Source: a virus | Length of the DNA: 47,686 nucleotides | IMG/VR virus record: IMGVR_UViG_3300020451_000311 | Span: 1-47,686 of that record | Direction: 5' to 3' (one strand) | Part shown: one piece after another, positions 1-47,686 of the stretch | Position numbering within the stretch: the stretch's first letter is position 1 | Layout of the letters: every line of letters begins with the position of its first letter | Translations under genes and position numbers: made by a program | The notes under the pieces: generated by a model | Seen by the model: only the letters and a program-made list of their open reading frames with translations | Told to the model about the DNA's origin: nothing | Databases searched by the model: none

Positions 1-28
1 TACGACGCATAATAATTTAAATTAACTA

Positions 29-49
29 GGTGGGGGTATTACCCCCACC
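29..49. other. GC-rich perfect stem-loop upstream of the tail chaperone gene
   Basis: A 9-bp perfect stem (GGTGGGGGT pairing with ACCCCCACC) closes a 3-nt loop and stands out in AT-rich sequence. No run of T follows on the + strand, so it is not a standard intrinsic terminator. It lies before the ribosome binding site (AAGAGGA, 56-62) of the next gene. It may stabilise or partly end the transcript of the gene to the left, which by lambda order would be the major tail protein, but that gene is outside the window. Confidence 0.5.
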
Positions 50-69
50 ACACTTAAGAGGATAAAACA

Positions 70-501
70 TTGGAACAGCAAAACAAACAACCTATATCAC
101 TAGCGAGTCTTTTAACTCCTAGCAAAACGGTAAGCGTTGAATATCCTAGCAAACCAGGATTTTCAGTCGAGTTAACCTATCTCGCAAGAGAAGAGTTAAT
201 TAAATTGAGAAATAGATGTGTTTCTCAAAAACTAAACAGAAAAACTAGAGCATTTGAAGAAACTCTAGATGAAGAAAAATTTTTAGTCGAGTATTGTAAA
301 GCAGTCATAAAGGGGTGGACAGGCTTAAAATATTCTTACCTCGAAGAACTTCTATTGGTGGATATTAGTAAACTCAACCCAGATGATGAGTTACCGTACA
401 ATCAAGACAATGCAGAAACATTAATGAAAAATGCTTCTGACTTTGACACTTGGTTGACTGAAACTGTTAGTGAACTAGAAAATTTCACGAAAGTCAAGTA
501 G
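70..501 (+). CDS. Tail assembly chaperone, lambda gpG-like
   Basis: This 143-aa protein sits directly before the tape measure gene, where lambda-like phages encode the G/GT chaperones that coat the tape measure during tail tube assembly. The start is TTG at 70, supported by AAGAGGA 7 nt upstream. Near its 3' end the frame runs into a slippery heptamer (A AAT TTC, 480-486) followed by a hairpin, and the -1 frame stays open to 899. The short form would be made by normal termination at 501 and a long 276-aa form by frameshifting. Sequence similarity to known gpG is not obvious by eye; the call rests on position, size and the frameshift signal. Confidence 0.8.
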   Translation: MEQQNKQPISLASLLTPSKTVSVEYPSKPGFSVELTYLAREELIKLRNRCVSQKLNRKTRAFEETLDEEKFLVEYCKAVIKGWTGLKYSYLEELLLVDISKLNPDDELPYNQDNAETLMKNASDFDTWLTETVSELENFTKVK

Positions 502-524
502 AAAGAGTTCTAGTACTACTTGAC
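480..524 (+). promoter_or_regulatory. Programmed -1 ribosomal frameshift signal
   Basis: The heptamer A AAT TTC at 480-486 fits the canonical X XXY YYZ pattern in the zero frame of the chaperone gene. A 6-nt spacer (487-492) is followed by a perfect 9-bp stem, 493-501 (GTCAAGTAG) with 516-524 (CTACTTGAC), and a 14-nt loop. The zero-frame stop TAG (499-501) lies in the 5' arm of the stem. The -1 frame is open without interruption from the slip site to 899. Slip site, spacer length and stem match the known architecture of tail chaperone frameshifts. Confidence 0.88.
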
Positions 525-899
525 AGACAGTACAAAGAAGGCGCTCTATCTGTTGACGCATATTTAAGTATATGCGAACAGAGAGGGATTGAACCTGACC
601 CGAATAATATGCCACCTGAATTTAGTGATTACCCGCACGAAGTTCAAGTGGCATTTTTAATATATAGTATGCTACCTGACAGATGGGACGGAATGAGTGG
701 CATGAACTTTGGGAAAGACTATTCAGCACTTGGAACTATGCTAGAAGTTTATGATGTACCTACGAAAGATAGGGCATTAACTATGTATTTACTAAAACAA
801 ATAGAAATACGAAAAGTAGAAGCAGATAACAAAGAGTCTAAACGCAGACAAGAGGCCGAAAAACGAAAAAATAAGGCGCAGTTACCGAAGAAAAAATAA
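486..899 (+). CDS. Frameshift extension of the tail chaperone, lambda gpT-like
   Basis: This frame is open from the slip site to TAA at 897-899, and an internal ATG occurs at 609. It is most likely translated as the C-terminal half of a 276-aa fusion: 139 residues from the upstream frame, then 137 from here. In lambda the T part recruits the tape measure protein. The C-terminus is very basic and charged (Lys/Arg/Glu-rich over the last 35 residues). The stop overlaps the ATG of the tape measure gene (899). Independent translation from ATG 609 (96 aa) is possible, but no convincing ribosome binding site precedes it. Confidence 0.8.
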   Translation, partial: HESQVERVLVLLDRQYKEGALSVDAYLSICEQRGIEPDPNNMPPEFSDYPHEVQVAFLIYSMLPDRWDGMSGMNFGKDYSALGTMLEVYDVPTKDRALTMYLLKQIEIRKVEADNKESKRRQEAEKRKNKAQLPKKK

Positions 900-3800
900 T
901 GGCAGGAAAAAAGATTGAAGTAGCATCATTTGTAATGAAGTTGTCAGATGGCAACACAATAGAGATGTATGCGAAGAAAAGTAAGAAAGCAAAGAAAGCC
1001 GCCGATGATATGGGGGATTCTCACAAGAAAGCCTCAGAGCATGTACACACTACTGACCGTAGACTAAAAGGTGCTTCACAACAATCATCAGGTGCTTCTA
1101 AAAACTTTTCAAAAATGGCACAGGGCATACAAGGTGGCCTTGTACCTGCCTATGCAACTTTAGCAGCAACACTCTTTGCTGTAGGAGCGGTATTTAGGGC
1201 TTTCCAAAATGCTGCGGACTTCCAAGCGTTACAAGCATCACAAGAAGCGTACGCTGCGTCTACTGGTATCATGTTGGGGACAGTTTCTAAATCACTTCAG
1301 GAAGCAACTGGACACCAACTTGACTTACAAAAAGCAGGTGCTTCAGCAGCCATCATGATTGCAAAAGGTTTTAATGTAGACCAGATAAACGAAGTAGCAC
1401 GAGCCTCCGTAGCAGCATCACAAGCACTTGGTAGAAACTTCGAAGACACATTCAATCGTATCGTTCAAGGTACAACAAAAGCAGAACCAGAACTATTAGA
1501 CGAACTCGGTATTACTCTGAGGCTAGAAACTGCGACTCAAAAATATGCAGATGCAGTTGGTAAAAACAGAGATGAGTTAACTACTTTTGAAAGGTCACAG
1601 GCAGTTTTAAATGAAACCTTACGACAAGCAGAAGAAAACTTTGGTGCTGTCGCAGGTAGAGTTCCTGTTAATGCTTTCAACAAGTTAGGAGCAGTGATGA
1701 CTGACTTGATTATGAGTTTTCAACAGATTATGGCTCCATTAGCAAACTTCTTTGCAAATATTCTAGGTAATAATGTCCTAGCAGCAGTTGCTGCTCTAGG
1801 TCTTTTTGCTTCAAGTATTCTCTCACAAGTTTTACCTTCTATGGGTGAAATGCAAGCAAGTTTAAACGAGTTTGAAAATAAACATAACTCAGCATACGAA
1901 GCGGCTAAAACAGACTTAGAAGAATACAGACAAGCACAAAACAGAGCAAAACAATCTTTACAACAGCAACAAGCCTCAGGAGCAGCAGGTGTAAAATCAG
2001 GTGCTGCGGCTATGACAAAGGCAGGGTCCAAATCTCCTGTACTAGAAAGGTTTGGAAGTGGAGAGGCAACTGGAACAGATAAAGCAAACTTAGATAAAGC
2101 ACTTAGGTCAGCAGAGAATCAATATAGAAAACACGGAAAAATAAAAAGAGGTATCTTTAAAAATACAGATATTGCAATAGTTAGAAGTATGAAAACTTCC
2201 TTTGACCAAATGAATGTAAAACAACAAACATTTGGTATGCAAATGAAAGCGGGAATGAAAAAAATATCACTTGGTTGGAAAGTAATGACAGTTAAGATGA
2301 AAATGGGTTTCCAGACAACAATGGCTGCCTCTGGTAGAGCCATGCTTAGTTTCTCAAACTTTGCTAATAAAGTTATGGGTAAAGCAGGGGTCATTGGTAT
2401 ACTTATTATGTTATTCCAAGTTATCATGGGCATGGTAAATAATATTGATAAGGTAATTGTTTCTGTCTTTAGAGGTGTTGGACACTTTATTGACTTCATA
2501 CTAGCAGGTGTTGTAAAACTACTTGAAATGATTAGAGGTGTAGCAAGATTAATGGGTCTTTCTGGAGATGCAGTACAAAGTGCAATAGATGCTGTTAACT
2601 CTCTCGATATGTCTGATACACTGGGAGAGATAGGACAAGGATTTGCCGATGCAACAGGTGCAACAGAGTTTGGAACTTCAAGAAGAGAAGGTGCTGCAGC
2701 AAATGATAGATTCAATCAATCTTTAGATTTAACAAAAGAAAAAATGGAAGGCATAAATAATCTTATTGCAGAACAAACAAAAAGAGAAAAAGAAGGTAAA
2801 GAACTTTCTGCTATGAAACAAGCAGAATTCCAAGCAAACGCAGTTAGCACATCTGGTATTTTAGGCGAGATATCAAGACTACAGTCAATGGCAACCGCCA
2901 CTAAGTCAGATGCAGCAGGTGGAGGTGCCTTATATACTAAAGAACAGATTGCAGAACAAAAGAGAGCAGTACAAGGACTATTTGATGAACTTAAGAAAAT
3001 AGTTCCAGGACTAGAAGACTTTGGTGATGTTATGTCAATGGACTCAGATGCACTAAATACTTTTATTCTTCAAACAACAAACGCAGGACAAGGACTAAAA
3101 ACATTAGACCAAGTATTAGAAAGTACAATGAGTAGGAGAGCAGAAAGTGCAAAAGGATTAGCAAGTAGTTACTTTGATAAAGAAGTAAAAGATATGAAGA
3201 TAGCACAAAATGCTTTATCAGCAATGACAGACCAGACTGGAATGGTAAGTGATGCAGAGGCTACAAAACTCGCAACTATACTTGGTGTGTCAGAAGATGT
3301 AATTAAAGGCTCATCAATTAAAGATGTACTAGCAATGGTAAATGCTCAAGTTACACAAACAGAAGGAATCATCACAGCACAAAGACAATTAGTAATGAGT
3401 CAATTAGGTACAAAACTTTCTACTGCAAAATTAGGAAGTAGAAAAGATGCAGCCGCAGTAAAAATGAAAGAACAGATAAAAATAGTTGAACTTACCAATG
3501 CAGAACAGGCTATTAAAAATAAAATCACTGAATTAGAAGATAAAGGTAAAACTTTAAAAGGCGAACAAAAAATAGCAAATGATGAACTCATAAAGCAAGA
3601 AGACTTGAGATTAAAAATTGCACAAGAACAATCAAAAGCATACAAAGATTCAACAACAACAGCATTTAAACTTCAACAAACCTTTGCAACAGGTCTTGAA
3701 AAAATGTTTGCAGATATAGCAACAGGGGCTGCTACGGCTAAAGAGGCATTTAAATCTTTAGCAACATTAGTACTACAACAATTAGTAAAAATAGCAGCAC

Positions 3801-4189
3801 AACAAGCCGCTATGGCAACTCTAAATATGATGGGCTTTGGATTAGGAATGGCAAATGGTGGAGTTATACCAATGGCAAAAGGAGGATATACAAGAGGATA
3901 TCGTTCTGGAGGTATAGCAACATCACCAACTGTTTTAGTAGGAGAAGGCAGATATAACGAAGCAGTAGTACCTTTACCAGATGGAAGAAGTATTCCAGTT
4001 GAGATGCATGGTGGTGGAAATAGTGTTATTGTAAATGTAAATGTAAACGGACAAGGCACACAAGTAACAGGTAATGGTGGACCGAATATGGAAGCCATGG
4101 GTAAAGCAATAGCAGCACTTGTACAGAAAGAAATGGTAGAACAACAAAGACCAGGCGGAGTATTAAGTCCGTATGGAGGTACTTCATAA
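899..4189 (+). CDS. Tail tape measure protein, lambda gpH-like
   Basis: At 1096 aa this is the expected length ruler of a long tail. The N-terminus is Lys/Ala-rich and helical. Hydrophobic segments lie near residues 81-101, 288-311, 494-515 and 519-546, as in tape measure proteins that later enter the cell envelope. Long Glu/Lys/Gln-rich helical stretches fill residues 650-980. The C-terminal part from about residue 985 has the Gly-rich block with GGVIPMAKGG and LVGEGRYNEAVVPLPDGR, typical of lambda-family tape measures. It overlaps the next gene by one base. Tail length is set by this protein, so its size suggests a tail of roughly lambda scale or a little longer. Confidence 0.95.
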   Translation: MAGKKIEVASFVMKLSDGNTIEMYAKKSKKAKKAADDMGDSHKKASEHVHTTDRRLKGASQQSSGASKNFSKMAQGIQGGLVPAYATLAATLFAVGAVFRAFQNAADFQALQASQEAYAASTGIMLGTVSKSLQEATGHQLDLQKAGASAAIMIAKGFNVDQINEVARASVAASQALGRNFEDTFNRIVQGTTKAEPELLDELGITLRLETATQKYADAVGKNRDELTTFERSQAVLNETLRQAEENFGAVAGRVPVNAFNKLGAVMTDLIMSFQQIMAPLANFFANILGNNVLAAVAALGLFASSILSQVLPSMGEMQASLNEFENKHNSAYEAAKTDLEEYRQAQNRAKQSLQQQQASGAAGVKSGAAAMTKAGSKSPVLERFGSGEATGTDKANLDKALRSAENQYRKHGKIKRGIFKNTDIAIVRSMKTSFDQMNVKQQTFGMQMKAGMKKISLGWKVMTVKMKMGFQTTMAASGRAMLSFSNFANKVMGKAGVIGILIMLFQVIMGMVNNIDKVIVSVFRGVGHFIDFILAGVVKLLEMIRGVARLMGLSGDAVQSAIDAVNSLDMSDTLGEIGQGFADATGATEFGTSRREGAAANDRFNQSLDLTKEKMEGINNLIAEQTKREKEGKELSAMKQAEFQANAVSTSGILGEISRLQSMATATKSDAAGGGALYTKEQIAEQKRAVQGLFDELKKIVPGLEDFGDVMSMDSDALNTFILQTTNAGQGLKTLDQVLESTMSRRAESAKGLASSYFDKEVKDMKIAQNALSAMTDQTGMVSDAEATKLATILGVSEDVIKGSSIKDVLAMVNAQVTQTEGIITAQRQLVMSQLGTKLSTAKLGSRKDAAAVKMKEQIKIVELTNAEQAIKNKITELEDKGKTLKGEQKIANDELIKQEDLRLKIAQEQSKAYKDSTTTAFKLQQTFATGLEKMFADIATGAATAKEAFKSLATLVLQQLVKIAAQQAAMATLNMMGFGLGMANGGVIPMAKGGYTRGYRSGGIATSPTVLVGEGRYNEAVVPLPDGRSIPVEMHGGGNSVIVNVNVNGQGTQVTGNGGPNMEAMGKAIAALVQKEMVEQQRPGGVLSPYGGTS

Positions 4190-4572
4190 TGGCAATAGGA
4201 TTCACGACATCATCTAGTTTTGGAAGTAGAGCAGTAGTACCTGATAAAGGTATGTCCGCACCATATAAACCAAGAGTTCTTGTAGCAAAGTTTGGAGATG
4301 GATATGAACAAAGAGTTAGAGATGGAATAAATAATGTTCAAAGAACTTTCTCAGTAACTTTTAAAAATCAACCAAAAGCAATCATTGACGACATTGCAGG
4401 ATACTTCAATAGTCTTGGTGGAGTCGATAACTTTAGTTTCACTATACCTGACTCAAACGAATCAGGTAGCGAAGAAACATTAAAAGTAGTATGCGATACG
4501 TGGAGCAAAACTTATTCATACGACGAATTTTATAATTTAACAGCAACACTAAGAGAAGTATTCGAGTCATGA
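4189..4572 (+). CDS. Minor tail protein, lambda gpM-like
   Basis: This 127-aa protein has the length and pattern of the lambda gpM family of tail tip proteins (FGDGYEQR near residue 37, then a series of beta strands). It follows the tape measure gene and overlaps the gpL-like gene by 4 nt, the lambda order H-M-L. It is expected to be part of the tail tip complex that starts tube polymerisation. Nothing looks truncated. Confidence 0.85.
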
Positions 4573-6128
4573 GCAACGTAAATTTACACACTGATTTTCA
4601 AACATTAGTACCCAGTTCTGGTGGAGTTACTGACGGAAATGCTCTTGTAACTGTATTCGAAGTAGAACTAAAAGATATTGGTGGAACAGGGGTAGATAAA
4701 CTTTATTTTCACAATGATTCTACTTCTTCAGGCGGAAATATTCAATGGTACAGTCTAATCAATGAAACAAATTACGGGTCAACTACATCTTCCGACTATC
4801 AACAAGTTTCTTATACTGCCTTTCCAGTCGAAGCCGATGGTTTTGAATATAAAGGAACAGGCTCCCTCCCAAGACCCACAATCAAGTTCGCAAACATAAA
4901 CGCATATTGGAATACTTATCTTACTAACTTCGATGGCCTATTAGGAGCGAAAGTTATTCGTAGAAAAACACTTCGTAAGTACTTAACAACAAATCCGCCT
5001 GTAGAGTTGAATAGAGAAATTTATTACATAGAAAGAAAAGCATCTGAAAACGGTGTGGAAATTTCATTTGAGTTAGCAAGTGCGTTTGATGTGGAAAAGG
5101 TTAAATTACCCCGAAGAACCGTAATCGCTGCCCGTTGTCCGTGGAAGTATCAAGATACTGACCAAGGAGGTTGTGATTGGCCAAACGATAACGAGTTTAC
5201 TATCAATGGAGTGGCTTATATATTATACTTTGATAAAGAGAATACACAAATAACTTTAGATACTACTGATTCATCATATACTGAAAATACTTATAATTAC
5301 TGGGGATTACAAAATACTCAATCTAATAGAACGACAAGTTTGTATGCAGCCAAGTCTTATGCAGTAGACCAGTATGCAGAATATCAAAGACCAGTAGGAG
5401 ATTTATTTACAATAACAAGTATTACAAATAATACAAATGCAACAGTTTATGAATTATCAACTTCAGCACATGGTATAACAGTAGGTGACTATGTAATTGC
5501 AAAAAGCACTACTAATTATGACTATAAACAAGTTCCACTTTATGTTACAGCAGTAAGTGGAGCAAATATAACAGTTGAAGATGATAATAGTGCAACTGGT
5601 TCTTATACAGCAAGTTCAGGATTTTTACAACTTACTAGGCGCACATTGTTCCGATGTATAGCCGCACACAGTATCGCCACAAGTGATTCAGTAGATGATT
5701 TAATCAGACCGACTAATATATCTTACTGGAAACGAGGCGATATCTGTGGTAAGACTTTAGATTCTTGTAAAACAAGATATGGACATAGACCTGAAGTAGG
5801 TGGTTCGCTAATAACTGTACAAGCAGCAATAAATACTACTACCGGATTACGACAAGTAGGCTCAGGTTACTCTAGTGCACCTACGGTTACTGTTTCTGGT
5901 GGGGGCGGCTCAGGAGCAGCCGTAACAGCAAATCTTTCAGGTGGAACAGTAACAACTTATACAATTACAAATGCTGGAAGTGGATACACTTCTAATCCAA
6001 CAATAACTGTATCAGGTGGCGGTGGCTCAGGAGCAGTCGCATATGCAAACATTTATAACCCAGTCAATTTACCGAATAGCAATGTATCATTACCATTCGG
6101 TGGCTTCCCAGGAGCGGCATTATATTAA
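4569..6128 (+). CDS. Minor tail protein, lambda gpL-like, probable iron-sulfur protein
   Basis: The N-terminal 200 residues and the cysteine pattern fit lambda gpL, a tail tip protein that coordinates an iron-sulfur cluster through four cysteines. Here Cys190 and Cys202 form the first pair (RCPW and GGCDWP) and Cys393 and Cys400 the second ([14 protein letters not shown]). About 190 residues separate the pairs, far more than in lambda, and this insert looks like an extra beta-rich domain. The C-terminal part contains two Gly-rich repeats, near residues 432-452 and 470-490 ([20 protein letters not shown]). The protein ends with [12 protein letters not shown], as gpL-type proteins do. Confidence 0.85.
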
Positions 6129-6829
6129 TGATAGAATCAGTAGAACAAGAAATATTTGAATACATAGGAAGTAAGATACCAGAAGAAGCATGTGGTATTG
6201 TAGGTATTCGTAAAGGTAGAATGAAATTTTATCCAACAGAAAATCAAGCATTTGATAAACTAAATGACTTTGTAATCGACCCAAAAGATTATAGAGATAT
6301 AAATGCAGAATGTGATGTTGTTGGAATAGTACATAGTCACCCACATGGTGACTTAGAACCAAGTCCTTTAGATAGGGCTGCTTGTGATAGATTAGGTATA
6401 CCCTGGTATATATTTAACACACAAGACTATATTAAGTTAGACTCCAAGAATAAGATTCTACCATTGATAGGTAGACCATTTGTATTTGGAGCATATGACT
6501 GCTATACAATTATAAAAGATTATTTTGATACTATCGGTATACATATTAGAGAGTATCAGTACGAGTGGGAGTTCTGGGAAAGAGGACAAAACCTCTATGT
6601 AGAACACTACGAAAAAGAAGGATTTAAGAAAGTAACAGACGGAAGTCTAAAACCAAATGATGTCATATTGATGGCATTAAATAGTGAAGTAACAAACCAC
6701 GCGGGCGTCTATATGGGCAACTTTAAAATGTTACATCATGCACCAAGCAGATTATCTTGCAGAGATAATTACAATGGTATATGGAGAAACATTACAAGAA
6801 TGGTTGTTAGACATGAGAGTATGATATGA
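6128..6829 (+). CDS. Tail assembly protein, lambda gpK-like (JAMM plus NlpC/P60 domains)
   Basis: Two protease-type domains are visible. The N-terminal half has a complete JAMM zinc motif: Glu20, HSH at 69-71, Ser79 and Asp82, with the exact spacing HxH-x7-S-x2-D. The C-terminal half is NlpC/P60-like, with a candidate catalytic Cys125 (GAYDCYT) and His191 (NHAGVYMG). Lambda gpK has this same arrangement and is needed for tail tip assembly; the NlpC/P60 domain may also act on peptidoglycan at entry. It overlaps the gpI-like gene by 4 nt. Confidence 0.9.
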   Translation: MIESVEQEIFEYIGSKIPEEACGIVGIRKGRMKFYPTENQAFDKLNDFVIDPKDYRDINAECDVVGIVHSHPHGDLEPSPLDRAACDRLGIPWYIFNTQDYIKLDSKNKILPLIGRPFVFGAYDCYTIIKDYFDTIGIHIREYQYEWEFWERGQNLYVEHYEKEGFKKVTDGSLKPNDVILMALNSEVTNHAGVYMGNFKMLHHAPSRLSCRDNYNGIWRNITRMVVRHESMI

Positions 6830-7713
6830 GAAAAGTTTATTTAGAAGGAGTATTAGGGGATAAGTTCGGTCACGAATGGAACCTCGATGTTGCCTCGCCA
6901 ACAGAGGCGTTGCAGGCAATCGCTGTTCAACGACAGGGCTTTAAACAATATCTCATTGATGCAGCAGACAGTCTAGCATATGAAATTGTTTTTGGAGATA
7001 AAGAACTCAAAAAACCTGATGGAGTACAGACTGACTTGGATATCGTACACCCTGTCCCAGTTGGTATGCCTATGCACTTTGTACCTGTCGTAGAGGGGTC
7101 AAAAAGTAGAGGACTAGCAATTCTAACAGGTCTGGCACTTATAGCCGTCACGGGTGGTTTTGCTGGTTTTGGAGCCACTGGTTTCTTTGGAGGCACTGGT
7201 AATGCATTATCAGCAGGTATGGCACAAAACTCTGCAACAATGAAAGCACTAGCAGGAGGAGCGGAACTTGCGGCTACTGCAGGATTCTCAGGAGTAGGAT
7301 TCTTAGGAAGTCTGATGTCAGGTGTCGGTATGATGATGGTTGCAGGACAACTAATACAAATGCTTTCTCCACAACCAGACACAGGAGATGCAGAAGAAAG
7401 AGCAGAAAACTATTTATTTAGTGGAGCAGTAAACACAACAAGACAAGGTGGCCCTGTACCTTTAGTATACGGTAGAATATTAACAGGGTCTTCCACTATA
7501 TCTGCTTCGATATTTACGCAAACAGCGAGGTCAAAAGCAGGCGCTTCATCGAAGAGAAAATTAGTGGGTATTAGCAACTTTAGAACACCAGGGTCTAAGT
7601 ATGGACAAAATACTAATACAGGAAGTTACGGTCGTGGCGGCGGCGGCGGTGGCGGAGGCGGCGGTGGCGGCGGCCGAAATGATACAGGAATAGGACAAAC
7701 TCAAATTGAATAA
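6826..7713 (+). CDS. Tail assembly protein, lambda gpI-like
   Basis: The first 80 residues resemble the ubiquitin-like N-terminal domain of lambda gpI (KVYLEGVLGDKFG, then a pattern ending in HPVPVGMP). A long Gly/Ala-rich hydrophobic middle follows (about 90-185). The C-terminal part ends the recognised domain with GGPVPLVYGRILTGS, as in lambda gpI. The last 30 residues contain a run of 13 glycines, encoded at about 7637-7675 by mixed GGC/GGT/GGA codons. The gene overlaps J by 8 nt. The role is assembly of the tail tip. Confidence 0.85.
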   Translation: MRKVYLEGVLGDKFGHEWNLDVASPTEALQAIAVQRQGFKQYLIDAADSLAYEIVFGDKELKKPDGVQTDLDIVHPVPVGMPMHFVPVVEGSKSRGLAILTGLALIAVTGGFAGFGATGFFGGTGNALSAGMAQNSATMKALAGGAELAATAGFSGVGFLGSLMSGVGMMMVAGQLIQMLSPQPDTGDAEERAENYLFSGAVNTTRQGGPVPLVYGRILTGSSTISASIFTQTARSKAGASSKRKLVGISNFRTPGSKYGQNTNTGSYGRGGGGGGGGGGGGGRNDTGIGQTQIE

Positions 7714-10700
7714 GAAATTTAAACCAATAATAATCAGAGGATCCGGTGGAGGTAAAGGCGGAGGCGGAGGCTCGTCTTACGCTGCTGATGATAACTTATT
7801 TGCAAGACAGAGTGCAACTTTTATTGATGCCATAGCAGAAGGGCCAATCAAAGGATTAGTGCATGGCGATGCTTCTATTTTTATTGATGAAACAAGACTT
7901 AGAGATGTTGATTTAGCAACAGGTAATATTTCAAAGACTGCAAACTTTGATAACTTTGAAGTTGTAACTGCAAATGGATTAGCAAACCAAACACCAGATG
8001 GTAGATTCTTTGCAGAGTTTCCTACTGCAGCGATAGTAGAACAAAAGAGTGGAACAGTATTAAAAGATGGTGAACCACAATATTTTACTATTTCTAGTTC
8101 ACAGTTTGAAAAAAGAAATGCTGATTATCTAAAAGTTACAATCTTTACTAATGCTATGGTGCGATTAGTAAAAACAGGAAAGAAGAAAGGTGACCAACAC
8201 GAAACAAGTGTAAACTTTACAATTAAGTTAAGATATGTAAATAATGCAGGTACTACAAAAACTACAACCATGTTCAATACAGGTTTCAGAGGAAAGTGTA
8301 CTGCAAAATATGCTCATACTTTTGGTTTCAATATTGAAGATATAAAAGATGATGAAGGCATACTTGACTGGGCGATAGAAGTTACTAGATTGTCAACTTC
8401 TCCAAGTAGTGATGATGATAACCAGGTATCTAACGATATTTTCGTAGAGAGCATTGAAGCATCGATTGCTGACAAACTGGAATACCCTTTTACTGCATAT
8501 GTTGCTGGAAATATAGACGCAGAAAACTTCAATAGTATCCCCAAGCGTGGATATGAGATTGATGGTAAATTAATATCTGTACCAACAAACTATGTTCCTT
8601 GCGATTACGATGGCCTTAAGTTAACTGTCGCAAGCACAACAAGTTTCCAAACAGGAGAATCTATCTCTCAAGCAATCACAGCAAGTGCTCTAGGAGGCAC
8701 TAGAGATTCAAATACGAAGAAACAAACTGCAACTATAACAATCAATGGTGGGCACGGTCTTCCTGTAGGTAATATTGTTCAACTTACGGTGGCAGGAGCA
8801 TCGGTTAGTAACTACAATGGAACTTTTGATTGTATTGTAACAAGTACAACAAAGATAACATATGAAGTGCCCCTCGACTCAGAGGCTGCTGACTTAGCAG
8901 CAGTATCAGGTACAATTACAGTTTCTGTTGCAAGTATGGTTATTGATAAGATTGTTGGCTCAACTACTATCTATGTTAGAGGAAGAACAAGTACAAGAGA
9001 TGTACCAGTAACTGGAGGTACTATTACAGGAGCAACTTCTAGTGCAACTACAACAGTAAGTGCGGTAGATAAAATTTTTATTCCTGCTCATTACAGAAGA
9101 AGTCCAAGTACTGAAAAGATAACTACAACTGAACAAGATTGGGACGGTAGTTTCTATCAGTCATGGTCTAATAATCCTGCATGGATTCTTTATGATTTAA
9201 TGACTAACAAAAGATATGGATTAGGAAACTATATCACAGCAGCACAGATAAATAAATGGGAACTATTCGGTATTGGTAGATACTGTGATGAACTTGTTCC
9301 TGCAAACATACCAGCAGCAGACTTTTTATCACTATTTGCAACTAGTGACGCTAACTATATACCAAGTGGTAGCACAGGGTTACATGAACCAAGATTTGCT
9401 GCGAATGTAGTTTTACAAACAAAAGCAGAAGCATTTAAAGTTATCAGTGATTTAGCAAGTGTCATGAGAGGTATGATTGTATGGAAAAATGGAGAAGCAG
9501 TTGTTGTCCAAGATTCAGAAAAAGACCCTGTTTATCAGTTCTCAAATGGTAATGTTATAAATGGAGAGTTTGAATATGAAGGTAGCGCACTCAAATCTAG
9601 AAGTAATCAAGTTATTGTTACTTGGAATAACCCAAAAGATTTATACAGAAAAAGAGAAGAGTATGTTGAAAACGAAGAAGTATTACAATTAGATGATGAC
9701 TTTGTAAAACCTTCTAAATTAGTTGCTTTTGGTTGTACATCAAGAGGACAAGCAAGACGACTAGGTAAATGGAAGATGTTAAGTGAGAATCTTAACACTC
9801 AAACAGTAAGTTTTAAAACTTCTATTAATGCAAGTTTCTTACAGCCTGGTGATATTATTAATGTTCTTGATAAAAGAAAACAAGGTAAGTCATGGGGCGG
9901 AAGAATAAGTGCAGTAACAGACACAAATACTTTTACACTTGATAGAGAGTTTGCACTTGATTCTGGTTATGCAGTAAGTGATTATAAATTTAGTATTTCT
10001 TTTTCAGGACAAAAATGTTTACTTGCACAAGACTCTGCAACAATAGGAGGGTCTTCTTTTGTAAGAGGAGATATTATATCAGGTATAACTACTATTGAGG
10101 CTTCTCAAAAAATACAAGATGATAGCGGTAATACAGTATTTACACAGTTTACTCCATACAGTTATGTCGAAGAAAAAACTCTTGCAAGTATAGATGGAAC
10201 AAGTAATGGTAAAACAACTATTACTGTATCAGGTAACTATAGCACAGCACCAGTTGTTGACCAAATGTTTGTAGTACAAAGACCTTCATTAACGACTGGA
10301 AAAACAGAACAAGTAGCACAACAATTTAGAGTAATATCTTTAGCAGAAGATTCAAATATGGAATTTTCTATTACTGCACTAGAATATAACGCAACTAAGT
10401 TTGATAATGTTGATAAAAATGAACCAATCAAAGAATACAATACTTTGTTCTTACCAAACTCAGGAGATGCAGTTCCAAATGTAACAAAATTAAGAACATC
10501 TACAAGTCAAAGACTCTTGTCCGATGGTGTAAAAACAAATGTTTTAGATATCACATGGGAAGAGCCAAAGAACGCAGATGGAAGTTCTTATGCATTTGTA
10601 AGAGAGTATGTAGTTGAATACTCTATTGATAATGTAAAATTTTTAACAGCAGGTAGTACAACAGGCACAGACTTTGCACTAGAAGATGCAGTATCACAAA

Positions 10701-12733
10701 CATACTATATAAGAGTAAGAGTGTTCAATATGCTAGGTAAAGCATCACCAATAGTTTCAGGTACTTTTGATGTAAACTTCCAAACAGTAAATCTAGGAGA
10801 AGAAGATGAAGGTGTACAATATACTGTAAATAAAACAGGTACATTAACTAATGCTTCTATTGAACTTAATACCACAACAGGACTTGTAAGTTTTACTCCT
10901 GATGATTTTAATTACTCAGCACTTGGAGCAACTACTACAGTATCGAATCAATCTAATTTAGACTTTAGTGGATTATCAAATAGTGAAACAGGATTTATAC
11001 TGTTCGATAAAAGTGCAAGTGCATTTGTAGCAAGAGAAAAACATAGTGCTTCTGACGCATACTTTGCAGTCGGTGGCTCTGCATATGCTACTGCAACAGG
11101 AACAATTACTGCAACACAAAGTGATATAGGTAGAGATGTAACAGGTAGTGGTACAGCATTTAGTACTGAACTTGCATCATTCAACCCATTCAAAGCAACA
11201 GTTAGTTCTGTAGATTATTACTTCAGAGCAGGAGAGATATCAAGCGATACAGCACTTGTAGCAGACGAACCGTTACCTGTAGATATATCAGGTGGTGCGT
11301 TCTCAAAACCAACTACTCTAGTTGACTATGCCAATGATAGTATATTTGGGTCAGTCAAAAGAAACAGTTCTACAAGTTATACACTAACTCTATTTGGAGT
11401 TACCAAAGGTGAGCCCGCATACAATATAGCAGGAAGTAATGAGAATCATTCTTTCTTAGCATCTGATACATCTGGAACTTTATCAAGTTCTGTGATAAAT
11501 GCATTTACTTGTTCTTACACAGTTTCGAAAGGAACAACCTCATTTGCTTTTGCATCTTCAGGAACTGCAGCAGCAACTTTTGGCTTATCAATATCTGCCT
11601 CTGGTTGTACAGCCGCAGTTAATAGTTCAAGTGGTGCAATTACAGTAAGTGCAGTAGCAGCAAACTCTGCTACTATAACAGTCACAGTCACAGACTTAGC
11701 AGCAGGGTCAACTATTGCAACAAGAGTTATAACACTAACAAAAACACTTACAGGGTCAGATGGTAGTCCTGGAGGACAAGGAGCAGACGGTAAAAGGTCA
11801 GTACAAGGATATTTATACTATGAGAAAACAACATCAGGAGCACCGAGTACACCAGGCTCAACTACTTATACCTTTGCGACAGGCGATATAGATGGTGGTA
11901 GTGGAGCAACAGAAGTTCTAGCACTAGCAGATACTTCTGCAGTAAATAAATGGACAAACCAACCAAGAACACAAGACCCAACACAGAACACCCATTGGAC
12001 TGTAAGATATTTCGGAACAGAGGCTAGCGCAGGAGATTCGACTTGTACCGTGAGTTACAGTACTATTGTACAACACACAAACTTCTCTGGAGTAGTTACT
12101 TTTAGCGGAGGAACATTCAGTGAGGGCGGAACAGCAATTACCTCTATAGATGGTGGTAATATTGCTACTGGAACAATCACAGCAGATAGAATAAAATTAT
12201 CTGGAACTGGTGGTCTTACTATTAATAGTTTAACAAATGATAGTAACTTTATTACATCAGCAGGAGCACCAGTACAATCTGTAAATGGAAGTACAGGTAC
12301 AGTAAGTATTACAGCAGCAGGTCTAAATATATCAACAAGTGAAGTTTCAGGACTAAGTGATGCAGCGACAACATCTGTATCTAGTATACAATCTGGTACA
12401 ACTAAAGCAAATGTTGGACTAGGAAATGTAGATAATGATAGTACTGCAACTATATTAGGTGGAAACCTAACAGGAAGTGTAGACGGAACAGCAGTAGGAA
12501 CTATTAAGAGTGGAGCAGCCGCAGGAGCAACTGCTAACCAAAGTACAAATGCACAGATAGTTCAAACACTCTTTACAGCATCAACATCAGTCACAGCAGG
12601 TAGAATAAAACTTACATCAGGAACTACACAGTTCTTCTCTGATAGTTCATCGGCTGTTGCAAATGACTCAATAGACATAGATTCAAGAAGTGGAAACGGA
12701 GGCCCGCGTATAGTTATAGCGGATAGTTCATAA
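7706..12733 (+). CDS. Central tail tip / host specificity protein, lambda gpJ-like, with fibre-like C-terminus
   Basis: The 1675-aa protein opens with a Gly-rich leader and the J-type sequence FIDAIAEGPIKGL near residue 36. The conserved J core extends to about residue 920. A fibronectin type III-like domain lies near 920-1020. A short collagen-like stretch (GSDGSPGGQGADGK) occurs near 1350. The C-terminal 200 residues resemble tail fibre repeats (VGLGNVDNDST). The start is TTG at 7706 inside the end of the gpI-like gene. J proteins close the tail tip and contact the host receptor, so the variable C-terminal half is the likely host range region. Confidence 0.92.
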   Translation: MNKKFKPIIIRGSGGGKGGGGGSSYAADDNLFARQSATFIDAIAEGPIKGLVHGDASIFIDETRLRDVDLATGNISKTANFDNFEVVTANGLANQTPDGRFFAEFPTAAIVEQKSGTVLKDGEPQYFTISSSQFEKRNADYLKVTIFTNAMVRLVKTGKKKGDQHETSVNFTIKLRYVNNAGTTKTTTMFNTGFRGKCTAKYAHTFGFNIEDIKDDEGILDWAIEVTRLSTSPSSDDDNQVSNDIFVESIEASIADKLEYPFTAYVAGNIDAENFNSIPKRGYEIDGKLISVPTNYVPCDYDGLKLTVASTTSFQTGESISQAITASALGGTRDSNTKKQTATITINGGHGLPVGNIVQLTVAGASVSNYNGTFDCIVTSTTKITYEVPLDSEAADLAAVSGTITVSVASMVIDKIVGSTTIYVRGRTSTRDVPVTGGTITGATSSATTTVSAVDKIFIPAHYRRSPSTEKITTTEQDWDGSFYQSWSNNPAWILYDLMTNKRYGLGNYITAAQINKWELFGIGRYCDELVPANIPAADFLSLFATSDANYIPSGSTGLHEPRFAANVVLQTKAEAFKVISDLASVMRGMIVWKNGEAVVVQDSEKDPVYQFSNGNVINGEFEYEGSALKSRSNQVIVTWNNPKDLYRKREEYVENEEVLQLDDDFVKPSKLVAFGCTSRGQARRLGKWKMLSENLNTQTVSFKTSINASFLQPGDIINVLDKRKQGKSWGGRISAVTDTNTFTLDREFALDSGYAVSDYKFSISFSGQKCLLAQDSATIGGSSFVRGDIISGITTIEASQKIQDDSGNTVFTQFTPYSYVEEKTLASIDGTSNGKTTITVSGNYSTAPVVDQMFVVQRPSLTTGKTEQVAQQFRVISLAEDSNMEFSITALEYNATKFDNVDKNEPIKEYNTLFLPNSGDAVPNVTKLRTSTSQRLLSDGVKTNVLDITWEEPKNADGSSYAFVREYVVEYSIDNVKFLTAGSTTGTDFALEDAVSQTYYIRVRVFNMLGKASPIVSGTFDVNFQTVNLGEEDEGVQYTVNKTGTLTNASIELNTTTGLVSFTPDDFNYSALGATTTVSNQSNLDFSGLSNSETGFILFDKSASAFVAREKHSASDAYFAVGGSAYATATGTITATQSDIGRDVTGSGTAFSTELASFNPFKATVSSVDYYFRAGEISSDTALVADEPLPVDISGGAFSKPTTLVDYANDSIFGSVKRNSSTSYTLTLFGVTKGEPAYNIAGSNENHSFLASDTSGTLSSSVINAFTCSYTVSKGTTSFAFASSGTAAATFGLSISASGCTAAVNSSSGAITVSAVAANSATITVTVTDLAAGSTIATRVITLTKTLTGSDGSPGGQGADGKRSVQGYLYYEKTTSGAPSTPGSTTYTFATGDIDGGSGATEVLALADTSAVNKWTNQPRTQDPTQNTHWTVRYFGTEASAGDSTCTVSYSTIVQHTNFSGVVTFSGGTFSEGGTAITSIDGGNIATGTITADRIKLSGTGGLTINSLTNDSNFITSAGAPVQSVNGSTGTVSITAAGLNISTSEVSGLSDAATTSVSSIQSGTTKANVGLGNVDNDSTATILGGNLTGSVDGTAVGTIKSGAAAGATANQSTNAQIVQTLFTASTSVTAGRIKLTSGTTQFFSDSSSAVANDSIDIDSRSGNGGPRIVIADSS

Positions 12734-13251
12734 TGGCAAATAGAGTAGCACTAGGAAAAATAGGCAGTGACTTTGGAATAAAAGTATCAAAGAAAGGACA
12801 AAATGCCCTCACAGCCACAAACGAAAACTTATTATTTGATTCTACAGCATTTAGAACAGGACAGATATATGCAGGAGGTTTTGATTTAAACTTAGGAGAT
12901 AGCGCAGATAATTTTTTAACTACAGGAAGTAAATCTAGTCTAGGATACATACCAGCGGTTATATTTACAGAAAAAAATAGAGGCGAAAGAGAAAATAACG
13001 ATTTTATAAGTAACTTTGTAAGCGAAGTTAGTTTATGGAAAACAACAACAAGTACAGTAACTCCAATAACGGCAGATGCATTTACATTTACAGAAGTAGA
13101 CCCTATTACAACTTTAACTGCACCACTACCATCTGATGGAAGAAACTATTCTGGAGTTAGTTCTTCACAAGAAAACGCACTAAATGTAAATTACTTTGTA
13201 CTAAGAATACCTTGTGCATACGGGTATATGAACTCAACTTATTTTGGATAG
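12733..13251 (+). CDS. Small tail-associated protein, paralogue 1 of 3
   Basis: This 172-aa protein shares its first 40 residues with the next two genes: MANRVALGKIGSDFGIKVSKKG followed by a Leu-Leu-Phe-Asp-Ser box. The remainder is Thr/Ser-rich and unrecognised. It begins at the stop codon of J and is co-transcribed with the tail tip genes, so it is probably a virion protein displayed at the tail tip, or a receptor-binding partner of J. The shared N-terminus suggests a common docking module with different C-terminal parts. Confidence 0.7.
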   Translation: MANRVALGKIGSDFGIKVSKKGQNALTATNENLLFDSTAFRTGQIYAGGFDLNLGDSADNFLTTGSKSSLGYIPAVIFTEKNRGERENNDFISNFVSEVSLWKTTTSTVTPITADAFTFTEVDPITTLTAPLPSDGRNYSGVSSSQENALNVNYFVLRIPCAYGYMNSTYFG

Positions 13252-13254
13252 ATT

Positions 13255-13719
13255 ATGGCAGAAAGAGTACTAATAGGAAGAGGGTCATCAACAAGAGGTT
13301 CAAGTAATTACGGAATATGGATTAGTAAACCCGGACAAAATGTTAATACTTGTACAGATGACCAATTAATATTTAACACTGATAAAGGTGCAGCAGGAGA
13401 TATTAAGGCTTTATTTCAACTTCAAAACATGGACACAAGTACAAATGCTACTACCTCCACAACAACATCAGTTTCTGCAAATACAACAGCGACTATAAAT
13501 TTTAGTAATTTTAACTGGGGATTTGGAGCATTATCTTTTGGAGGATTTGGAGTAATAACAGGTAACAGTAGTAGTTCAGGTACTTCTGGAGTAAGTAATA
13601 TATTTACTATAAACTCTACAAGTACATCTGCAATAAGTGTTACTAATTTAAGTACAACATCAGCAGTATCAATTAAGTTTTCTGTCTTACCAAGAATAGT
13701 AAGTGTAGCGAGGTTCTAA
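13255..13719 (+). CDS. Small tail-associated protein, paralogue 2 of 3
   Basis: This 154-aa protein has a diverged copy of the N-terminal module (MAERVLIGRG, then NYGIWISKPGQNV and LIFNTDKG). The C-terminal 90 residues are Ser/Thr/Asn-rich beta-type sequence with no recognised domain. It lies 3 nt after paralogue 1 and overlaps paralogue 3 by one base. Probable tail structural protein; function is inferred from position and paralogy only. Confidence 0.7.
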   Translation: MAERVLIGRGSSTRGSSNYGIWISKPGQNVNTCTDDQLIFNTDKGAAGDIKALFQLQNMDTSTNATTSTTTSVSANTTATINFSNFNWGFGALSFGGFGVITGNSSSSGTSGVSNIFTINSTSTSAISVTNLSTTSAVSIKFSVLPRIVSVARF

Positions 13720-14318
13720 TGGCAAATAGAGTATTAGTAGGAAAAAGAGGGAGTGACTTTGGATTATTTGTTTCAAAGTCAGGAGTTGATGTAACAGATA
13801 CTACATCAACCACACCATTATCTTTTGACTCTAGAGCAGCCGCTAGTTTGATAGTACATAGTTATGGACAAGGAATTTTATTACCTCTAAGAGGAATGAC
13901 TAGTTTTACTTATGATGGGGTTACTTATACACAGACCCAAGTTGATATAACACATGGATTAAATTATCACCCAGCATTTATGGTTCGATGGTGTGATGGA
14001 AGAAAGATAGGGTCAAGTGGTGCTTCCTCTGGCGGTTCAGGAGATGTAGCACAAGAAGTTTACAGACCATACTATTTTGAAGGGTTAGACCAAATAGACG
14101 ATGGAGACGAAGAAGAAGAAAACATAAATGAATATAATGGAACTACAGGAATAACTGCAACTTCAAGATTAAACAGTGGAACATATCAATTAAGACTAGA
14201 AAGTAATTTTGATGCACCAAATGCTAGTGCAGTAAATGGAGCAGATAACACTGTTGTAGCCTTCTATTCTTATATAGTTTTTAAAGAACCAAATTTTTTA
14301 AATGGAGAAAGTTTTTAA
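13719..14318 (+). CDS. Small tail-associated protein, paralogue 3 of 3
   Basis: This 199-aa protein carries the third copy of the module (MANRVLVGKRGSDFGLFVSKSG, then LSFDSRAA). A beta-rich part with ITHGLNYHPAFMVRW follows, and a very acidic stretch (DDGDEEEENINEYNG) near residues 127-141. The first 22 residues are almost the same as in paralogue 1. One-base overlaps on both sides indicate tight co-translation with the tail genes. Likely a virion protein at the tail tip. Confidence 0.7.
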   Translation: MANRVLVGKRGSDFGLFVSKSGVDVTDTTSTTPLSFDSRAAASLIVHSYGQGILLPLRGMTSFTYDGVTYTQTQVDITHGLNYHPAFMVRWCDGRKIGSSGASSGGSGDVAQEVYRPYYFEGLDQIDDGDEEEENINEYNGTTGITATSRLNSGTYQLRLESNFDAPNASAVNGADNTVVAFYSYIVFKEPNFLNGESF

Positions 14319-14746
14319 TGGCAACATGGCATATATTTTATAATAACTCAACAAAACTAATTGCTTGGTCTACAAGCGGATTAGTTAATGATGATATAAA
14401 AACAGAACAAGCAAATGCAGGATTATCTTACTTAAGTGTAGACCAAGATAATGTACCTTCTGATAGTGACTACTGGGTAAATAGTAGTGGAGATGGTATA
14501 GTTGAGAAAAGTGTATTTAATCCTAGTTATAGTACAACTACACCAGCAATTGATGGAGTAGTAACCGTTACAGGGTTACCTGCAGGTACAGAAGTATTTA
14601 TAGATGGAACTTCAGCAGGTACAATGAGTGACACCACTTTAACTCTTACGGCTACTGAACCAGGCAACTATGTAGTTAATTATAAAAAAGTAGGATACAA
14701 AAATTTTTCAGATAAAAATATTGTAGTAAAGAGGCAAGGTGAATGA
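14318..14746 (+). CDS. Probable virion protein with PEGA-like C-terminal domain
   Basis: Of its 142 residues, the last 65 look like a PEGA or Ig-type small beta domain (VTVTGLPAGTEVFIDGTSAG, then EPGNYVVNYKKVGYKN). The N-terminal half (MATWHIFYNN, AWSTSG) resembles short fibre-associated proteins, but I cannot assign a family. It overlaps its neighbours by 1 and 4 nt. Such domains often bind surfaces or other proteins, so a role in the tail tip is plausible. Confidence 0.6.
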   Translation: MATWHIFYNNSTKLIAWSTSGLVNDDIKTEQANAGLSYLSVDQDNVPSDSDYWVNSSGDGIVEKSVFNPSYSTTTPAIDGVVTVTGLPAGTEVFIDGTSAGTMSDTTLTLTATEPGNYVVNYKKVGYKNFSDKNIVVKRQGE

Positions 14747-14931
14747 ATATAAATTTAACTAAATCAGGTTCAACAACAGCAACAAAAAGAGCACTATACT
14801 ATGCAGTGCTTAAAGAACAATTAGACTTATTATACCATGACATAGATAGTGGCAAGTTTGGAGATGCAGCAAAAACTGGAGGGTTCTACCTCGGCAGGAA
14901 GGCTGTAAAAGATAAATACCCTAATTCATGA
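14743..14931 (+). CDS. Small protein of unknown function at the end of the tail operon (XkdW-like?)
   Basis: This 62-aa protein ends the tail tip operon, just before the internal promoter. The pattern EQLDLLYHDIDSGKFGD followed by GRKAVKDKYP is found in small proteins next to tail fibre genes in several phages and recalls the XkdW family, whose role is not settled. The link is a weak resemblance by eye. Confidence 0.55.
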   Translation: MNINLTKSGSTTATKRALYYAVLKEQLDLLYHDIDSGKFGDAAKTGGFYLGRKAVKDKYPNS

Positions 14932-14950
14932 GGATAAATCATAACCGCTC

Positions 14951-14990
14951 AAAAATAGTTCTTGACATCACCTCATATTTTTGGTATAAT
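14951..14990 (+). promoter_or_regulatory. Sigma70-type promoter of the fibre operon (shared phage promoter element)
   Basis: Perfect TTGACA (14962-14967) and TATAAT (14985-14990) are 17 bp apart, with an extended -10 (TGG before TATAAT). Upstream lies AAAAATAGTTC (14951-14961). The 17-mer AAAAATAGTTCTTGACA recurs exactly at two minus strand promoters in this window. Transcription would start near 14997, giving a leader of about 18 nt with AGGAG before the ATG at 15015. This would separate expression of the fibre operon from the tail operon. Confidence 0.92.
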
Positions 14991-15014
14991 TTAGCATATA
15001 GGAGTAAAAGTTAA

Positions 15015-15353
15015 ATGGCAGCAGGTACATACGATATCGTAATCGACCAAGGTTCTGATTACGCACTACAAATTCAAGTATCACAAGATGGGTCAAATAG
15101 TAATTTGAATACCCATACTGCTCGTGCGCAATTAAGACCGTCACCAACTTCTACTACTAAAACCGCAGACTTTACTTGTTCAATAGTGTCTGCTTCCGAA
15201 GGAAAAATAAAAATGGAATTGAACAACACTACCACTGCTAGCATAGCAGCAGGTAAATATTATTATGACTTAGAATTAGTCAATACAGGCGCAAGTACTG
15301 TAACTAGATTAATTCAAGGCGTGGCAAGGGTCACCGCTGAGGTAACGCGATAA
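15015..15353 (+). CDS. Putative virion protein, first gene of the fibre operon
   Basis: This 112-aa protein begins IVIDQGSDYALQIQV and ends with GVARVTAEVTR. The pattern of a bound-like beta sandwich ending in a glycine-valine-threonine-arginine segment is common in small proteins next to fibre genes of marine phages and faintly recalls the N-terminal domain of baseplate proteins of the BppU type. No catalytic motif is seen. It is the first gene after the promoter and has AGGAG upstream. Confidence 0.55.
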   Translation: MAAGTYDIVIDQGSDYALQIQVSQDGSNSNLNTHTARAQLRPSPTSTTKTADFTCSIVSASEGKIKMELNNTTTASIAAGKYYYDLELVNTGASTVTRLIQGVARVTAEVTR

Positions 15354-15733
15354 TGTCTGTTAAATTAACTATTACTCCCCTAACAACATCTATTAGTGCA
15401 ACATCAAGTACGACCGAACTAACAATATCTAGTGCAATACCAGGTTCTGTTAGTGATGCCGATGCCGTAAGTTATACAGATGCCCCAGGCCAGTTAGCAG
15501 GGATAACCACAGTAGGAGACGCGCTAGATCATTTAGCGAATCAATTTTACACCCAAACAACAGCGCCAACTGCAGGCTCAACCGGGTTAGCAGAAGGGGA
15601 CTTATTTTATGATACTGATGATAATCAGTTAAAGATTTATCGTGAAGTCAGTTCTGGAACATTTCAATTTGTTCCAATAATGATTGGTAACAATTCGTCA
15701 GATTCAGACACGATAGACGCAGGGAGTTTCTAA
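15353..15733 (+). CDS. Putative fibre-associated protein
   Basis: This 126-aa, Ser/Thr-rich protein contains GLAEGDLFYDTDDNQLKIYRE, a motif seen in fibre and fibre-attachment proteins of marine phages. It starts one base before the end of the previous gene. The last six codons and stop overlap a small hairpin (15724-15738), which may be chance. Function is inferred from the operon only. Confidence 0.55.
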   Translation: MSVKLTITPLTTSISATSSTTELTISSAIPGSVSDADAVSYTDAPGQLAGITTVGDALDHLANQFYTQTTAPTAGSTGLAEGDLFYDTDDNQLKIYREVSSGTFQFVPIMIGNNSSDSDTIDAGSF

Positions 15734-15755
15734 AACTCATATAGGAAATTAAATA

Positions 15756-17354
15756 ATGGCACAAACAATTAAGATTAAAAGGAGTAATACCACCGCTGCT
15801 CCTACCTCGCTTGGTGCTGGTGAGTTAGCCTATTCTAGTAGTTCTAATAAACTATTTATAGGTCACCCAAGTTCGGCGGCAGTCACAACCATAGGTGGGG
15901 AAGTATATGTAAATATGCTCGACCATACTGCTGGTACATTGACAGCAAGTTCAGCAATCCTTGTAGATTCAAACAGCAAGATAGATTCTTTAAAATCTGG
16001 TAACATCGTAGTAACTGGATCAAGTGATACAATCTCAACAGGTTCAGGAGCATTAACAATCGCTCCTGCTGGAAATCTAATAATAACGCATGGTGGTACA
16101 TTAGATTTAGATGGTCAAGCAAACTCACTAACAATACCTGATAACCAAGCCGCGGCTTTAGACATCAATGAGGGTGGAAACTCATACATGAAGTTTATCA
16201 CTACAAACGGTAGTGAAGAAATTGAAATCGCAAAAGCAGTAGACTTAAACAACACATTAAACGTATCAAGTGCAGTAACACTTGGTGCTTCATTAGATGT
16301 AACTACAACTTTAGGAGTTGATGGTAACTTTGATGTTGCAACAAACAAGTTTACAGTAAATGCTTCTTCAGGTAATACAACAGTCGCTGGTACTTTAGCA
16401 GTAACAAGCGATATAACAGGTAGCGCAGACTTAACGGTCTCAGGAGCAACTGCATTAAATGGAGCAATAACTTTAGGTAATGCTTCAAGTGACGCAATCA
16501 CAGTTACTGGTACTCCAACTTTTGGGGCTTCAGCAGACTTTGATGCTGGACTAACAGTAGCAGGCTCACAAACAGTAGACTTCGGGTCTAACAGATTACA
16601 AAATGTTGCGACTCCTTCATCAAGCACGGACGCAGCAAACAAGTCATATGTTGATAGTGTAAAACAAGCACTAGACATAAAAGATTCAGTAAGAGTAGCA
16701 ACTACAGCAAACTTATCGGCCACATATAATAATGGGTCGTCTGGAGTTGGAGCAACTCTTACAGCAGATTCAAATGGAGCAATATCAGTTGATGGTGTTA
16801 CTCTATCTTCTGGAAACAGAGTCTTAGTAAAAGACCAGTCTTCAGGAGCACATAACGGTATCTATAGTGTAACAACTGTAGGTGATGGTAGTAATGCTTT
16901 TGTTTTAACAAGAGTAGAAGATGCAGATTCTTCAACACAAGTTACAGGTGGTTTATTCGCCTTTGTTGAAGAAGGGTCAAACAATGCAGATAACGCTTAT
17001 GTACTAACATCAGTAACAGGAACTGCAACACTCGGAAGTGATGCACTTACATTTACACAATTCTCAGGTGCTGGACAGATTACAGGTGGGAATGGACTTG
17101 CTAAGTCAGGTAACACTCTATCAGTTAATGTTGATGATAAAGCAATAGAAATCAACTCAGACACACTAAGATTGAAAGGTATAACTGCAACTGCAAATGG
17201 AGATATTCTATTTGGAGCAAATGGAGCAAATGGTGGTTATTCAAGACTTTCAATAGGAACTTATGATTCTACAAATTCAGTAGGACAAATTTTACAAGTT
17301 GGAGCATCTTCCACAGTTACATGGAGTAACACCTTAGATGGAGGTACATTCTAA
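15756..17354 (+). CDS. Tail fibre protein
   Basis: This 532-aa protein has the N-terminal module MAQTIKIKRSNTTAAP followed by LGAGELAYSSSSNKLFIG, typical of cyanophage-type fibre proteins. The middle consists of imperfect beta repeats (LDVTTTLGVDGNF, SGNTTVAGTLAVTSDI, SADLTVSGATALNGAITLG). Around residue 290 the segment STDAANKSYVDSVKQALD forms a short helical stalk. A globular region at 330-440 (VDGVTLSSGNRVLVKDQ, GIYSVTTVG) resembles domains of T4-like fibre proteins. It is probably trimeric. The N-terminal module is repeated in the next gene, suggesting a shared docking site. Confidence 0.8.
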   Translation: MAQTIKIKRSNTTAAPTSLGAGELAYSSSSNKLFIGHPSSAAVTTIGGEVYVNMLDHTAGTLTASSAILVDSNSKIDSLKSGNIVVTGSSDTISTGSGALTIAPAGNLIITHGGTLDLDGQANSLTIPDNQAAALDINEGGNSYMKFITTNGSEEIEIAKAVDLNNTLNVSSAVTLGASLDVTTTLGVDGNFDVATNKFTVNASSGNTTVAGTLAVTSDITGSADLTVSGATALNGAITLGNASSDAITVTGTPTFGASADFDAGLTVAGSQTVDFGSNRLQNVATPSSSTDAANKSYVDSVKQALDIKDSVRVATTANLSATYNNGSSGVGATLTADSNGAISVDGVTLSSGNRVLVKDQSSGAHNGIYSVTTVGDGSNAFVLTRVEDADSSTQVTGGLFAFVEEGSNNADNAYVLTSVTGTATLGSDALTFTQFSGAGQITGGNGLAKSGNTLSVNVDDKAIEINSDTLRLKGITATANGDILFGANGANGGYSRLSIGTYDSTNSVGQILQVGASSTVTWSNTLDGGTF

Positions 17355-17356
17355 GA

Positions 17357-17572
17357 ATGGCTCAAACTATAAAAATAAAAAGGTCAGAAACAGTAGGAAA
17401 TGTACCGACAGGGTCGGATTTAGCAACTCACGAAATTGCTATGAATGTTTCTGATAAAAAGATATACACAAAAAAAGAAGACGGAACAATCGTAGCGGTA
17501 GCAAACTTTAATGACCCAGATGCTACCGTAGATTTGTCCGATGTTCTTGCAATGAGTATAGCATTAGGATAA
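17357..17572 (+). CDS. Short fibre-related protein sharing the fibre N-terminal module
   Basis: This 71-aa protein begins MAQTIKIKRSETVGNVPTG, nearly the same first ten residues as the 532-aa fibre just upstream, then keeps only the first short domain (ATHEIAMNVSDKKIYTK). It could be a capping or attachment subunit, or a shortened duplicate. It lies 2 nt after the fibre stop codon. Confidence 0.65.
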   Translation: MAQTIKIKRSETVGNVPTGSDLATHEIAMNVSDKKIYTKKEDGTIVAVANFNDPDATVDLSDVLAMSIALG

Positions 17573-17576
17573 TAAG

Positions 17577-17909
17577 ATGGCATCAAACTTTAAAACAGCA
17601 ACAAGCGCAGATGTAGGCACATCGCTTACAACTGTATATACTTGTCCATCAGGAACTACAAGTACAATAATCGGTCTATATCTTTGTAATCAAAGTGGCG
17701 GAGCGATTGAGGGTACTGCACAGTTTTTCGATTCAAGTTCTTCTACCCATATAAGTCTAACACACGGTACACCAATACCTAGTGGCACAACAATTGTAGC
17801 AGTAGGTGGAGACGGTAAAGTTGTTTTAGAAGCAGGAGACGCAATCAAGGTACAGAGCAATGTCGCATCTTCGATAGATGTAACGCTCTCATATTTGGAG
17901 CAAACATAA
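17577..17909 (+). CDS. Putative small virion/fibre protein
   Basis: This 110-aa beta-rich protein has the motif GTTSTIIGLYLCNQSG, then GDAIKVQSNVASSIDVTLSYLEQ at the end, a pattern common in small proteins next to fibre genes in marine phages. It lies between two fibre-type genes with gaps of a few bases. No enzymatic motif is visible. Confidence 0.6.
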   Translation: MASNFKTATSADVGTSLTTVYTCPSGTTSTIIGLYLCNQSGGAIEGTAQFFDSSSSTHISLTHGTPIPSGTTIVAVGGDGKVVLEAGDAIKVQSNVASSIDVTLSYLEQT

Positions 17910-17910
17910 T

Positions 17911-20682
17911 ATGTCTCTCATAGGAAAACAAAACGCATTAGTCTCTACCCTTGAGGCGAACGCAGTCGGAACTACTGAGATAGTCAGTAATTCCATAACT
18001 GCCAGTGAAATAGCAGCAAACGCAGTAGGGTCAAGTGAAATAGCAGAGAATGCTGTTGGCACTTCTGAAGTTGCAACTAACGCTATTGGGGCAGCACAAT
18101 TACAAGATACAGCGGTTACAGCCGTAGCAGATAATGCAATCAACACAGCAGCACTGGCTTCAAACTCAGTAGATTCTGCTCAACTAATTACAGGTAGTAT
18201 TGATACAATACATATTGGCTCAGGTCAAGTAACCACTGCAAAGATAGCCGCAAATGCTATCACTTCAGCAGAGATTGCCGCAAACCAAGTTGCTAGTTCA
18301 GAGATAGCAGGTAATGCTGTTACAGGAACACAACTTGCTGCAAACTCAGTTGATAGTGCAGAATTAGTAACAGGTAGTGTTGACACTATACATATAGCAG
18401 CAGGTAATGTAACCACCGCTAAGTTAGCAGATGATGCAGTAACTAGCGCGAAGATTGCAGACAATGCGATTTTAACACAACACATAGACGACGGTCAAAT
18501 AACAACAGACCAAATTTTAGATGGCACAATAGCAACAGGCGATATTGCAGATGACGCAGTAACAGCCGCTAAATTAGCAGCCAATGCAGTTGTATCAGCA
18601 AGTATAGCAAATGGTACAATTGTAACAGCAGATTTAGCAGATAATTCAATCACATCAGCCAAGATAGTAAACGGTACTATTGTATCAGCAGATATTGCTG
18701 CAAACACTATTGCTACTAGTAATATAGCAGACAATGCAGTAGATGGTACAAAAATAGCACAAAACTCTATCTTAACAAAACACATTGATGATGGACAAGT
18801 TACAACCGACCAAATCTTGGACGGAACAATAGCGACTGGAGATATAGCAAATAATGCAATAACTTCAGCGAAGATAGCAGCAAACCAAGTAGGTAGTTCA
18901 GAGATAGCAAATAACTCTGTAACAGCAACACAGATTCCAAGTGGAACTGTAACTGCAGACTTACTTGCAGCAAACTCAGTAGATAGTGCAGAACTAATAA
19001 CAGGAAGTATCGATACGATACATCTTGGAGCAGACCAAGTAACAAGAGCAAAGATAGCAGCAGATGCAGTCGGAGCCGATGAGTTAGATAGTTCAGCAAA
19101 CTTTACAGTATCAGATTTAACAGTTTCAGGTAACTTAACAGTATCTGGAACAGAAACAGTTGTTTCATCTACAACACTAACAGTTTCAGACCCAATGATT
19201 TCATTAGCAACAACTAATAATTCATCAGACGCAATTGATATTGGTTTCTATGGGTTATATGATGATAGTGGGTCACAAGATGAATACGCTGGTATATTTA
19301 GGGACGCAAGTAACTCTAGATGGACATTCTTTAAAGATTTACAATCAGAGCCAACCACAACAGTTAATACAAGTGGAACAGGTTATGCACAAGCCGATAT
19401 TGACTTTGGCAGAGGCTACGGTAATATTACAGGTAATGTAACAGGTAATGCTGATACAGCAACTGCATTAGCAACAGGAAGAACTATTGGAATGACAGGA
19501 GATGTCGTTTGGACATCTGCATCTTTTGATGGTAGTGGAAATGTAACAGGCTCAGCAACAATACAAGCAAGTGCTGTAGAAAACAGCATGATTGCAGATA
19601 ACGCTGTAAACGGTTCAAAGATTGCACAAAACAGTATTTTAACAAAACATATAGATGATGGGCAGATTACTACTGACCAGATATTAGATGGTACAATCGC
19701 AACAGGCGACATAGCAAACAATGCGATTACAGCGGCTAAGATAGCAGAAAATGTTGTTGGGGCAAGTGAAATTGCTCAGAACTCTATCGGAGTTATACAT
19801 ATACCCGATGGTTTAATTACAACTACACAGATAGCAGCGAATACGATTGCTACTGGAGATATTGCAGATAACGCTGTAAATGCTACTAAGATAGCAAATA
19901 ATTCTATAACTAATAATGAACTAGCAGATAATGCAGTTACTTCAGCAAAAATAGTAAATGGAGCAGTCAATACTGTAGACTTAGCAGACGATGCAGTTAC
20001 TGCGGCTAAATTAGCGGCCAACTCAGTTGTCTCAGCAAGTATTGCCAATGGAACTATTGTCACAGCAGACTTAGCAGATAATTCTATTACTTCAGCAAAG
20101 ATAGTTGGCTTAACAATCGTTGCAGGAGATATTGCACATAACGCAATTAATGCTAATAAAATTGGTACTGGTATTGTTGATGCAACACATATAGCAGCAA
20201 ATGCTGTATCTTCTTCAGAGTTAAAGTCCGATGCTTTATCTGGACAAACATTCACAGGTAATTTTACATGTGGTAATATAAGTCCTTCAGCAGTAACAAC
20301 AACAGGTAATGTAGGTGTTCAAGATACTAACCCACCACAAAAACTTCATATAGACGAAGTTGCTGGGTTTGATGTAGGTACAGGAAGTTCAACTTCAACA
20401 TCACAATTTGCACTAGATACATTTACTGCAGCAACATTTAGAAGTGCTGAATATACAGTACAAATTACAAACTCAACAGATAGTGACTATCATACTTTAA
20501 AGATTTCACTATTCCATGATGGGTCAACAGTTTACTTAACACAATACGCTTCTATATTTGACAATGGAGCCCAAGCCGCTTTTGACGCAGATATAAGTAG
20601 TGGAAGTGTTAGATTATTAGCAACGCCCGCATCAAGCGATACTATGGCGTTCAAGTTCATTAGAACAACAATAGAGGTATAA
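17911..20682 (+). CDS. Fibre protein made of 10-residue repeats
   Basis: This is a 923-aa protein. Residues 17-394 are about 38 almost gapless decapeptides, for example NAITSAEIAA and GTIATGDIAD, with consensus N/G-x-I/V-x-S/T-x-x-I/L-A/D-x. One unit (67-74) is only 8 residues. A second block covers about 554-773. Between them lies a non-repeat beta domain (about 395-553: DLTVSGNLTVSGTETVV, GGSQDEYAGIFRD-like region) that resembles fibre domains. The C-terminal 140 residues form another domain containing TNPPQKLHIDEV. The regular period suggests a beta-solenoid or intertwined trimeric shaft. Likely long tail fibre or side fibre. Confidence 0.8.
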   Translation: MSLIGKQNALVSTLEANAVGTTEIVSNSITASEIAANAVGSSEIAENAVGTSEVATNAIGAAQLQDTAVTAVADNAINTAALASNSVDSAQLITGSIDTIHIGSGQVTTAKIAANAITSAEIAANQVASSEIAGNAVTGTQLAANSVDSAELVTGSVDTIHIAAGNVTTAKLADDAVTSAKIADNAILTQHIDDGQITTDQILDGTIATGDIADDAVTAAKLAANAVVSASIANGTIVTADLADNSITSAKIVNGTIVSADIAANTIATSNIADNAVDGTKIAQNSILTKHIDDGQVTTDQILDGTIATGDIANNAITSAKIAANQVGSSEIANNSVTATQIPSGTVTADLLAANSVDSAELITGSIDTIHLGADQVTRAKIAADAVGADELDSSANFTVSDLTVSGNLTVSGTETVVSSTTLTVSDPMISLATTNNSSDAIDIGFYGLYDDSGSQDEYAGIFRDASNSRWTFFKDLQSEPTTTVNTSGTGYAQADIDFGRGYGNITGNVTGNADTATALATGRTIGMTGDVVWTSASFDGSGNVTGSATIQASAVENSMIADNAVNGSKIAQNSILTKHIDDGQITTDQILDGTIATGDIANNAITAAKIAENVVGASEIAQNSIGVIHIPDGLITTTQIAANTIATGDIADNAVNATKIANNSITNNELADNAVTSAKIVNGAVNTVDLADDAVTAAKLAANSVVSASIANGTIVTADLADNSITSAKIVGLTIVAGDIAHNAINANKIGTGIVDATHIAANAVSSSELKSDALSGQTFTGNFTCGNISPSAVTTTGNVGVQDTNPPQKLHIDEVAGFDVGTGSSTSTSQFALDTFTAATFRSAEYTVQITNSTDSDYHTLKISLFHDGSTVYLTQYASIFDNGAQAAFDADISSGSVRLLATPASSDTMAFKFIRTTIEV
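17959..19092 (+). repeat. First block of degenerate 30-bp repeats coding for decapeptides
   Basis: About 38 tandem 30-bp units encode the decapeptide shaft of the 923-aa fibre. At the DNA level they are diverged, but longer higher-order copies are clear: the protein segment HIDDGQ-TTDQILDGTIATGDIA appears at about 18.48 kb and again at about 18.78 kb. This points to segmental duplication inside the array. Confidence 0.8.
19570..20230 (+). repeat. Second block of degenerate 30-bp repeats in the same fibre gene
   Basis: About 22 further decapeptide-coding units follow the central domain. The segment HIDDGQITTDQILDGTIA (near 19.65 kb) repeats sequence of the first block, showing that part of the array was copied across the intervening domain. 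Confidence 0.75.
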
Positions 20683-20683
20683 A

Positions 20684-20899
20684 ATGGGACAGAAATTAGA
20701 TTTTAACATCGAAGACGCAGGATTAAAAATTGATGGTAGTGATGTAATCGACGCAAGTAGAAACTTTGAAGGAAGTGTCGCATCAGACAGACTTGGAAGT
20801 GGAACTATACCAAAAGCAAGATTACCATTTACAATCACAACAACTGCTCCAACTGGAGTAGGCAGTACAAGTGATGGCCACATCTTCTTTGTATATTAA
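20684..20899 (+). CDS. Small fibre-associated protein
   Basis: This 71-aa protein contains GSGTIPKARLPFTITTTAP, a linker-like pattern known from fibre and fibre-attachment proteins (GTIPxARLP), and ends GHIFFVY. It starts immediately after the repeat fibre. It could be a connector or tip subunit. No other motif is seen. Confidence 0.6.
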   Translation: MGQKLDFNIEDAGLKIDGSDVIDASRNFEGSVASDRLGSGTIPKARLPFTITTTAPTGVGSTSDGHIFFVY

Positions 20900-20911
20900 T
20901 AGAGGAGCATA

Positions 20912-23689
20912 ATGGGTATATTTGTAAATGATGGCGGAACACTCCGCACCATCAGGTTTATCGCTGTTAATGACGGTGGTACACTTAGACGAGTAAACGA
21001 AGTGTTCGTAAACAATGGCGGCTCTCTTGAAGGGCCGTTCAGTGCTGTGCATGAAACAAGTAGGTCTACAAATACAGAAACAACTTACATCTCAGGAACA
21101 CAAGAAACCGCTTTTGCAACAAATACAACCTTTGATACAAATAGGGCAACAGATACTGTAACTACATTTAACACTAGTAGAGCAACAGATACAACTATTA
21201 CTACAACAAGAGCAACTACAACTGTATTCAATACAACTACAACTTTTAATACTACTACTACATTTAATACATCAAAGAATACTACAACTACATTTACTAC
21301 AACAACAAATTATACGACAACTACAACCTATAATACAACTAGGTCTACAACTACAACTTTCACTACTACAACTCTGTTCAATACAGAAACAGCGTATCAA
21401 ACAACTAGGTCTACAACTACGACTTTTGATTCTAATACTACCTACACAACCACAACTACTTTTGATACAACTAGGTCAACTACAACAACCTTTGAAACTA
21501 CAACTGCGTATAATACAACTACGACTTTTAATACTACAAGGTCTACAACTACTACGTTTACTACTACTACAAATTATACAACAACTACAACCTATAATAC
21601 AACTAGGTCTACTACAACTACGTTTAATACAACAACAAATTATACAACAACAACGACTTTTGAAACAGATAGGTCTACAACTACTTCATATAATACAACC
21701 ACAACCTATACGACTTCGTATGACACGACGATAACAACAACTAGGAATACTGGTTTTACAAATAGTACAAATACAAGTAGAGGAACAGCAACAAGTAGAA
21801 GTACAACAACTGCGTATGATACAACTACTGCTTACACAGATAGTACAAACACAAGTAGGTCTACAAATACAAGTAGAAATACAAGTACTGCTTACGAAGA
21901 TAATACAAATACTTCTAGGTCTACAAATACAAGCAGGAACACAAGTACAGCATATACAGATAATACAAATACTTCAAGAGGCACAAATACTTCTAGAAAT
22001 ACTGGGTTTACAAACTCTACATCTTATGGTACAAGTAGAAATACTAATACTTCTAGAAATACTAATACAAGTAGGTCAACAGCATATACAGATAATACAG
22101 GATTTACAAACTCTACAAATACAAGTAGAGGCACGGCTTACACAGATAATACAGGATTTACAAACTCTACAAATACAAGTAGGAGTACTTCTTACAATAC
22201 TTCTAGAAATACTAATACTTCTAGGAACACAAACACAAGTAGAAATACAACTAGGTCAACAAGTTATAACACTTCATTTACAAATGTAACATTTACTTTG
22301 TCCACAGAGGAAGAAGAAAGCGGAACCTTTGTAAATACAGAAACATTTAATACAAACACAAGTAGGTCTACAACTAGAAATACTTCGTATAGTACATCAT
22401 TTACAAACTCAACAGGGTTTACAAACTCTACATCATATGCTACAAGTAGAAATACAGGATTTACAAATAATACAAATACTTCAAGAGGTACAAATACGAG
22501 TAGGAATACAGGATTTACAAATAATACAAATACTGCTAGAAGTACAAACACATCTAGAAATACAGGATTTACAAATTCAACAGGGTTTACAAACTCCACT
22601 GGATATAACTCTACAAGAAACACTAATACAAGTAGGTCAACAGCGTATACAGATAATACAGGATTTACAAACTCTACAAATACAGCAAGAAGCACAGCGA
22701 CTGCTTATGTAGATAATACAGGATTTACTAATGTAACTAATACAAGTAGAAGCACAGCAACTGCTTATGTAGATAACACAGGATTTACAAACAATACAAA
22801 TACAAGTAGAGCAACAGGTACAAGTAGAAGTACTACAACTGCTTATACTACAACTACTGCTTACACAGATAATACAAGTACAACTAGAGGTACATCTTAC
22901 GAAACAGCGTATGGTACAAGTAGAAGTTCTTCAAGAGCCACAGGTACAAGTAGAGCAACTACAACTACATTTAATACTTCTAGTGGAACTGCTACAAGTA
23001 GAGGAACTGCTACAAGTAAAAATACTACAACTACATTTAATACAAATACTACAACAGCAACAAGTAGAGGTACAGAAACAAGTAAAAATACTACAACCAC
23101 ATTTAATACTACTCGTTCCTCAGGTACAAGTAGAGCGACAGATACAACTCAATCTACTACAACAACTTATGCTACAACTCTTGGAACACTTACAACAAGA
23201 GCAACAGCGACAAGTAAATCTACAACGACTGCATTTGATACTACAATTACAACAGGTACTTCTGCGTCAACAGATACAACTAAATCTACTACAACTACAT
23301 TTAATACCAATACTACAACAGGTACAAGTAGAGGCACAGATACAAGTAGAACAACTTCTACAACATTTAATACTACACAAACTACTGCTACAACTCAATC
23401 TACAGCAACAAGCAAATCTACTACAACTACATTTGAAACTGCATTTGCTACAACAACTACATTTGAAACAACTAGAACGGAAGAAGATGGTACAACTACA
23501 ACATTTGAAACCACAAAATCAACAGACACAACAATTACAACTGATCATCTAACAGTATTTGCTACTGCAACAGATACAGTTGTTTACGAAAGAATAACAG
23601 CCAGTTCAGCAGGAACAATATTCGATACTGAAGTATCAAGCGCCTCCGATTTAGGGGCTTCCTTCTGGGACGGCTCACAATGGAGTTAA
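20912..23689 (+). CDS. Extremely Thr/Asn/Ser/Arg-rich repeat protein, mucin-like putative virion fibre
   Basis: This is a 925-aa protein preceded by GAGGAG. Residues 1-45 hold three copies of a VNDGGTLR-type unit, a short module seen in phage tail proteins. From about residue 50 to 880 the sequence is almost only Thr, Asn, Ser and Arg, with regularly placed Phe/Tyr and some Asp/Gly/Ala. Early units follow a 22-residue pattern of aromatics (spacing 6-6-10); later units have a 20-residue period (AYTDNTNTSRGTNTSRNT). A single acidic break (TEEEESG) occurs near residue 470. The array has no Cys, Pro, Trp or Met. Residues 885-925 form a normal C-terminal domain ending ASFWDGSQWS. It contains a great many N-x-T/S and Thr sites. 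A capsule-type glycosyltransferase-like gene follows in the same operon. Confidence 0.8.
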   Translation: MGIFVNDGGTLRTIRFIAVNDGGTLRRVNEVFVNNGGSLEGPFSAVHETSRSTNTETTYISGTQETAFATNTTFDTNRATDTVTTFNTSRATDTTITTTRATTTVFNTTTTFNTTTTFNTSKNTTTTFTTTTNYTTTTTYNTTRSTTTTFTTTTLFNTETAYQTTRSTTTTFDSNTTYTTTTTFDTTRSTTTTFETTTAYNTTTTFNTTRSTTTTFTTTTNYTTTTTYNTTRSTTTTFNTTTNYTTTTTFETDRSTTTSYNTTTTYTTSYDTTITTTRNTGFTNSTNTSRGTATSRSTTTAYDTTTAYTDSTNTSRSTNTSRNTSTAYEDNTNTSRSTNTSRNTSTAYTDNTNTSRGTNTSRNTGFTNSTSYGTSRNTNTSRNTNTSRSTAYTDNTGFTNSTNTSRGTAYTDNTGFTNSTNTSRSTSYNTSRNTNTSRNTNTSRNTTRSTSYNTSFTNVTFTLSTEEEESGTFVNTETFNTNTSRSTTRNTSYSTSFTNSTGFTNSTSYATSRNTGFTNNTNTSRGTNTSRNTGFTNNTNTARSTNTSRNTGFTNSTGFTNSTGYNSTRNTNTSRSTAYTDNTGFTNSTNTARSTATAYVDNTGFTNVTNTSRSTATAYVDNTGFTNNTNTSRATGTSRSTTTAYTTTTAYTDNTSTTRGTSYETAYGTSRSSSRATGTSRATTTTFNTSSGTATSRGTATSKNTTTTFNTNTTTATSRGTETSKNTTTTFNTTRSSGTSRATDTTQSTTTTYATTLGTLTTRATATSKSTTTAFDTTITTGTSASTDTTKSTTTTFNTNTTTGTSRGTDTSRTTSTTFNTTQTTATTQSTATSKSTTTTFETAFATTTTFETTRTEEDGTTTTFETTKSTDTTITTDHLTVFATATDTVVYERITASSAGTIFDTEVSSASDLGASFWDGSQWS
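21055..23560 (+). repeat. Long low-complexity coding array (ACA/ACT-rich) of the Thr-rich protein
   Basis: About 2.5 kb of short, diverged tandem units such as AATACAAGTAGA and TTTACAAACTCTACA. Reading frame and repeat phase are kept throughout the + frame, while the other frames carry long Leu/Gln/Ile-rich open stretches that are by-products of the repeats. Such an array is likely to expand and contract by recombination or slippage. Confidence 0.85.
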
Positions 23690-23692
23690 GAA

Positions 23693-23872
23693 ATGGCAGA
23701 GAGTCACAGAAAGACGGAAATTACTCCCGAGTATGTAAATAAAAAACTCGAAAGTATGATGAGCGCAATCTTCGACACAATAGGTGAAAACGAAGACCGC
23801 ATGAAAAATATAGAAAAAAGATTATTTGAATTAATTCAAGAGGTTAAAGAATGGAAGAAGGCAGAGCAATAA
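23693..23872 (+). CDS. Small coiled-coil protein (59 aa)
   Basis: ATG at 23693 follows the stop of the Thr-rich gene by 3 nt and the frame runs to TAA at 23870-23872, overlapping the next gene by 22 nt. The product begins MAESHRKTEITPEYVNKKL and is highly charged with a heptad-like pattern (SMMSAIFDTIGENEDRMKNI, then RLFELIQEVKEW), consistent with a short coiled coil. Position between a fibre-like gene and a glycosyltransferase-like gene suggests a small oligomeric partner of one of them. Confidence 0.6.
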   Translation: MAESHRKTEITPEYVNKKLESMMSAIFDTIGENEDRMKNIEKRLFELIQEVKEWKKAEQ

Positions 23873-24762
23873 AACCTAGTAAGCCTCTTGAACAAATGAG
23901 TATAAATGAAGAGTTAGGAGATATCCCAACTCATTTTATGAAATCAGGTAGTAGTTTTAGACCTAAGAAAGATTTAGAACTACTTAACAAATTTAAGAAA
24001 CGAATTATACGCGAATCTCATAGAGGAGTGCCTTTTGAGTATGACTTATGGTTTAATACTAATGAAGTCAAAACTATAAGAAGTTGGTTATATACTGACT
24101 TTCTTGGTAAAGGTATTTACATGAGAGTTAGTTCAGTAAAAATTAATGATAAAATTTTACAAAGTATCGTTGATTCAGACATAAAAATTGATGAAGAACG
24201 AATAAGTAAAATAAAAGCAAACTTGCAAAATAAATATTCGTTACAATGGAATACAGAGTTTTACGATAAAGTTATCTTTCCGCCAGGCAGTAACTTAATG
24301 AATGGCCCACTAATTGATTTTAGAAAGGTTAAAAAACTCGTAAAAGAACAAGGTTATAAAGTAAAACCGCACCCAATAACTGCTCCTGTTTGGATAGCAA
24401 AATGGAACATGGAAGTTGGGGAAGAAAATGTTTTACACAAAAAAGAGGGTGGGTATGAACTACTACTTAATTGTAAAGAAGTAGCGACCTGTCCGAATAG
24501 TGAAATGGGAATCATAGCACTATTATTAGGAAAGAAATTACAACTAGTATCTAATCCTAGAAAGATAAGAGAAAAGAAACTCGTTACATATGAAAGTTTC
24601 TATGCAGCATGTAGCAATACAAAAAACTGCACGGCTTACGATGCAATATGTAAGATTCTCTCGTCAAAAAGGTCTGGTATAATATTTGACTTTGATGACG
24701 ATGCAGAAGATAGAATGGAAAGGTATTTAGATAATTTTTGGGAGTATAAAATACACAAATGA
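23851..24762 (+). CDS. Glycosyltransferase-like protein, capsule biosynthesis (KpsC / CDP-glycerol transferase) type
   Basis: In the C-terminal half of this 303-aa protein, KPHP at residues 172-175 and CPNSEMGIIALLLGKK at 214-229 match the GT-B signature of capsule enzymes (Kdo transferase KpsC, CDP-glycerol glycerophosphotransferases), where a KPHP loop and a Ser/Glu-Gly helix bind the nucleotide part of the donor. The first 130 residues are unrecognised. It follows the Thr-rich fibre gene in the same operon and overlaps the next gene by 4 nt. Possible targets are a virion protein, the host envelope glycan or DNA. The fold call is by motif only. Confidence 0.6.
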   Translation: MEEGRAIKPSKPLEQMSINEELGDIPTHFMKSGSSFRPKKDLELLNKFKKRIIRESHRGVPFEYDLWFNTNEVKTIRSWLYTDFLGKGIYMRVSSVKINDKILQSIVDSDIKIDEERISKIKANLQNKYSLQWNTEFYDKVIFPPGSNLMNGPLIDFRKVKKLVKEQGYKVKPHPITAPVWIAKWNMEVGEENVLHKKEGGYELLLNCKEVATCPNSEMGIIALLLGKKLQLVSNPRKIREKKLVTYESFYAACSNTKNCTAYDAICKILSSKRSGIIFDFDDDAEDRMERYLDNFWEYKIHK

Positions 24763-25763
24763 TAGATATAGCAATATTATATAAGAAAGACTACACTGCT
24801 TTCACACTAGCGTCTCTACTTGACAAGTCGGAGGAGTTCCGCGTGCACCTATACTTTAAGTATGAAGAATGGGACGATGTCTTAGTAAAATGGGCATTAG
24901 AAAATTTTAGACAGATAAAATGTTATCAACTACCTGGAGTAACTAATAATATTGCAAAAATGATACTTCATATGCGAAGATGGTATATGGATAAACCCGA
25001 ATCACAAAGACCAAGTAAAAGACTTATGGTTATTACAGGTAATAATATATTCCACGCAGGTAAACTGGTTAGTGGTCATATACCACCTGAGTCTTACTTT
25101 GATAATAAAGTTGGGTTATTAAATAGAAAACTAATGTATAGAAAACACCCAGCATATAAAAATTACTATAACATTCTAAAGATTAATCATAAAGTTCCAC
25201 AAGGAACAAACATAACAGATGCCCAATGGGAAAGTGTAGCATTTAAACAATATGATTGGGATATGTTTATGGTAAACTATGACGCATTGATGAAGATTAG
25301 AGATGGGAATTTGTTCTTTAAGGGCGGAACTCATTTTGCAACTAGATTCAAGGGCGAACCACAAATAGATGCGTATCTAAATAACTGCAGTAATGTAGTA
25401 TTCTTTAGAGCGTTGATGAAACTCAAACCAACTGATATGCCTTTATACATGGACGGCAGACTTGATAAATTAATTAAGTTAGATGCTATCGGACCAAAGG
25501 ACTGTATCAATCACAATATAATGTTAAGAAAATCATACTCAATAAATATAGACCATAGTACATTGATGTCTGATTATTATTCATTACCTACTGGGATTCA
25601 ACTAGCAGCACCATTTGAACTCTATGGAAACTTGATAGACAAGATACCATTGAATCTAAGAAATGCTAGATTGAATGAACAAATTCTTTTAAAATCAGAA
25701 AAACAAAAGATTACAACTAGAAAGTTAGTACAGGCGGGTTATAAGTTAGGTAAAATCGACTGA
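24759..25763 (+). CDS. Unknown protein, last gene of the fibre/glycosyltransferase operon
   Basis: I do not recognise this 334-aa protein. It begins MIDIAILYKKDYTAFTLAS with a Rossmann-like first strand, has a hydrophilic middle with several aromatic residues, and contains CSNVVFFRAL and LYMDGRLDKLIKLDA in the C-terminal half. The 4-nt overlap with the capsule-type glycosyltransferase-like gene suggests the two act together, perhaps as partner transferase or sugar-processing enzyme. It overlaps the convergent minus strand gene by 18 bp. Confidence 0.65.
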   Translation: MIDIAILYKKDYTAFTLASLLDKSEEFRVHLYFKYEEWDDVLVKWALENFRQIKCYQLPGVTNNIAKMILHMRRWYMDKPESQRPSKRLMVITGNNIFHAGKLVSGHIPPESYFDNKVGLLNRKLMYRKHPAYKNYYNILKINHKVPQGTNITDAQWESVAFKQYDWDMFMVNYDALMKIRDGNLFFKGGTHFATRFKGEPQIDAYLNNCSNVVFFRALMKLKPTDMPLYMDGRLDKLIKLDAIGPKDCINHNIMLRKSYSINIDHSTLMSDYYSLPTGIQLAAPFELYGNLIDKIPLNLRNARLNEQILLKSEKQKITTRKLVQAGYKLGKID

Positions 25764-26402
25764 TTTTTCCTCGAGGTCTGACAAAATTTTCCAATCCAAA
25801 ATATTTTTTCGAACCAAATCCATTACATAGCCTCGTTCTGCGGCTCCCATATGAGGATTCTCATTTACTGTATTTATCGGAAGATGCCACGAGTATGGTA
25901 CAGCATTCCCTACTTTGAAACCAGCGTCTTTGGCGAAAAAGTCAAATCCTATTAATGACAATTTTTTCCATACATGAACCATACGAGTGAAAAATAAGAT
26001 TGAAATAAATCCATTTGAAGGACGCTTTGCATGAAAGTCGTTATTTTTTATACCGAATTCTTCATAAATAGATTTCAACTCGTCATCTGTAAACATAGTT
26101 ATCCAGTCTTTTCCAATTTTATGTCTTGACACATCGCTGTCTAAATCAACTCTCGCTCTATTTAAGAGTTTCAATGCCATTGGATAATACACCTGATGTT
26201 TACTTCTAAGAAAACCAGATATCCATATATCAGTACGCTGTCCTATTGATTCATACTTATCAGGAGTTGGCATACCCTTTCCAAAACGCACAACAATATC
26301 ATGAGAGTCTATCCACTCTCCTTTCTTATGTTGTAATATTTCTACTGAATTTCCTACAAAGATGATTTCTTTGTTTTCAATTGTTCTGATAAGTTTATCC
26401 AT
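25746..26402 (-). CDS. Glycosyltransferase family 29 (sialyltransferase-like) protein
   Basis: This 218-aa protein has the marks of GT29. The L-type motif IIFVGNSVEI with IDSHDIVVRFG is at residues 13-41. An S-type motif (RPSNGFISILFFTRM, then LIGFDFF) lies near 126-155. A VS-type H-x4-E pattern (HMGAAERGYV) lies near 180-195. GT29 enzymes transfer sialic acid from CMP-Neu5Ac; related bacterial and viral proteins may use other donors. It is the last gene of the long minus strand series and overlaps a GT8-like gene by 49 nt. The acceptor is unknown. Phage GT29-like proteins are uncommon. Confidence 0.72.
   Translation of the reverse strand: MDKLIRTIENKEIIFVGNSVEILQHKKGEWIDSHDIVVRFGKGMPTPDKYESIGQRTDIWISGFLRSKHQVYYPMALKLLNRARVDLDSDVSRHKIGKDWITMFTDDELKSIYEEFGIKNNDFHAKRPSNGFISILFFTRMVHVWKKLSLIGFDFFAKDAGFKVGNAVPYSWHLPINTVNENPHMGAAERGYVMDLVRKNILDWKILSDLEEKSVDFT
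25752..25768. terminator. Weak AT-rich hairpin at the convergent gene junction
   Basis: AAAATC (25752-25757) can pair with GATTTT (25762-25767) around a 4-nt loop, followed by T at 25768. It lies exactly where the two long opposing transcription units end and overlap. Both arms carry A or T runs, so it could act in both directions, but the stem is short and weak, so this is a tentative call. Confidence 0.3.
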
Positions 26403-27049
26403 TCTTTCTCATATAGTGGGTGTTTGAAGTTATTGTGGTCACCTAACCAAGGGCCACCGTCTGTAAAGTGAACTGCTTTAGCATAGTTACCAAAATCATA
26501 GTAACCTACCATAGCATTGTATGATGCGGGCAAGTCTCCAACGCCGTCAGTATCATCATGCCCTAGAGCCCATGTAAAACCATGTAGATGTACTGGGGCT
26601 GCGTTGTTGACATACCACAAACTTAGTGAATTACATAATGCATTATTGAAATACATTAGTGAAGACCAATACTTTTTAGGGTATGGTCTATTTATTTTTC
26701 CGTCCATTTTTATTTTATCTTCTAAAATAAATTGTGGGTGTTTTACACACATGACGGATTTGTGTGAATTTTTATGATGTACTATTTCTTGTGGGTCACA
26801 TCGCCACATGAAGTCTCCATCGCAGAATAATGACCAACCCATATAGTTAGACAGGTAAGGAACAAGAAACCTAGTGAAAGCAAATTCTGTACTTGCACTT
26901 TCTTCTTTTCTAGTATAGATACCTTGTTCCTGTAAATCAGACTTAATCAAGGGATAAATCTTATGCGTAGGATTAAACCTAAGTATAGATTCTTTACACA
27001 CCTCAAACATTTCTGGGTGAGATGATTCATACCCTATGTAGATATTCAT
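26354..27049 (-). CDS. GT8-like glycosyltransferase
   Basis: The first 80 residues of this 231-aa protein fit a GT-A fold: MNIYIGYESSHPEMFEV, then STEFAFTRFLVPYL and LFCDGDFMW, with the DxD metal and sugar-nucleotide site at Asp77-Asp79. A C-terminal His-rich part (HFTDGGPWLGDHNN) resembles the glycogenin/GT8 pattern in which a late His and Asp complete the site. Its overlap with the GT29-like gene suggests the two act in the same pathway. Donor and acceptor are not determinable here. Confidence 0.72.
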   Translation of the reverse strand: MNIYIGYESSHPEMFEVCKESILRFNPTHKIYPLIKSDLQEQGIYTRKEESASTEFAFTRFLVPYLSNYMGWSLFCDGDFMWRCDPQEIVHHKNSHKSVMCVKHPQFILEDKIKMDGKINRPYPKKYWSSLMYFNNALCNSLSLWYVNNAAPVHLHGFTWALGHDDTDGVGDLPASYNAMVGYYDFGNYAKAVHFTDGGPWLGDHNNFKHPLYEKEWINLSEQLKTKKSSL

Positions 27050-27261
27050 TCTTTATCTTCTGCTGTATTAAGTTGATTACCTAAGTCATTTATATAGGCC
27101 TGTCTTGCAGTTTGAGTTAATGCTAACATATTCTGATAATGAGAAATCTGTTGGTCACATAATTGTAAGTGTCCAATAATAGATTTCTGCTCATTATTTA
27201 AATCTTCAACATCATGCTCAACTCCATCTATAGTGATAGTTGGTTGTAACTGTTCTGTCAT
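27046..27261 (-). CDS. Small conserved phage protein, DUF6447-like
   Basis: This 71-aa protein begins with a TITIDGVEHDVEDLNNEQK segment followed by a helix (LQLCDQQISHYQNML, TARQAYINDL). Proteins of this pattern (DUF6447) are common in marine T4-like phages; their function is unknown. It overlaps NrdB and the GT8-like gene by 4 nt each (ATGA). Confidence 0.65.
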   Translation of the reverse strand: MTEQLQPTITIDGVEHDVEDLNNEQKSIIGHLQLCDQQISHYQNMLALTQTARQAYINDLGNQLNTAEDKE

Positions 27262-28217
27262 TTAAATATATCCTGCCAATTTCCTTGTGTACTAGCCTTA
27301 GCATACTCGGTAGCACGGTTTTCAAAAAAGTTGGTATGCTCAACTGCGTTAACTTGCATATCTATCCAAGGCAACGGATTCTCCGTGCTTTTAAAGATAG
27401 CCTTCATACCTAGACCTAGTAATCTTCTGTCGGCTATGTATCGGATATATTCCTTTACTTCTGTCGCAGTTAGGTCTGGTACTGAAACTTTGTTGAAACA
27501 GATGTCAATAAATTTATCTTCTAATTCTACTGTCCTCTCTGCGGCACAGTAAATTTCATACTTTAATTTATCTGTCCACAGTTCTGGATTCTCTCTCATA
27601 AAAGTTCTAAATAGTTCTGATAAGCCTTCTACATGTAGACTCTCATCTCTAATTGACCATGTAACAATCTGACCCATACCTTTCATAAGATTGTGTCTTG
27701 GATAGTTTAGAAGTATAGCAAAACTACTAAATAGTTGTACTCCTTCTGTAAATCCACTATAGACTGCCATAGTCTTCGCCATGTCATGTTTTGTTTCCAT
27801 GTTAAAATCTGTTAGATAATCATGTTTATCTGACATCGCTTGTATATCAAAAAACTCTTGGTACATATCATCTGATTTACCTAAAGTTTCTAATAGTAAA
27901 GAATATGCTTCTTGGTGAACTGCTTCCATTGCAGCAAAACTCACAAGCATCATTCTTACTTCTGGTTGCTTGAATGTTGGTAGATAGTGTTTTGCATATC
28001 CACAACATACATCAACATCTGCCTGTGTGAAGAAACGAAAAATATTATCTATCAATAGTCTTTCATCATCAGTCAGTTTTTTGTTATAATCCTTTATGTC
28101 ATCTTGTAGTGGTACTTCGTCTGGAAGCCAGTGCATCTGCTGTTGCCTTTTGTACTTCTCAAAAGCCCACGGATAACTAAAAGGTTTGTAGTATTCTCTT
28201 TCTTCTAGTAAGTTCAT
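27258..28217 (-). CDS. nrdB: Ribonucleotide reductase class Ia, beta subunit
   Basis: This 319-aa subunit houses the di-iron tyrosyl radical cofactor that starts reduction of ribonucleotides. Glu98, His101 and Tyr105 (MEAVHQEAY) have the spacing of the iron ligands and radical tyrosine of class I NrdB. The gene starts one base after the stop codon of nrdA and is translated with it. It would supply dNTPs for phage replication together with the glutaredoxin encoded upstream. It is somewhat shorter than the E. coli protein but seems complete. Confidence 0.95.
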   Translation of the reverse strand: MNLLEEREYYKPFSYPWAFEKYKRQQQMHWLPDEVPLQDDIKDYNKKLTDDERLLIDNIFRFFTQADVDVCCGYAKHYLPTFKQPEVRMMLVSFAAMEAVHQEAYSLLLETLGKSDDMYQEFFDIQAMSDKHDYLTDFNMETKHDMAKTMAVYSGFTEGVQLFSSFAILLNYPRHNLMKGMGQIVTWSIRDESLHVEGLSELFRTFMRENPELWTDKLKYEIYCAAERTVELEDKFIDICFNKVSVPDLTATEVKEYIRYIADRRLLGLGMKAIFKSTENPLPWIDMQVNAVEHTNFFENRATEYAKASTQGNWQDIFK

Positions 28218-29984
28218 TTATCCCTCACAACTTAAACAATCTTGGTTTTCAAAAATTATTTCTCTTTTAGCAACGCTTGAAACATTATCTGCACGAGATA
28301 TTGCCTCACTGCGTAGGTAATATAAAGTTTTAAGGTTTTTTGCCCAAGCCACCATGTGTACATTGTGCAACTCCCCTTTGTTTACATCAGGTGGGAAAAA
28401 TAGATTCACACTCTGTGATTGACATATCATTGGTTGTCTACCTGAAGCGTGTTCTATTACCCAGCCTTGATTTATTTCTACGGCAGTTTTAAATGTATCT
28501 TTCTCCCACTGTGTTAGGAAGTCAAGATGTTGACAACTGCCTTTGTTTGTGATAATAGTTCTCCAAGTATCATCATCATTCTTTCCATGCTCTTCTAATA
28601 CTGCTTCAAGAAACTTGTTCTTTACTAGATTAGACCCAGACTTTGTTTTCTGTGTATAAGCATTTGCTCTAAATGGTTCGATACTCGGTGATGTATTACC
28701 ACAGATAATACTTGAACTTGCATTTGGAGCGATTGCTAGTAGATGTGCATTTCTTACTGTGCAAGAATCATCATCTGGACATGCTCCTCTTTCAACGGCA
28801 AGTTCTCTCGTTGTTTTCTGCGCTGATTCCTTGATGTGTTGAAACATCTCTAGGTTAGCAGCAGTCGCCATTGCACTCTCAAAAGGTATGCTAGACTTTT
28901 GTAAGTAAGCATGAAATCCCATAGCGCCAAGTCCTATGCTTCTCTCCCTCATAGCACTAAACTTTGCTTTATGTAGTTGCTCTGGCGCGTTCTCGATAAA
29001 TGATGTTAAGACATTATCGAGCATACGAATTAAATCAGGAATGAAAGCACCATGAGTTTTCCACTCGTCATAATACTCTAAGTTCACACTAGAAAGACAA
29101 CATACTGCTGTTCTCTCTTCATCTGTTGGAAGTGTAATCTCAGAACATAAATTACTTTGATGTACTTTCAATCCTTTCTTTTTCTGAAAGTCAGGTAGTT
29201 CAGAATTTACAGCATCACCAAACATAATGTATGGCTCTCCTGTTTCCATTCTATTTTGTAGTATCTTTACCCATAATGCACGAGCAGATACTGTTTTTGT
29301 AATCTCACCACTATGTGGGTCAATCAAATCCCAACTATCATCGAATCCTTCTTCTTTTGTTGCTCTATGTATAAGTTCCATATACTTATCAGTGACTACA
29401 ATACCATGGTGTAAGTTTAGACACTTACGGTTTGTATCTCCGCCTGTTGGTTTTCTTATATCTAAGAACTCTTCAATCTCTGGGTGGTCTATATCGAGAT
29501 ACCCTGCATAACTTCCTCTACGGGTTACACCCTGTGAGAAAGCAAGCATTTCTGCATCTACAACTTTTACGAAAGGTATTACACCAGTAGACTCAGAGCC
29601 TTTTGATGTCTTAGTTCCTGAAGAACGGACATGACCCCAATATCCACCAATACCACCACCAAAAGATGATAGAAATGCATTTTCAGTAAAGTGGTCTGTT
29701 ATACCCTCTCTACTGTCATCTACATAGTTAAGAAAGCAACTTATTGGTAATCCTCTTCTCGTACCACCATTTGATAGTACTGGAGTTGCGAACATAAACC
29801 AAAGGTTACTTACATAATCATACAAACGCTGTGCATGAGCATCGTCATCTGCGAATGTTTCTGCAGCACGAGCAAATGCTTCCTGAGGCGACTCTTCGCC
29901 TGGAATCATATATCTGTCTTTGAGAGTTGCTATTGCGAACTCATCTAAAAGACTATCTTTACTGTAATCAATTTTTACTGACAT
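28218..29984 (-). CDS. nrdA: Ribonucleotide reductase class Ia, alpha (catalytic) subunit
   Basis: This 588-aa catalytic subunit shows active-site residues Cys83 (PISCFL), Asn278-Cys280-Glu282 (SNLCSEI) and Cys295 (AVCCLSS), plus the C-terminal redox pair CLSC at 584-587 that receives electrons from glutaredoxin or thioredoxin. It is clearly shorter than E. coli NrdA (about 760 aa): the N-terminal ATP-cone is missing, so allosteric activity control by dATP is probably absent, a common feature of phage enzymes. It overlaps the flap endonuclease gene by 17 nt. Confidence 0.96.
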   Translation of the reverse strand: MSVKIDYSKDSLLDEFAIATLKDRYMIPGEESPQEAFARAAETFADDDAHAQRLYDYVSNLWFMFATPVLSNGGTRRGLPISCFLNYVDDSREGITDHFTENAFLSSFGGGIGGYWGHVRSSGTKTSKGSESTGVIPFVKVVDAEMLAFSQGVTRRGSYAGYLDIDHPEIEEFLDIRKPTGGDTNRKCLNLHHGIVVTDKYMELIHRATKEEGFDDSWDLIDPHSGEITKTVSARALWVKILQNRMETGEPYIMFGDAVNSELPDFQKKKGLKVHQSNLCSEITLPTDEERTAVCCLSSVNLEYYDEWKTHGAFIPDLIRMLDNVLTSFIENAPEQLHKAKFSAMRERSIGLGAMGFHAYLQKSSIPFESAMATAANLEMFQHIKESAQKTTRELAVERGACPDDDSCTVRNAHLLAIAPNASSSIICGNTSPSIEPFRANAYTQKTKSGSNLVKNKFLEAVLEEHGKNDDDTWRTIITNKGSCQHLDFLTQWEKDTFKTAVEINQGWVIEHASGRQPMICQSQSVNLFFPPDVNKGELHNVHMVAWAKNLKTLYYLRSEAISRADNVSSVAKREIIFENQDCLSCEG

Positions 29985-30819
29985 AATTCTCCACTAATCT
30001 TAAAATATCTTGACTATGCCCTAATACGGCAGCGTCTACATCATATGTTAAATCCATTAACTCAATATTAGTAGCAAGTCTATCACTGCCAAACTCATTT
30101 AAGTTTTGCATGAATTTATACCTGCTCTCAATAGGAAGTGTATTCATGATGTCAAATACATCTCCATACTGTGCTATTAATTGAGTTGCCCTTTTTGGTC
30201 CAATACCTGTAACTCCTGGAACATTGTCACCTTTATCTCCTGTCAAACATTTGAAAGTCAAATAGTAAGAAGGGTCAAAGTCATAGTGTTCGTCCCAGTT
30301 GTCTAGTGTTGTTTCCTTTCTTGTGACCGTAGAAAACCTACTGACATTTTCAGTTATCAGTAAGTCCCAGTCTTTATCTGATGATATTAACCATATCTCG
30401 TCAAGTCCTAACTCTTCGCGATTAGTTGCTATAACAGCCGCTATATCATCAGCCTCTACTCCTTTGTACTTGATAGTAAGATATCCCTTACTTTTCAAGT
30501 TCTTCATTGTTACACCAAACTCCTGTAAGAACTCAAGGAACTCCGCCTCTTCTTCAGGTGTTTGGTCTTTGTACCTTTCGGCACGATTTGCTTTATAATC
30601 AGGGTCAATAGTTTTACGGTAATCACTACCGCCATCGCCTAATACGACTATCTCTCCGCAGTTATAAGACTTTGCTAGACTTTCGACTGTTCTTACATAG
30701 TCATGTTCAAAGTCTAATTTGTTCTGATGTTTCCATCTAAAAGCCAGGTTGAGTCCATCAACAATCAACAAGTTCCCATTCGGGGTCGGCTTTCCATGGT
30801 TCATAAATGATATCGCCAT
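29968..30819 (-). CDS. 5'-3' exonuclease / flap endonuclease
   Basis: This 283-aa protein is of the T5/T4 RNase H and PolA 5'-nuclease family. Metal-binding acidic residues are in LLIVDGLNLAF (Asp21), GVEADDIAAV, ISSDKDWDLL and GDKGDNVPG, followed by the helix-hairpin-helix GVTGIGPKRA. It removes RNA primers and processes flaps; the DNA polymerase of this phage has no 5'-nuclease domain of its own. The start at 30819 is preceded by GGAG at good spacing and lies 62 nt inside the preceding nuclease gene. Confidence 0.93.
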   Translation of the reverse strand: MAISFMNHGKPTPNGNLLIVDGLNLAFRWKHQNKLDFEHDYVRTVESLAKSYNCGEIVVLGDGGSDYRKTIDPDYKANRAERYKDQTPEEEAEFLEFLQEFGVTMKNLKSKGYLTIKYKGVEADDIAAVIATNREELGLDEIWLISSDKDWDLLITENVSRFSTVTRKETTLDNWDEHYDFDPSYYLTFKCLTGDKGDNVPGVTGIGPKRATQLIAQYGDVFDIMNTLPIESRYKFMQNLNEFGSDRLATNIELMDLTYDVDAAVLGHSQDILRLVENYVSKN

Positions 30820-31246
30820 TCGTAAACTCCAATTTTTGTGTTTCTAAAAACTTTTCTGCAGGTAGCACATAGCAACCTAACCAGTTAAAGTACATATGTT
30901 TTTTGTAAAGTGGCTTTCTTGTCGTTGCCACATACCATTGTGAGTAGTTTTCTTTGAATATTAGCAAAGGTTCTTGTTGCATAACTTCTGCTTGTTTACA
31001 AAGTTTTGACCACCACCCAACAAAGGTGTTGCTCTTTTGTGTAAATATTTTATGATTAAATGCCATATCACGATAATGTTTTACTTCAATAGTAAATAGA
31101 TTATGTTTATGTGGCACCATCAGGTCACCTTTCACTTTACCACTACCCGAGCCAGGTGTTTGTGTAAAAGTCTCCCCTGTATGACGATGCAGCATACCTG
31201 CTACTTTTATTTCTGCATCGTTACCTTTTCTTCTGCTGTTAACCAT
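30758..31246 (-). CDS. PD-(D/E)XK nuclease, Holliday junction resolvase-like
   Basis: This 162-aa protein begins RRKGNDAEIKVAGML (Glu12), then KGDLMVP (Asp41) and FTIEVKHY (Glu54, Lys56), the complete E-D-ExK pattern of archaeal-type and phage resolvases and related nucleases. It would cut branched DNA made during replication and recombination together with the gp46/gp47-like pair encoded upstream. Substrate choice cannot be read from sequence. The upstream glutaredoxin gene ends at the start of this one. Confidence 0.8.
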   Translation of the reverse strand: MVNSRRKGNDAEIKVAGMLHRHTGETFTQTPGSGSGKVKGDLMVPHKHNLFTIEVKHYRDMAFNHKIFTQKSNTFVGWWSKLCKQAEVMQQEPLLIFKENYSQWYVATTRKPLYKKHMYFNWLGCYVLPAEKFLETQKLEFTNGDIIYEPWKADPEWELVDC

Positions 31247-31485
31247 TATGTCGGTATGCCAGCAAGTAGTTTGTCAAATTCAATATATCCTCCAATATGC
31301 TCTCCGTCTACCACAATTTGTGGGAAAGTTCTTGCCATTGGAAATAATACTTTTACATCAGAGGCATCAAACTCTTTACCCATCATGTTGTAAACTGCGT
31401 CATGCACCGCTTGGTGATTAGTAGCAAGCATTAATGCTTTCTTACATGCTGGGCAGTTTGGTATACTGTATATCTCAACTTTCAT
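31246..31485 (-). CDS. Glutaredoxin
   Basis: Starting at ATG 31485 (preceded by GGAATAATT) the 79-aa product has the redox site CPAC (Cys11-Cys14), the cis-proline motif TFPQIVVDG and the GG of GEHIGGY, as expected for glutaredoxin. It probably reduces the C-terminal cysteines of the phage NrdA. A longer frame from 31524 exists, but its extra residues overlap the DUF2061 gene and do not fit the family. Confidence 0.92.
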   Translation of the reverse strand: MKVEIYSIPNCPACKKALMLATNHQAVHDAVYNMMGKEFDASDVKVLFPMARTFPQIVVDGEHIGGYIEFDKLLAGIPT

Positions 31486-31666
31486 AATTATTCCATGTTC
31501 TCTCGTGCAGGTAATATGCAACAATCTTTATTCCCGTATCCGTACCCGCTAGGGCTGTGGCTCCGATTACACTTCCAAATATTGTGTAACCTACTGTGAA
31601 TGTAATGCATGTTGCTACTATCCTCCAACTAATTGTTTTTAATATTGTTTTCTTGTGTGAATCCAT
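31475..31666 (-). CDS. DUF2061 membrane protein
   Basis: The 63-aa product (start ATG 31666) begins MDSHKKTILKTISWRIVATC and has two hydrophobic segments and the C-terminal IKIVAYYLHERTWN box typical of DUF2061. Members are small inner-membrane proteins of unknown function; in bacterial genomes they can occur beside adenylylsulfate kinase (cysC) genes, and here one lies two genes downstream of an APS kinase-like gene, which supports a link to sulfate or surface sugar metabolism. It overlaps both neighbours. Confidence 0.8.
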   Translation of the reverse strand: MDSHKKTILKTISWRIVATCITFTVGYTIFGSVIGATALAGTDTGIKIVAYYLHERTWNNYES

Positions 31667-32006
31667 TCCTAATCGCAGTAGCAGATATCTCCTCAATATC
31701 TTTAGTAAAATGCTCCTGCTCTATCTTGTAACCAACATCACGACCATACACAATGTTCGTAATATTTGGCACTTCTAATATCTCAATAGTATTACTATTA
31801 TACCATTTTTTCCCAATGATGTCAAGAAGTATTTTCTCCTTTCGTTGCTCAAAACTGTAAGGATTACTTGACGAGCCGTCTGATGCTCTCAGTAATATTA
31901 CTACTTGACCAGTCTTGGAAAGTGCTCTTTTAAGTAACTTTCTATGGCCTTTGTGCCAGGGCTGATACCTTCCCAAGAGCATTGCAGTTGGTTTTGTCCA
32001 ATCCAT
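31629..32006 (-). CDS. Nucleotidyltransferase (HxGH, cytidylyltransferase-like)
   Basis: This 125-aa protein has the HxGH motif at 18-21 (GRYQPWHKGHRKLL) and the second signature ISATAIR at 107-113, both binding the nucleotide in the cytidylyl/adenylyltransferase superfamily (glycerol-3-phosphate cytidylyltransferase, NMN adenylyltransferase). The substrate cannot be told. The gene starts 106 nt inside the APS kinase-like gene in the -1 frame, at a run of five A, so a kinase-nucleotidyltransferase fusion by frameshift is possible. A role in making an activated sugar, alcohol or cofactor is likely. Confidence 0.8.
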   Translation of the reverse strand: MDWTKPTAMLLGRYQPWHKGHRKLLKRALSKTGQVVILLRASDGSSSNPYSFEQRKEKILLDIIGKKWYNSNTIEILEVPNITNIVYGRDVGYKIEQEHFTKDIEEISATAIRNGFTQENNIKNN

Positions 32007-32344
32007 TTTTCTATCCTTATATCGTACTCGCTGGGGTCTGGATACTCAAATAGTTTATTAGTATCTTCATACCGTCCTTCTTTAATCGTGTCCATAAATA
32101 TAGTATAGTCTGCTTGTAGTCTATGTCTATATTCTTTTTTAGGGCAGACAAAGTCTAGGATACCCCAGTTTTCTAAATTCATTCTATGAAATTGTCGTAA
32201 TCGACCTTCTTCGGAAAAGTCCCAGTCTTTGTGAAACTCTCTAATTGTGTCTGCACAATAATGCGGGACTTTGAACTTATATGCAAGTTCTGAAGCGAGA
32301 GTGGTCTTGCCAGAACCTGGCAGACCAAATATTAGTATTTTCAT
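31901..32344 (-). CDS. Adenylylsulfate (APS) kinase-like P-loop kinase
   Basis: This 147-aa protein has the Walker A motif GLPGSGKT at residues 7-14, then CADTIREFHKDWDFSEEGRL, which parallels the D-x-x-R and DxxFS-x-x-x-R pattern of CysC, and FMDTIKEGRYEDTNKLFE, similar to the region that contains the RD-x-K-x-LY motif. APS kinase makes PAPS, the sulfate donor for sulfotransferases, two of which are encoded at about 43-44 kb. The last 35 residues have no counterpart in the family and are read from the start of the next gene in another frame. Another small P-loop kinase role is possible. Confidence 0.68.
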   Translation of the reverse strand: MKILIFGLPGSGKTTLASELAYKFKVPHYCADTIREFHKDWDFSEEGRLRQFHRMNLENWGILDFVCPKKEYRHRLQADYTIFMDTIKEGRYEDTNKLFEYPDPSEYDIRIEKWIGQNQLQCSWEGISPGTKAIESYLKEHFPRLVK

Positions 32345-34158
32345 TCGCTAAGTGACGATATGTTCTCTTCTTTTGTTATTTCGATTTTGTGTAGCAATGG
32401 GTGTGTCCAACCGTGAGATACCATATATGTATTTAGGTTTTCTTCTTTCATCAATACTTCCACGACTTTTTCTTTACCTACTTCATCTAAGGCTTGATTA
32501 ACCTCGTCTAAAAATAGTACATTTATTTGACTTCGTGAAATAGAAGTCATGAGTTTTCGTATTGCAACTAGTGTTGCGATATTTACTCTAGCAAGTTCTC
32601 CACTTGATAAAGCAAGAATATCAATAATGTTTCCGTTATCAGATACTTCGACATTTAACTTGTCGTTCTCTACAACAAAATTGATACTGAATCTACCGTC
32701 ACTAAACTCTGCCAAATACTCATTTGTTAGTAGTTCTAGTTCTTTTACTAGCGATTCAATTTTGTATGCGAGGAGTCCATTGGTAGAAAATGCTTTTTTA
32801 AGTATCTCAAGAACCGATAGTTTATCCTCACAACTGTCAAGTCTACTTGTGAGGTCATTAGCCTCTTTCTCGAATTGTTCAGTTTGCTCCTGTACAATAC
32901 TAATTCTCGTATTATGTCTTTCTCTTCTCTCATTTTCTTCTATGACTTCCTCCAAAGCCTCCCTATCAGTGGCAATCCTTTGACGAAGTTCTTGAATCTT
33001 AACATTAAGTTCTTCTCTGTTAATAACTTGTGTTGGGAGGTTAATGTCAATGGAGGCTGCAAGCCTTTCGTATTCTTTGACTTTTTTGGTTGCTGTCCTA
33101 TGTATTTCATTGTGGCTTTGTATCTCCTCTATCTGCGCCTCTAGTTTTGCTACTTCTTTATAAATATAATTCATACTGTCTCTATGCTGTTCAAGTTGTT
33201 CATTTATGAACTGTACATCTATTTCTTGTTCACAAGTAGGACATATATGATTTTGTGTAGATAGTAATTTTTCATACTTCTCTATCATCTTTTGTTCTGC
33301 TCCACCCTCTCCAGACCATGCTCCTTTTGAACTAAGTTTCTGTGAAACATCTTGTAGTTCGGGATAAACTTTCAAATCATTCTGATATTTTTGAAAATCT
33401 ATGGATTGCATTTGATTTCTCAGAAAATTATTGTCGTTAATTTTTCGATTCTTTTCCGAGATATTTTCAAACTCTACTAATAACTTCTGTAAAGATTCTC
33501 CGTCTTTTTCCGACATTTTTGGTAAATCCATTTTTGATAGTAGACTAGTATCCTCAAGTTTGTTGTCTGTTAACCATTTTTCAATAGTACCAAGTGATGC
33601 GTTAACACTGGTTACTTCGTGAGAGTTTACCCTTGTTGCTTCCTTGAATACTTCAAAGTAATCTACATATTCTTCTAACTTTAACAAATCAATCAAGAAC
33701 TTTTTCCTGTTGGTATCTGTCGCTGTTAAGAACTGTAAACTAGCATTTGTATTCTGATATACTAATTGTGTGAAGGTCTTAAAATCTATGCCTAAAATCT
33801 CTAGGAGTGTTTTATAAGTGTTAGAGGCGGTATGCGAACTAATATCTTCGCCATTTTTTGTAAGTTTACACTTTAGTGTGGCTCTTCTTATAACTGAGAT
33901 ACAGTATTCATCAGAGTCCACTGTAAAAGATAAACTGATATTATAACCGCTACCGACGTATCGGTTCGCGATGTCAGCCTTTTTAACATTTTTACTATTC
34001 TTATTAAATAAAACTTCCTCTAATATGAGAGGGATTGAACTTTTACCTACACCGTTAGTTCCAACTAACTGAGTGAGAGTAGACTTATCTAAGTCTATCT
34101 CGTTGCCTTCTCCATAAGAAAAACAGTTATCCCATTTTAACTTCTGTAGAATAATCAT
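32341..34158 (-). CDS. Recombination nuclease ATPase subunit, SbcC/Rad50/T4 gp46-like
   Basis: This 605-aa SMC-like ATPase has Walker A GTNGVGKS at 33-40, long coiled coils on both sides of a zinc hook CPTC at 306-309, the ABC signature LSSGELARVN near 519 and Walker B NVLFLDEV near 545. With the SbcD/gp47-like protein encoded just before it, it would process DNA ends for recombination-dependent replication. Its start overlaps the end of that gene by 32 nt, and its end overlaps the kinase gene by 4 nt. Confidence 0.95.
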   Translation of the reverse strand: MIILQKLKWDNCFSYGEGNEIDLDKSTLTQLVGTNGVGKSSIPLILEEVLFNKNSKNVKKADIANRYVGSGYNISLSFTVDSDEYCISVIRRATLKCKLTKNGEDISSHTASNTYKTLLEILGIDFKTFTQLVYQNTNASLQFLTATDTNRKKFLIDLLKLEEYVDYFEVFKEATRVNSHEVTSVNASLGTIEKWLTDNKLEDTSLLSKMDLPKMSEKDGESLQKLLVEFENISEKNRKINDNNFLRNQMQSIDFQKYQNDLKVYPELQDVSQKLSSKGAWSGEGGAEQKMIEKYEKLLSTQNHICPTCEQEIDVQFINEQLEQHRDSMNYIYKEVAKLEAQIEEIQSHNEIHRTATKKVKEYERLAASIDINLPTQVINREELNVKIQELRQRIATDREALEEVIEENERRERHNTRISIVQEQTEQFEKEANDLTSRLDSCEDKLSVLEILKKAFSTNGLLAYKIESLVKELELLTNEYLAEFSDGRFSINFVVENDKLNVEVSDNGNIIDILALSSGELARVNIATLVAIRKLMTSISRSQINVLFLDEVNQALDEVGKEKVVEVLMKEENLNTYMVSHGWTHPLLHKIEITKEENISSLSE

Positions 34159-35089
34159 TAAATACTCCTATTATGTTTTTTATTTTATCATCATCAAGAC
34201 CTAGTATTTCTTTTAGATATAAAACTAACTCGTCCCCAATAGTCATTTCACTTGTTAAGTTAAGTCTAGCCTCTACTTCTCTCTTTACTACTTTCTTATC
34301 TAGCAAATCTGAATTTTTCACTTTTGCTAAGTCTTGCACATCACCCTCTAACTCATAAATAGTATGGTGCCAATCTGTTTGCACCATTTCGTCTGGGTCT
34401 GATACGGTTTGTCTAATTAACTGTGGCAAGTTAAATTCATGCCATGTCCAGTCATAATTTTCATCAATAAGTAGATAACCTGTCTTGACTTCATTTCTAT
34501 GAAATGATGTTGTCATTGGACTGCCTGGATACACAATATTTCTTTGAGTATTCTCGTGAGCATGTAAGTCTCCAGCAAAAACAGTCTTAAATCTGTCAAA
34601 TCTAGTTAAATCTACTTCAGGTACTACATGAGGTGGTATCTCTCCACGAACATGAGTAAATAGATACTCTACGGTATCTTCTATCTTTTCTATACTTTTC
34701 TTTTTATGTAAGTCCGCATACGGAAGTATTGCAGCCTTACCTTCTGTTCCTAAGTACCATGTAGTATCTACAACTTGTACTAAAGGATTGAGTTCTTCTG
34801 TAACTCTTTTTAAATTTGTAAAAAATGTTTTGTTTTTACGAGTTGCCTCGTGATTACCATCAAATATAATAGTTTCTACACTAACACCTTTTACAAAGTC
34901 AAAGTAGAGTGTTAACTCGTCCATAGAAGGGACTCGGTCGAACAAGTCCCCACCTATGATATGCAAGTCAACTTCTTTCTCCAGATTATGAATCTGTTCA
35001 AAGAAATGTTCGTAACGAGAACATGCCCAAGCAATGGGCACATTCTTTTGACCTAATTTTATATGCCAATCGGCAGTAAATAAAATCAT
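34127..35089 (-). CDS. Recombination nuclease subunit, SbcD/Mre11/T4 gp47-like
   Basis: This is a metallophosphoesterase nuclease. With ATG at 35089 (320 aa) the motifs are TADWH (Asp7, His9), GGDLFD (Asp48), GNHE (Asn79, His80) and later GDLHAHEN. This start forms an ATGA overlap with the stop of the peroxiredoxin gene; the longer frame from 35116 adds nine basic residues with no support. It forms the nuclease complex with the gp46-like ATPase. Confidence 0.95.
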   Translation of the reverse strand: MILFTADWHIKLGQKNVPIAWACSRYEHFFEQIHNLEKEVDLHIIGGDLFDRVPSMDELTLYFDFVKGVSVETIIFDGNHEATRKNKTFFTNLKRVTEELNPLVQVVDTTWYLGTEGKAAILPYADLHKKKSIEKIEDTVEYLFTHVRGEIPPHVVPEVDLTRFDRFKTVFAGDLHAHENTQRNIVYPGSPMTTSFHRNEVKTGYLLIDENYDWTWHEFNLPQLIRQTVSDPDEMVQTDWHHTIYELEGDVQDLAKVKNSDLLDKKVVKREVEARLNLTSEMTIGDELVLYLKEILGLDDDKIKNIIGVFNDYSTEVKMG

Positions 35090-35589
35090 GCTACGAAGTC
35101 TTCTCCTGGTTGCCATTCACAACCTGTGAGTCCACCTGCTTTTAGACTTTGTAAAGTTCTAAGAACTTCACTTGCGTTTCTTCCTGTATCGAGAGCGTTT
35201 ACGGATACATGCTGGATAATCCCTTCTGGGTCAACAATATAAGTTGCTCTATAACATACTCCATCTTCTGCAACTATTCCTAGTTCAGATGATAAAGGTA
35301 GTCCGCAGTCTGCTGCTAGTGTATGATTGATACCGCTTATTAGTTCGTTATCTCTCTTCCAAGCAAGTTTACAAAACTCGTTGTCGCCACTAAAACCACA
35401 GACTGATGCTTCTGATATAAGCATATCCATACCTGCAATCTCTGTTGGGCAAATAAAAGTAAAATCTTTTGGGTAAAAGTAAAACACTTTCCAACCATCA
35501 AAATCATCTCTACTTACAGTTCCCATATGGTTTTCAGAGTCTACACCCTGCAACTCAAAGTATGGGAAATATTCACCTACTCCAATCAT
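35086..35589 (-). CDS. Peroxiredoxin, AhpC/typical 2-Cys type
   Basis: This 167-aa protein has the peroxidatic site FYPKDFTFICPTE (P40, T44, Cys47) and the C-terminal resolving cysteine Cys157 in TGCEWQPGE, both hallmarks of AhpC/Prx1-type enzymes that reduce hydrogen peroxide and organic peroxides. It is a little shorter than bacterial AhpC (about 187 aa). It lies between the single-strand DNA-binding protein and SbcD genes with ATGA overlaps on both sides, so it is made with replication proteins. It may protect the infected cell or phage DNA from oxidative stress. Confidence 0.93.
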   Translation of the reverse strand: MIGVGEYFPYFELQGVDSENHMGTVSRDDFDGWKVFYFYPKDFTFICPTEIAGMDMLISEASVCGFSGDNEFCKLAWKRDNELISGINHTLAADCGLPLSSELGIVAEDGVCYRATYIVDPEGIIQHVSVNALDTGRNASEVLRTLQSLKAGGLTGCEWQPGEDFVA

Positions 35590-36218
35590 GATACGTCAAA
35601 CTCCTCTGATACTTCTTCAGGGGCGTCGCCACCGTCAGATGTTACTCTTCTCAACAATTCTAGTTGAGCGTCCGCTGTAGGTCTAGGAAGTACATCGTCC
35701 ATAGACTTTAAGTCAGCAATTAGTTCTTGCTGTTCTTCTGAAAGCGGTTCTTTTTTACACTTAAGAACTGATAGTTGATACTCAACATTGAATACCTGTG
35801 GCCCAGTCTTAAGTCTTTTAAATACTACATTCCAGCCATCTACTGGGTCTGTAGGGTCTCCTAAATCTTCCATTGCAACCAATATTTGGTCAAAGAGTTT
35901 TCTTTTTAGATTTAAAACTTTTACAGAATTGTCAGACAAATCTATACACTGGACAGCATATGCCCAACCGCATTTTAAATCAGGGTAGAAATCTCGAACA
36001 TGGTCATGCTCTTTATTATTGAAAGTTTCAGTTGTTCTGTCAAAAGACAAACACTCCATAGGAATGTTCTTGTTATTTTCGCCTTTTATCCAGTAAATAT
36101 ATCTAGGAAGTAAATCTCCTACCAATCTGATTTGGTGGTCTTCTTTACCTGCATAGTTATAAGTTTCGATTTTGCTCTTTTGAGCAGAACCTTTAGTTTG
36201 GTTAAATCCAATTGCCAT
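35586..36218 (-). CDS. Single-stranded DNA-binding protein, T4 gp32-like
   Basis: The pattern of this 210-aa protein (HQIRLVGDLLPRYIYWI, VLNLKRKLFDQILVAMEDLGDPTD, GWNVVFKRLKTG) fits gp32-type OB-fold proteins of marine phages. The tail is acidic (DGGDAPEEVSEEFD), as in proteins that recruit replication partners through the C-terminus. AGGAGAAAAAG lies upstream of the ATG. The zinc-binding cysteines of T4 gp32 are not evident, though Cys57, Cys83 and Cys92 occur. It begins the operon's DNA metabolism genes. Confidence 0.8.
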   Translation of the reverse strand: MAIGFNQTKGSAQKSKIETYNYAGKEDHQIRLVGDLLPRYIYWIKGENNKNIPMECLSFDRTTETFNNKEHDHVRDFYPDLKCGWAYAVQCIDLSDNSVKVLNLKRKLFDQILVAMEDLGDPTDPVDGWNVVFKRLKTGPQVFNVEYQLSVLKCKKEPLSEEQQELIADLKSMDDVLPRPTADAQLELLRRVTSDGGDAPEEVSEEFDVS

Positions 36219-36239
36219 TTCTTTTTCTCCTGTTAATGT

Positions 36240-36617
36240 CTACTCGTATAAAAAATGAACCTTTCCATCTTCTATTCTAAGTAGTCTGTTTTTGGTTATA
36301 GTGTCCTCCGATATCGGCAAATACAAGAGGTCTAGTGTGGAGTCTTTTGTTTGCAAGTACATTGGATAGTTACGAAATGAAGCGACTCCTACATATTCCG
36401 CAACTTCTTTATCGCTAAATGCCCTGCCTTTTGTTAGTAAATCTTCTGGATTTAGCAGAAATGACTTACCACCGTAATTGTATCGATAAAATTTAAAAGA
36501 TTTATCTTTGTAATTTTTAGGGGGTAACTTGTGAGTGATTATTCTAAGTATCGATATTACATCACCGACATTCCCTTTGCTCACTCGAAGTATCTTTTCC
36601 CAATCAAACAATATCAT
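36240..36617 (-). CDS. Unknown protein, first gene after an internal promoter
   Basis: This protein has up to 125 aa and no recognised family; it contains NYGGKSFLLNPEDLL and a short C-terminal RIEDGKVHFLYE. The ATG at 36617 lies only 2 nt downstream of the -10 box of the promoter at 36620-36660, so a transcript from that promoter would start inside or after this codon. On that transcript, translation must begin at a later codon, either TTG 36611 (near-leaderless) or GTG 36584 (preceded by GGGAAAAG; 114 aa). Read-through from the upstream operon would still allow ATG 36617. Confidence 0.7.
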   Translation of the reverse strand: MILFDWEKILRVSKGNVGDVISILRIITHKLPPKNYKDKSFKFYRYNYGGKSFLLNPEDLLTKGRAFSDKEVAEYVGVASFRNYPMYLQTKDSTLDLLYLPISEDTITKNRLLRIEDGKVHFLYE

Positions 36618-36619
36618 AT

Positions 36620-36660
36620 ATTATAACAAATTTTTAACCTGCTGTCAAGAACTATTTTTC
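36620..36660 (-). promoter_or_regulatory. Sigma70-type promoter on the minus strand (shared phage element)
   Basis: Read on the minus strand: the element GAAAAATAGTTC, TTGACA (36643-36648), a 17-bp spacer, and TATAAT (36620-36625) with an extended -10 (TGT before it). The 17-mer AAAAATAGTTCTTGACA is identical to that at the + strand promoter near 14.96 kb. It would drive the single-strand DNA-binding protein, recombination and nucleotide metabolism genes down to about 25.7 kb. Confidence 0.93.
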
Positions 36661-36680
36661 GGCGGTTTGTAGTTCGGAAT

Positions 36681-37961
36681 CTATAAGACATCAACCTTAT
36701 ACCCCTCTTTCACATAGTAACCTAACCTATTATTTGCTTGTCTTGAAGCAGTCTTTCCTTTTAAATGAATATCTACTATAACAGGTTGACGCTTGCCTTC
36801 CTGTTCTCGTATTACTCTACCAATTAATTGTGTTAGTAGTGGCTCGTTATTAATAGGAGTTGCTAGAACTAAACAACTCAATTGATTAAGTGAGATACCT
36901 TCTGAGAAGATACTCTGTGTTCCAAAAAGAACATTATGACTTTTACCTATCTGGTTCATAGTCGTTTCCCTTTCTGTAAAGTCCATTTCGCCAGTTATAA
37001 ATGTGGCATTATCTCCTACTAATCTAGAGCAACTTTTTAGAAATGCTACTCTATCAGACACTACTAATACATTGTGACCTTGTGCTGCATACTTAGACGC
37101 AATCAAACTCACACTATTTATATATTCAGAGTTCTGTGTTAGATGATTTATTCTTTCCGCCCAAGGCGTATACGAACCATCTAAGAATCGAATCTCTGAT
37201 TTTATTACATGAATTGAAGGTATCATATAGTTTTCTTTAGGTGGTTTTAGTACATTATGACCAAAATAATCTCTAAAGACTACATGACGCCCATCTTTTC
37301 TTTGTAAAGTACCTGTCAAACCTATTTTATATCTTGCAGGCATTTCATCAATAATTCTAGTAAAAGTAGGACTACTGACATGATGCATTTCGTCTAAAAT
37401 AACTGTTCCGAATTCTTTTTTTATATCATCAATTCTTCGGTATAAAGTCTGAATATTCCCGCAGACTATCGGAGATGAGGTGTCAAAACTCCCCGACCCA
37501 ATTCTGCCTGCTTGTATTCCATAGGCTTTTTGTACTTCTTTTTCCCACTGATTTCTTAAGTTGGTTGTGTGGGTAACAACCAGTGTTTTCTGCCCAAGTT
37601 TACCAGCAATTGCTAAACTTGTAAATGTCTTTCCCCAACTAACCCAAGCGTTAATTATACTACTGTCATATACTTCATCATAGACTGCTTTCTGGCTTGG
37701 TCGTAAATCAAACTTAAACTCAGGAAACTCTACTTCCAAGTCATTCCGTTTATCGATTACTTCGTAATTTGTTGGGATTAAATCTTCTCTTCCCATAGGT
37801 ATAGAACATAAACCTTTTCTAATATGACGAATTGTTTTTATTACAATAGGTGGGTCTTGTGGCATACGGGGAGGTAATGTATAAGTCAGTTCGTTTTCTA
37901 AATTACGAAATAACTCTTCATTACCGTCTAAATATATACGATTACTTAATACTGCTTTCAC
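36681..37961 (-). CDS. DNA helicase, superfamily 2, T4 UvsW-like
   Basis: The motifs of this 426-aa protein are in order: RPSQ (Q motif-like, 87-90), motif I AWVSWGKT (105-112), motif II VILDEMHH (187-194, DExH), motif III LTGTLQRKDG near 215, and motif VI QLIGRVIRE near 385. The Walker A lacks the first glycine of GxGKT/S but keeps GKT. UvsW-type helicases unwind branched and R-loop DNA and help the switch to recombination-driven replication. It overlaps the asparagine synthase gene by 4 nt. Confidence 0.9.
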   Translation of the reverse strand: MKAVLSNRIYLDGNEELFRNLENELTYTLPPRMPQDPPIVIKTIRHIRKGLCSIPMGREDLIPTNYEVIDKRNDLEVEFPEFKFDLRPSQKAVYDEVYDSSIINAWVSWGKTFTSLAIAGKLGQKTLVVTHTTNLRNQWEKEVQKAYGIQAGRIGSGSFDTSSPIVCGNIQTLYRRIDDIKKEFGTVILDEMHHVSSPTFTRIIDEMPARYKIGLTGTLQRKDGRHVVFRDYFGHNVLKPPKENYMIPSIHVIKSEIRFLDGSYTPWAERINHLTQNSEYINSVSLIASKYAAQGHNVLVVSDRVAFLKSCSRLVGDNATFITGEMDFTERETTMNQIGKSHNVLFGTQSIFSEGISLNQLSCLVLATPINNEPLLTQLIGRVIREQEGKRQPVIVDIHLKGKTASRQANNRLGYYVKEGYKVDVL

Positions 37962-39472
37962 TTACACATCTCTTCTAAATATAGTAATTGTTCTTTCTGT
38001 TCTCTAGTTTGTACTTCTTTATTGTTATTATCCCACGGACTAGACCAGCCTATTTTCTGAGACCTTAATCTTACATGCTCAGGTATATAATCTTTCATGC
38101 CCTCTCGTAACAACCATTTCCATTCGCCTGGGTGGTAGTCAGGGTTATCTTTTAACTTATCCGTGCCTTTTATACTCATTATGTATTTTACAAATGATTG
38201 TGTTAGAAATACAGGTCTGCTTTCCATACCAAACATACCACAAGTTTGGTCTGTTGTAAGTATGTTTTGCTCTGATGTTGTAAGTAAATCATGGAATAAA
38301 GTATTATTTATTAAATCATCTCCAAAAGACTTTGTAGGAAACCACCTACGATGCTTATATTTAACATAGTTCATAGTTTCTAGATTATACTCATCACTAA
38401 ATCTTTTTTCATGATGTTTATATCCAGTTACTAATTCATCTGCACTATCTCCTGTTAGTATTACTTTACAACCATCTGCTGATGCTTGTTTACACATCTC
38501 ATATCTAGGTGAAGTTCTGTTTTTATCTGCCCACAAGAAGTGTGTTTTTTCTATCCAATGCATATGATTCATATATCTCTTTGCAGGATATGTCATAACT
38601 TCATTTACATCATATCCAAACTCTAGACAAGTATGTTTTGCTTTACCAAACTCCCTTCTAAATCCTTCATGATCCCACTTTCTTCCTCTTTGTTCGTGGT
38701 ACTTACAAGAATAAATATGTAAATCTAAGTCACTATCTTTTACAGCAGAAAATGCCATAGTGCTATCAAACCCGCCACTGAGAAACAGTCCAGTTTTCTG
38801 TATGTTCTTTGCAACTTTATTAATAGACTCTATTAGTTTATCTTTAAATTCAGGTAAATGTAAATCATGTGATTCTATTTTATAGTATTTCCATAAGTTT
38901 TCTGTTCGTATTGTGCCTTTTCTAGTATTTAAAGTTACTACTTCACCAGGTGCTACTTTATGAATATACTTCCATTGTGTCATTCTACCAAACCATTGTT
39001 TAGTTTTCATGTGCATTTCCCAGTTTCTTCTATCACTTTCTTTTGTTAAGAAACTTCGTAAAGAAGTAGAAACTTCTATATCTTTACCTTTCTTGTAATA
39101 CCATAAAGGTTTTGCACCAAAGTGGTCTCGAACTAGAGTAATATCTCCTGACTTTGGATTATAATGTATTATTGACCCATGCCAGTCACTCCATTCTAGT
39201 ACTTTTCTACCATAGGTTTCATACATATTTGCTAACCACATAGTATCATTCTGTATGGTAGAATCGTACATTTCTCCATTAAATGCAATAATATTACCAT
39301 TTGGTGTTTCTATAGGTTGAAACTGTTTCTTTCCGTTTATATCTAATAAACAGTGCCCAATAGCAAACTCTTTATTGCTCCAAAACCTACTACCATCAGG
39401 CCCACGAAACTCTTGTTTGCTCAACATGAGTTCTACATTCTGTGTGTTAGTTGTGCCTACGAATCCGCACAT
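37958..39472 (-). CDS. asnB: Asparagine synthase, glutamine-hydrolysing
   Basis: This 504-aa protein has both domains. The N-terminal class II glutaminase starts at Cys2 with RGPDG at 23-27 and NGEMYD at 65-70; the C-terminal synthetase has the PP-loop SGGFDST at 232-238 and LTGDSADELVTGY later. It converts aspartate, glutamine and ATP to asparagine. Phage copies occur in some large marine phages. One speculative use here is the supply of Asn for the very Asn/Thr-rich fibre. It could also modify another substrate, as related enzymes do in peptide or sugar pathways. Confidence 0.93.
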   Translation of the reverse strand: MCGFVGTTNTQNVELMLSKQEFRGPDGSRFWSNKEFAIGHCLLDINGKKQFQPIETPNGNIIAFNGEMYDSTIQNDTMWLANMYETYGRKVLEWSDWHGSIIHYNPKSGDITLVRDHFGAKPLWYYKKGKDIEVSTSLRSFLTKESDRRNWEMHMKTKQWFGRMTQWKYIHKVAPGEVVTLNTRKGTIRTENLWKYYKIESHDLHLPEFKDKLIESINKVAKNIQKTGLFLSGGFDSTMAFSAVKDSDLDLHIYSCKYHEQRGRKWDHEGFRREFGKAKHTCLEFGYDVNEVMTYPAKRYMNHMHWIEKTHFLWADKNRTSPRYEMCKQASADGCKVILTGDSADELVTGYKHHEKRFSDEYNLETMNYVKYKHRRWFPTKSFGDDLINNTLFHDLLTTSEQNILTTDQTCGMFGMESRPVFLTQSFVKYIMSIKGTDKLKDNPDYHPGEWKWLLREGMKDYIPEHVRLRSQKIGWSSPWDNNNKEVQTREQKEQLLYLEEMCK

Positions 39473-39570
39473 ATGTAATGTCCATGAAAACTATAGTCAC
39501 ACTCTGTTTTTGGTAAACTTATAATTACTATTACAACTAATATAACTATCATTATAACCCATTTCTTCAT
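39457..39570 (-). CDS. 37-residue membrane peptide
   Basis: ATG at 39570 overlaps the stop of the DUF2693-like gene as ATGA and the frame ends with TAG at 39457-39459, inside the start of the asparagine synthase gene. The product begins MKKWVIMIVILVVIVIISL, a positively charged N-terminus with a single hydrophobic segment, followed by a short polar tail with two cysteines. The translational coupling and the membrane pattern support a real gene. Function is unknown; an inner-membrane inhibitor or superinfection factor are possibilities. Confidence 0.6.
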   Translation of the reverse strand: MKKWVIMIVILVVIVIISLPKTECDYSFHGHYICADS

Positions 39571-39803
39571 TCTACAACTGTCCACTTAGTGATAGTATCT
39601 TCTTGTATATCTTCCCATCTTTTGAACTCTACATCATAGCATAACAACTTATCGCCTGTCTGCCTTGCTACATGATTAGGTACATTCATATACTTGTCAT
39701 TTAAAGTATACTCTCTGCTTTTCATATCACCACTATTTAGTGATTGAAACTCTATACATACTATGTGATTTTTAAGTTTTTCTCTTAATTTTTCAATATC
39801 CAT
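39567..39803 (-). CDS. Small DUF2693-like protein
   Basis: This 78-aa protein has LREKLKNHIVCIEF at the N-terminus and KLLCYDVEFKRWEDIQEDTI at the C-terminus, matching the pattern of the DUF2693 family (small Sm- or SH3-like beta barrel) common in T4-like phages, where the final part reads as a 'V/W-D-x-E-x-x-x-W-R' box. Function unknown, probably nucleic acid or protein binding. It overlaps the radical SAM gene by 19 nt. Confidence 0.65.
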   Translation of the reverse strand: MDIEKLREKLKNHIVCIEFQSLNSGDMKSREYTLNDKYMNVPNHVARQTGDKLLCYDVEFKRWEDIQEDTITKWTVVE

Positions 39804-40558
39804 TTTCTTTTCTTTATCCTCGATAAATCTTTGTTTGTTGGTTTTCTATTACAAGAACTACAAACTTTATACTTAGTTCTATTTCCCTCTGCTAAATCAA
39901 TCTTCATCTGTTTTAGCACAGGATTATTATGCCAGATATCAAAAAAATTATCTTCTTTGATATTACCAAATATATTGGTATCACTCCAGTCATTCGAACA
40001 AAGTTGAATACTACCGTCATGGTGTATCCAGCCTCGTGATATAGGCAATGCACACGGTAACGGTACTGTTTTTTGTTTTAGTCCCATAAATAATTCATTT
40101 CTATTTTGTATTTGAATAGGAGTAACTTCCCATTCATCAGGTTCAACGCTTTGATCCCAAAATCTTACATCTGCCCAAGGAAATGCTTCTTTTCTTCTAG
40201 CAGTTTCTTCTTTTGTAGAGTAAGTATTTAGTATCATAACATCAAACATCTCTAATAATTCTTTTTTCTTTTCCCACTTATACCCATTTGTTAAGATACG
40301 AGTTTTATACTTTCTATGTTTATGATGTAGTATCTTTATCATAGCAGAATGGTCAGGGTGAAGACTATTTTCACCTCTACCAGACCAACAAATAAAACCT
40401 GTATATCCCCAATCATTTACAGTATCTATGAAGTCTTTGAACATTTTCAAAGGCATATATTCCTTAATATTAGGGTATCCATGACTTCTAGGACAATAGT
40501 TGCAACTTTCATTACAAATCCCACACACATCTATATTTATTACTAGTGGGTCTAACAT
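39785..40558 (-). CDS. Radical SAM protein with SPASM/twitch-type C-terminus
   Basis: The radical SAM cluster motif of this 257-aa protein is CNESCNYC (Cys15, Cys19, Cys22). The C-terminal third has CALPISRGWIHHDGSIQLC followed by FGNIKEDNFFDIWH and VCSSCN, a SPASM-like auxiliary cluster region as in peptide- and sugar-modifying enzymes. The core between is short. Substrate cannot be predicted; neighbours are a MazG-like protein and asparagine synthase. A role in modifying a phage or host peptide, sugar or nucleotide is possible. It overlaps the MazG-like gene by 7 nt. Confidence 0.88.
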   Translation of the reverse strand: MLDPLVINIDVCGICNESCNYCPRSHGYPNIKEYMPLKMFKDFIDTVNDWGYTGFICWSGRGENSLHPDHSAMIKILHHKHRKYKTRILTNGYKWEKKKELLEMFDVMILNTYSTKEETARRKEAFPWADVRFWDQSVEPDEWEVTPIQIQNRNELFMGLKQKTVPLPCALPISRGWIHHDGSIQLCSNDWSDTNIFGNIKEDNFFDIWHNNPVLKQMKIDLAEGNRTKYKVCSSCNRKPTNKDLSRIKKRKWILKN

Positions 40559-40791
40559 TTTCTGTGTTTCTTCTCTCTTGCCTCTCTTTTTGTTTCTACT
40601 ATATCTAGGTCTACTAGTCCTTCTTCACACAGAAGATTCATCATAGCAAGTACATCGCCAACTTCTTCTGATAGTAATTTTCTATCTTCTTTTTTGTTAC
40701 CATGTCTGTATACTTTGGAACATGCTTGAACTAACTCTCCGCACTCTTCCATAGTGACTATTAACAGAAATGGGTCTATATTTTTCTCCAT
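40552..40791 (-). CDS. MazG-like nucleotide pyrophosphohydrolase
   Basis: This 79-aa protein has the helices MEECGELVQACSK and LLSEEVGDVLAMM, with the EExxE-x(n)-ExxD pattern of MazG-type enzymes that bind magnesium. These hydrolyse (d)NTPs or alarmones, and phage copies have been linked to nucleotide recycling and control of host (p)ppGpp. It is of the short single-domain form common in phages. Confidence 0.82.
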   Translation of the reverse strand: MEKNIDPFLLIVTMEECGELVQACSKVYRHGNKKEDRKLLSEEVGDVLAMMNLLCEEGLVDLDIVETKREAREKKHRKC

Positions 40792-41249
40792 GTGTCCTTC
40801 TTTTTAGTTTCGCTAAACTCCCATATTTTCCAAGGGAGTCCGCTCTTGTGTATCATTCCCACCCAGGTGAGTCCTTCTTTTGGGGGTCTTTTGGCTGCAA
40901 AGGGGTAAGGTATATCTTTGAGCCAGATAAGTGCTGCCACGCCCTTTTTCTCAACTTTCTTAATCTTGTAGTACGTAAGCGCCACCGTCTCTTGCTTTTC
41001 ATAATAGATTACTTCTCCAGTATTATCAATAAAAGATTTACCTCTATGCTTCATGAGACCAATCTCATCTTCAATCATATATCTTAGAGGATATATACTT
41101 TTCATTGGGGATTGTAGTCTACGAACACCAAGTGTTTCGCCTGACATATTCTTGTCATCTAATACTTGGTCTTCAATCCATAGAATACCATCTATTTCTT
41201 CTACATTATCTGTGTGGATTACGAAAAGCGGGAAATTAAATTTTTGCAT
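40776..41249 (-). CDS. Conserved hypothetical protein of marine T4-like phages
   Basis: This 157-aa protein has the features IDGILWIEDQVLDDKNMSG, LGVRRLQSP, LMKHRGKSFIDNTG and GKPWKIWEFSETK-like ends. From memory, proteins of this pattern occur widely in cyanophage- and pelagiphage-type myoviruses with no known function. The C-terminus is basic. It overlaps neighbours by 16 and 31 nt. The presence of this gene supports exchange with marine T4-like phages. Confidence 0.7.
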   Translation of the reverse strand: MQKFNFPLFVIHTDNVEEIDGILWIEDQVLDDKNMSGETLGVRRLQSPMKSIYPLRYMIEDEIGLMKHRGKSFIDNTGEVIYYEKQETVALTYYKIKKVEKKGVAALIWLKDIPYPFAAKRPPKEGLTWVGMIHKSGLPWKIWEFSETKKKDTWRKI

Positions 41250-41683
41250 ACTTCTTCATACTCCATATCAAATACAGATATTTTAAATAATCTTCTCCAT
41301 GTATCTGTATTTGTTACCCAATGTTCTTTACTGACATCTACAAGTGCTGCTTTGTACTTGTAAATACCACTATCAAATTCTATACTAGCATCGTTATTAT
41401 CTAATACCCACATGAGGGCACATTTTGTACCCCAGTCTTTATGTCTGGGAACGACTGCATTTGGCTCTATATAAACAAATTTAGCACTTACTTTACCTTT
41501 TATGCCTATTTCACATACTAAATCTATTACTTCTCTATTCATAAATTTAGCAGTAGTCATACCCTCTATGACCTCTGTACCGTGATGTTTATACTGCACT
41601 GCATCTTTGTGCAAATTACTAGCAAATCCTAAGAATCTTTCGTAATTAAACGGAAAGATTTGTATATTACATAACTCACTCAT
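41219..41683 (-). CDS. 2OG-Fe(II) oxygenase-like protein
   Basis: The region PRHKDWGTKCALMWVL of this 154-aa protein gives an HxD iron pair, and KEHWVTNTDTWRRLFKIS gives the distal His and a 2-oxoglutarate-binding Arg. The strand layout fits the aspartyl/asparaginyl hydroxylase-like oxygenases common in cyanophages. Substrate unknown. It overlaps neighbours by 31 and 8 nt. The call is by motif and is moderate. Confidence 0.6.
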   Translation of the reverse strand: MSELCNIQIFPFNYERFLGFASNLHKDAVQYKHHGTEVIEGMTTAKFMNREVIDLVCEIGIKGKVSAKFVYIEPNAVVPRHKDWGTKCALMWVLDNNDASIEFDSGIYKYKAALVDVSKEHWVTNTDTWRRLFKISVFDMEYEEVCKNLISRFS

Positions 41684-42248
41684 AATCTTTTAACTTCTTT
41701 AGTTCTCTATCTACTGTCTTTTTTAAATCTTCTACATCTGGTAGCATACACCAGTCTTCTTCTTCGTATACAAATACCCAGTTTTTTCTACCTGCGCTAT
41801 CTATATTTGTACTAACTTCTTTGAAGCCAAAGTCAAGAAACTGTTGTTTACCTTTTTCATATGTTATTTCTAACATCATGTTAGGACTATCAAACTGTTT
41901 ATCACAAAAACTTCTACCAACTTCTAGGTCATATGTAGACTTACCGCCTTTGTAGGCATCTACCCATGCTTGTCTACGAAATGCTGGATACTTATACTCT
42001 GTTCCATCATCTCCTGTAAATACTTTGTTAGTGCATAGCGCATTTACACCAATCATCTGCTGTGGCTCTAGTCCTAAAACTGTATCATATGTCATCATAT
42101 ACCATTGATTTTTATCATAGTATGCTTCTAAGTCTTGATAACAAGTTTTATTTTTTACTATAAAACCATCGATTCTTAACTGTATACATCTATACAATTC
42201 ATCGGTTGTTAACTCGTCATAATGTTTAATCTTTGTAACTAGACTCAT
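41676..42248 (-). CDS. GNAT-family acetyltransferase-like protein
   Basis: The start is ATG at 42248, preceded by AGGAAGGA with good spacing (190 aa). The N-terminal helix ELYRCIQLRIDGFIVKNKTC resembles the ElaA/GNAT opening, and KGKQQFLDFGFKEVS resembles the conserved 'Y/F-x-x-x-GF' end of GNAT domains. The usual acetyl-CoA loop (Q/R-x-x-G-x-G/A) is not clear, so it may be degenerate. A longer frame to 42302 overlaps the QueC-like gene. Acceptor unknown. Confidence 0.6.
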   Translation of the reverse strand: MSLVTKIKHYDELTTDELYRCIQLRIDGFIVKNKTCYQDLEAYYDKNQWYMMTYDTVLGLEPQQMIGVNALCTNKVFTGDDGTEYKYPAFRRQAWVDAYKGGKSTYDLEVGRSFCDKQFDSPNMMLEITYEKGKQQFLDFGFKEVSTNIDSAGRKNWVFVYEEEDWCMLPDVEDLKKTVDRELKKLKDYE

Positions 42249-42930
42249 AGTCTTTTCCTTCCTGTATTCTAAACTGAGCATTTCTTGCTGTTGTAAACGC
42301 ACTCTTACGCTCTATACACTTACTACATTTGCCACATGGAATATAATTTACGATTTTTTCTCCAACTTTAGCAATTTTACTGTATGCAGCACAAGACCAG
42401 ATTAGGTCTGCTACTTCTTTATTCTCTCGTAACAAGATTGATGCTATCTCACTCTTAGTCAAAAATTCGAATGGGAATAGATTTACAGGTATTCTTGTGA
42501 GTGCCTCCATTGTAACTCCGTGTCTATCCAGACTTCCTGCGTACTCACATGCTTGTATCATACTCGCATATCTTAAACCTTGTCTCTGTCTCCAAGAATC
42601 TTCACTATTACTACCCCACACACAGTATTTCCACTCTATATGTGGGTTTGCAACTACAAGAGTTGAACAAGCAGTCTGCCACTGAAACACAGCCGTAATC
42701 GGCTTACTTCTTGGTAAGTCTACTTCATCTACAATTAGTCTTACTCCTAGTAAGTCACACTGCTTTTGTGCAAAAAACAAGTCTGCCTCTGCAAAATCTT
42801 TGTTCTTATTAAATAAATGTACACCCACAGGTTTCAAACCTTTTTTGAGTGACCACAACAAAGCAGCAGCACACTCCATGCCACCGCTAACTGTTACTAG
42901 TGTATCTACATTTCTTAAATCATCTTTCAT
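42226..42930 (-). CDS. QueC-like PP-loop protein (7-cyano-7-deazaguanine synthase-like)
   Basis: With ATG at 42930 (234 aa) the protein begins with a PP-loop SGGMEC at 15-20 and has a C-terminal zinc site of QueC type (SCAAYS, then PCGKCSKCIERKSAF). QueC makes preQ0, which some phages place in their DNA as protection from restriction. The usual SGGxDS is altered to SGGMEC, and no QueD, QueE, FolE or DpdA gene is visible here. It might use host preQ0 precursors, or have a different amide- or thio-forming reaction. A longer frame with TTG at 42945 is possible. Confidence 0.7.
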   Translation of the reverse strand: MKDDLRNVDTLVTVSGGMECAAALLWSLKKGLKPVGVHLFNKNKDFAEADLFFAQKQCDLLGVRLIVDEVDLPRSKPITAVFQWQTACSTLVVANPHIEWKYCVWGSNSEDSWRQRQGLRYASMIQACEYAGSLDRHGVTMEALTRIPVNLFPFEFLTKSEIASILLRENKEVADLIWSCAAYSKIAKVGEKIVNYIPCGKCSKCIERKSAFTTARNAQFRIQEGKDYESSYKD

Positions 42931-43576
42931 ATCCGAACTGCTCAAAATCTTGTTTATAAAACTCTCTTACAAACCCTTTTACTTCATCTAAGAAATCAAA
43001 CTCAGCATAATACTTTCTAGATTTATTACTGTGTGTTTCTTGTAAGTTAAGTGCTTTCCATATTGTTTTATCTTCTAGTCTATGCACTTCTACTTCTTCT
43101 CTAATATATGTCCATTGTGGATAGAATAGCATATCTAACTCCATCTGTGGAGCAGACTCCCATAAGTCTGGTCTATCTATACAATTTAAGAAGTCGCCTT
43201 TTGGTAAATACTTCATACAATACAAAGTCCACGGGTAAAACTCTTTCTCTACGAGTCCCGCATTTCTTAAATGTTTCCACATACTTTTCCATCTTTCGTA
43301 TGGGTTTCTAACTTGTGTATAATACTTATAATTAGGATATAACATCTTATATCTATCGTAGGTGGCATGTAAATTAATTATAAGTGTGCCTTTGTCTTTG
43401 TCTTTCTTTGGCGGTCTGCGTCCTTCTACGGACATACCTCTTTTCCATGTATGTGAGGCAGCACCTACGAACTGCTCCATATATTTAGGTCTACTTGCTA
43501 ACCAAGCATGAAATACACTATACCCTCCGCACTTTGGTATGTGTATGAAAATCTTTTTATCGTCATGTAATATCAT
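42920..43576 (-). CDS. Sulfotransferase (first of two)
   Basis: This 218-aa protein has the 5'-phosphosulfate-binding loop IFIHIPKCGGYS at 9-20 and a 3'-phosphate-binding segment TQVRNPYERWKS at 87-98, which together identify PAPS-dependent sulfotransferases of the carbohydrate (family 2) type. The C-terminal part EVHRLEDKTIWKAL is shared with the neighbouring gene, so the two are paralogues. An APS kinase-like protein encoded at 31.9-32.3 kb could make the donor. The acceptor may be a surface glycan. Confidence 0.85.
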   Translation of the reverse strand: MILHDDKKIFIHIPKCGGYSVFHAWLASRPKYMEQFVGAASHTWKRGMSVEGRRPPKKDKDKGTLIINLHATYDRYKMLYPNYKYYTQVRNPYERWKSMWKHLRNAGLVEKEFYPWTLYCMKYLPKGDFLNCIDRPDLWESAPQMELDMLFYPQWTYIREEVEVHRLEDKTIWKALNLQETHSNKSRKYYAEFDFLDEVKGFVREFYKQDFEQFGYER

Positions 43577-44093
43577 ATCCGAACTCTTTGAAATCGCACT
43601 TGTAGTAATGTCTTACTAATTGACGACTTTCCTCAGTCCATTCTATAGGTTTTCGTTTGGACTTATTTTTATGTACTTCTATCTTTCCTAGTACTTTCCA
43701 TATTGTTTTATCTTCTAGTTTGTGTACTTCGCAGTTTGCTGGTATAAAATGATACTGTGTAATCCACATATAAGGTTTTATTACTGACTGTAAGTCACCC
43801 TGTAATCTAGGTGTAATCTGTAGTTGTGTCCACTCATTGAACTCAATAGTTAAACCATGATGTTTTACATAATAAAAATAGATGGACTCCCATCTATCAA
43901 ACGGATTTCTTACTTGTGTAATATACTTTATATCTGGATATAAATAGTCTATAACTGGCTCATAGTTTCTTGCTGAATGATGTGTACTATTTCCTATAAC
44001 AGATGTACCTCCGCAACGAGGTATATGAAAGAAAAAATAATTTCCTATTATATTCTGTTCAATATCTCTCTTATCGTTATACTTTATTCCCAT
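43563..44093 (-). CDS. Sulfotransferase (second of two, shorter)
   Basis: This 176-aa protein has PAPS motifs FFHIPRCGGTS at 21-31 and TQVRNPFDRWES at 59-70. The spacing between motifs is about 40 residues shorter than in the neighbour because a loop is missing. The C-terminus (EVHKLEDKTIWKVLGK, then KEFGYD) parallels the neighbour. It overlaps DNA polymerase by 17 nt and the first sulfotransferase by 14 nt. Likely a tandem duplicate that has diverged in acceptor choice. Confidence 0.85.
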   Translation of the reverse strand: MGIKYNDKRDIEQNIIGNYFFFHIPRCGGTSVIGNSTHHSARNYEPVIDYLYPDIKYITQVRNPFDRWESIYFYYVKHHGLTIEFNEWTQLQITPRLQGDLQSVIKPYMWITQYHFIPANCEVHKLEDKTIWKVLGKIEVHKNKSKRKPIEWTEESRQLVRHYYKCDFKEFGYDIT

Positions 44094-46347
44094 AGAATTT
44101 TTCCCATTTACCCATGCTGTAATCTTCTCCTATTTCAAAGTCACAACCAACGGGAGCACCAGGTATACTACAACCTCTATCTCTTTGTATGCACTCTTTT
44201 AGTTTTGCACTATATTCATCTACTAAATCTTCTCTAACTTCTGCAAGTATTGAGTCATGAACTAGAGCAAATATTCTAGCGTCCATGCCAGACTTTACAA
44301 TATACTTCTGCATATCGATACCACCCAATAGGTTGATGTCTGACGCAACTGATTGAACTAGGAAGTTGATTCCTGACCTAACTTCATGCGACGCGATTGC
44401 TTTGTCTTTGGATTTAGCATTTTCTAATCTTCTCTTTCTACCAAACAAACTGTATATATGACCATTCATTTTTATACTCTCTTGCGATACAGTCAACCAC
44501 TTCTTTAGTCCTCCAAAGGAATCAAAGTAATCTCTAATGACTGTCTGTGCCTCTCTTACTGAAAACTCTTTACCACTATCTTTTGTTACCTGCCAACTAA
44601 TTTTACTTGGGCCAGCACCATACATAATACCGAATGTTACGGCTTTTGCTTGTTGACGCTTATCTGAATAATACTTATCAACATCTTCTACTTCGCATGG
44701 AAGTTTGAAAACTTGTTTAGCAATTGTACTATGGAAGTTACCTCCACTCTTAAATACATTCTGTAAGTTACTATCTTGTGCCAAAACTGCGGCAACATAC
44801 ACCTCTGCAGTAGTCAAGTCCATTGCAACAATCTTATAACCAGGTCTTGCCTTTATACAACCTTTTACGGTTGGGTTATCTCTTGGTAACTGTTGCATGT
44901 TGAGTTTACCACTAGAGGATAATCTACCAGAGGTCGTGCCATGTAGATTGAAGTTTGTACGCAATCTACTATCCATGTCCAAGTTAGGTATAATTTTGTC
45001 CAAATATGTACTCTTTATCTTAACTTTCTGTCGAATCTCTAAAATCAACGCAGGCACAGGGTGTTCTTCTGCAAGTTGTCCTAATACTTCTGCATCTGTG
45101 GAATCAGCCCCAGTTCCTGTTTTCTTACCCGTTGGGGTCAAGTTTAAACAATCAAACAATACTTCTCTAAGTTGAAGTGTACTGTTTGGATTGAACGGTG
45201 AGCCTTTCTGTTTTTCATACTGTACAATCTCTGGAAACTCATATAGTTTATCTATTGCTTTCTGTATATCTACTGTCATGACTGCCTGTGCACTTCTTAA
45301 TCTTTCTTCATCAAAAGGTACACCATTTTCTTCTATCTCTTTCAAGAATGTACAACCTTCAAGTAGTATGTTCTCATATACCCAATTAAGTTTTTTGTTT
45401 GTGATGATTGCTTTCTTCATCTTTTCATACAACATAAATGTTACTACTGCGTCCATTGCAGCATAGTCTTTCATAATCTCAAATGGAATCAAATCATAAC
45501 TGAAAGATTCTTTGAGTATGCCATGTTGTTTACGATAGTTGTCTATAAAGTCACCAAGTGGTCTTTCATAATCGCCATATGGTGTATGTTTTAGTGCAAG
45601 TTGTTTTAGACCATGAGTACCAGGCTGCTCATCAAACATATAGTGCATGAGCATAGTATCTTCATATCTAGGAAACTTGAAACCAAAATGATACTCAAAC
45701 CATTTCATATCAAACTTGGCATTGTGAAATACAACTATCTTCTTATCAAAGAGTTGTTGCATGAGTGTTTCTGCTCTATCATCTATACACTCACAATCTA
45801 CATACACTCCGTGTTCTGATTTGTATGACATAGAGAAACCTAGCATATATCCATCTCTGCAATATAATGCAGATGTCTCGGAGTCAAGTGCTATGTATTC
45901 ATTGTCATGATTAAGTGCATCGTCTAGATACACAAGTAAGTCCGCAGTTTGTGTTATACCATAGCAATCTTCTTCAGGAAGTTTCTCCTGTTTCAAATCA
46001 CCACTAATGTATCCTTTGATACTCTCTACTGCTTCTTCAAACGGTTTGACTGCGTCAGGTTTGAATCTAATAATTGAAGGGTTCATGAGAGGTAAAAACT
46101 TATCGTCTACTAACTTACCATTGTAAGCAGTTATAGAACTAAGTTTAGTGTACATTTTAAATGCCTCACTTCCAATCAGTATAACCCAATCAAATTCGTC
46201 AATATCTATTTCGATATCAACATCTCTTTTTAAAATTTTCTTTTTACTACTGTCTGAACACAACGCAAAACGGTCAAAGTCAAACTCAAACCATTTGTGA
46301 AAGTCCGTGCTAGACGGTGTTGTTTCTATTAATGCTATTTTATCCAT
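44077..46347 (-). CDS. Family A DNA polymerase with 3'-5' exonuclease domain
   Basis: The exonuclease motifs of this 756-aa protein are ALDSETS (Asp155, Glu157), FHNAKFD (Asn209, Asp213) and YAAMDAV near 296. The polymerase motifs are A: AMDLTTAEVY (Asp510, Glu515); B: RQQAKAVTFGIMYG (Arg564, Lys568, Phe572, Tyr576); C: VHDS (His697, Asp698). Motif A is unusual, since the common DYSQIELR reads DLTTAEVY and its Arg is replaced by Tyr517. No 5'-nuclease domain is fused; the separate flap endonuclease supplies it. Phe572 corresponds to E. coli Phe762. This is the probable replicative polymerase of the phage. Confidence 0.96.
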   Translation of the reverse strand: MDKIALIETTPSSTDFHKWFEFDFDRFALCSDSSKKKILKRDVDIEIDIDEFDWVILIGSEAFKMYTKLSSITAYNGKLVDDKFLPLMNPSIIRFKPDAVKPFEEAVESIKGYISGDLKQEKLPEEDCYGITQTADLLVYLDDALNHDNEYIALDSETSALYCRDGYMLGFSMSYKSEHGVYVDCECIDDRAETLMQQLFDKKIVVFHNAKFDMKWFEYHFGFKFPRYEDTMLMHYMFDEQPGTHGLKQLALKHTPYGDYERPLGDFIDNYRKQHGILKESFSYDLIPFEIMKDYAAMDAVVTFMLYEKMKKAIITNKKLNWVYENILLEGCTFLKEIEENGVPFDEERLRSAQAVMTVDIQKAIDKLYEFPEIVQYEKQKGSPFNPNSTLQLREVLFDCLNLTPTGKKTGTGADSTDAEVLGQLAEEHPVPALILEIRQKVKIKSTYLDKIIPNLDMDSRLRTNFNLHGTTSGRLSSSGKLNMQQLPRDNPTVKGCIKARPGYKIVAMDLTTAEVYVAAVLAQDSNLQNVFKSGGNFHSTIAKQVFKLPCEVEDVDKYYSDKRQQAKAVTFGIMYGAGPSKISWQVTKDSGKEFSVREAQTVIRDYFDSFGGLKKWLTVSQESIKMNGHIYSLFGRKRRLENAKSKDKAIASHEVRSGINFLVQSVASDINLLGGIDMQKYIVKSGMDARIFALVHDSILAEVREDLVDEYSAKLKECIQRDRGCSIPGAPVGCDFEIGEDYSMGKWEKFYGNKV

Positions 46348-47179
46348 ATAATCTCTTGCTAATTCTGTTTACTTGGTCTTTTACTAAGCCGCCTGGGTCT
46401 GCACCCTCTGGTAATGTTACTATCTGTACTGACATACCTAACTCTTCAGCAGTTCCTTTTACTTTCTCAGCGGCTGTTCTACCTGCTTCATCGCCATCAT
46501 ACATAATATCAATACCACTTACTCCTTGCATTTTGAGTAGTGATAACTTTACCCAATTCATTTGTTGTGTGCCAAAACAACACACAGTATTCTTGAGACC
46601 TTTATCCCAAAGGTTGAGAGCATCGAATATGCCCTCCACCAATATAACTCTGTTCTGGATAGGTTTTACCTTTGCTGGACAGAATGGCATTTCTACACCA
46701 CTTGGGTAGATATAATACTTATCAGACCCCATTCCGTTTATCAGCCTACCTATCAAGGCAACCGTTTTCCCTGTAATATCTCTAATCGGGAAGATGATAC
46801 GACCTTCGAACTTAGGAACGTTCCATGTGAACGCGTCCCATATATTGAGAGTTTCCTCACTAATGTTCCGAAAGCCGCCACCTTTCCATGCTAGTCTATC
46901 CTTAGGGAGTTGGATACCGACAGTTTGACTTCTTGTTTTTTCTACTTTCTCTTTTAACTTGTGTAATCTTACTTCTAGTGGACTTGATGGTGCACCAAAG
47001 TGTGTGAATAGATTGCCCTTGAATCCGCACGAGAAACAATGCATAATGCCTGTGATACGGTCAACCCTCAAACTAGGGTTTGTGTCGTCATGTTCAGGAT
47101 TCAAACATAAAATCTTAGCGTCTTTACCACTAAGTTCGTAATGTATTCCCTTTTCTCTTAATAAATCTTCAGCAATCAT
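46340..47179 (-). CDS. DNA primase, DnaG-like (zinc finger plus Toprim)
   Basis: In this 279-aa protein the CHC2-type zinc finger uses Cys25, His30, Cys48 and Cys51; the Toprim domain has VEGIFDAL (Glu182) and MYDGDEAGR (Asp228, Asp230). There is no fused helicase domain, unlike T7 gp4, so a separate replicative helicase is expected outside the window. The ATG (47179) is only about 10 nt after the -10 box of the promoter at 47190-47230, so this mRNA probably has almost no leader. It overlaps the polymerase gene by 8 nt. Confidence 0.94.
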   Translation of the reverse strand: MIAEDLLREKGIHYELSGKDAKILCLNPEHDDTNPSLRVDRITGIMHCFSCGFKGNLFTHFGAPSSPLEVRLHKLKEKVEKTRSQTVGIQLPKDRLAWKGGGFRNISEETLNIWDAFTWNVPKFEGRIIFPIRDITGKTVALIGRLINGMGSDKYYIYPSGVEMPFCPAKVKPIQNRVILVEGIFDALNLWDKGLKNTVCCFGTQQMNWVKLSLLKMQGVSGIDIMYDGDEAGRTAAEKVKGTAEELGMSVQIVTLPEGADPGGLVKDQVNRISKRLYG

Positions 47180-47189
47180 AATTATATAT

Positions 47190-47230
47190 ATTATAACAAA
47201 AATTTAAGTTTTTGTCAAGAACTATTTTTC
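47190..47230 (-). promoter_or_regulatory. Sigma70-type promoter on the minus strand, upstream of primase (shared phage element)
   Basis: Read on the minus strand: GAAAAATAGTTC, TTGACA (47213-47218), a 17-bp spacer, and TATAAT (47190-47195) with an extended -10 (TGT). The same 18 bases (GAAAAATAGTTCTTGACA) occur at the other minus strand promoter. The element begins within the last codons of the DapF-like frame. Transcription would start near 47183 and cover primase, polymerase and the genes down to at least the helicase. Confidence 0.93.
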
Positions 47231-47583
47231 TTCTCCATAATACTCTACTTGTGAAAGACGAGTAGATAATACTACTGTTGTTTCAGTAAACTCAACACGA
47301 TATCCTCCGCCTCGAGATATAACTGTTACAGGGTGTTTGCCCTTAGACCACCAGTATGCCGCAGCAACAGTTGCTGAACCACAACTTGGTACTTGTCCTA
47401 CGCCTTTCTCTTTTGTATTTATTTCTATTACATCATCAGATACTCTCATTATCTGTGATTCGTTTATATCATGGTCAGTCCATTCATCTACTATCCAATG
47501 AATGATAGTCCTATCTCCTTGATAGCACTCTACAAAACCATGTTCCCAATCAGCAGTTGGTAATTTTTCTTCTAATGAAACTA
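47222..47583 (-). pseudogene. DapF (diaminopimelate epimerase)-like C-terminal fragment
   Basis: The frame is open from inside the tRNA gene to the stop at 47222. Its last 75 residues fit the C-terminal half of diaminopimelate epimerase: TKEKGVGQVPSCGSATVAAAY parallels the E-R-G-x-G-E-T-x-x-C-G active site (Glu and Cys kept), then SRGGGYRVEF parallels the 'PGG-x-l-x-v' part. The N-terminal domain with the first catalytic cysteine is missing. No ATG, GTG or TTG occurs between the tRNA end and ATG 47449, so the gene is 5'-truncated, or starts at 47449 (75 aa) or a rare codon. It may be a decayed acquired host gene. Confidence 0.5.
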
Positions 47584-47659
47584 TGGTGGAGCATGGGAGA
47601 CTCGAACTCCCGACCTCCTGCGTGCAAAGCAGGCGTTCTCCCAACTGAACTAATGCCCC
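47584..47659 (-). tRNA. tRNA-Ala (anticodon UGC)
   Basis: A 76-nt cloverleaf reads on the minus strand. The acceptor stem GGGGCAT pairs with ATGCTCC and has the G3-U70 pair that identifies alanine tRNAs. The anticodon stem is CCTGC/GCAGG with loop TTTGCAC (anticodon TGC). The T arm is GGGAG/CTCCC with loop TTCGAGT. Discriminator A and CCA are encoded. It reads GCA, a frequent codon in the Ala-rich fibre genes of this phage. No attachment site or integrase is visible. Confidence 0.96.
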
Positions 47660-47686
47660 GTTATAACAAGCAGGTGCTGTACTGCC

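Follow-up and report, generated by a model that had tools for sequence, protein, structure and literature searches.

The closest described relatives of the peroxiredoxin considered here are the AhpD-type AhpC proteins of M. tuberculosis, M. bovis and B. thailandensis (structures 2bmx and 7bz6), which carry two resolving cysteines in a C-x-C tail. In the B. thailandensis enzyme these residues, Cys 171 and 173, are interchangeable as resolving cysteine, with Cys173 the more important, and AhpD is a better reductant than thioredoxin (PMC6626918). Canonical AhpC, as found in E. coli and Salmonella, is AhpF-dependent and has its resolving cysteine four residues before the tail tryptophan (W-4). On the viral side, phage-encoded thioredoxin-fold peroxiredoxins are represented by Synechococcus phage S-SCSM1 and by AHP1-type phage proteins, and Vibrio phage PG07 (Demerecviridae) offers a reference replication module in the order D10, small ORF, D11, D12, D13, D14 and flap endonuclease. 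The searched literature contained no description of the phage peroxiredoxin family reported below.

The window, by which we mean the whole stretch of DNA analysed, is the 47,686-nt (47.7-kb) linear IMG/VR record IMGVR_UViG_3300020451_000311, probably a fragment. A preliminary description of this DNA had placed an AhpC-type peroxiredoxin gene within a replication operon, with its strand unstated; the gene, prx, is real, lies at 35086..35589 on the minus strand and encodes 167 aa. Both ATGA overlaps claimed for it can be read in the sequence: the SSB stop and prx start share tcATGAtt (35586..35589, minus strand), a junction type that recurs in relatives, and the prx stop and SbcD start share gcATGAtt (35086..35089, minus strand), with the 3' end of prx in an ATGA in 97 of 141 relatives.

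The neighbouring genes, all on the minus strand, comprise a D10-like DNA helicase (36681..37961; phrog_16, 6.2e-61), a D11/gp32-like single-strand DNA-binding protein, SSB (35586..36218; phrog_1607, 2.4e-27), the T5 D12-like nuclease subunit SbcD (34127..35089; phrog_100, 7.5e-42) and the T5 D13-like SbcC (32341..34158; phrog_77, 7.3e-93). The mechanical SbcD reading frame begins upstream, at 35116, and the ATG at 35089 yields the conserved start MILFTADWH. Downstream of SbcC follow a glutaredoxin with the motif CPAC (31246..31524; PF00462, 3.5e-10), a flap endonuclease, and NrdA and NrdB of a class I ribonucleotide reductase (27258..29984, with ORFs 28218-29984 and 27258-28217 read from the sequence), whose downstream position is conserved in relatives. 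PolA of the window is 45% identical to that of T5-like enterophages, SbcC 36% identical to that of Vibrio T5-like phages and SSB 29% identical to D11 of PG07, and the replication module is T5-like; it shares its gene order with PG07, which differs in having no peroxiredoxin between D11 and D12.

Several further features of the window deserve a record of their own. Two overlapping ORFs at 31629-32344 (minus strand), one kinase-like and one cytidylyltransferase-like, correspond to consecutive halves of phrog_10255; a gene that is fused elsewhere thus appears to be split in two here, by a true split or a frame error. The replication cluster also holds an asparagine-synthase-like protein (PF00733), only 42-53% identical in most relatives holding it, together with a radical SAM/SPASM protein (37958-40558, minus strand), and, between PolA and a QueC-like gene, two adjacent sulfotransferase-like ORFs with the motifs FIHIPKCGG and FFHIPRCGG (42920-44093, minus strand). 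Elsewhere in the window, a 925-aa ORF (20912-23689, plus strand) that follows a tail-like gene and consists of short repeats rich in T, N and S, and a region of repeated AITSAKIA-like units (17911-20682) are both probably fibre proteins, and a tRNA-Ala (tgc) lies near the record end (47584-47659, minus strand).

At the protein level, prx matches Pfam AhpC-TSA (E=9.3e-21), with Redoxin under its cut-off and no match among PHROG profiles. Its best PDB sequence match is M. tuberculosis AhpC (2bmx, 3.6e-28), and an AlphaFold2 monomer model (pLDDT 91.4, pTM 0.88; certainty lowest in the C-terminal tail with Cys157) finds the same structure by Foldseek (TM 0.87), the top PDB matches all being AhpC/Prx1. 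The peroxidatic Cys47 (codon 35449..35451, minus strand; PKDFTFICPTE) sits in a PxxxTxxC motif present in 123/123 distinct viral proteins, a constancy that is partly by construction, as the motif was required for extracting them. The resolving Cys157 (codon 35119..35121, minus strand; GLTGCEWQPGE) lies two residues before a tryptophan (W-2), and it and the surrounding GLTGC-x-W are likewise constant in all 123; both cysteines are thus intact and numbered as first proposed. The catalytic arginine R114, in the triplet RAT of a late beta strand, is found in every one of the 123 viral proteins and does not vary in an alignment of 50 rows that includes cellular AhpC. Two further cysteines recur, Cys112 in 114/123 proteins and Cys73 in 123/123, the frequency of the latter in cellular rows being biased by the inclusion of GDNEFCK among the search patterns.

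Equally informative is the comparison with known subfamilies. A thioredoxin fold with PxxxTxxC, a catalytic arginine and a C-terminal resolving cysteine places the protein with the Prx1/AhpC type, and the fold and peroxidatic site are shared with canonical AhpC, from which it is set apart by the W-2 rather than W-4 resolving cysteine and by a TIGR03137 score of 92.1 bits against a cut-off of 272. With AhpD-type AhpC it shares fold, PxxxTxxC, catalytic arginine and the second cysteine of the C-x-C tail: the tails of cellular relatives close with C-P-C-N-R or a similar sequence, and C157, invariant in the joint alignment of 50 sequences, corresponds to the second cysteine, whereas the first is replaced by threonine in the phage proteins (Thr at W-4 in 114/114 distinct proteins fitting the tail pattern). 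At 167 aa the phage protein is also shorter. A single resolving cysteine at the second tail position is chemically plausible by analogy, because in B. thailandensis the two tail cysteines are interchangeable and the second matters more. The S-SCSM1 and AHP1-type phage proteins, at 12-17% identity and TM 0.59-0.66, are probably members of other Prx subfamilies. A grouping with non-peroxidase family members was looked for, and both sequence and structure neighbours proved to be peroxidases; the conserved motif, the confident AhpC-like model and purifying selection all uphold the original 2-Cys AhpC-type assignment. Judged by its residues, prx would code for a 2-Cys peroxiredoxin of the AhpC type with a complete catalytic set, akin to the AhpD-type (C-x-C) branch of bacteria and resolving through the second tail cysteine only.

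Scans of IMG/VR returned at least 599 relatives of prx, of which a distinct set of 123 proteins and 141 loci was examined. SSB and/or SbcD border prx, as at the T5-like site, in 91/141 distinct loci; 17/141 have T4-like surroundings, in which a phrog_298 exonuclease lies upstream and/or a matching small gene downstream; and 16/141 have Hsp20 upstream and/or a matching gene downstream, in contexts akin to T4-like phages such as HTVC008M. The remaining 17/141 fit neither placement scheme (one only through a glutaredoxin neighbour). Five of the unmatched loci were read, with family assignments checked on L307 and L272: in four, a late transcription regulator, a gp59-like helicase loader and gp32 SSB lie downstream, which marks the T4-like gp33-gp59-gp32 neighbourhood as one prx site, and the fifth adjoins UvsX and a DnaB-like (gp41-like) helicase. 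Altogether, prx occurs in several genomic settings, mostly, though not only, beside replication or recombination genes. In two T4-like marine contigs, CsgG/curli-secretion-like products are encoded downstream of prx as candidates (L073, 14748-16271; L080, 7353-8869).

For the gp32-like protein of L307, the nearest relatives are those of Pelagibacter phage HTVC008M and Methylophilales phages (54-55%), and these isolates gave no match in the isolate-phage search for prx. That search returned 18 records, all below 60% identity and the listed ones at 27-45%, with no genuine copy among verified records. The one match inspected, GenBank "Microcystis phage MaAM05" (MW495066; L162), was rejected as bacterial DNA labelled as phage, since rplA, rplK, nusG and secE stand in a row beside it; most of the other records are short or lack annotation.

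Evidence on the history of the gene comes from its rate of change, its exchange and its loss. The occurrence of prx at 141 distinct viral loci, together with a median pairwise dN/dS of 0.106 (1567 pairs), confirms a real gene and excludes a chance reading frame; purifying selection is strong, and the frame is open in the copies read. When proteins from 40 T5-like loci are compared in pairs, the distances for SSB, for SbcD and for the product of the upstream ORF track one another well (r 0.81-0.93), whereas prx distances correlate with theirs at only r 0.13-0.24. Loci L020 and L021, for example, have prx 94% identical with SSB at 65% and SbcD at 73%, and in such pairs nucleotide identity jumps abruptly at the prx ATG; L002 and L040 present the converse, with nearly identical flanks and a divergent 5' part of prx. 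Because prx distances ignore the flanks and identity breaks at its ATG, prx alleles are swapped at a fixed T5-like site irrespective of the genes on either side.

One lineage, moreover, lost prx cleanly at the ATGA junction. Its five contigs (11.6-29 kb) have identical SSB, joined straight to SbcD by one ATGA, and yielded no prx elsewhere; the two nearest SSB relatives of this lineage carry the gene. As prx and SbcD both begin ATGATT, deletion between short repeats would be a simple candidate explanation. With its alleles exchanged and one lineage doing without it, prx is an exchangeable and dispensable accessory gene rather than part of the core machinery.

The closest non-viral copies come from two genomes of the SAR86 order, in which prx lies downstream of a TonB receptor, followed in one (L169) by an oxyR-like gene and katG. 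On account of this context the SAR86 copies are cellular genes; they share with the phage proteins a GC-x-W tail (LTGCSW in L168, PTGCSW in L169), Cys73 and Cys112, and differ in being cell-encoded at a peroxide-defence-like locus instead of a replication operon. Identity stands at 65-68% (L169/L082). In the tree the SAR86a/b copies nest within the viral radiation, with T4-like copies as their neighbours (support 89/89), and AU tests reject neither a single viral clade (p 0.13) nor a single T5-like clade (p 0.30), so no direction of transfer is claimed. The L165-type SAR86 protein had no viral relatives in the searches, and the window SSB found no match in 203 SAR86-order genomes and 28 of another order; SAR86 as host of the window phage is only a lead. 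A broader proposal, judged rather unlikely as a whole, would treat the gene as a virus-diversified AhpC with its resolving cysteine at the second tail position, an exchangeable one-gene cassette of T5-like and T4-like marine phages that sits mostly in replication/recombination modules, was donated by phages to SAR86, and is selected for redox protection of viral DNA synthesis.

The favoured explanation, with a probability of about 0.68, is that the peroxiredoxin is made with the replication machinery, is reduced by a host donor and lowers peroxide in the infected cell during DNA copying, as the product of an accessory gene. Through the ATGA overlaps prx would be translationally coupled to SSB and SbcD and, given that coupling, presumably co-transcribed with them, so that its product would be synthesised alongside the replication proteins. 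Cys47, once oxidised by a peroxide (H2O2 or organic) or by peroxynitrite, would form a disulfide with Cys157 on the other subunit. This disulfide would then be reduced by a donor from the host, either thioredoxin or AhpD, and the infected cell would hold less peroxide while DNA is copied. The sequence shows the gene itself, its motifs and overlaps, and the selection, exchange and loss that it has undergone, while we infer catalysis, reductant, timing and benefit. Peroxide protection, first proposed with a possible importance in sunlit surface water, is, as a proposal, the best functional reading of prx.

The choice of reductant bears directly on the foremost rival, in which the peroxiredoxin and the phage glutaredoxin form a dedicated redox pair that spares host thioredoxin for ribonucleotide reductase. 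Glutaredoxin (PF00462) occurs in 10/13 carrier records, in the window on the same strand and 3.5 kb from prx, and thioredoxin was found in none of the 13, which are mostly fragments. Three carrier fragments, however, show no glutaredoxin, its position near nrdAB sets it beside its ordinary client, and 4/5 prx-less contigs keep it (the fifth is only 11.6 kb). Because the prx-less lineage retains it, glutaredoxin is doubtful as electron donor and likely serves the nearby ribonucleotide reductase, and the dedicated pair is unlikely. Nor was an ahpD-like gene, encoding an AhpD-like (CMD-domain) protein, found in the same 13 mostly fragmentary records, a possible departure from the AhpD-type bacterial systems; host AhpD is possible. 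With neither thioredoxin nor an AhpD-like protein found there, a host donor is more likely, its identity as thioredoxin or AhpD being assumed. Of the two reductants first suggested, host thioredoxin or phage glutaredoxin, the second is thereby weakened and a host donor favoured.

Another rival, which we consider quite improbable, makes scavenging secondary and has the protein protect or regulate co-encoded replication and recombination proteins as a redox sensor or chaperone at the fork. It is favoured by the repeated occurrence of prx near replication or recombination genes across several phage settings, and by the two cysteines conserved beyond the catalytic pair; yet the catalytic residues are fully conserved, prx can be lost, and alleles move freely between phages whose SSB is only 65% identical, a mobility that speaks against a tight interaction with partner proteins. 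The 16 loci with prx beside Hsp20 are a counter-case to replication placement, and a position among replication genes may provide timely expression alone, with no role at the fork. That prx rides along as a passenger, without influence on infection, agrees with its exchange and its absence from one lineage but is very improbable in the face of strong purifying selection, open frames, an exact operon fit and carriage by several phage lineages.

Recurrence beside replication genes in unrelated phage groups and cassette swapping suggest that peroxide control in infection is useful, not essential. Phage AhpC of this type has at least 599 copies in IMG/VR against none in verified isolate records or the searched literature. 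The swapping of a single gene at a constant position bounded by ATGA illustrates clearly how accessory genes are traded within a core phage operon, and the natural prx-less lineage with its prx-bearing close relatives supplies a comparison pair, so that peroxide control would stand as a recurring and testable feature of aquatic phage infection.

Follow-up and report, generated by a model that had tools for sequence, protein, structure and literature searches.

The question raised by this locus is how a tRNA-Ala gene and a DapF-like reading frame, which meet at the end of a viral contig, are related to each other. The window analysed here is the entire 47,686-base record, and its end falls inside the DapF-like gene. 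ARAGORN found one tRNA in the window, a tRNA-Ala with anticodon TGC and an encoded CCA at 47584-47659 on the minus strand, and the identical tRNA sequence in contig L008 scored 68.8 bits on Rfam RF00005 (gathering threshold 29), which is above the threshold of the tRNA model. A previous sequence-only reading had placed this tRNA-Ala(UGC) with its CCA ending at 47584, together with an open frame that runs to a stop at 47222 and carries the C-terminal active-site pattern of DapF, and both were confirmed. It had also described the frame as a half-size fragment directly abutting the tRNA and lacking the N-terminal domain; instead, no stop interrupts the frame within the 76 tRNA bases or from there to the last base of the window, and the N-terminal half lies in frame across the tRNA. 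The visible part of the DapF-like ORF (47222-47686, minus strand) comprises 154 codons and the stop codon TAG, while the first 43 codons lie outside the window and were read from contigs L004, L005, L006, and L008. The end of the N-terminal half (47660-47686, minus strand) encodes GSTAPACYN, already within the window, and holds the presumed first catalytic Cys codon (47666-47668) immediately 5' of the tRNA, which in frame supplies codons 53-77 (GALVQLGERLLCTQEVGSSSLPCST) and one base of codon 78. The C-terminal half follows at 47222-47583 (minus strand), with the presumed second catalytic Cys in GQVPSCGSA (codon 47381-47383).

With the C-terminal piece as query, five loci, L004 to L008, were identified among viral contigs. 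Contig L007 begins 3' of the tRNA and is therefore uninformative on the nesting; the other four showed 91-100% identity across the full C-terminal piece, and in all four the frame was intact, with an ORF of 199 codons from stop to stop (197 from a TTG start) and the tRNA inside. The order within the ORF is the first catalytic-Cys motif FNVDGSTAPACYN, the tRNA, and the part with the second Cys. The start region GGAAACACAA is preceded by AGGAGA in L008 and L005 and recurs in tRNA-free homologues; the sequence-only reading, confined to the window, had described the frame as lacking a clear start codon. In L008 the ORF overlaps the 3' end of a 161-aa gene by 40 bases. Exact removal of the 76-nt tRNA breaks the frame, with a stop at once in L008 and after three codons in L005, and the two halves are thus in phase only if the tRNA is translated. 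A splicing-like removal of the tRNA that restores the frame was ruled out by the same result. As a control for frames open by chance, we examined 16 distinct tRNA contexts in the fetched loci, which are not independent because many of the contigs are related; the four that belong to the nested lineage have an ORF of 199 codons around them (154 where the window end truncates it), whereas the other 12 lie in no ORF longer than 47 codons.

We consider it probable, at odds of roughly three to one, that a complete and apparently functional tRNA-Ala(UGC) is nested in frame in a phage gene of the DapF superfamily, and that one transcript yields either the tRNA or the protein, but never both. The nesting, the open frame, the conservation, the selection on both halves and the integrity of the tRNA were read from the sequences, and the fold and the helix described below were predicted, while we infer that ribosomes translate the tRNA sequence, that the tRNA is processed in vivo, that the two fates exclude each other and that the protein is an active enzyme. 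The protein would be made only when ribosomes read straight across the tRNA sequence, and the tRNA-encoded residues would then supply a helix after the first catalytic Cys as well as a floppy loop. If the RNA adopts the cloverleaf instead, the tRNA would be excised by RNase P and 3'-end nucleases, leaving a 5' piece without a stop and a 3' piece without a start, and the message would be destroyed. Since neither piece of a cut message has start and stop together, protein synthesis would depend on transcripts that escape cutting, and every tRNA would stem from a transcript that was cut. If processing of the tRNA is very efficient, very little protein may result.

Downstream of the nested gene, and not part of it, lies a DNA primase gene of 279 aa (46340-47179, minus strand), which served as the anchor of the locus. 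Its start is located 42 nt past the ORF stop and behind a promoter-like TTGACA-17-TATAAT site (47190-47218, minus strand) just past that stop, and 120 codons of the ORF lie 3' of the tRNA. The promoter-like site, which has 12/12 matches in L008 (6367-6395), presumably gives the primase gene its own transcription start, and cutting of the tRNA need therefore not silence the primase. The promoter-like block AAAAATAGTTCTTGACA..TATAAT occurs in three copies in the window, at 14951-14993 (plus strand), 36601-36667 (minus strand), and 47187-47229 (minus strand), and is thereby shared between distant genes.

The kinship with DapF proposed by the sequence-only reading held up in profile, Foldseek and fold comparisons, and the homology searches pointed to no other family. 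Alone, the C-terminal piece matched Pfam PF01678 weakly (E = 0.0059; 17.1 bits, cut-off 34.7), but a profile of nine homologues matched DapF in the PDB at E = 1.1e-10, mostly through the C-terminal part. The N-terminal Cys motif of the family aligns with DapF ..NADGSLAEMCGNG.., an alignment that is weak on its own (4 bits). Scores stayed below the curated cut-offs of both TIGR00652 (32.3 against 114.65 bits) and Pfam (24 against 34.7 bits), and five family members reached 32-48 bits on the former; hence, we term the protein DapF-like and not DapF. Both Cys residues, C50 and C145, and 23 other columns were invariant in 15 homologues. The predicted structure of the nested protein (mean pLDDT 83.3, pTM 0.84, with the five models ranging from 48 to 83) suggests a compact DapF fold. 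In this model a helix at residues 51-65, of which residues 53-65 are tRNA-encoded, is predicted right after the first Cys, and the tRNA-encoded residues 65-75 were modelled poorly (pLDDT below 50). The tRNA-free homologue of contig L103 was predicted at pLDDT 93.5, with a shorter helix (48-54) at the same place. Residues 1-197 of the model matched PDB 5m47 over the whole chain (Z 19.6, rmsd 3.2, 187 aligned residues), Foldseek gave E = 2.1e-9 to 5h2g, and the PDB matches listed were DapF and related racemase, epimerase and PhzF folds; a viral structure library held no match at E <= 0.001. The nested protein thus resembles diaminopimelate epimerase, DapF (PF01678, TIGR00652; PDB 5m47, 5h2g), in its predicted fold, in the two catalytic-Cys motifs and in several invariant residues, but DapF has about 275 residues compared to 164-205 in the mini-DapF members measured. 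A literature search for phage DapF found no paper. DapF of E. coli is reported to bind RppH (PMC4227774); any link of the nested protein to RppH is speculation.

Selection was estimated from one comparison between two tRNA-bearing lineages, L008 representing lineage A (the window, L004, and L008) and L005 representing lineage B (L005, L006, and, by its C-terminal part, L007). The two ORFs differ by 35 substitutions in 591 nt, of which 22 are at third positions, and none creates a stop. By the NG86 method, dN was 0.038 and dS 0.20 for both halves together (dN/dS about 0.19), compared to 0.022 and 0.34 for that part of the N half which does not overlap the upstream gene, 0.040 and 0.19 for the C half, and 0.0015 and 0.12 for the neighbouring primase. 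On these sequence estimates, the DapF-like ORF is constrained, although less than the primase. When the 32 substitutions outside the overlap and the tRNA were placed at random, none of 5000 trials had as few changed codons as the 13 observed and 86% contained a stop; taken by part, P was 0.013 for the N half and 0.003 for the C half, whereas codons 79-122 on their own did not reach significance (P = 0.069).

These estimates bear on the strongest of the alternatives, namely that the gene is dead. In that case the tRNA would have inserted into a mini-DapF gene that the phage can do without, the tRNA would be the sole part in use, and the frame would have stayed open by chance in two decaying halves. 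The phase would be kept by chance in about one case in three, the tRNA is invariant while the ORF varies and evolves faster than the primase, and the promoter-like site before the primase could make the loss harmless downstream. Moreover, when the best 80 of 485 loci found with the neighbouring primase as query were scanned with the family profile, mini-DapF was present in 16 of 80, and the lack of a match in the other 64, several loci having little upstream sequence, indicates that the gene is probably dispensable. However, a decaying gene does not agree with purifying selection between two lineages that both carry the tRNA, with the outcome of the random placements, with the lack of stops, or with the retention of the catalytic residues, and we therefore regard this explanation as unlikely. 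In an alternative that we hold to be less likely still, processing of the tRNA gives two separately translated pieces that assemble into a two-chain DapF fold. In favour of such a split protein, both halves are conserved and codon 58, within the tRNA, is a TTG. Against it, the 5' piece would have no stop, the first possible start (ATG, GTG or TTG) 3' of the tRNA does not come before codon 123, and two separate chains would have no need to stay in phase.

The tRNA itself appears sound. All its stems, the UGC anticodon, the CCA and G3-U70 are intact, G3-U70 being the identity element of tRNA-Ala. The cloverleaf is the minimum-energy fold of the tRNA alone, though not far outside that of shuffled sequences (z -1.46). 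With 30-nt flanks it is still the minimum-energy fold in L008, but at a frequency of 0.004 and not as the centroid, whereas in L005 the minimum-energy fold differs from the cloverleaf; the folding of the tRNA with its flanks is thus ambiguous, above all in L005. The candidate for a promoter of its own in the N-terminal half is one 9/12 match (L008:5857-5884), in a region with 15 matches found against 9.5 expected. In 27 ORFs hand-chosen from the window, GCA accounts for 571 of 912 Ala codons (63%), and since GCA is matched by this tRNA, there is a reason to keep it. These observations also bear on the idea that the sequence is no longer a tRNA and was exapted as coding sequence only, to which we give as little credence as to the split protein. 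Eight tRNA-free relatives keep a different tRNA-Ala upstream, so that the nested copy might be an extra one, the other genes of these phages being partly unseen. The intact features argue against exapted coding sequence, as do the absence of a second tRNA from the window and the fetched parts of L004, L005, L006, and L008, and the absence of any substitution in the 76 tRNA bases between L008 and L005, compared to 35 in the remaining 515 (P 0.005 if the flanking rate applied), even though synonymous changes are frequent elsewhere.

Scans with the family profile and family patterns yielded 27 tRNA-free contigs in which the start of the homologue is visible, some of them near-identical to each other; the relatives include the 105-kb contig L103, while L024 and L088 contain the C-terminal part only and are uninformative on the tRNA. 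The insertion site is covered in 26 of the 27, L118 being cut off inside it, and in no case is a tRNA present there. In place of the tRNA codons, many relatives carry a short AELAEHGK-like stretch, and those resembling L064 a longer one. Contig L096 (about 4163-4228), as well as L097, L119, and, for its beginning only, L118, carries an unrelated insert of about 22 residues (about 66 bases) at the tRNA site, in which ARAGORN found no tRNA; the site thus tolerates insertions. The 161-aa gene lies directly upstream of mini-DapF in all 27 contigs, and the primase lies less than 1 kb downstream in 22 and slightly further in L064, while it was not seen in L114, L117, L118, and L119, where the fetched stretch ends soon after. 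The start codon is ATG or GTG in all 27 and preceded by AGGAGA in 24. A TTG start, present in all four tRNA-bearing contigs in which the start was seen, would be expected to lower translation, but these contigs form one lineage, and a single event proves nothing alone. The fixed phage locus and the purifying selection speak against the proposal of the sequence-only reading that this is a remnant of host DNA picked up with a tRNA. A host fragment or an assembly chimera, for which only the end of the window inside the gene could be invoked, can practically be dismissed, given the same junction in four contigs from four IMG metagenome numbers, the tRNA-free homologues at the same phage locus, and the absence of a relative from genome contigs in one pattern scan.

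A separate tRNA-Ala(UGC) is located 0.46-1.04 kb upstream in eight of the 27 tRNA-free contigs; it overlaps or touches the helicase stop in L023 (2915-2992, overlapping the stop codon by one base) and L096. Read in the nested frame, the upstream tRNA-Ala would hold a stop in the three cases tested. The nested tRNA differs from it, and a simple relocation of that tRNA is therefore not established. Concerning other sources, a degenerate tRNA pattern had no match in genome contigs and a 48-nt pattern matched only the four known contigs among viral contigs, while the phage tRNAs at the top of the matches listed were 85.7% identical and lie in Vibrio phages. At the primase loci of L014, L016 to L019, and L021, a pair of tRNA-Ala and tRNA-Asp lies upstream of the primase, with no mini-DapF match there. 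No further nested example was found by a junction pattern (Cys-Tyr/Phe-Asn codons followed by the tRNA-Ala start), which matched only the four contigs, or by family patterns in viral and genome contigs. Among named phages, the nested protein matched 13 records weakly in tblastn (best E 0.03). Each of these matches covered the stretch encoded by the tRNA, and where annotated this was labelled tRNA, the exception being one record without a feature; a tRNA-free homologue gave two weak matches (E 0.08), and in PHROGs the sole match was a borderline one to a family of unknown function (E 0.019 and 0.048).

Structured elements inserted in frame into protein genes are known as Rickettsia palindromic elements, but these are repeated selfish elements and not a working tRNA gene. 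Searches of an open-access library showed, by title, no work on phage or mid-gene nested tRNAs, the selB case being the only nested one. There, selC (tRNA-Sec) is nested in the 3' end of selB in Alphaproteobacteria, which its author in 2021 called the first nested tRNA in a bacterial ORF (Mukai, 2021; PMC8124441). For that case the same mutually exclusive fates were proposed, with a nonstop mRNA after processing of the tRNA, and the tRNA, mostly a multiple of three in length, codes for a C-terminal extension. In contrast, the phage tRNA is a 76-nt elongator tRNA that is internal and viral, encodes part of a predicted catalytic domain and has conserved coding sequence on both sides. The selC/selB pair is the closest precedent found, and to it the phage locus adds an elongator tRNA that lies in the interior of an enzyme gene. 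The article on selB (PMC8124441) also cites a tRNA-Lys within the mitochondrial cox1 gene of Armadillidium vulgare, which, as presented there, is likewise a whole tRNA in a protein-coding gene in direct orientation, but in a compact animal mitochondrial genome.

If the nested reading is true, 76 bases meet two unrelated demands: to fold and be recognised as a canonical tRNA, and to encode a helix in a predicted enzyme core. More tentatively, and in our view somewhat less probable than an even chance, the locus may act as a viral RNA switch between tRNA and enzyme, in which the bases of the tRNA code for a functional active-site helix of an active enzyme, and the ratio of tRNA to protein depends on the frequency of ribosome loading at the unusual TTG start ahead of RNase P cleavage. 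With tRNA-free homologues and two diverged tRNA-bearing lineages at hand, it can be tested directly how translation competes with the maturation of the tRNA on one RNA. Taking a tRNA as the edge of a gene can split such genes in two, as happened in the sequence-only reading.

Matches to phage families in the genome include a helicase, an NAD-dependent ligase, a D5-like regulator, the primase, and a polymerase, with the best match of the primase in T5-like phages (40% identity). There are also siphovirus-like tail genes, among them one for a lambda-J-like tail fibre. Beside the tail-fibre gene, a 925-codon ORF (20912-23689) contains long repeat arrays with 66-base spacing. In L008, positions 3-1237 hold a carbamoyltransferase-like gene (phrog_1601), followed by a frame that we take to read like a peptide deformylase.
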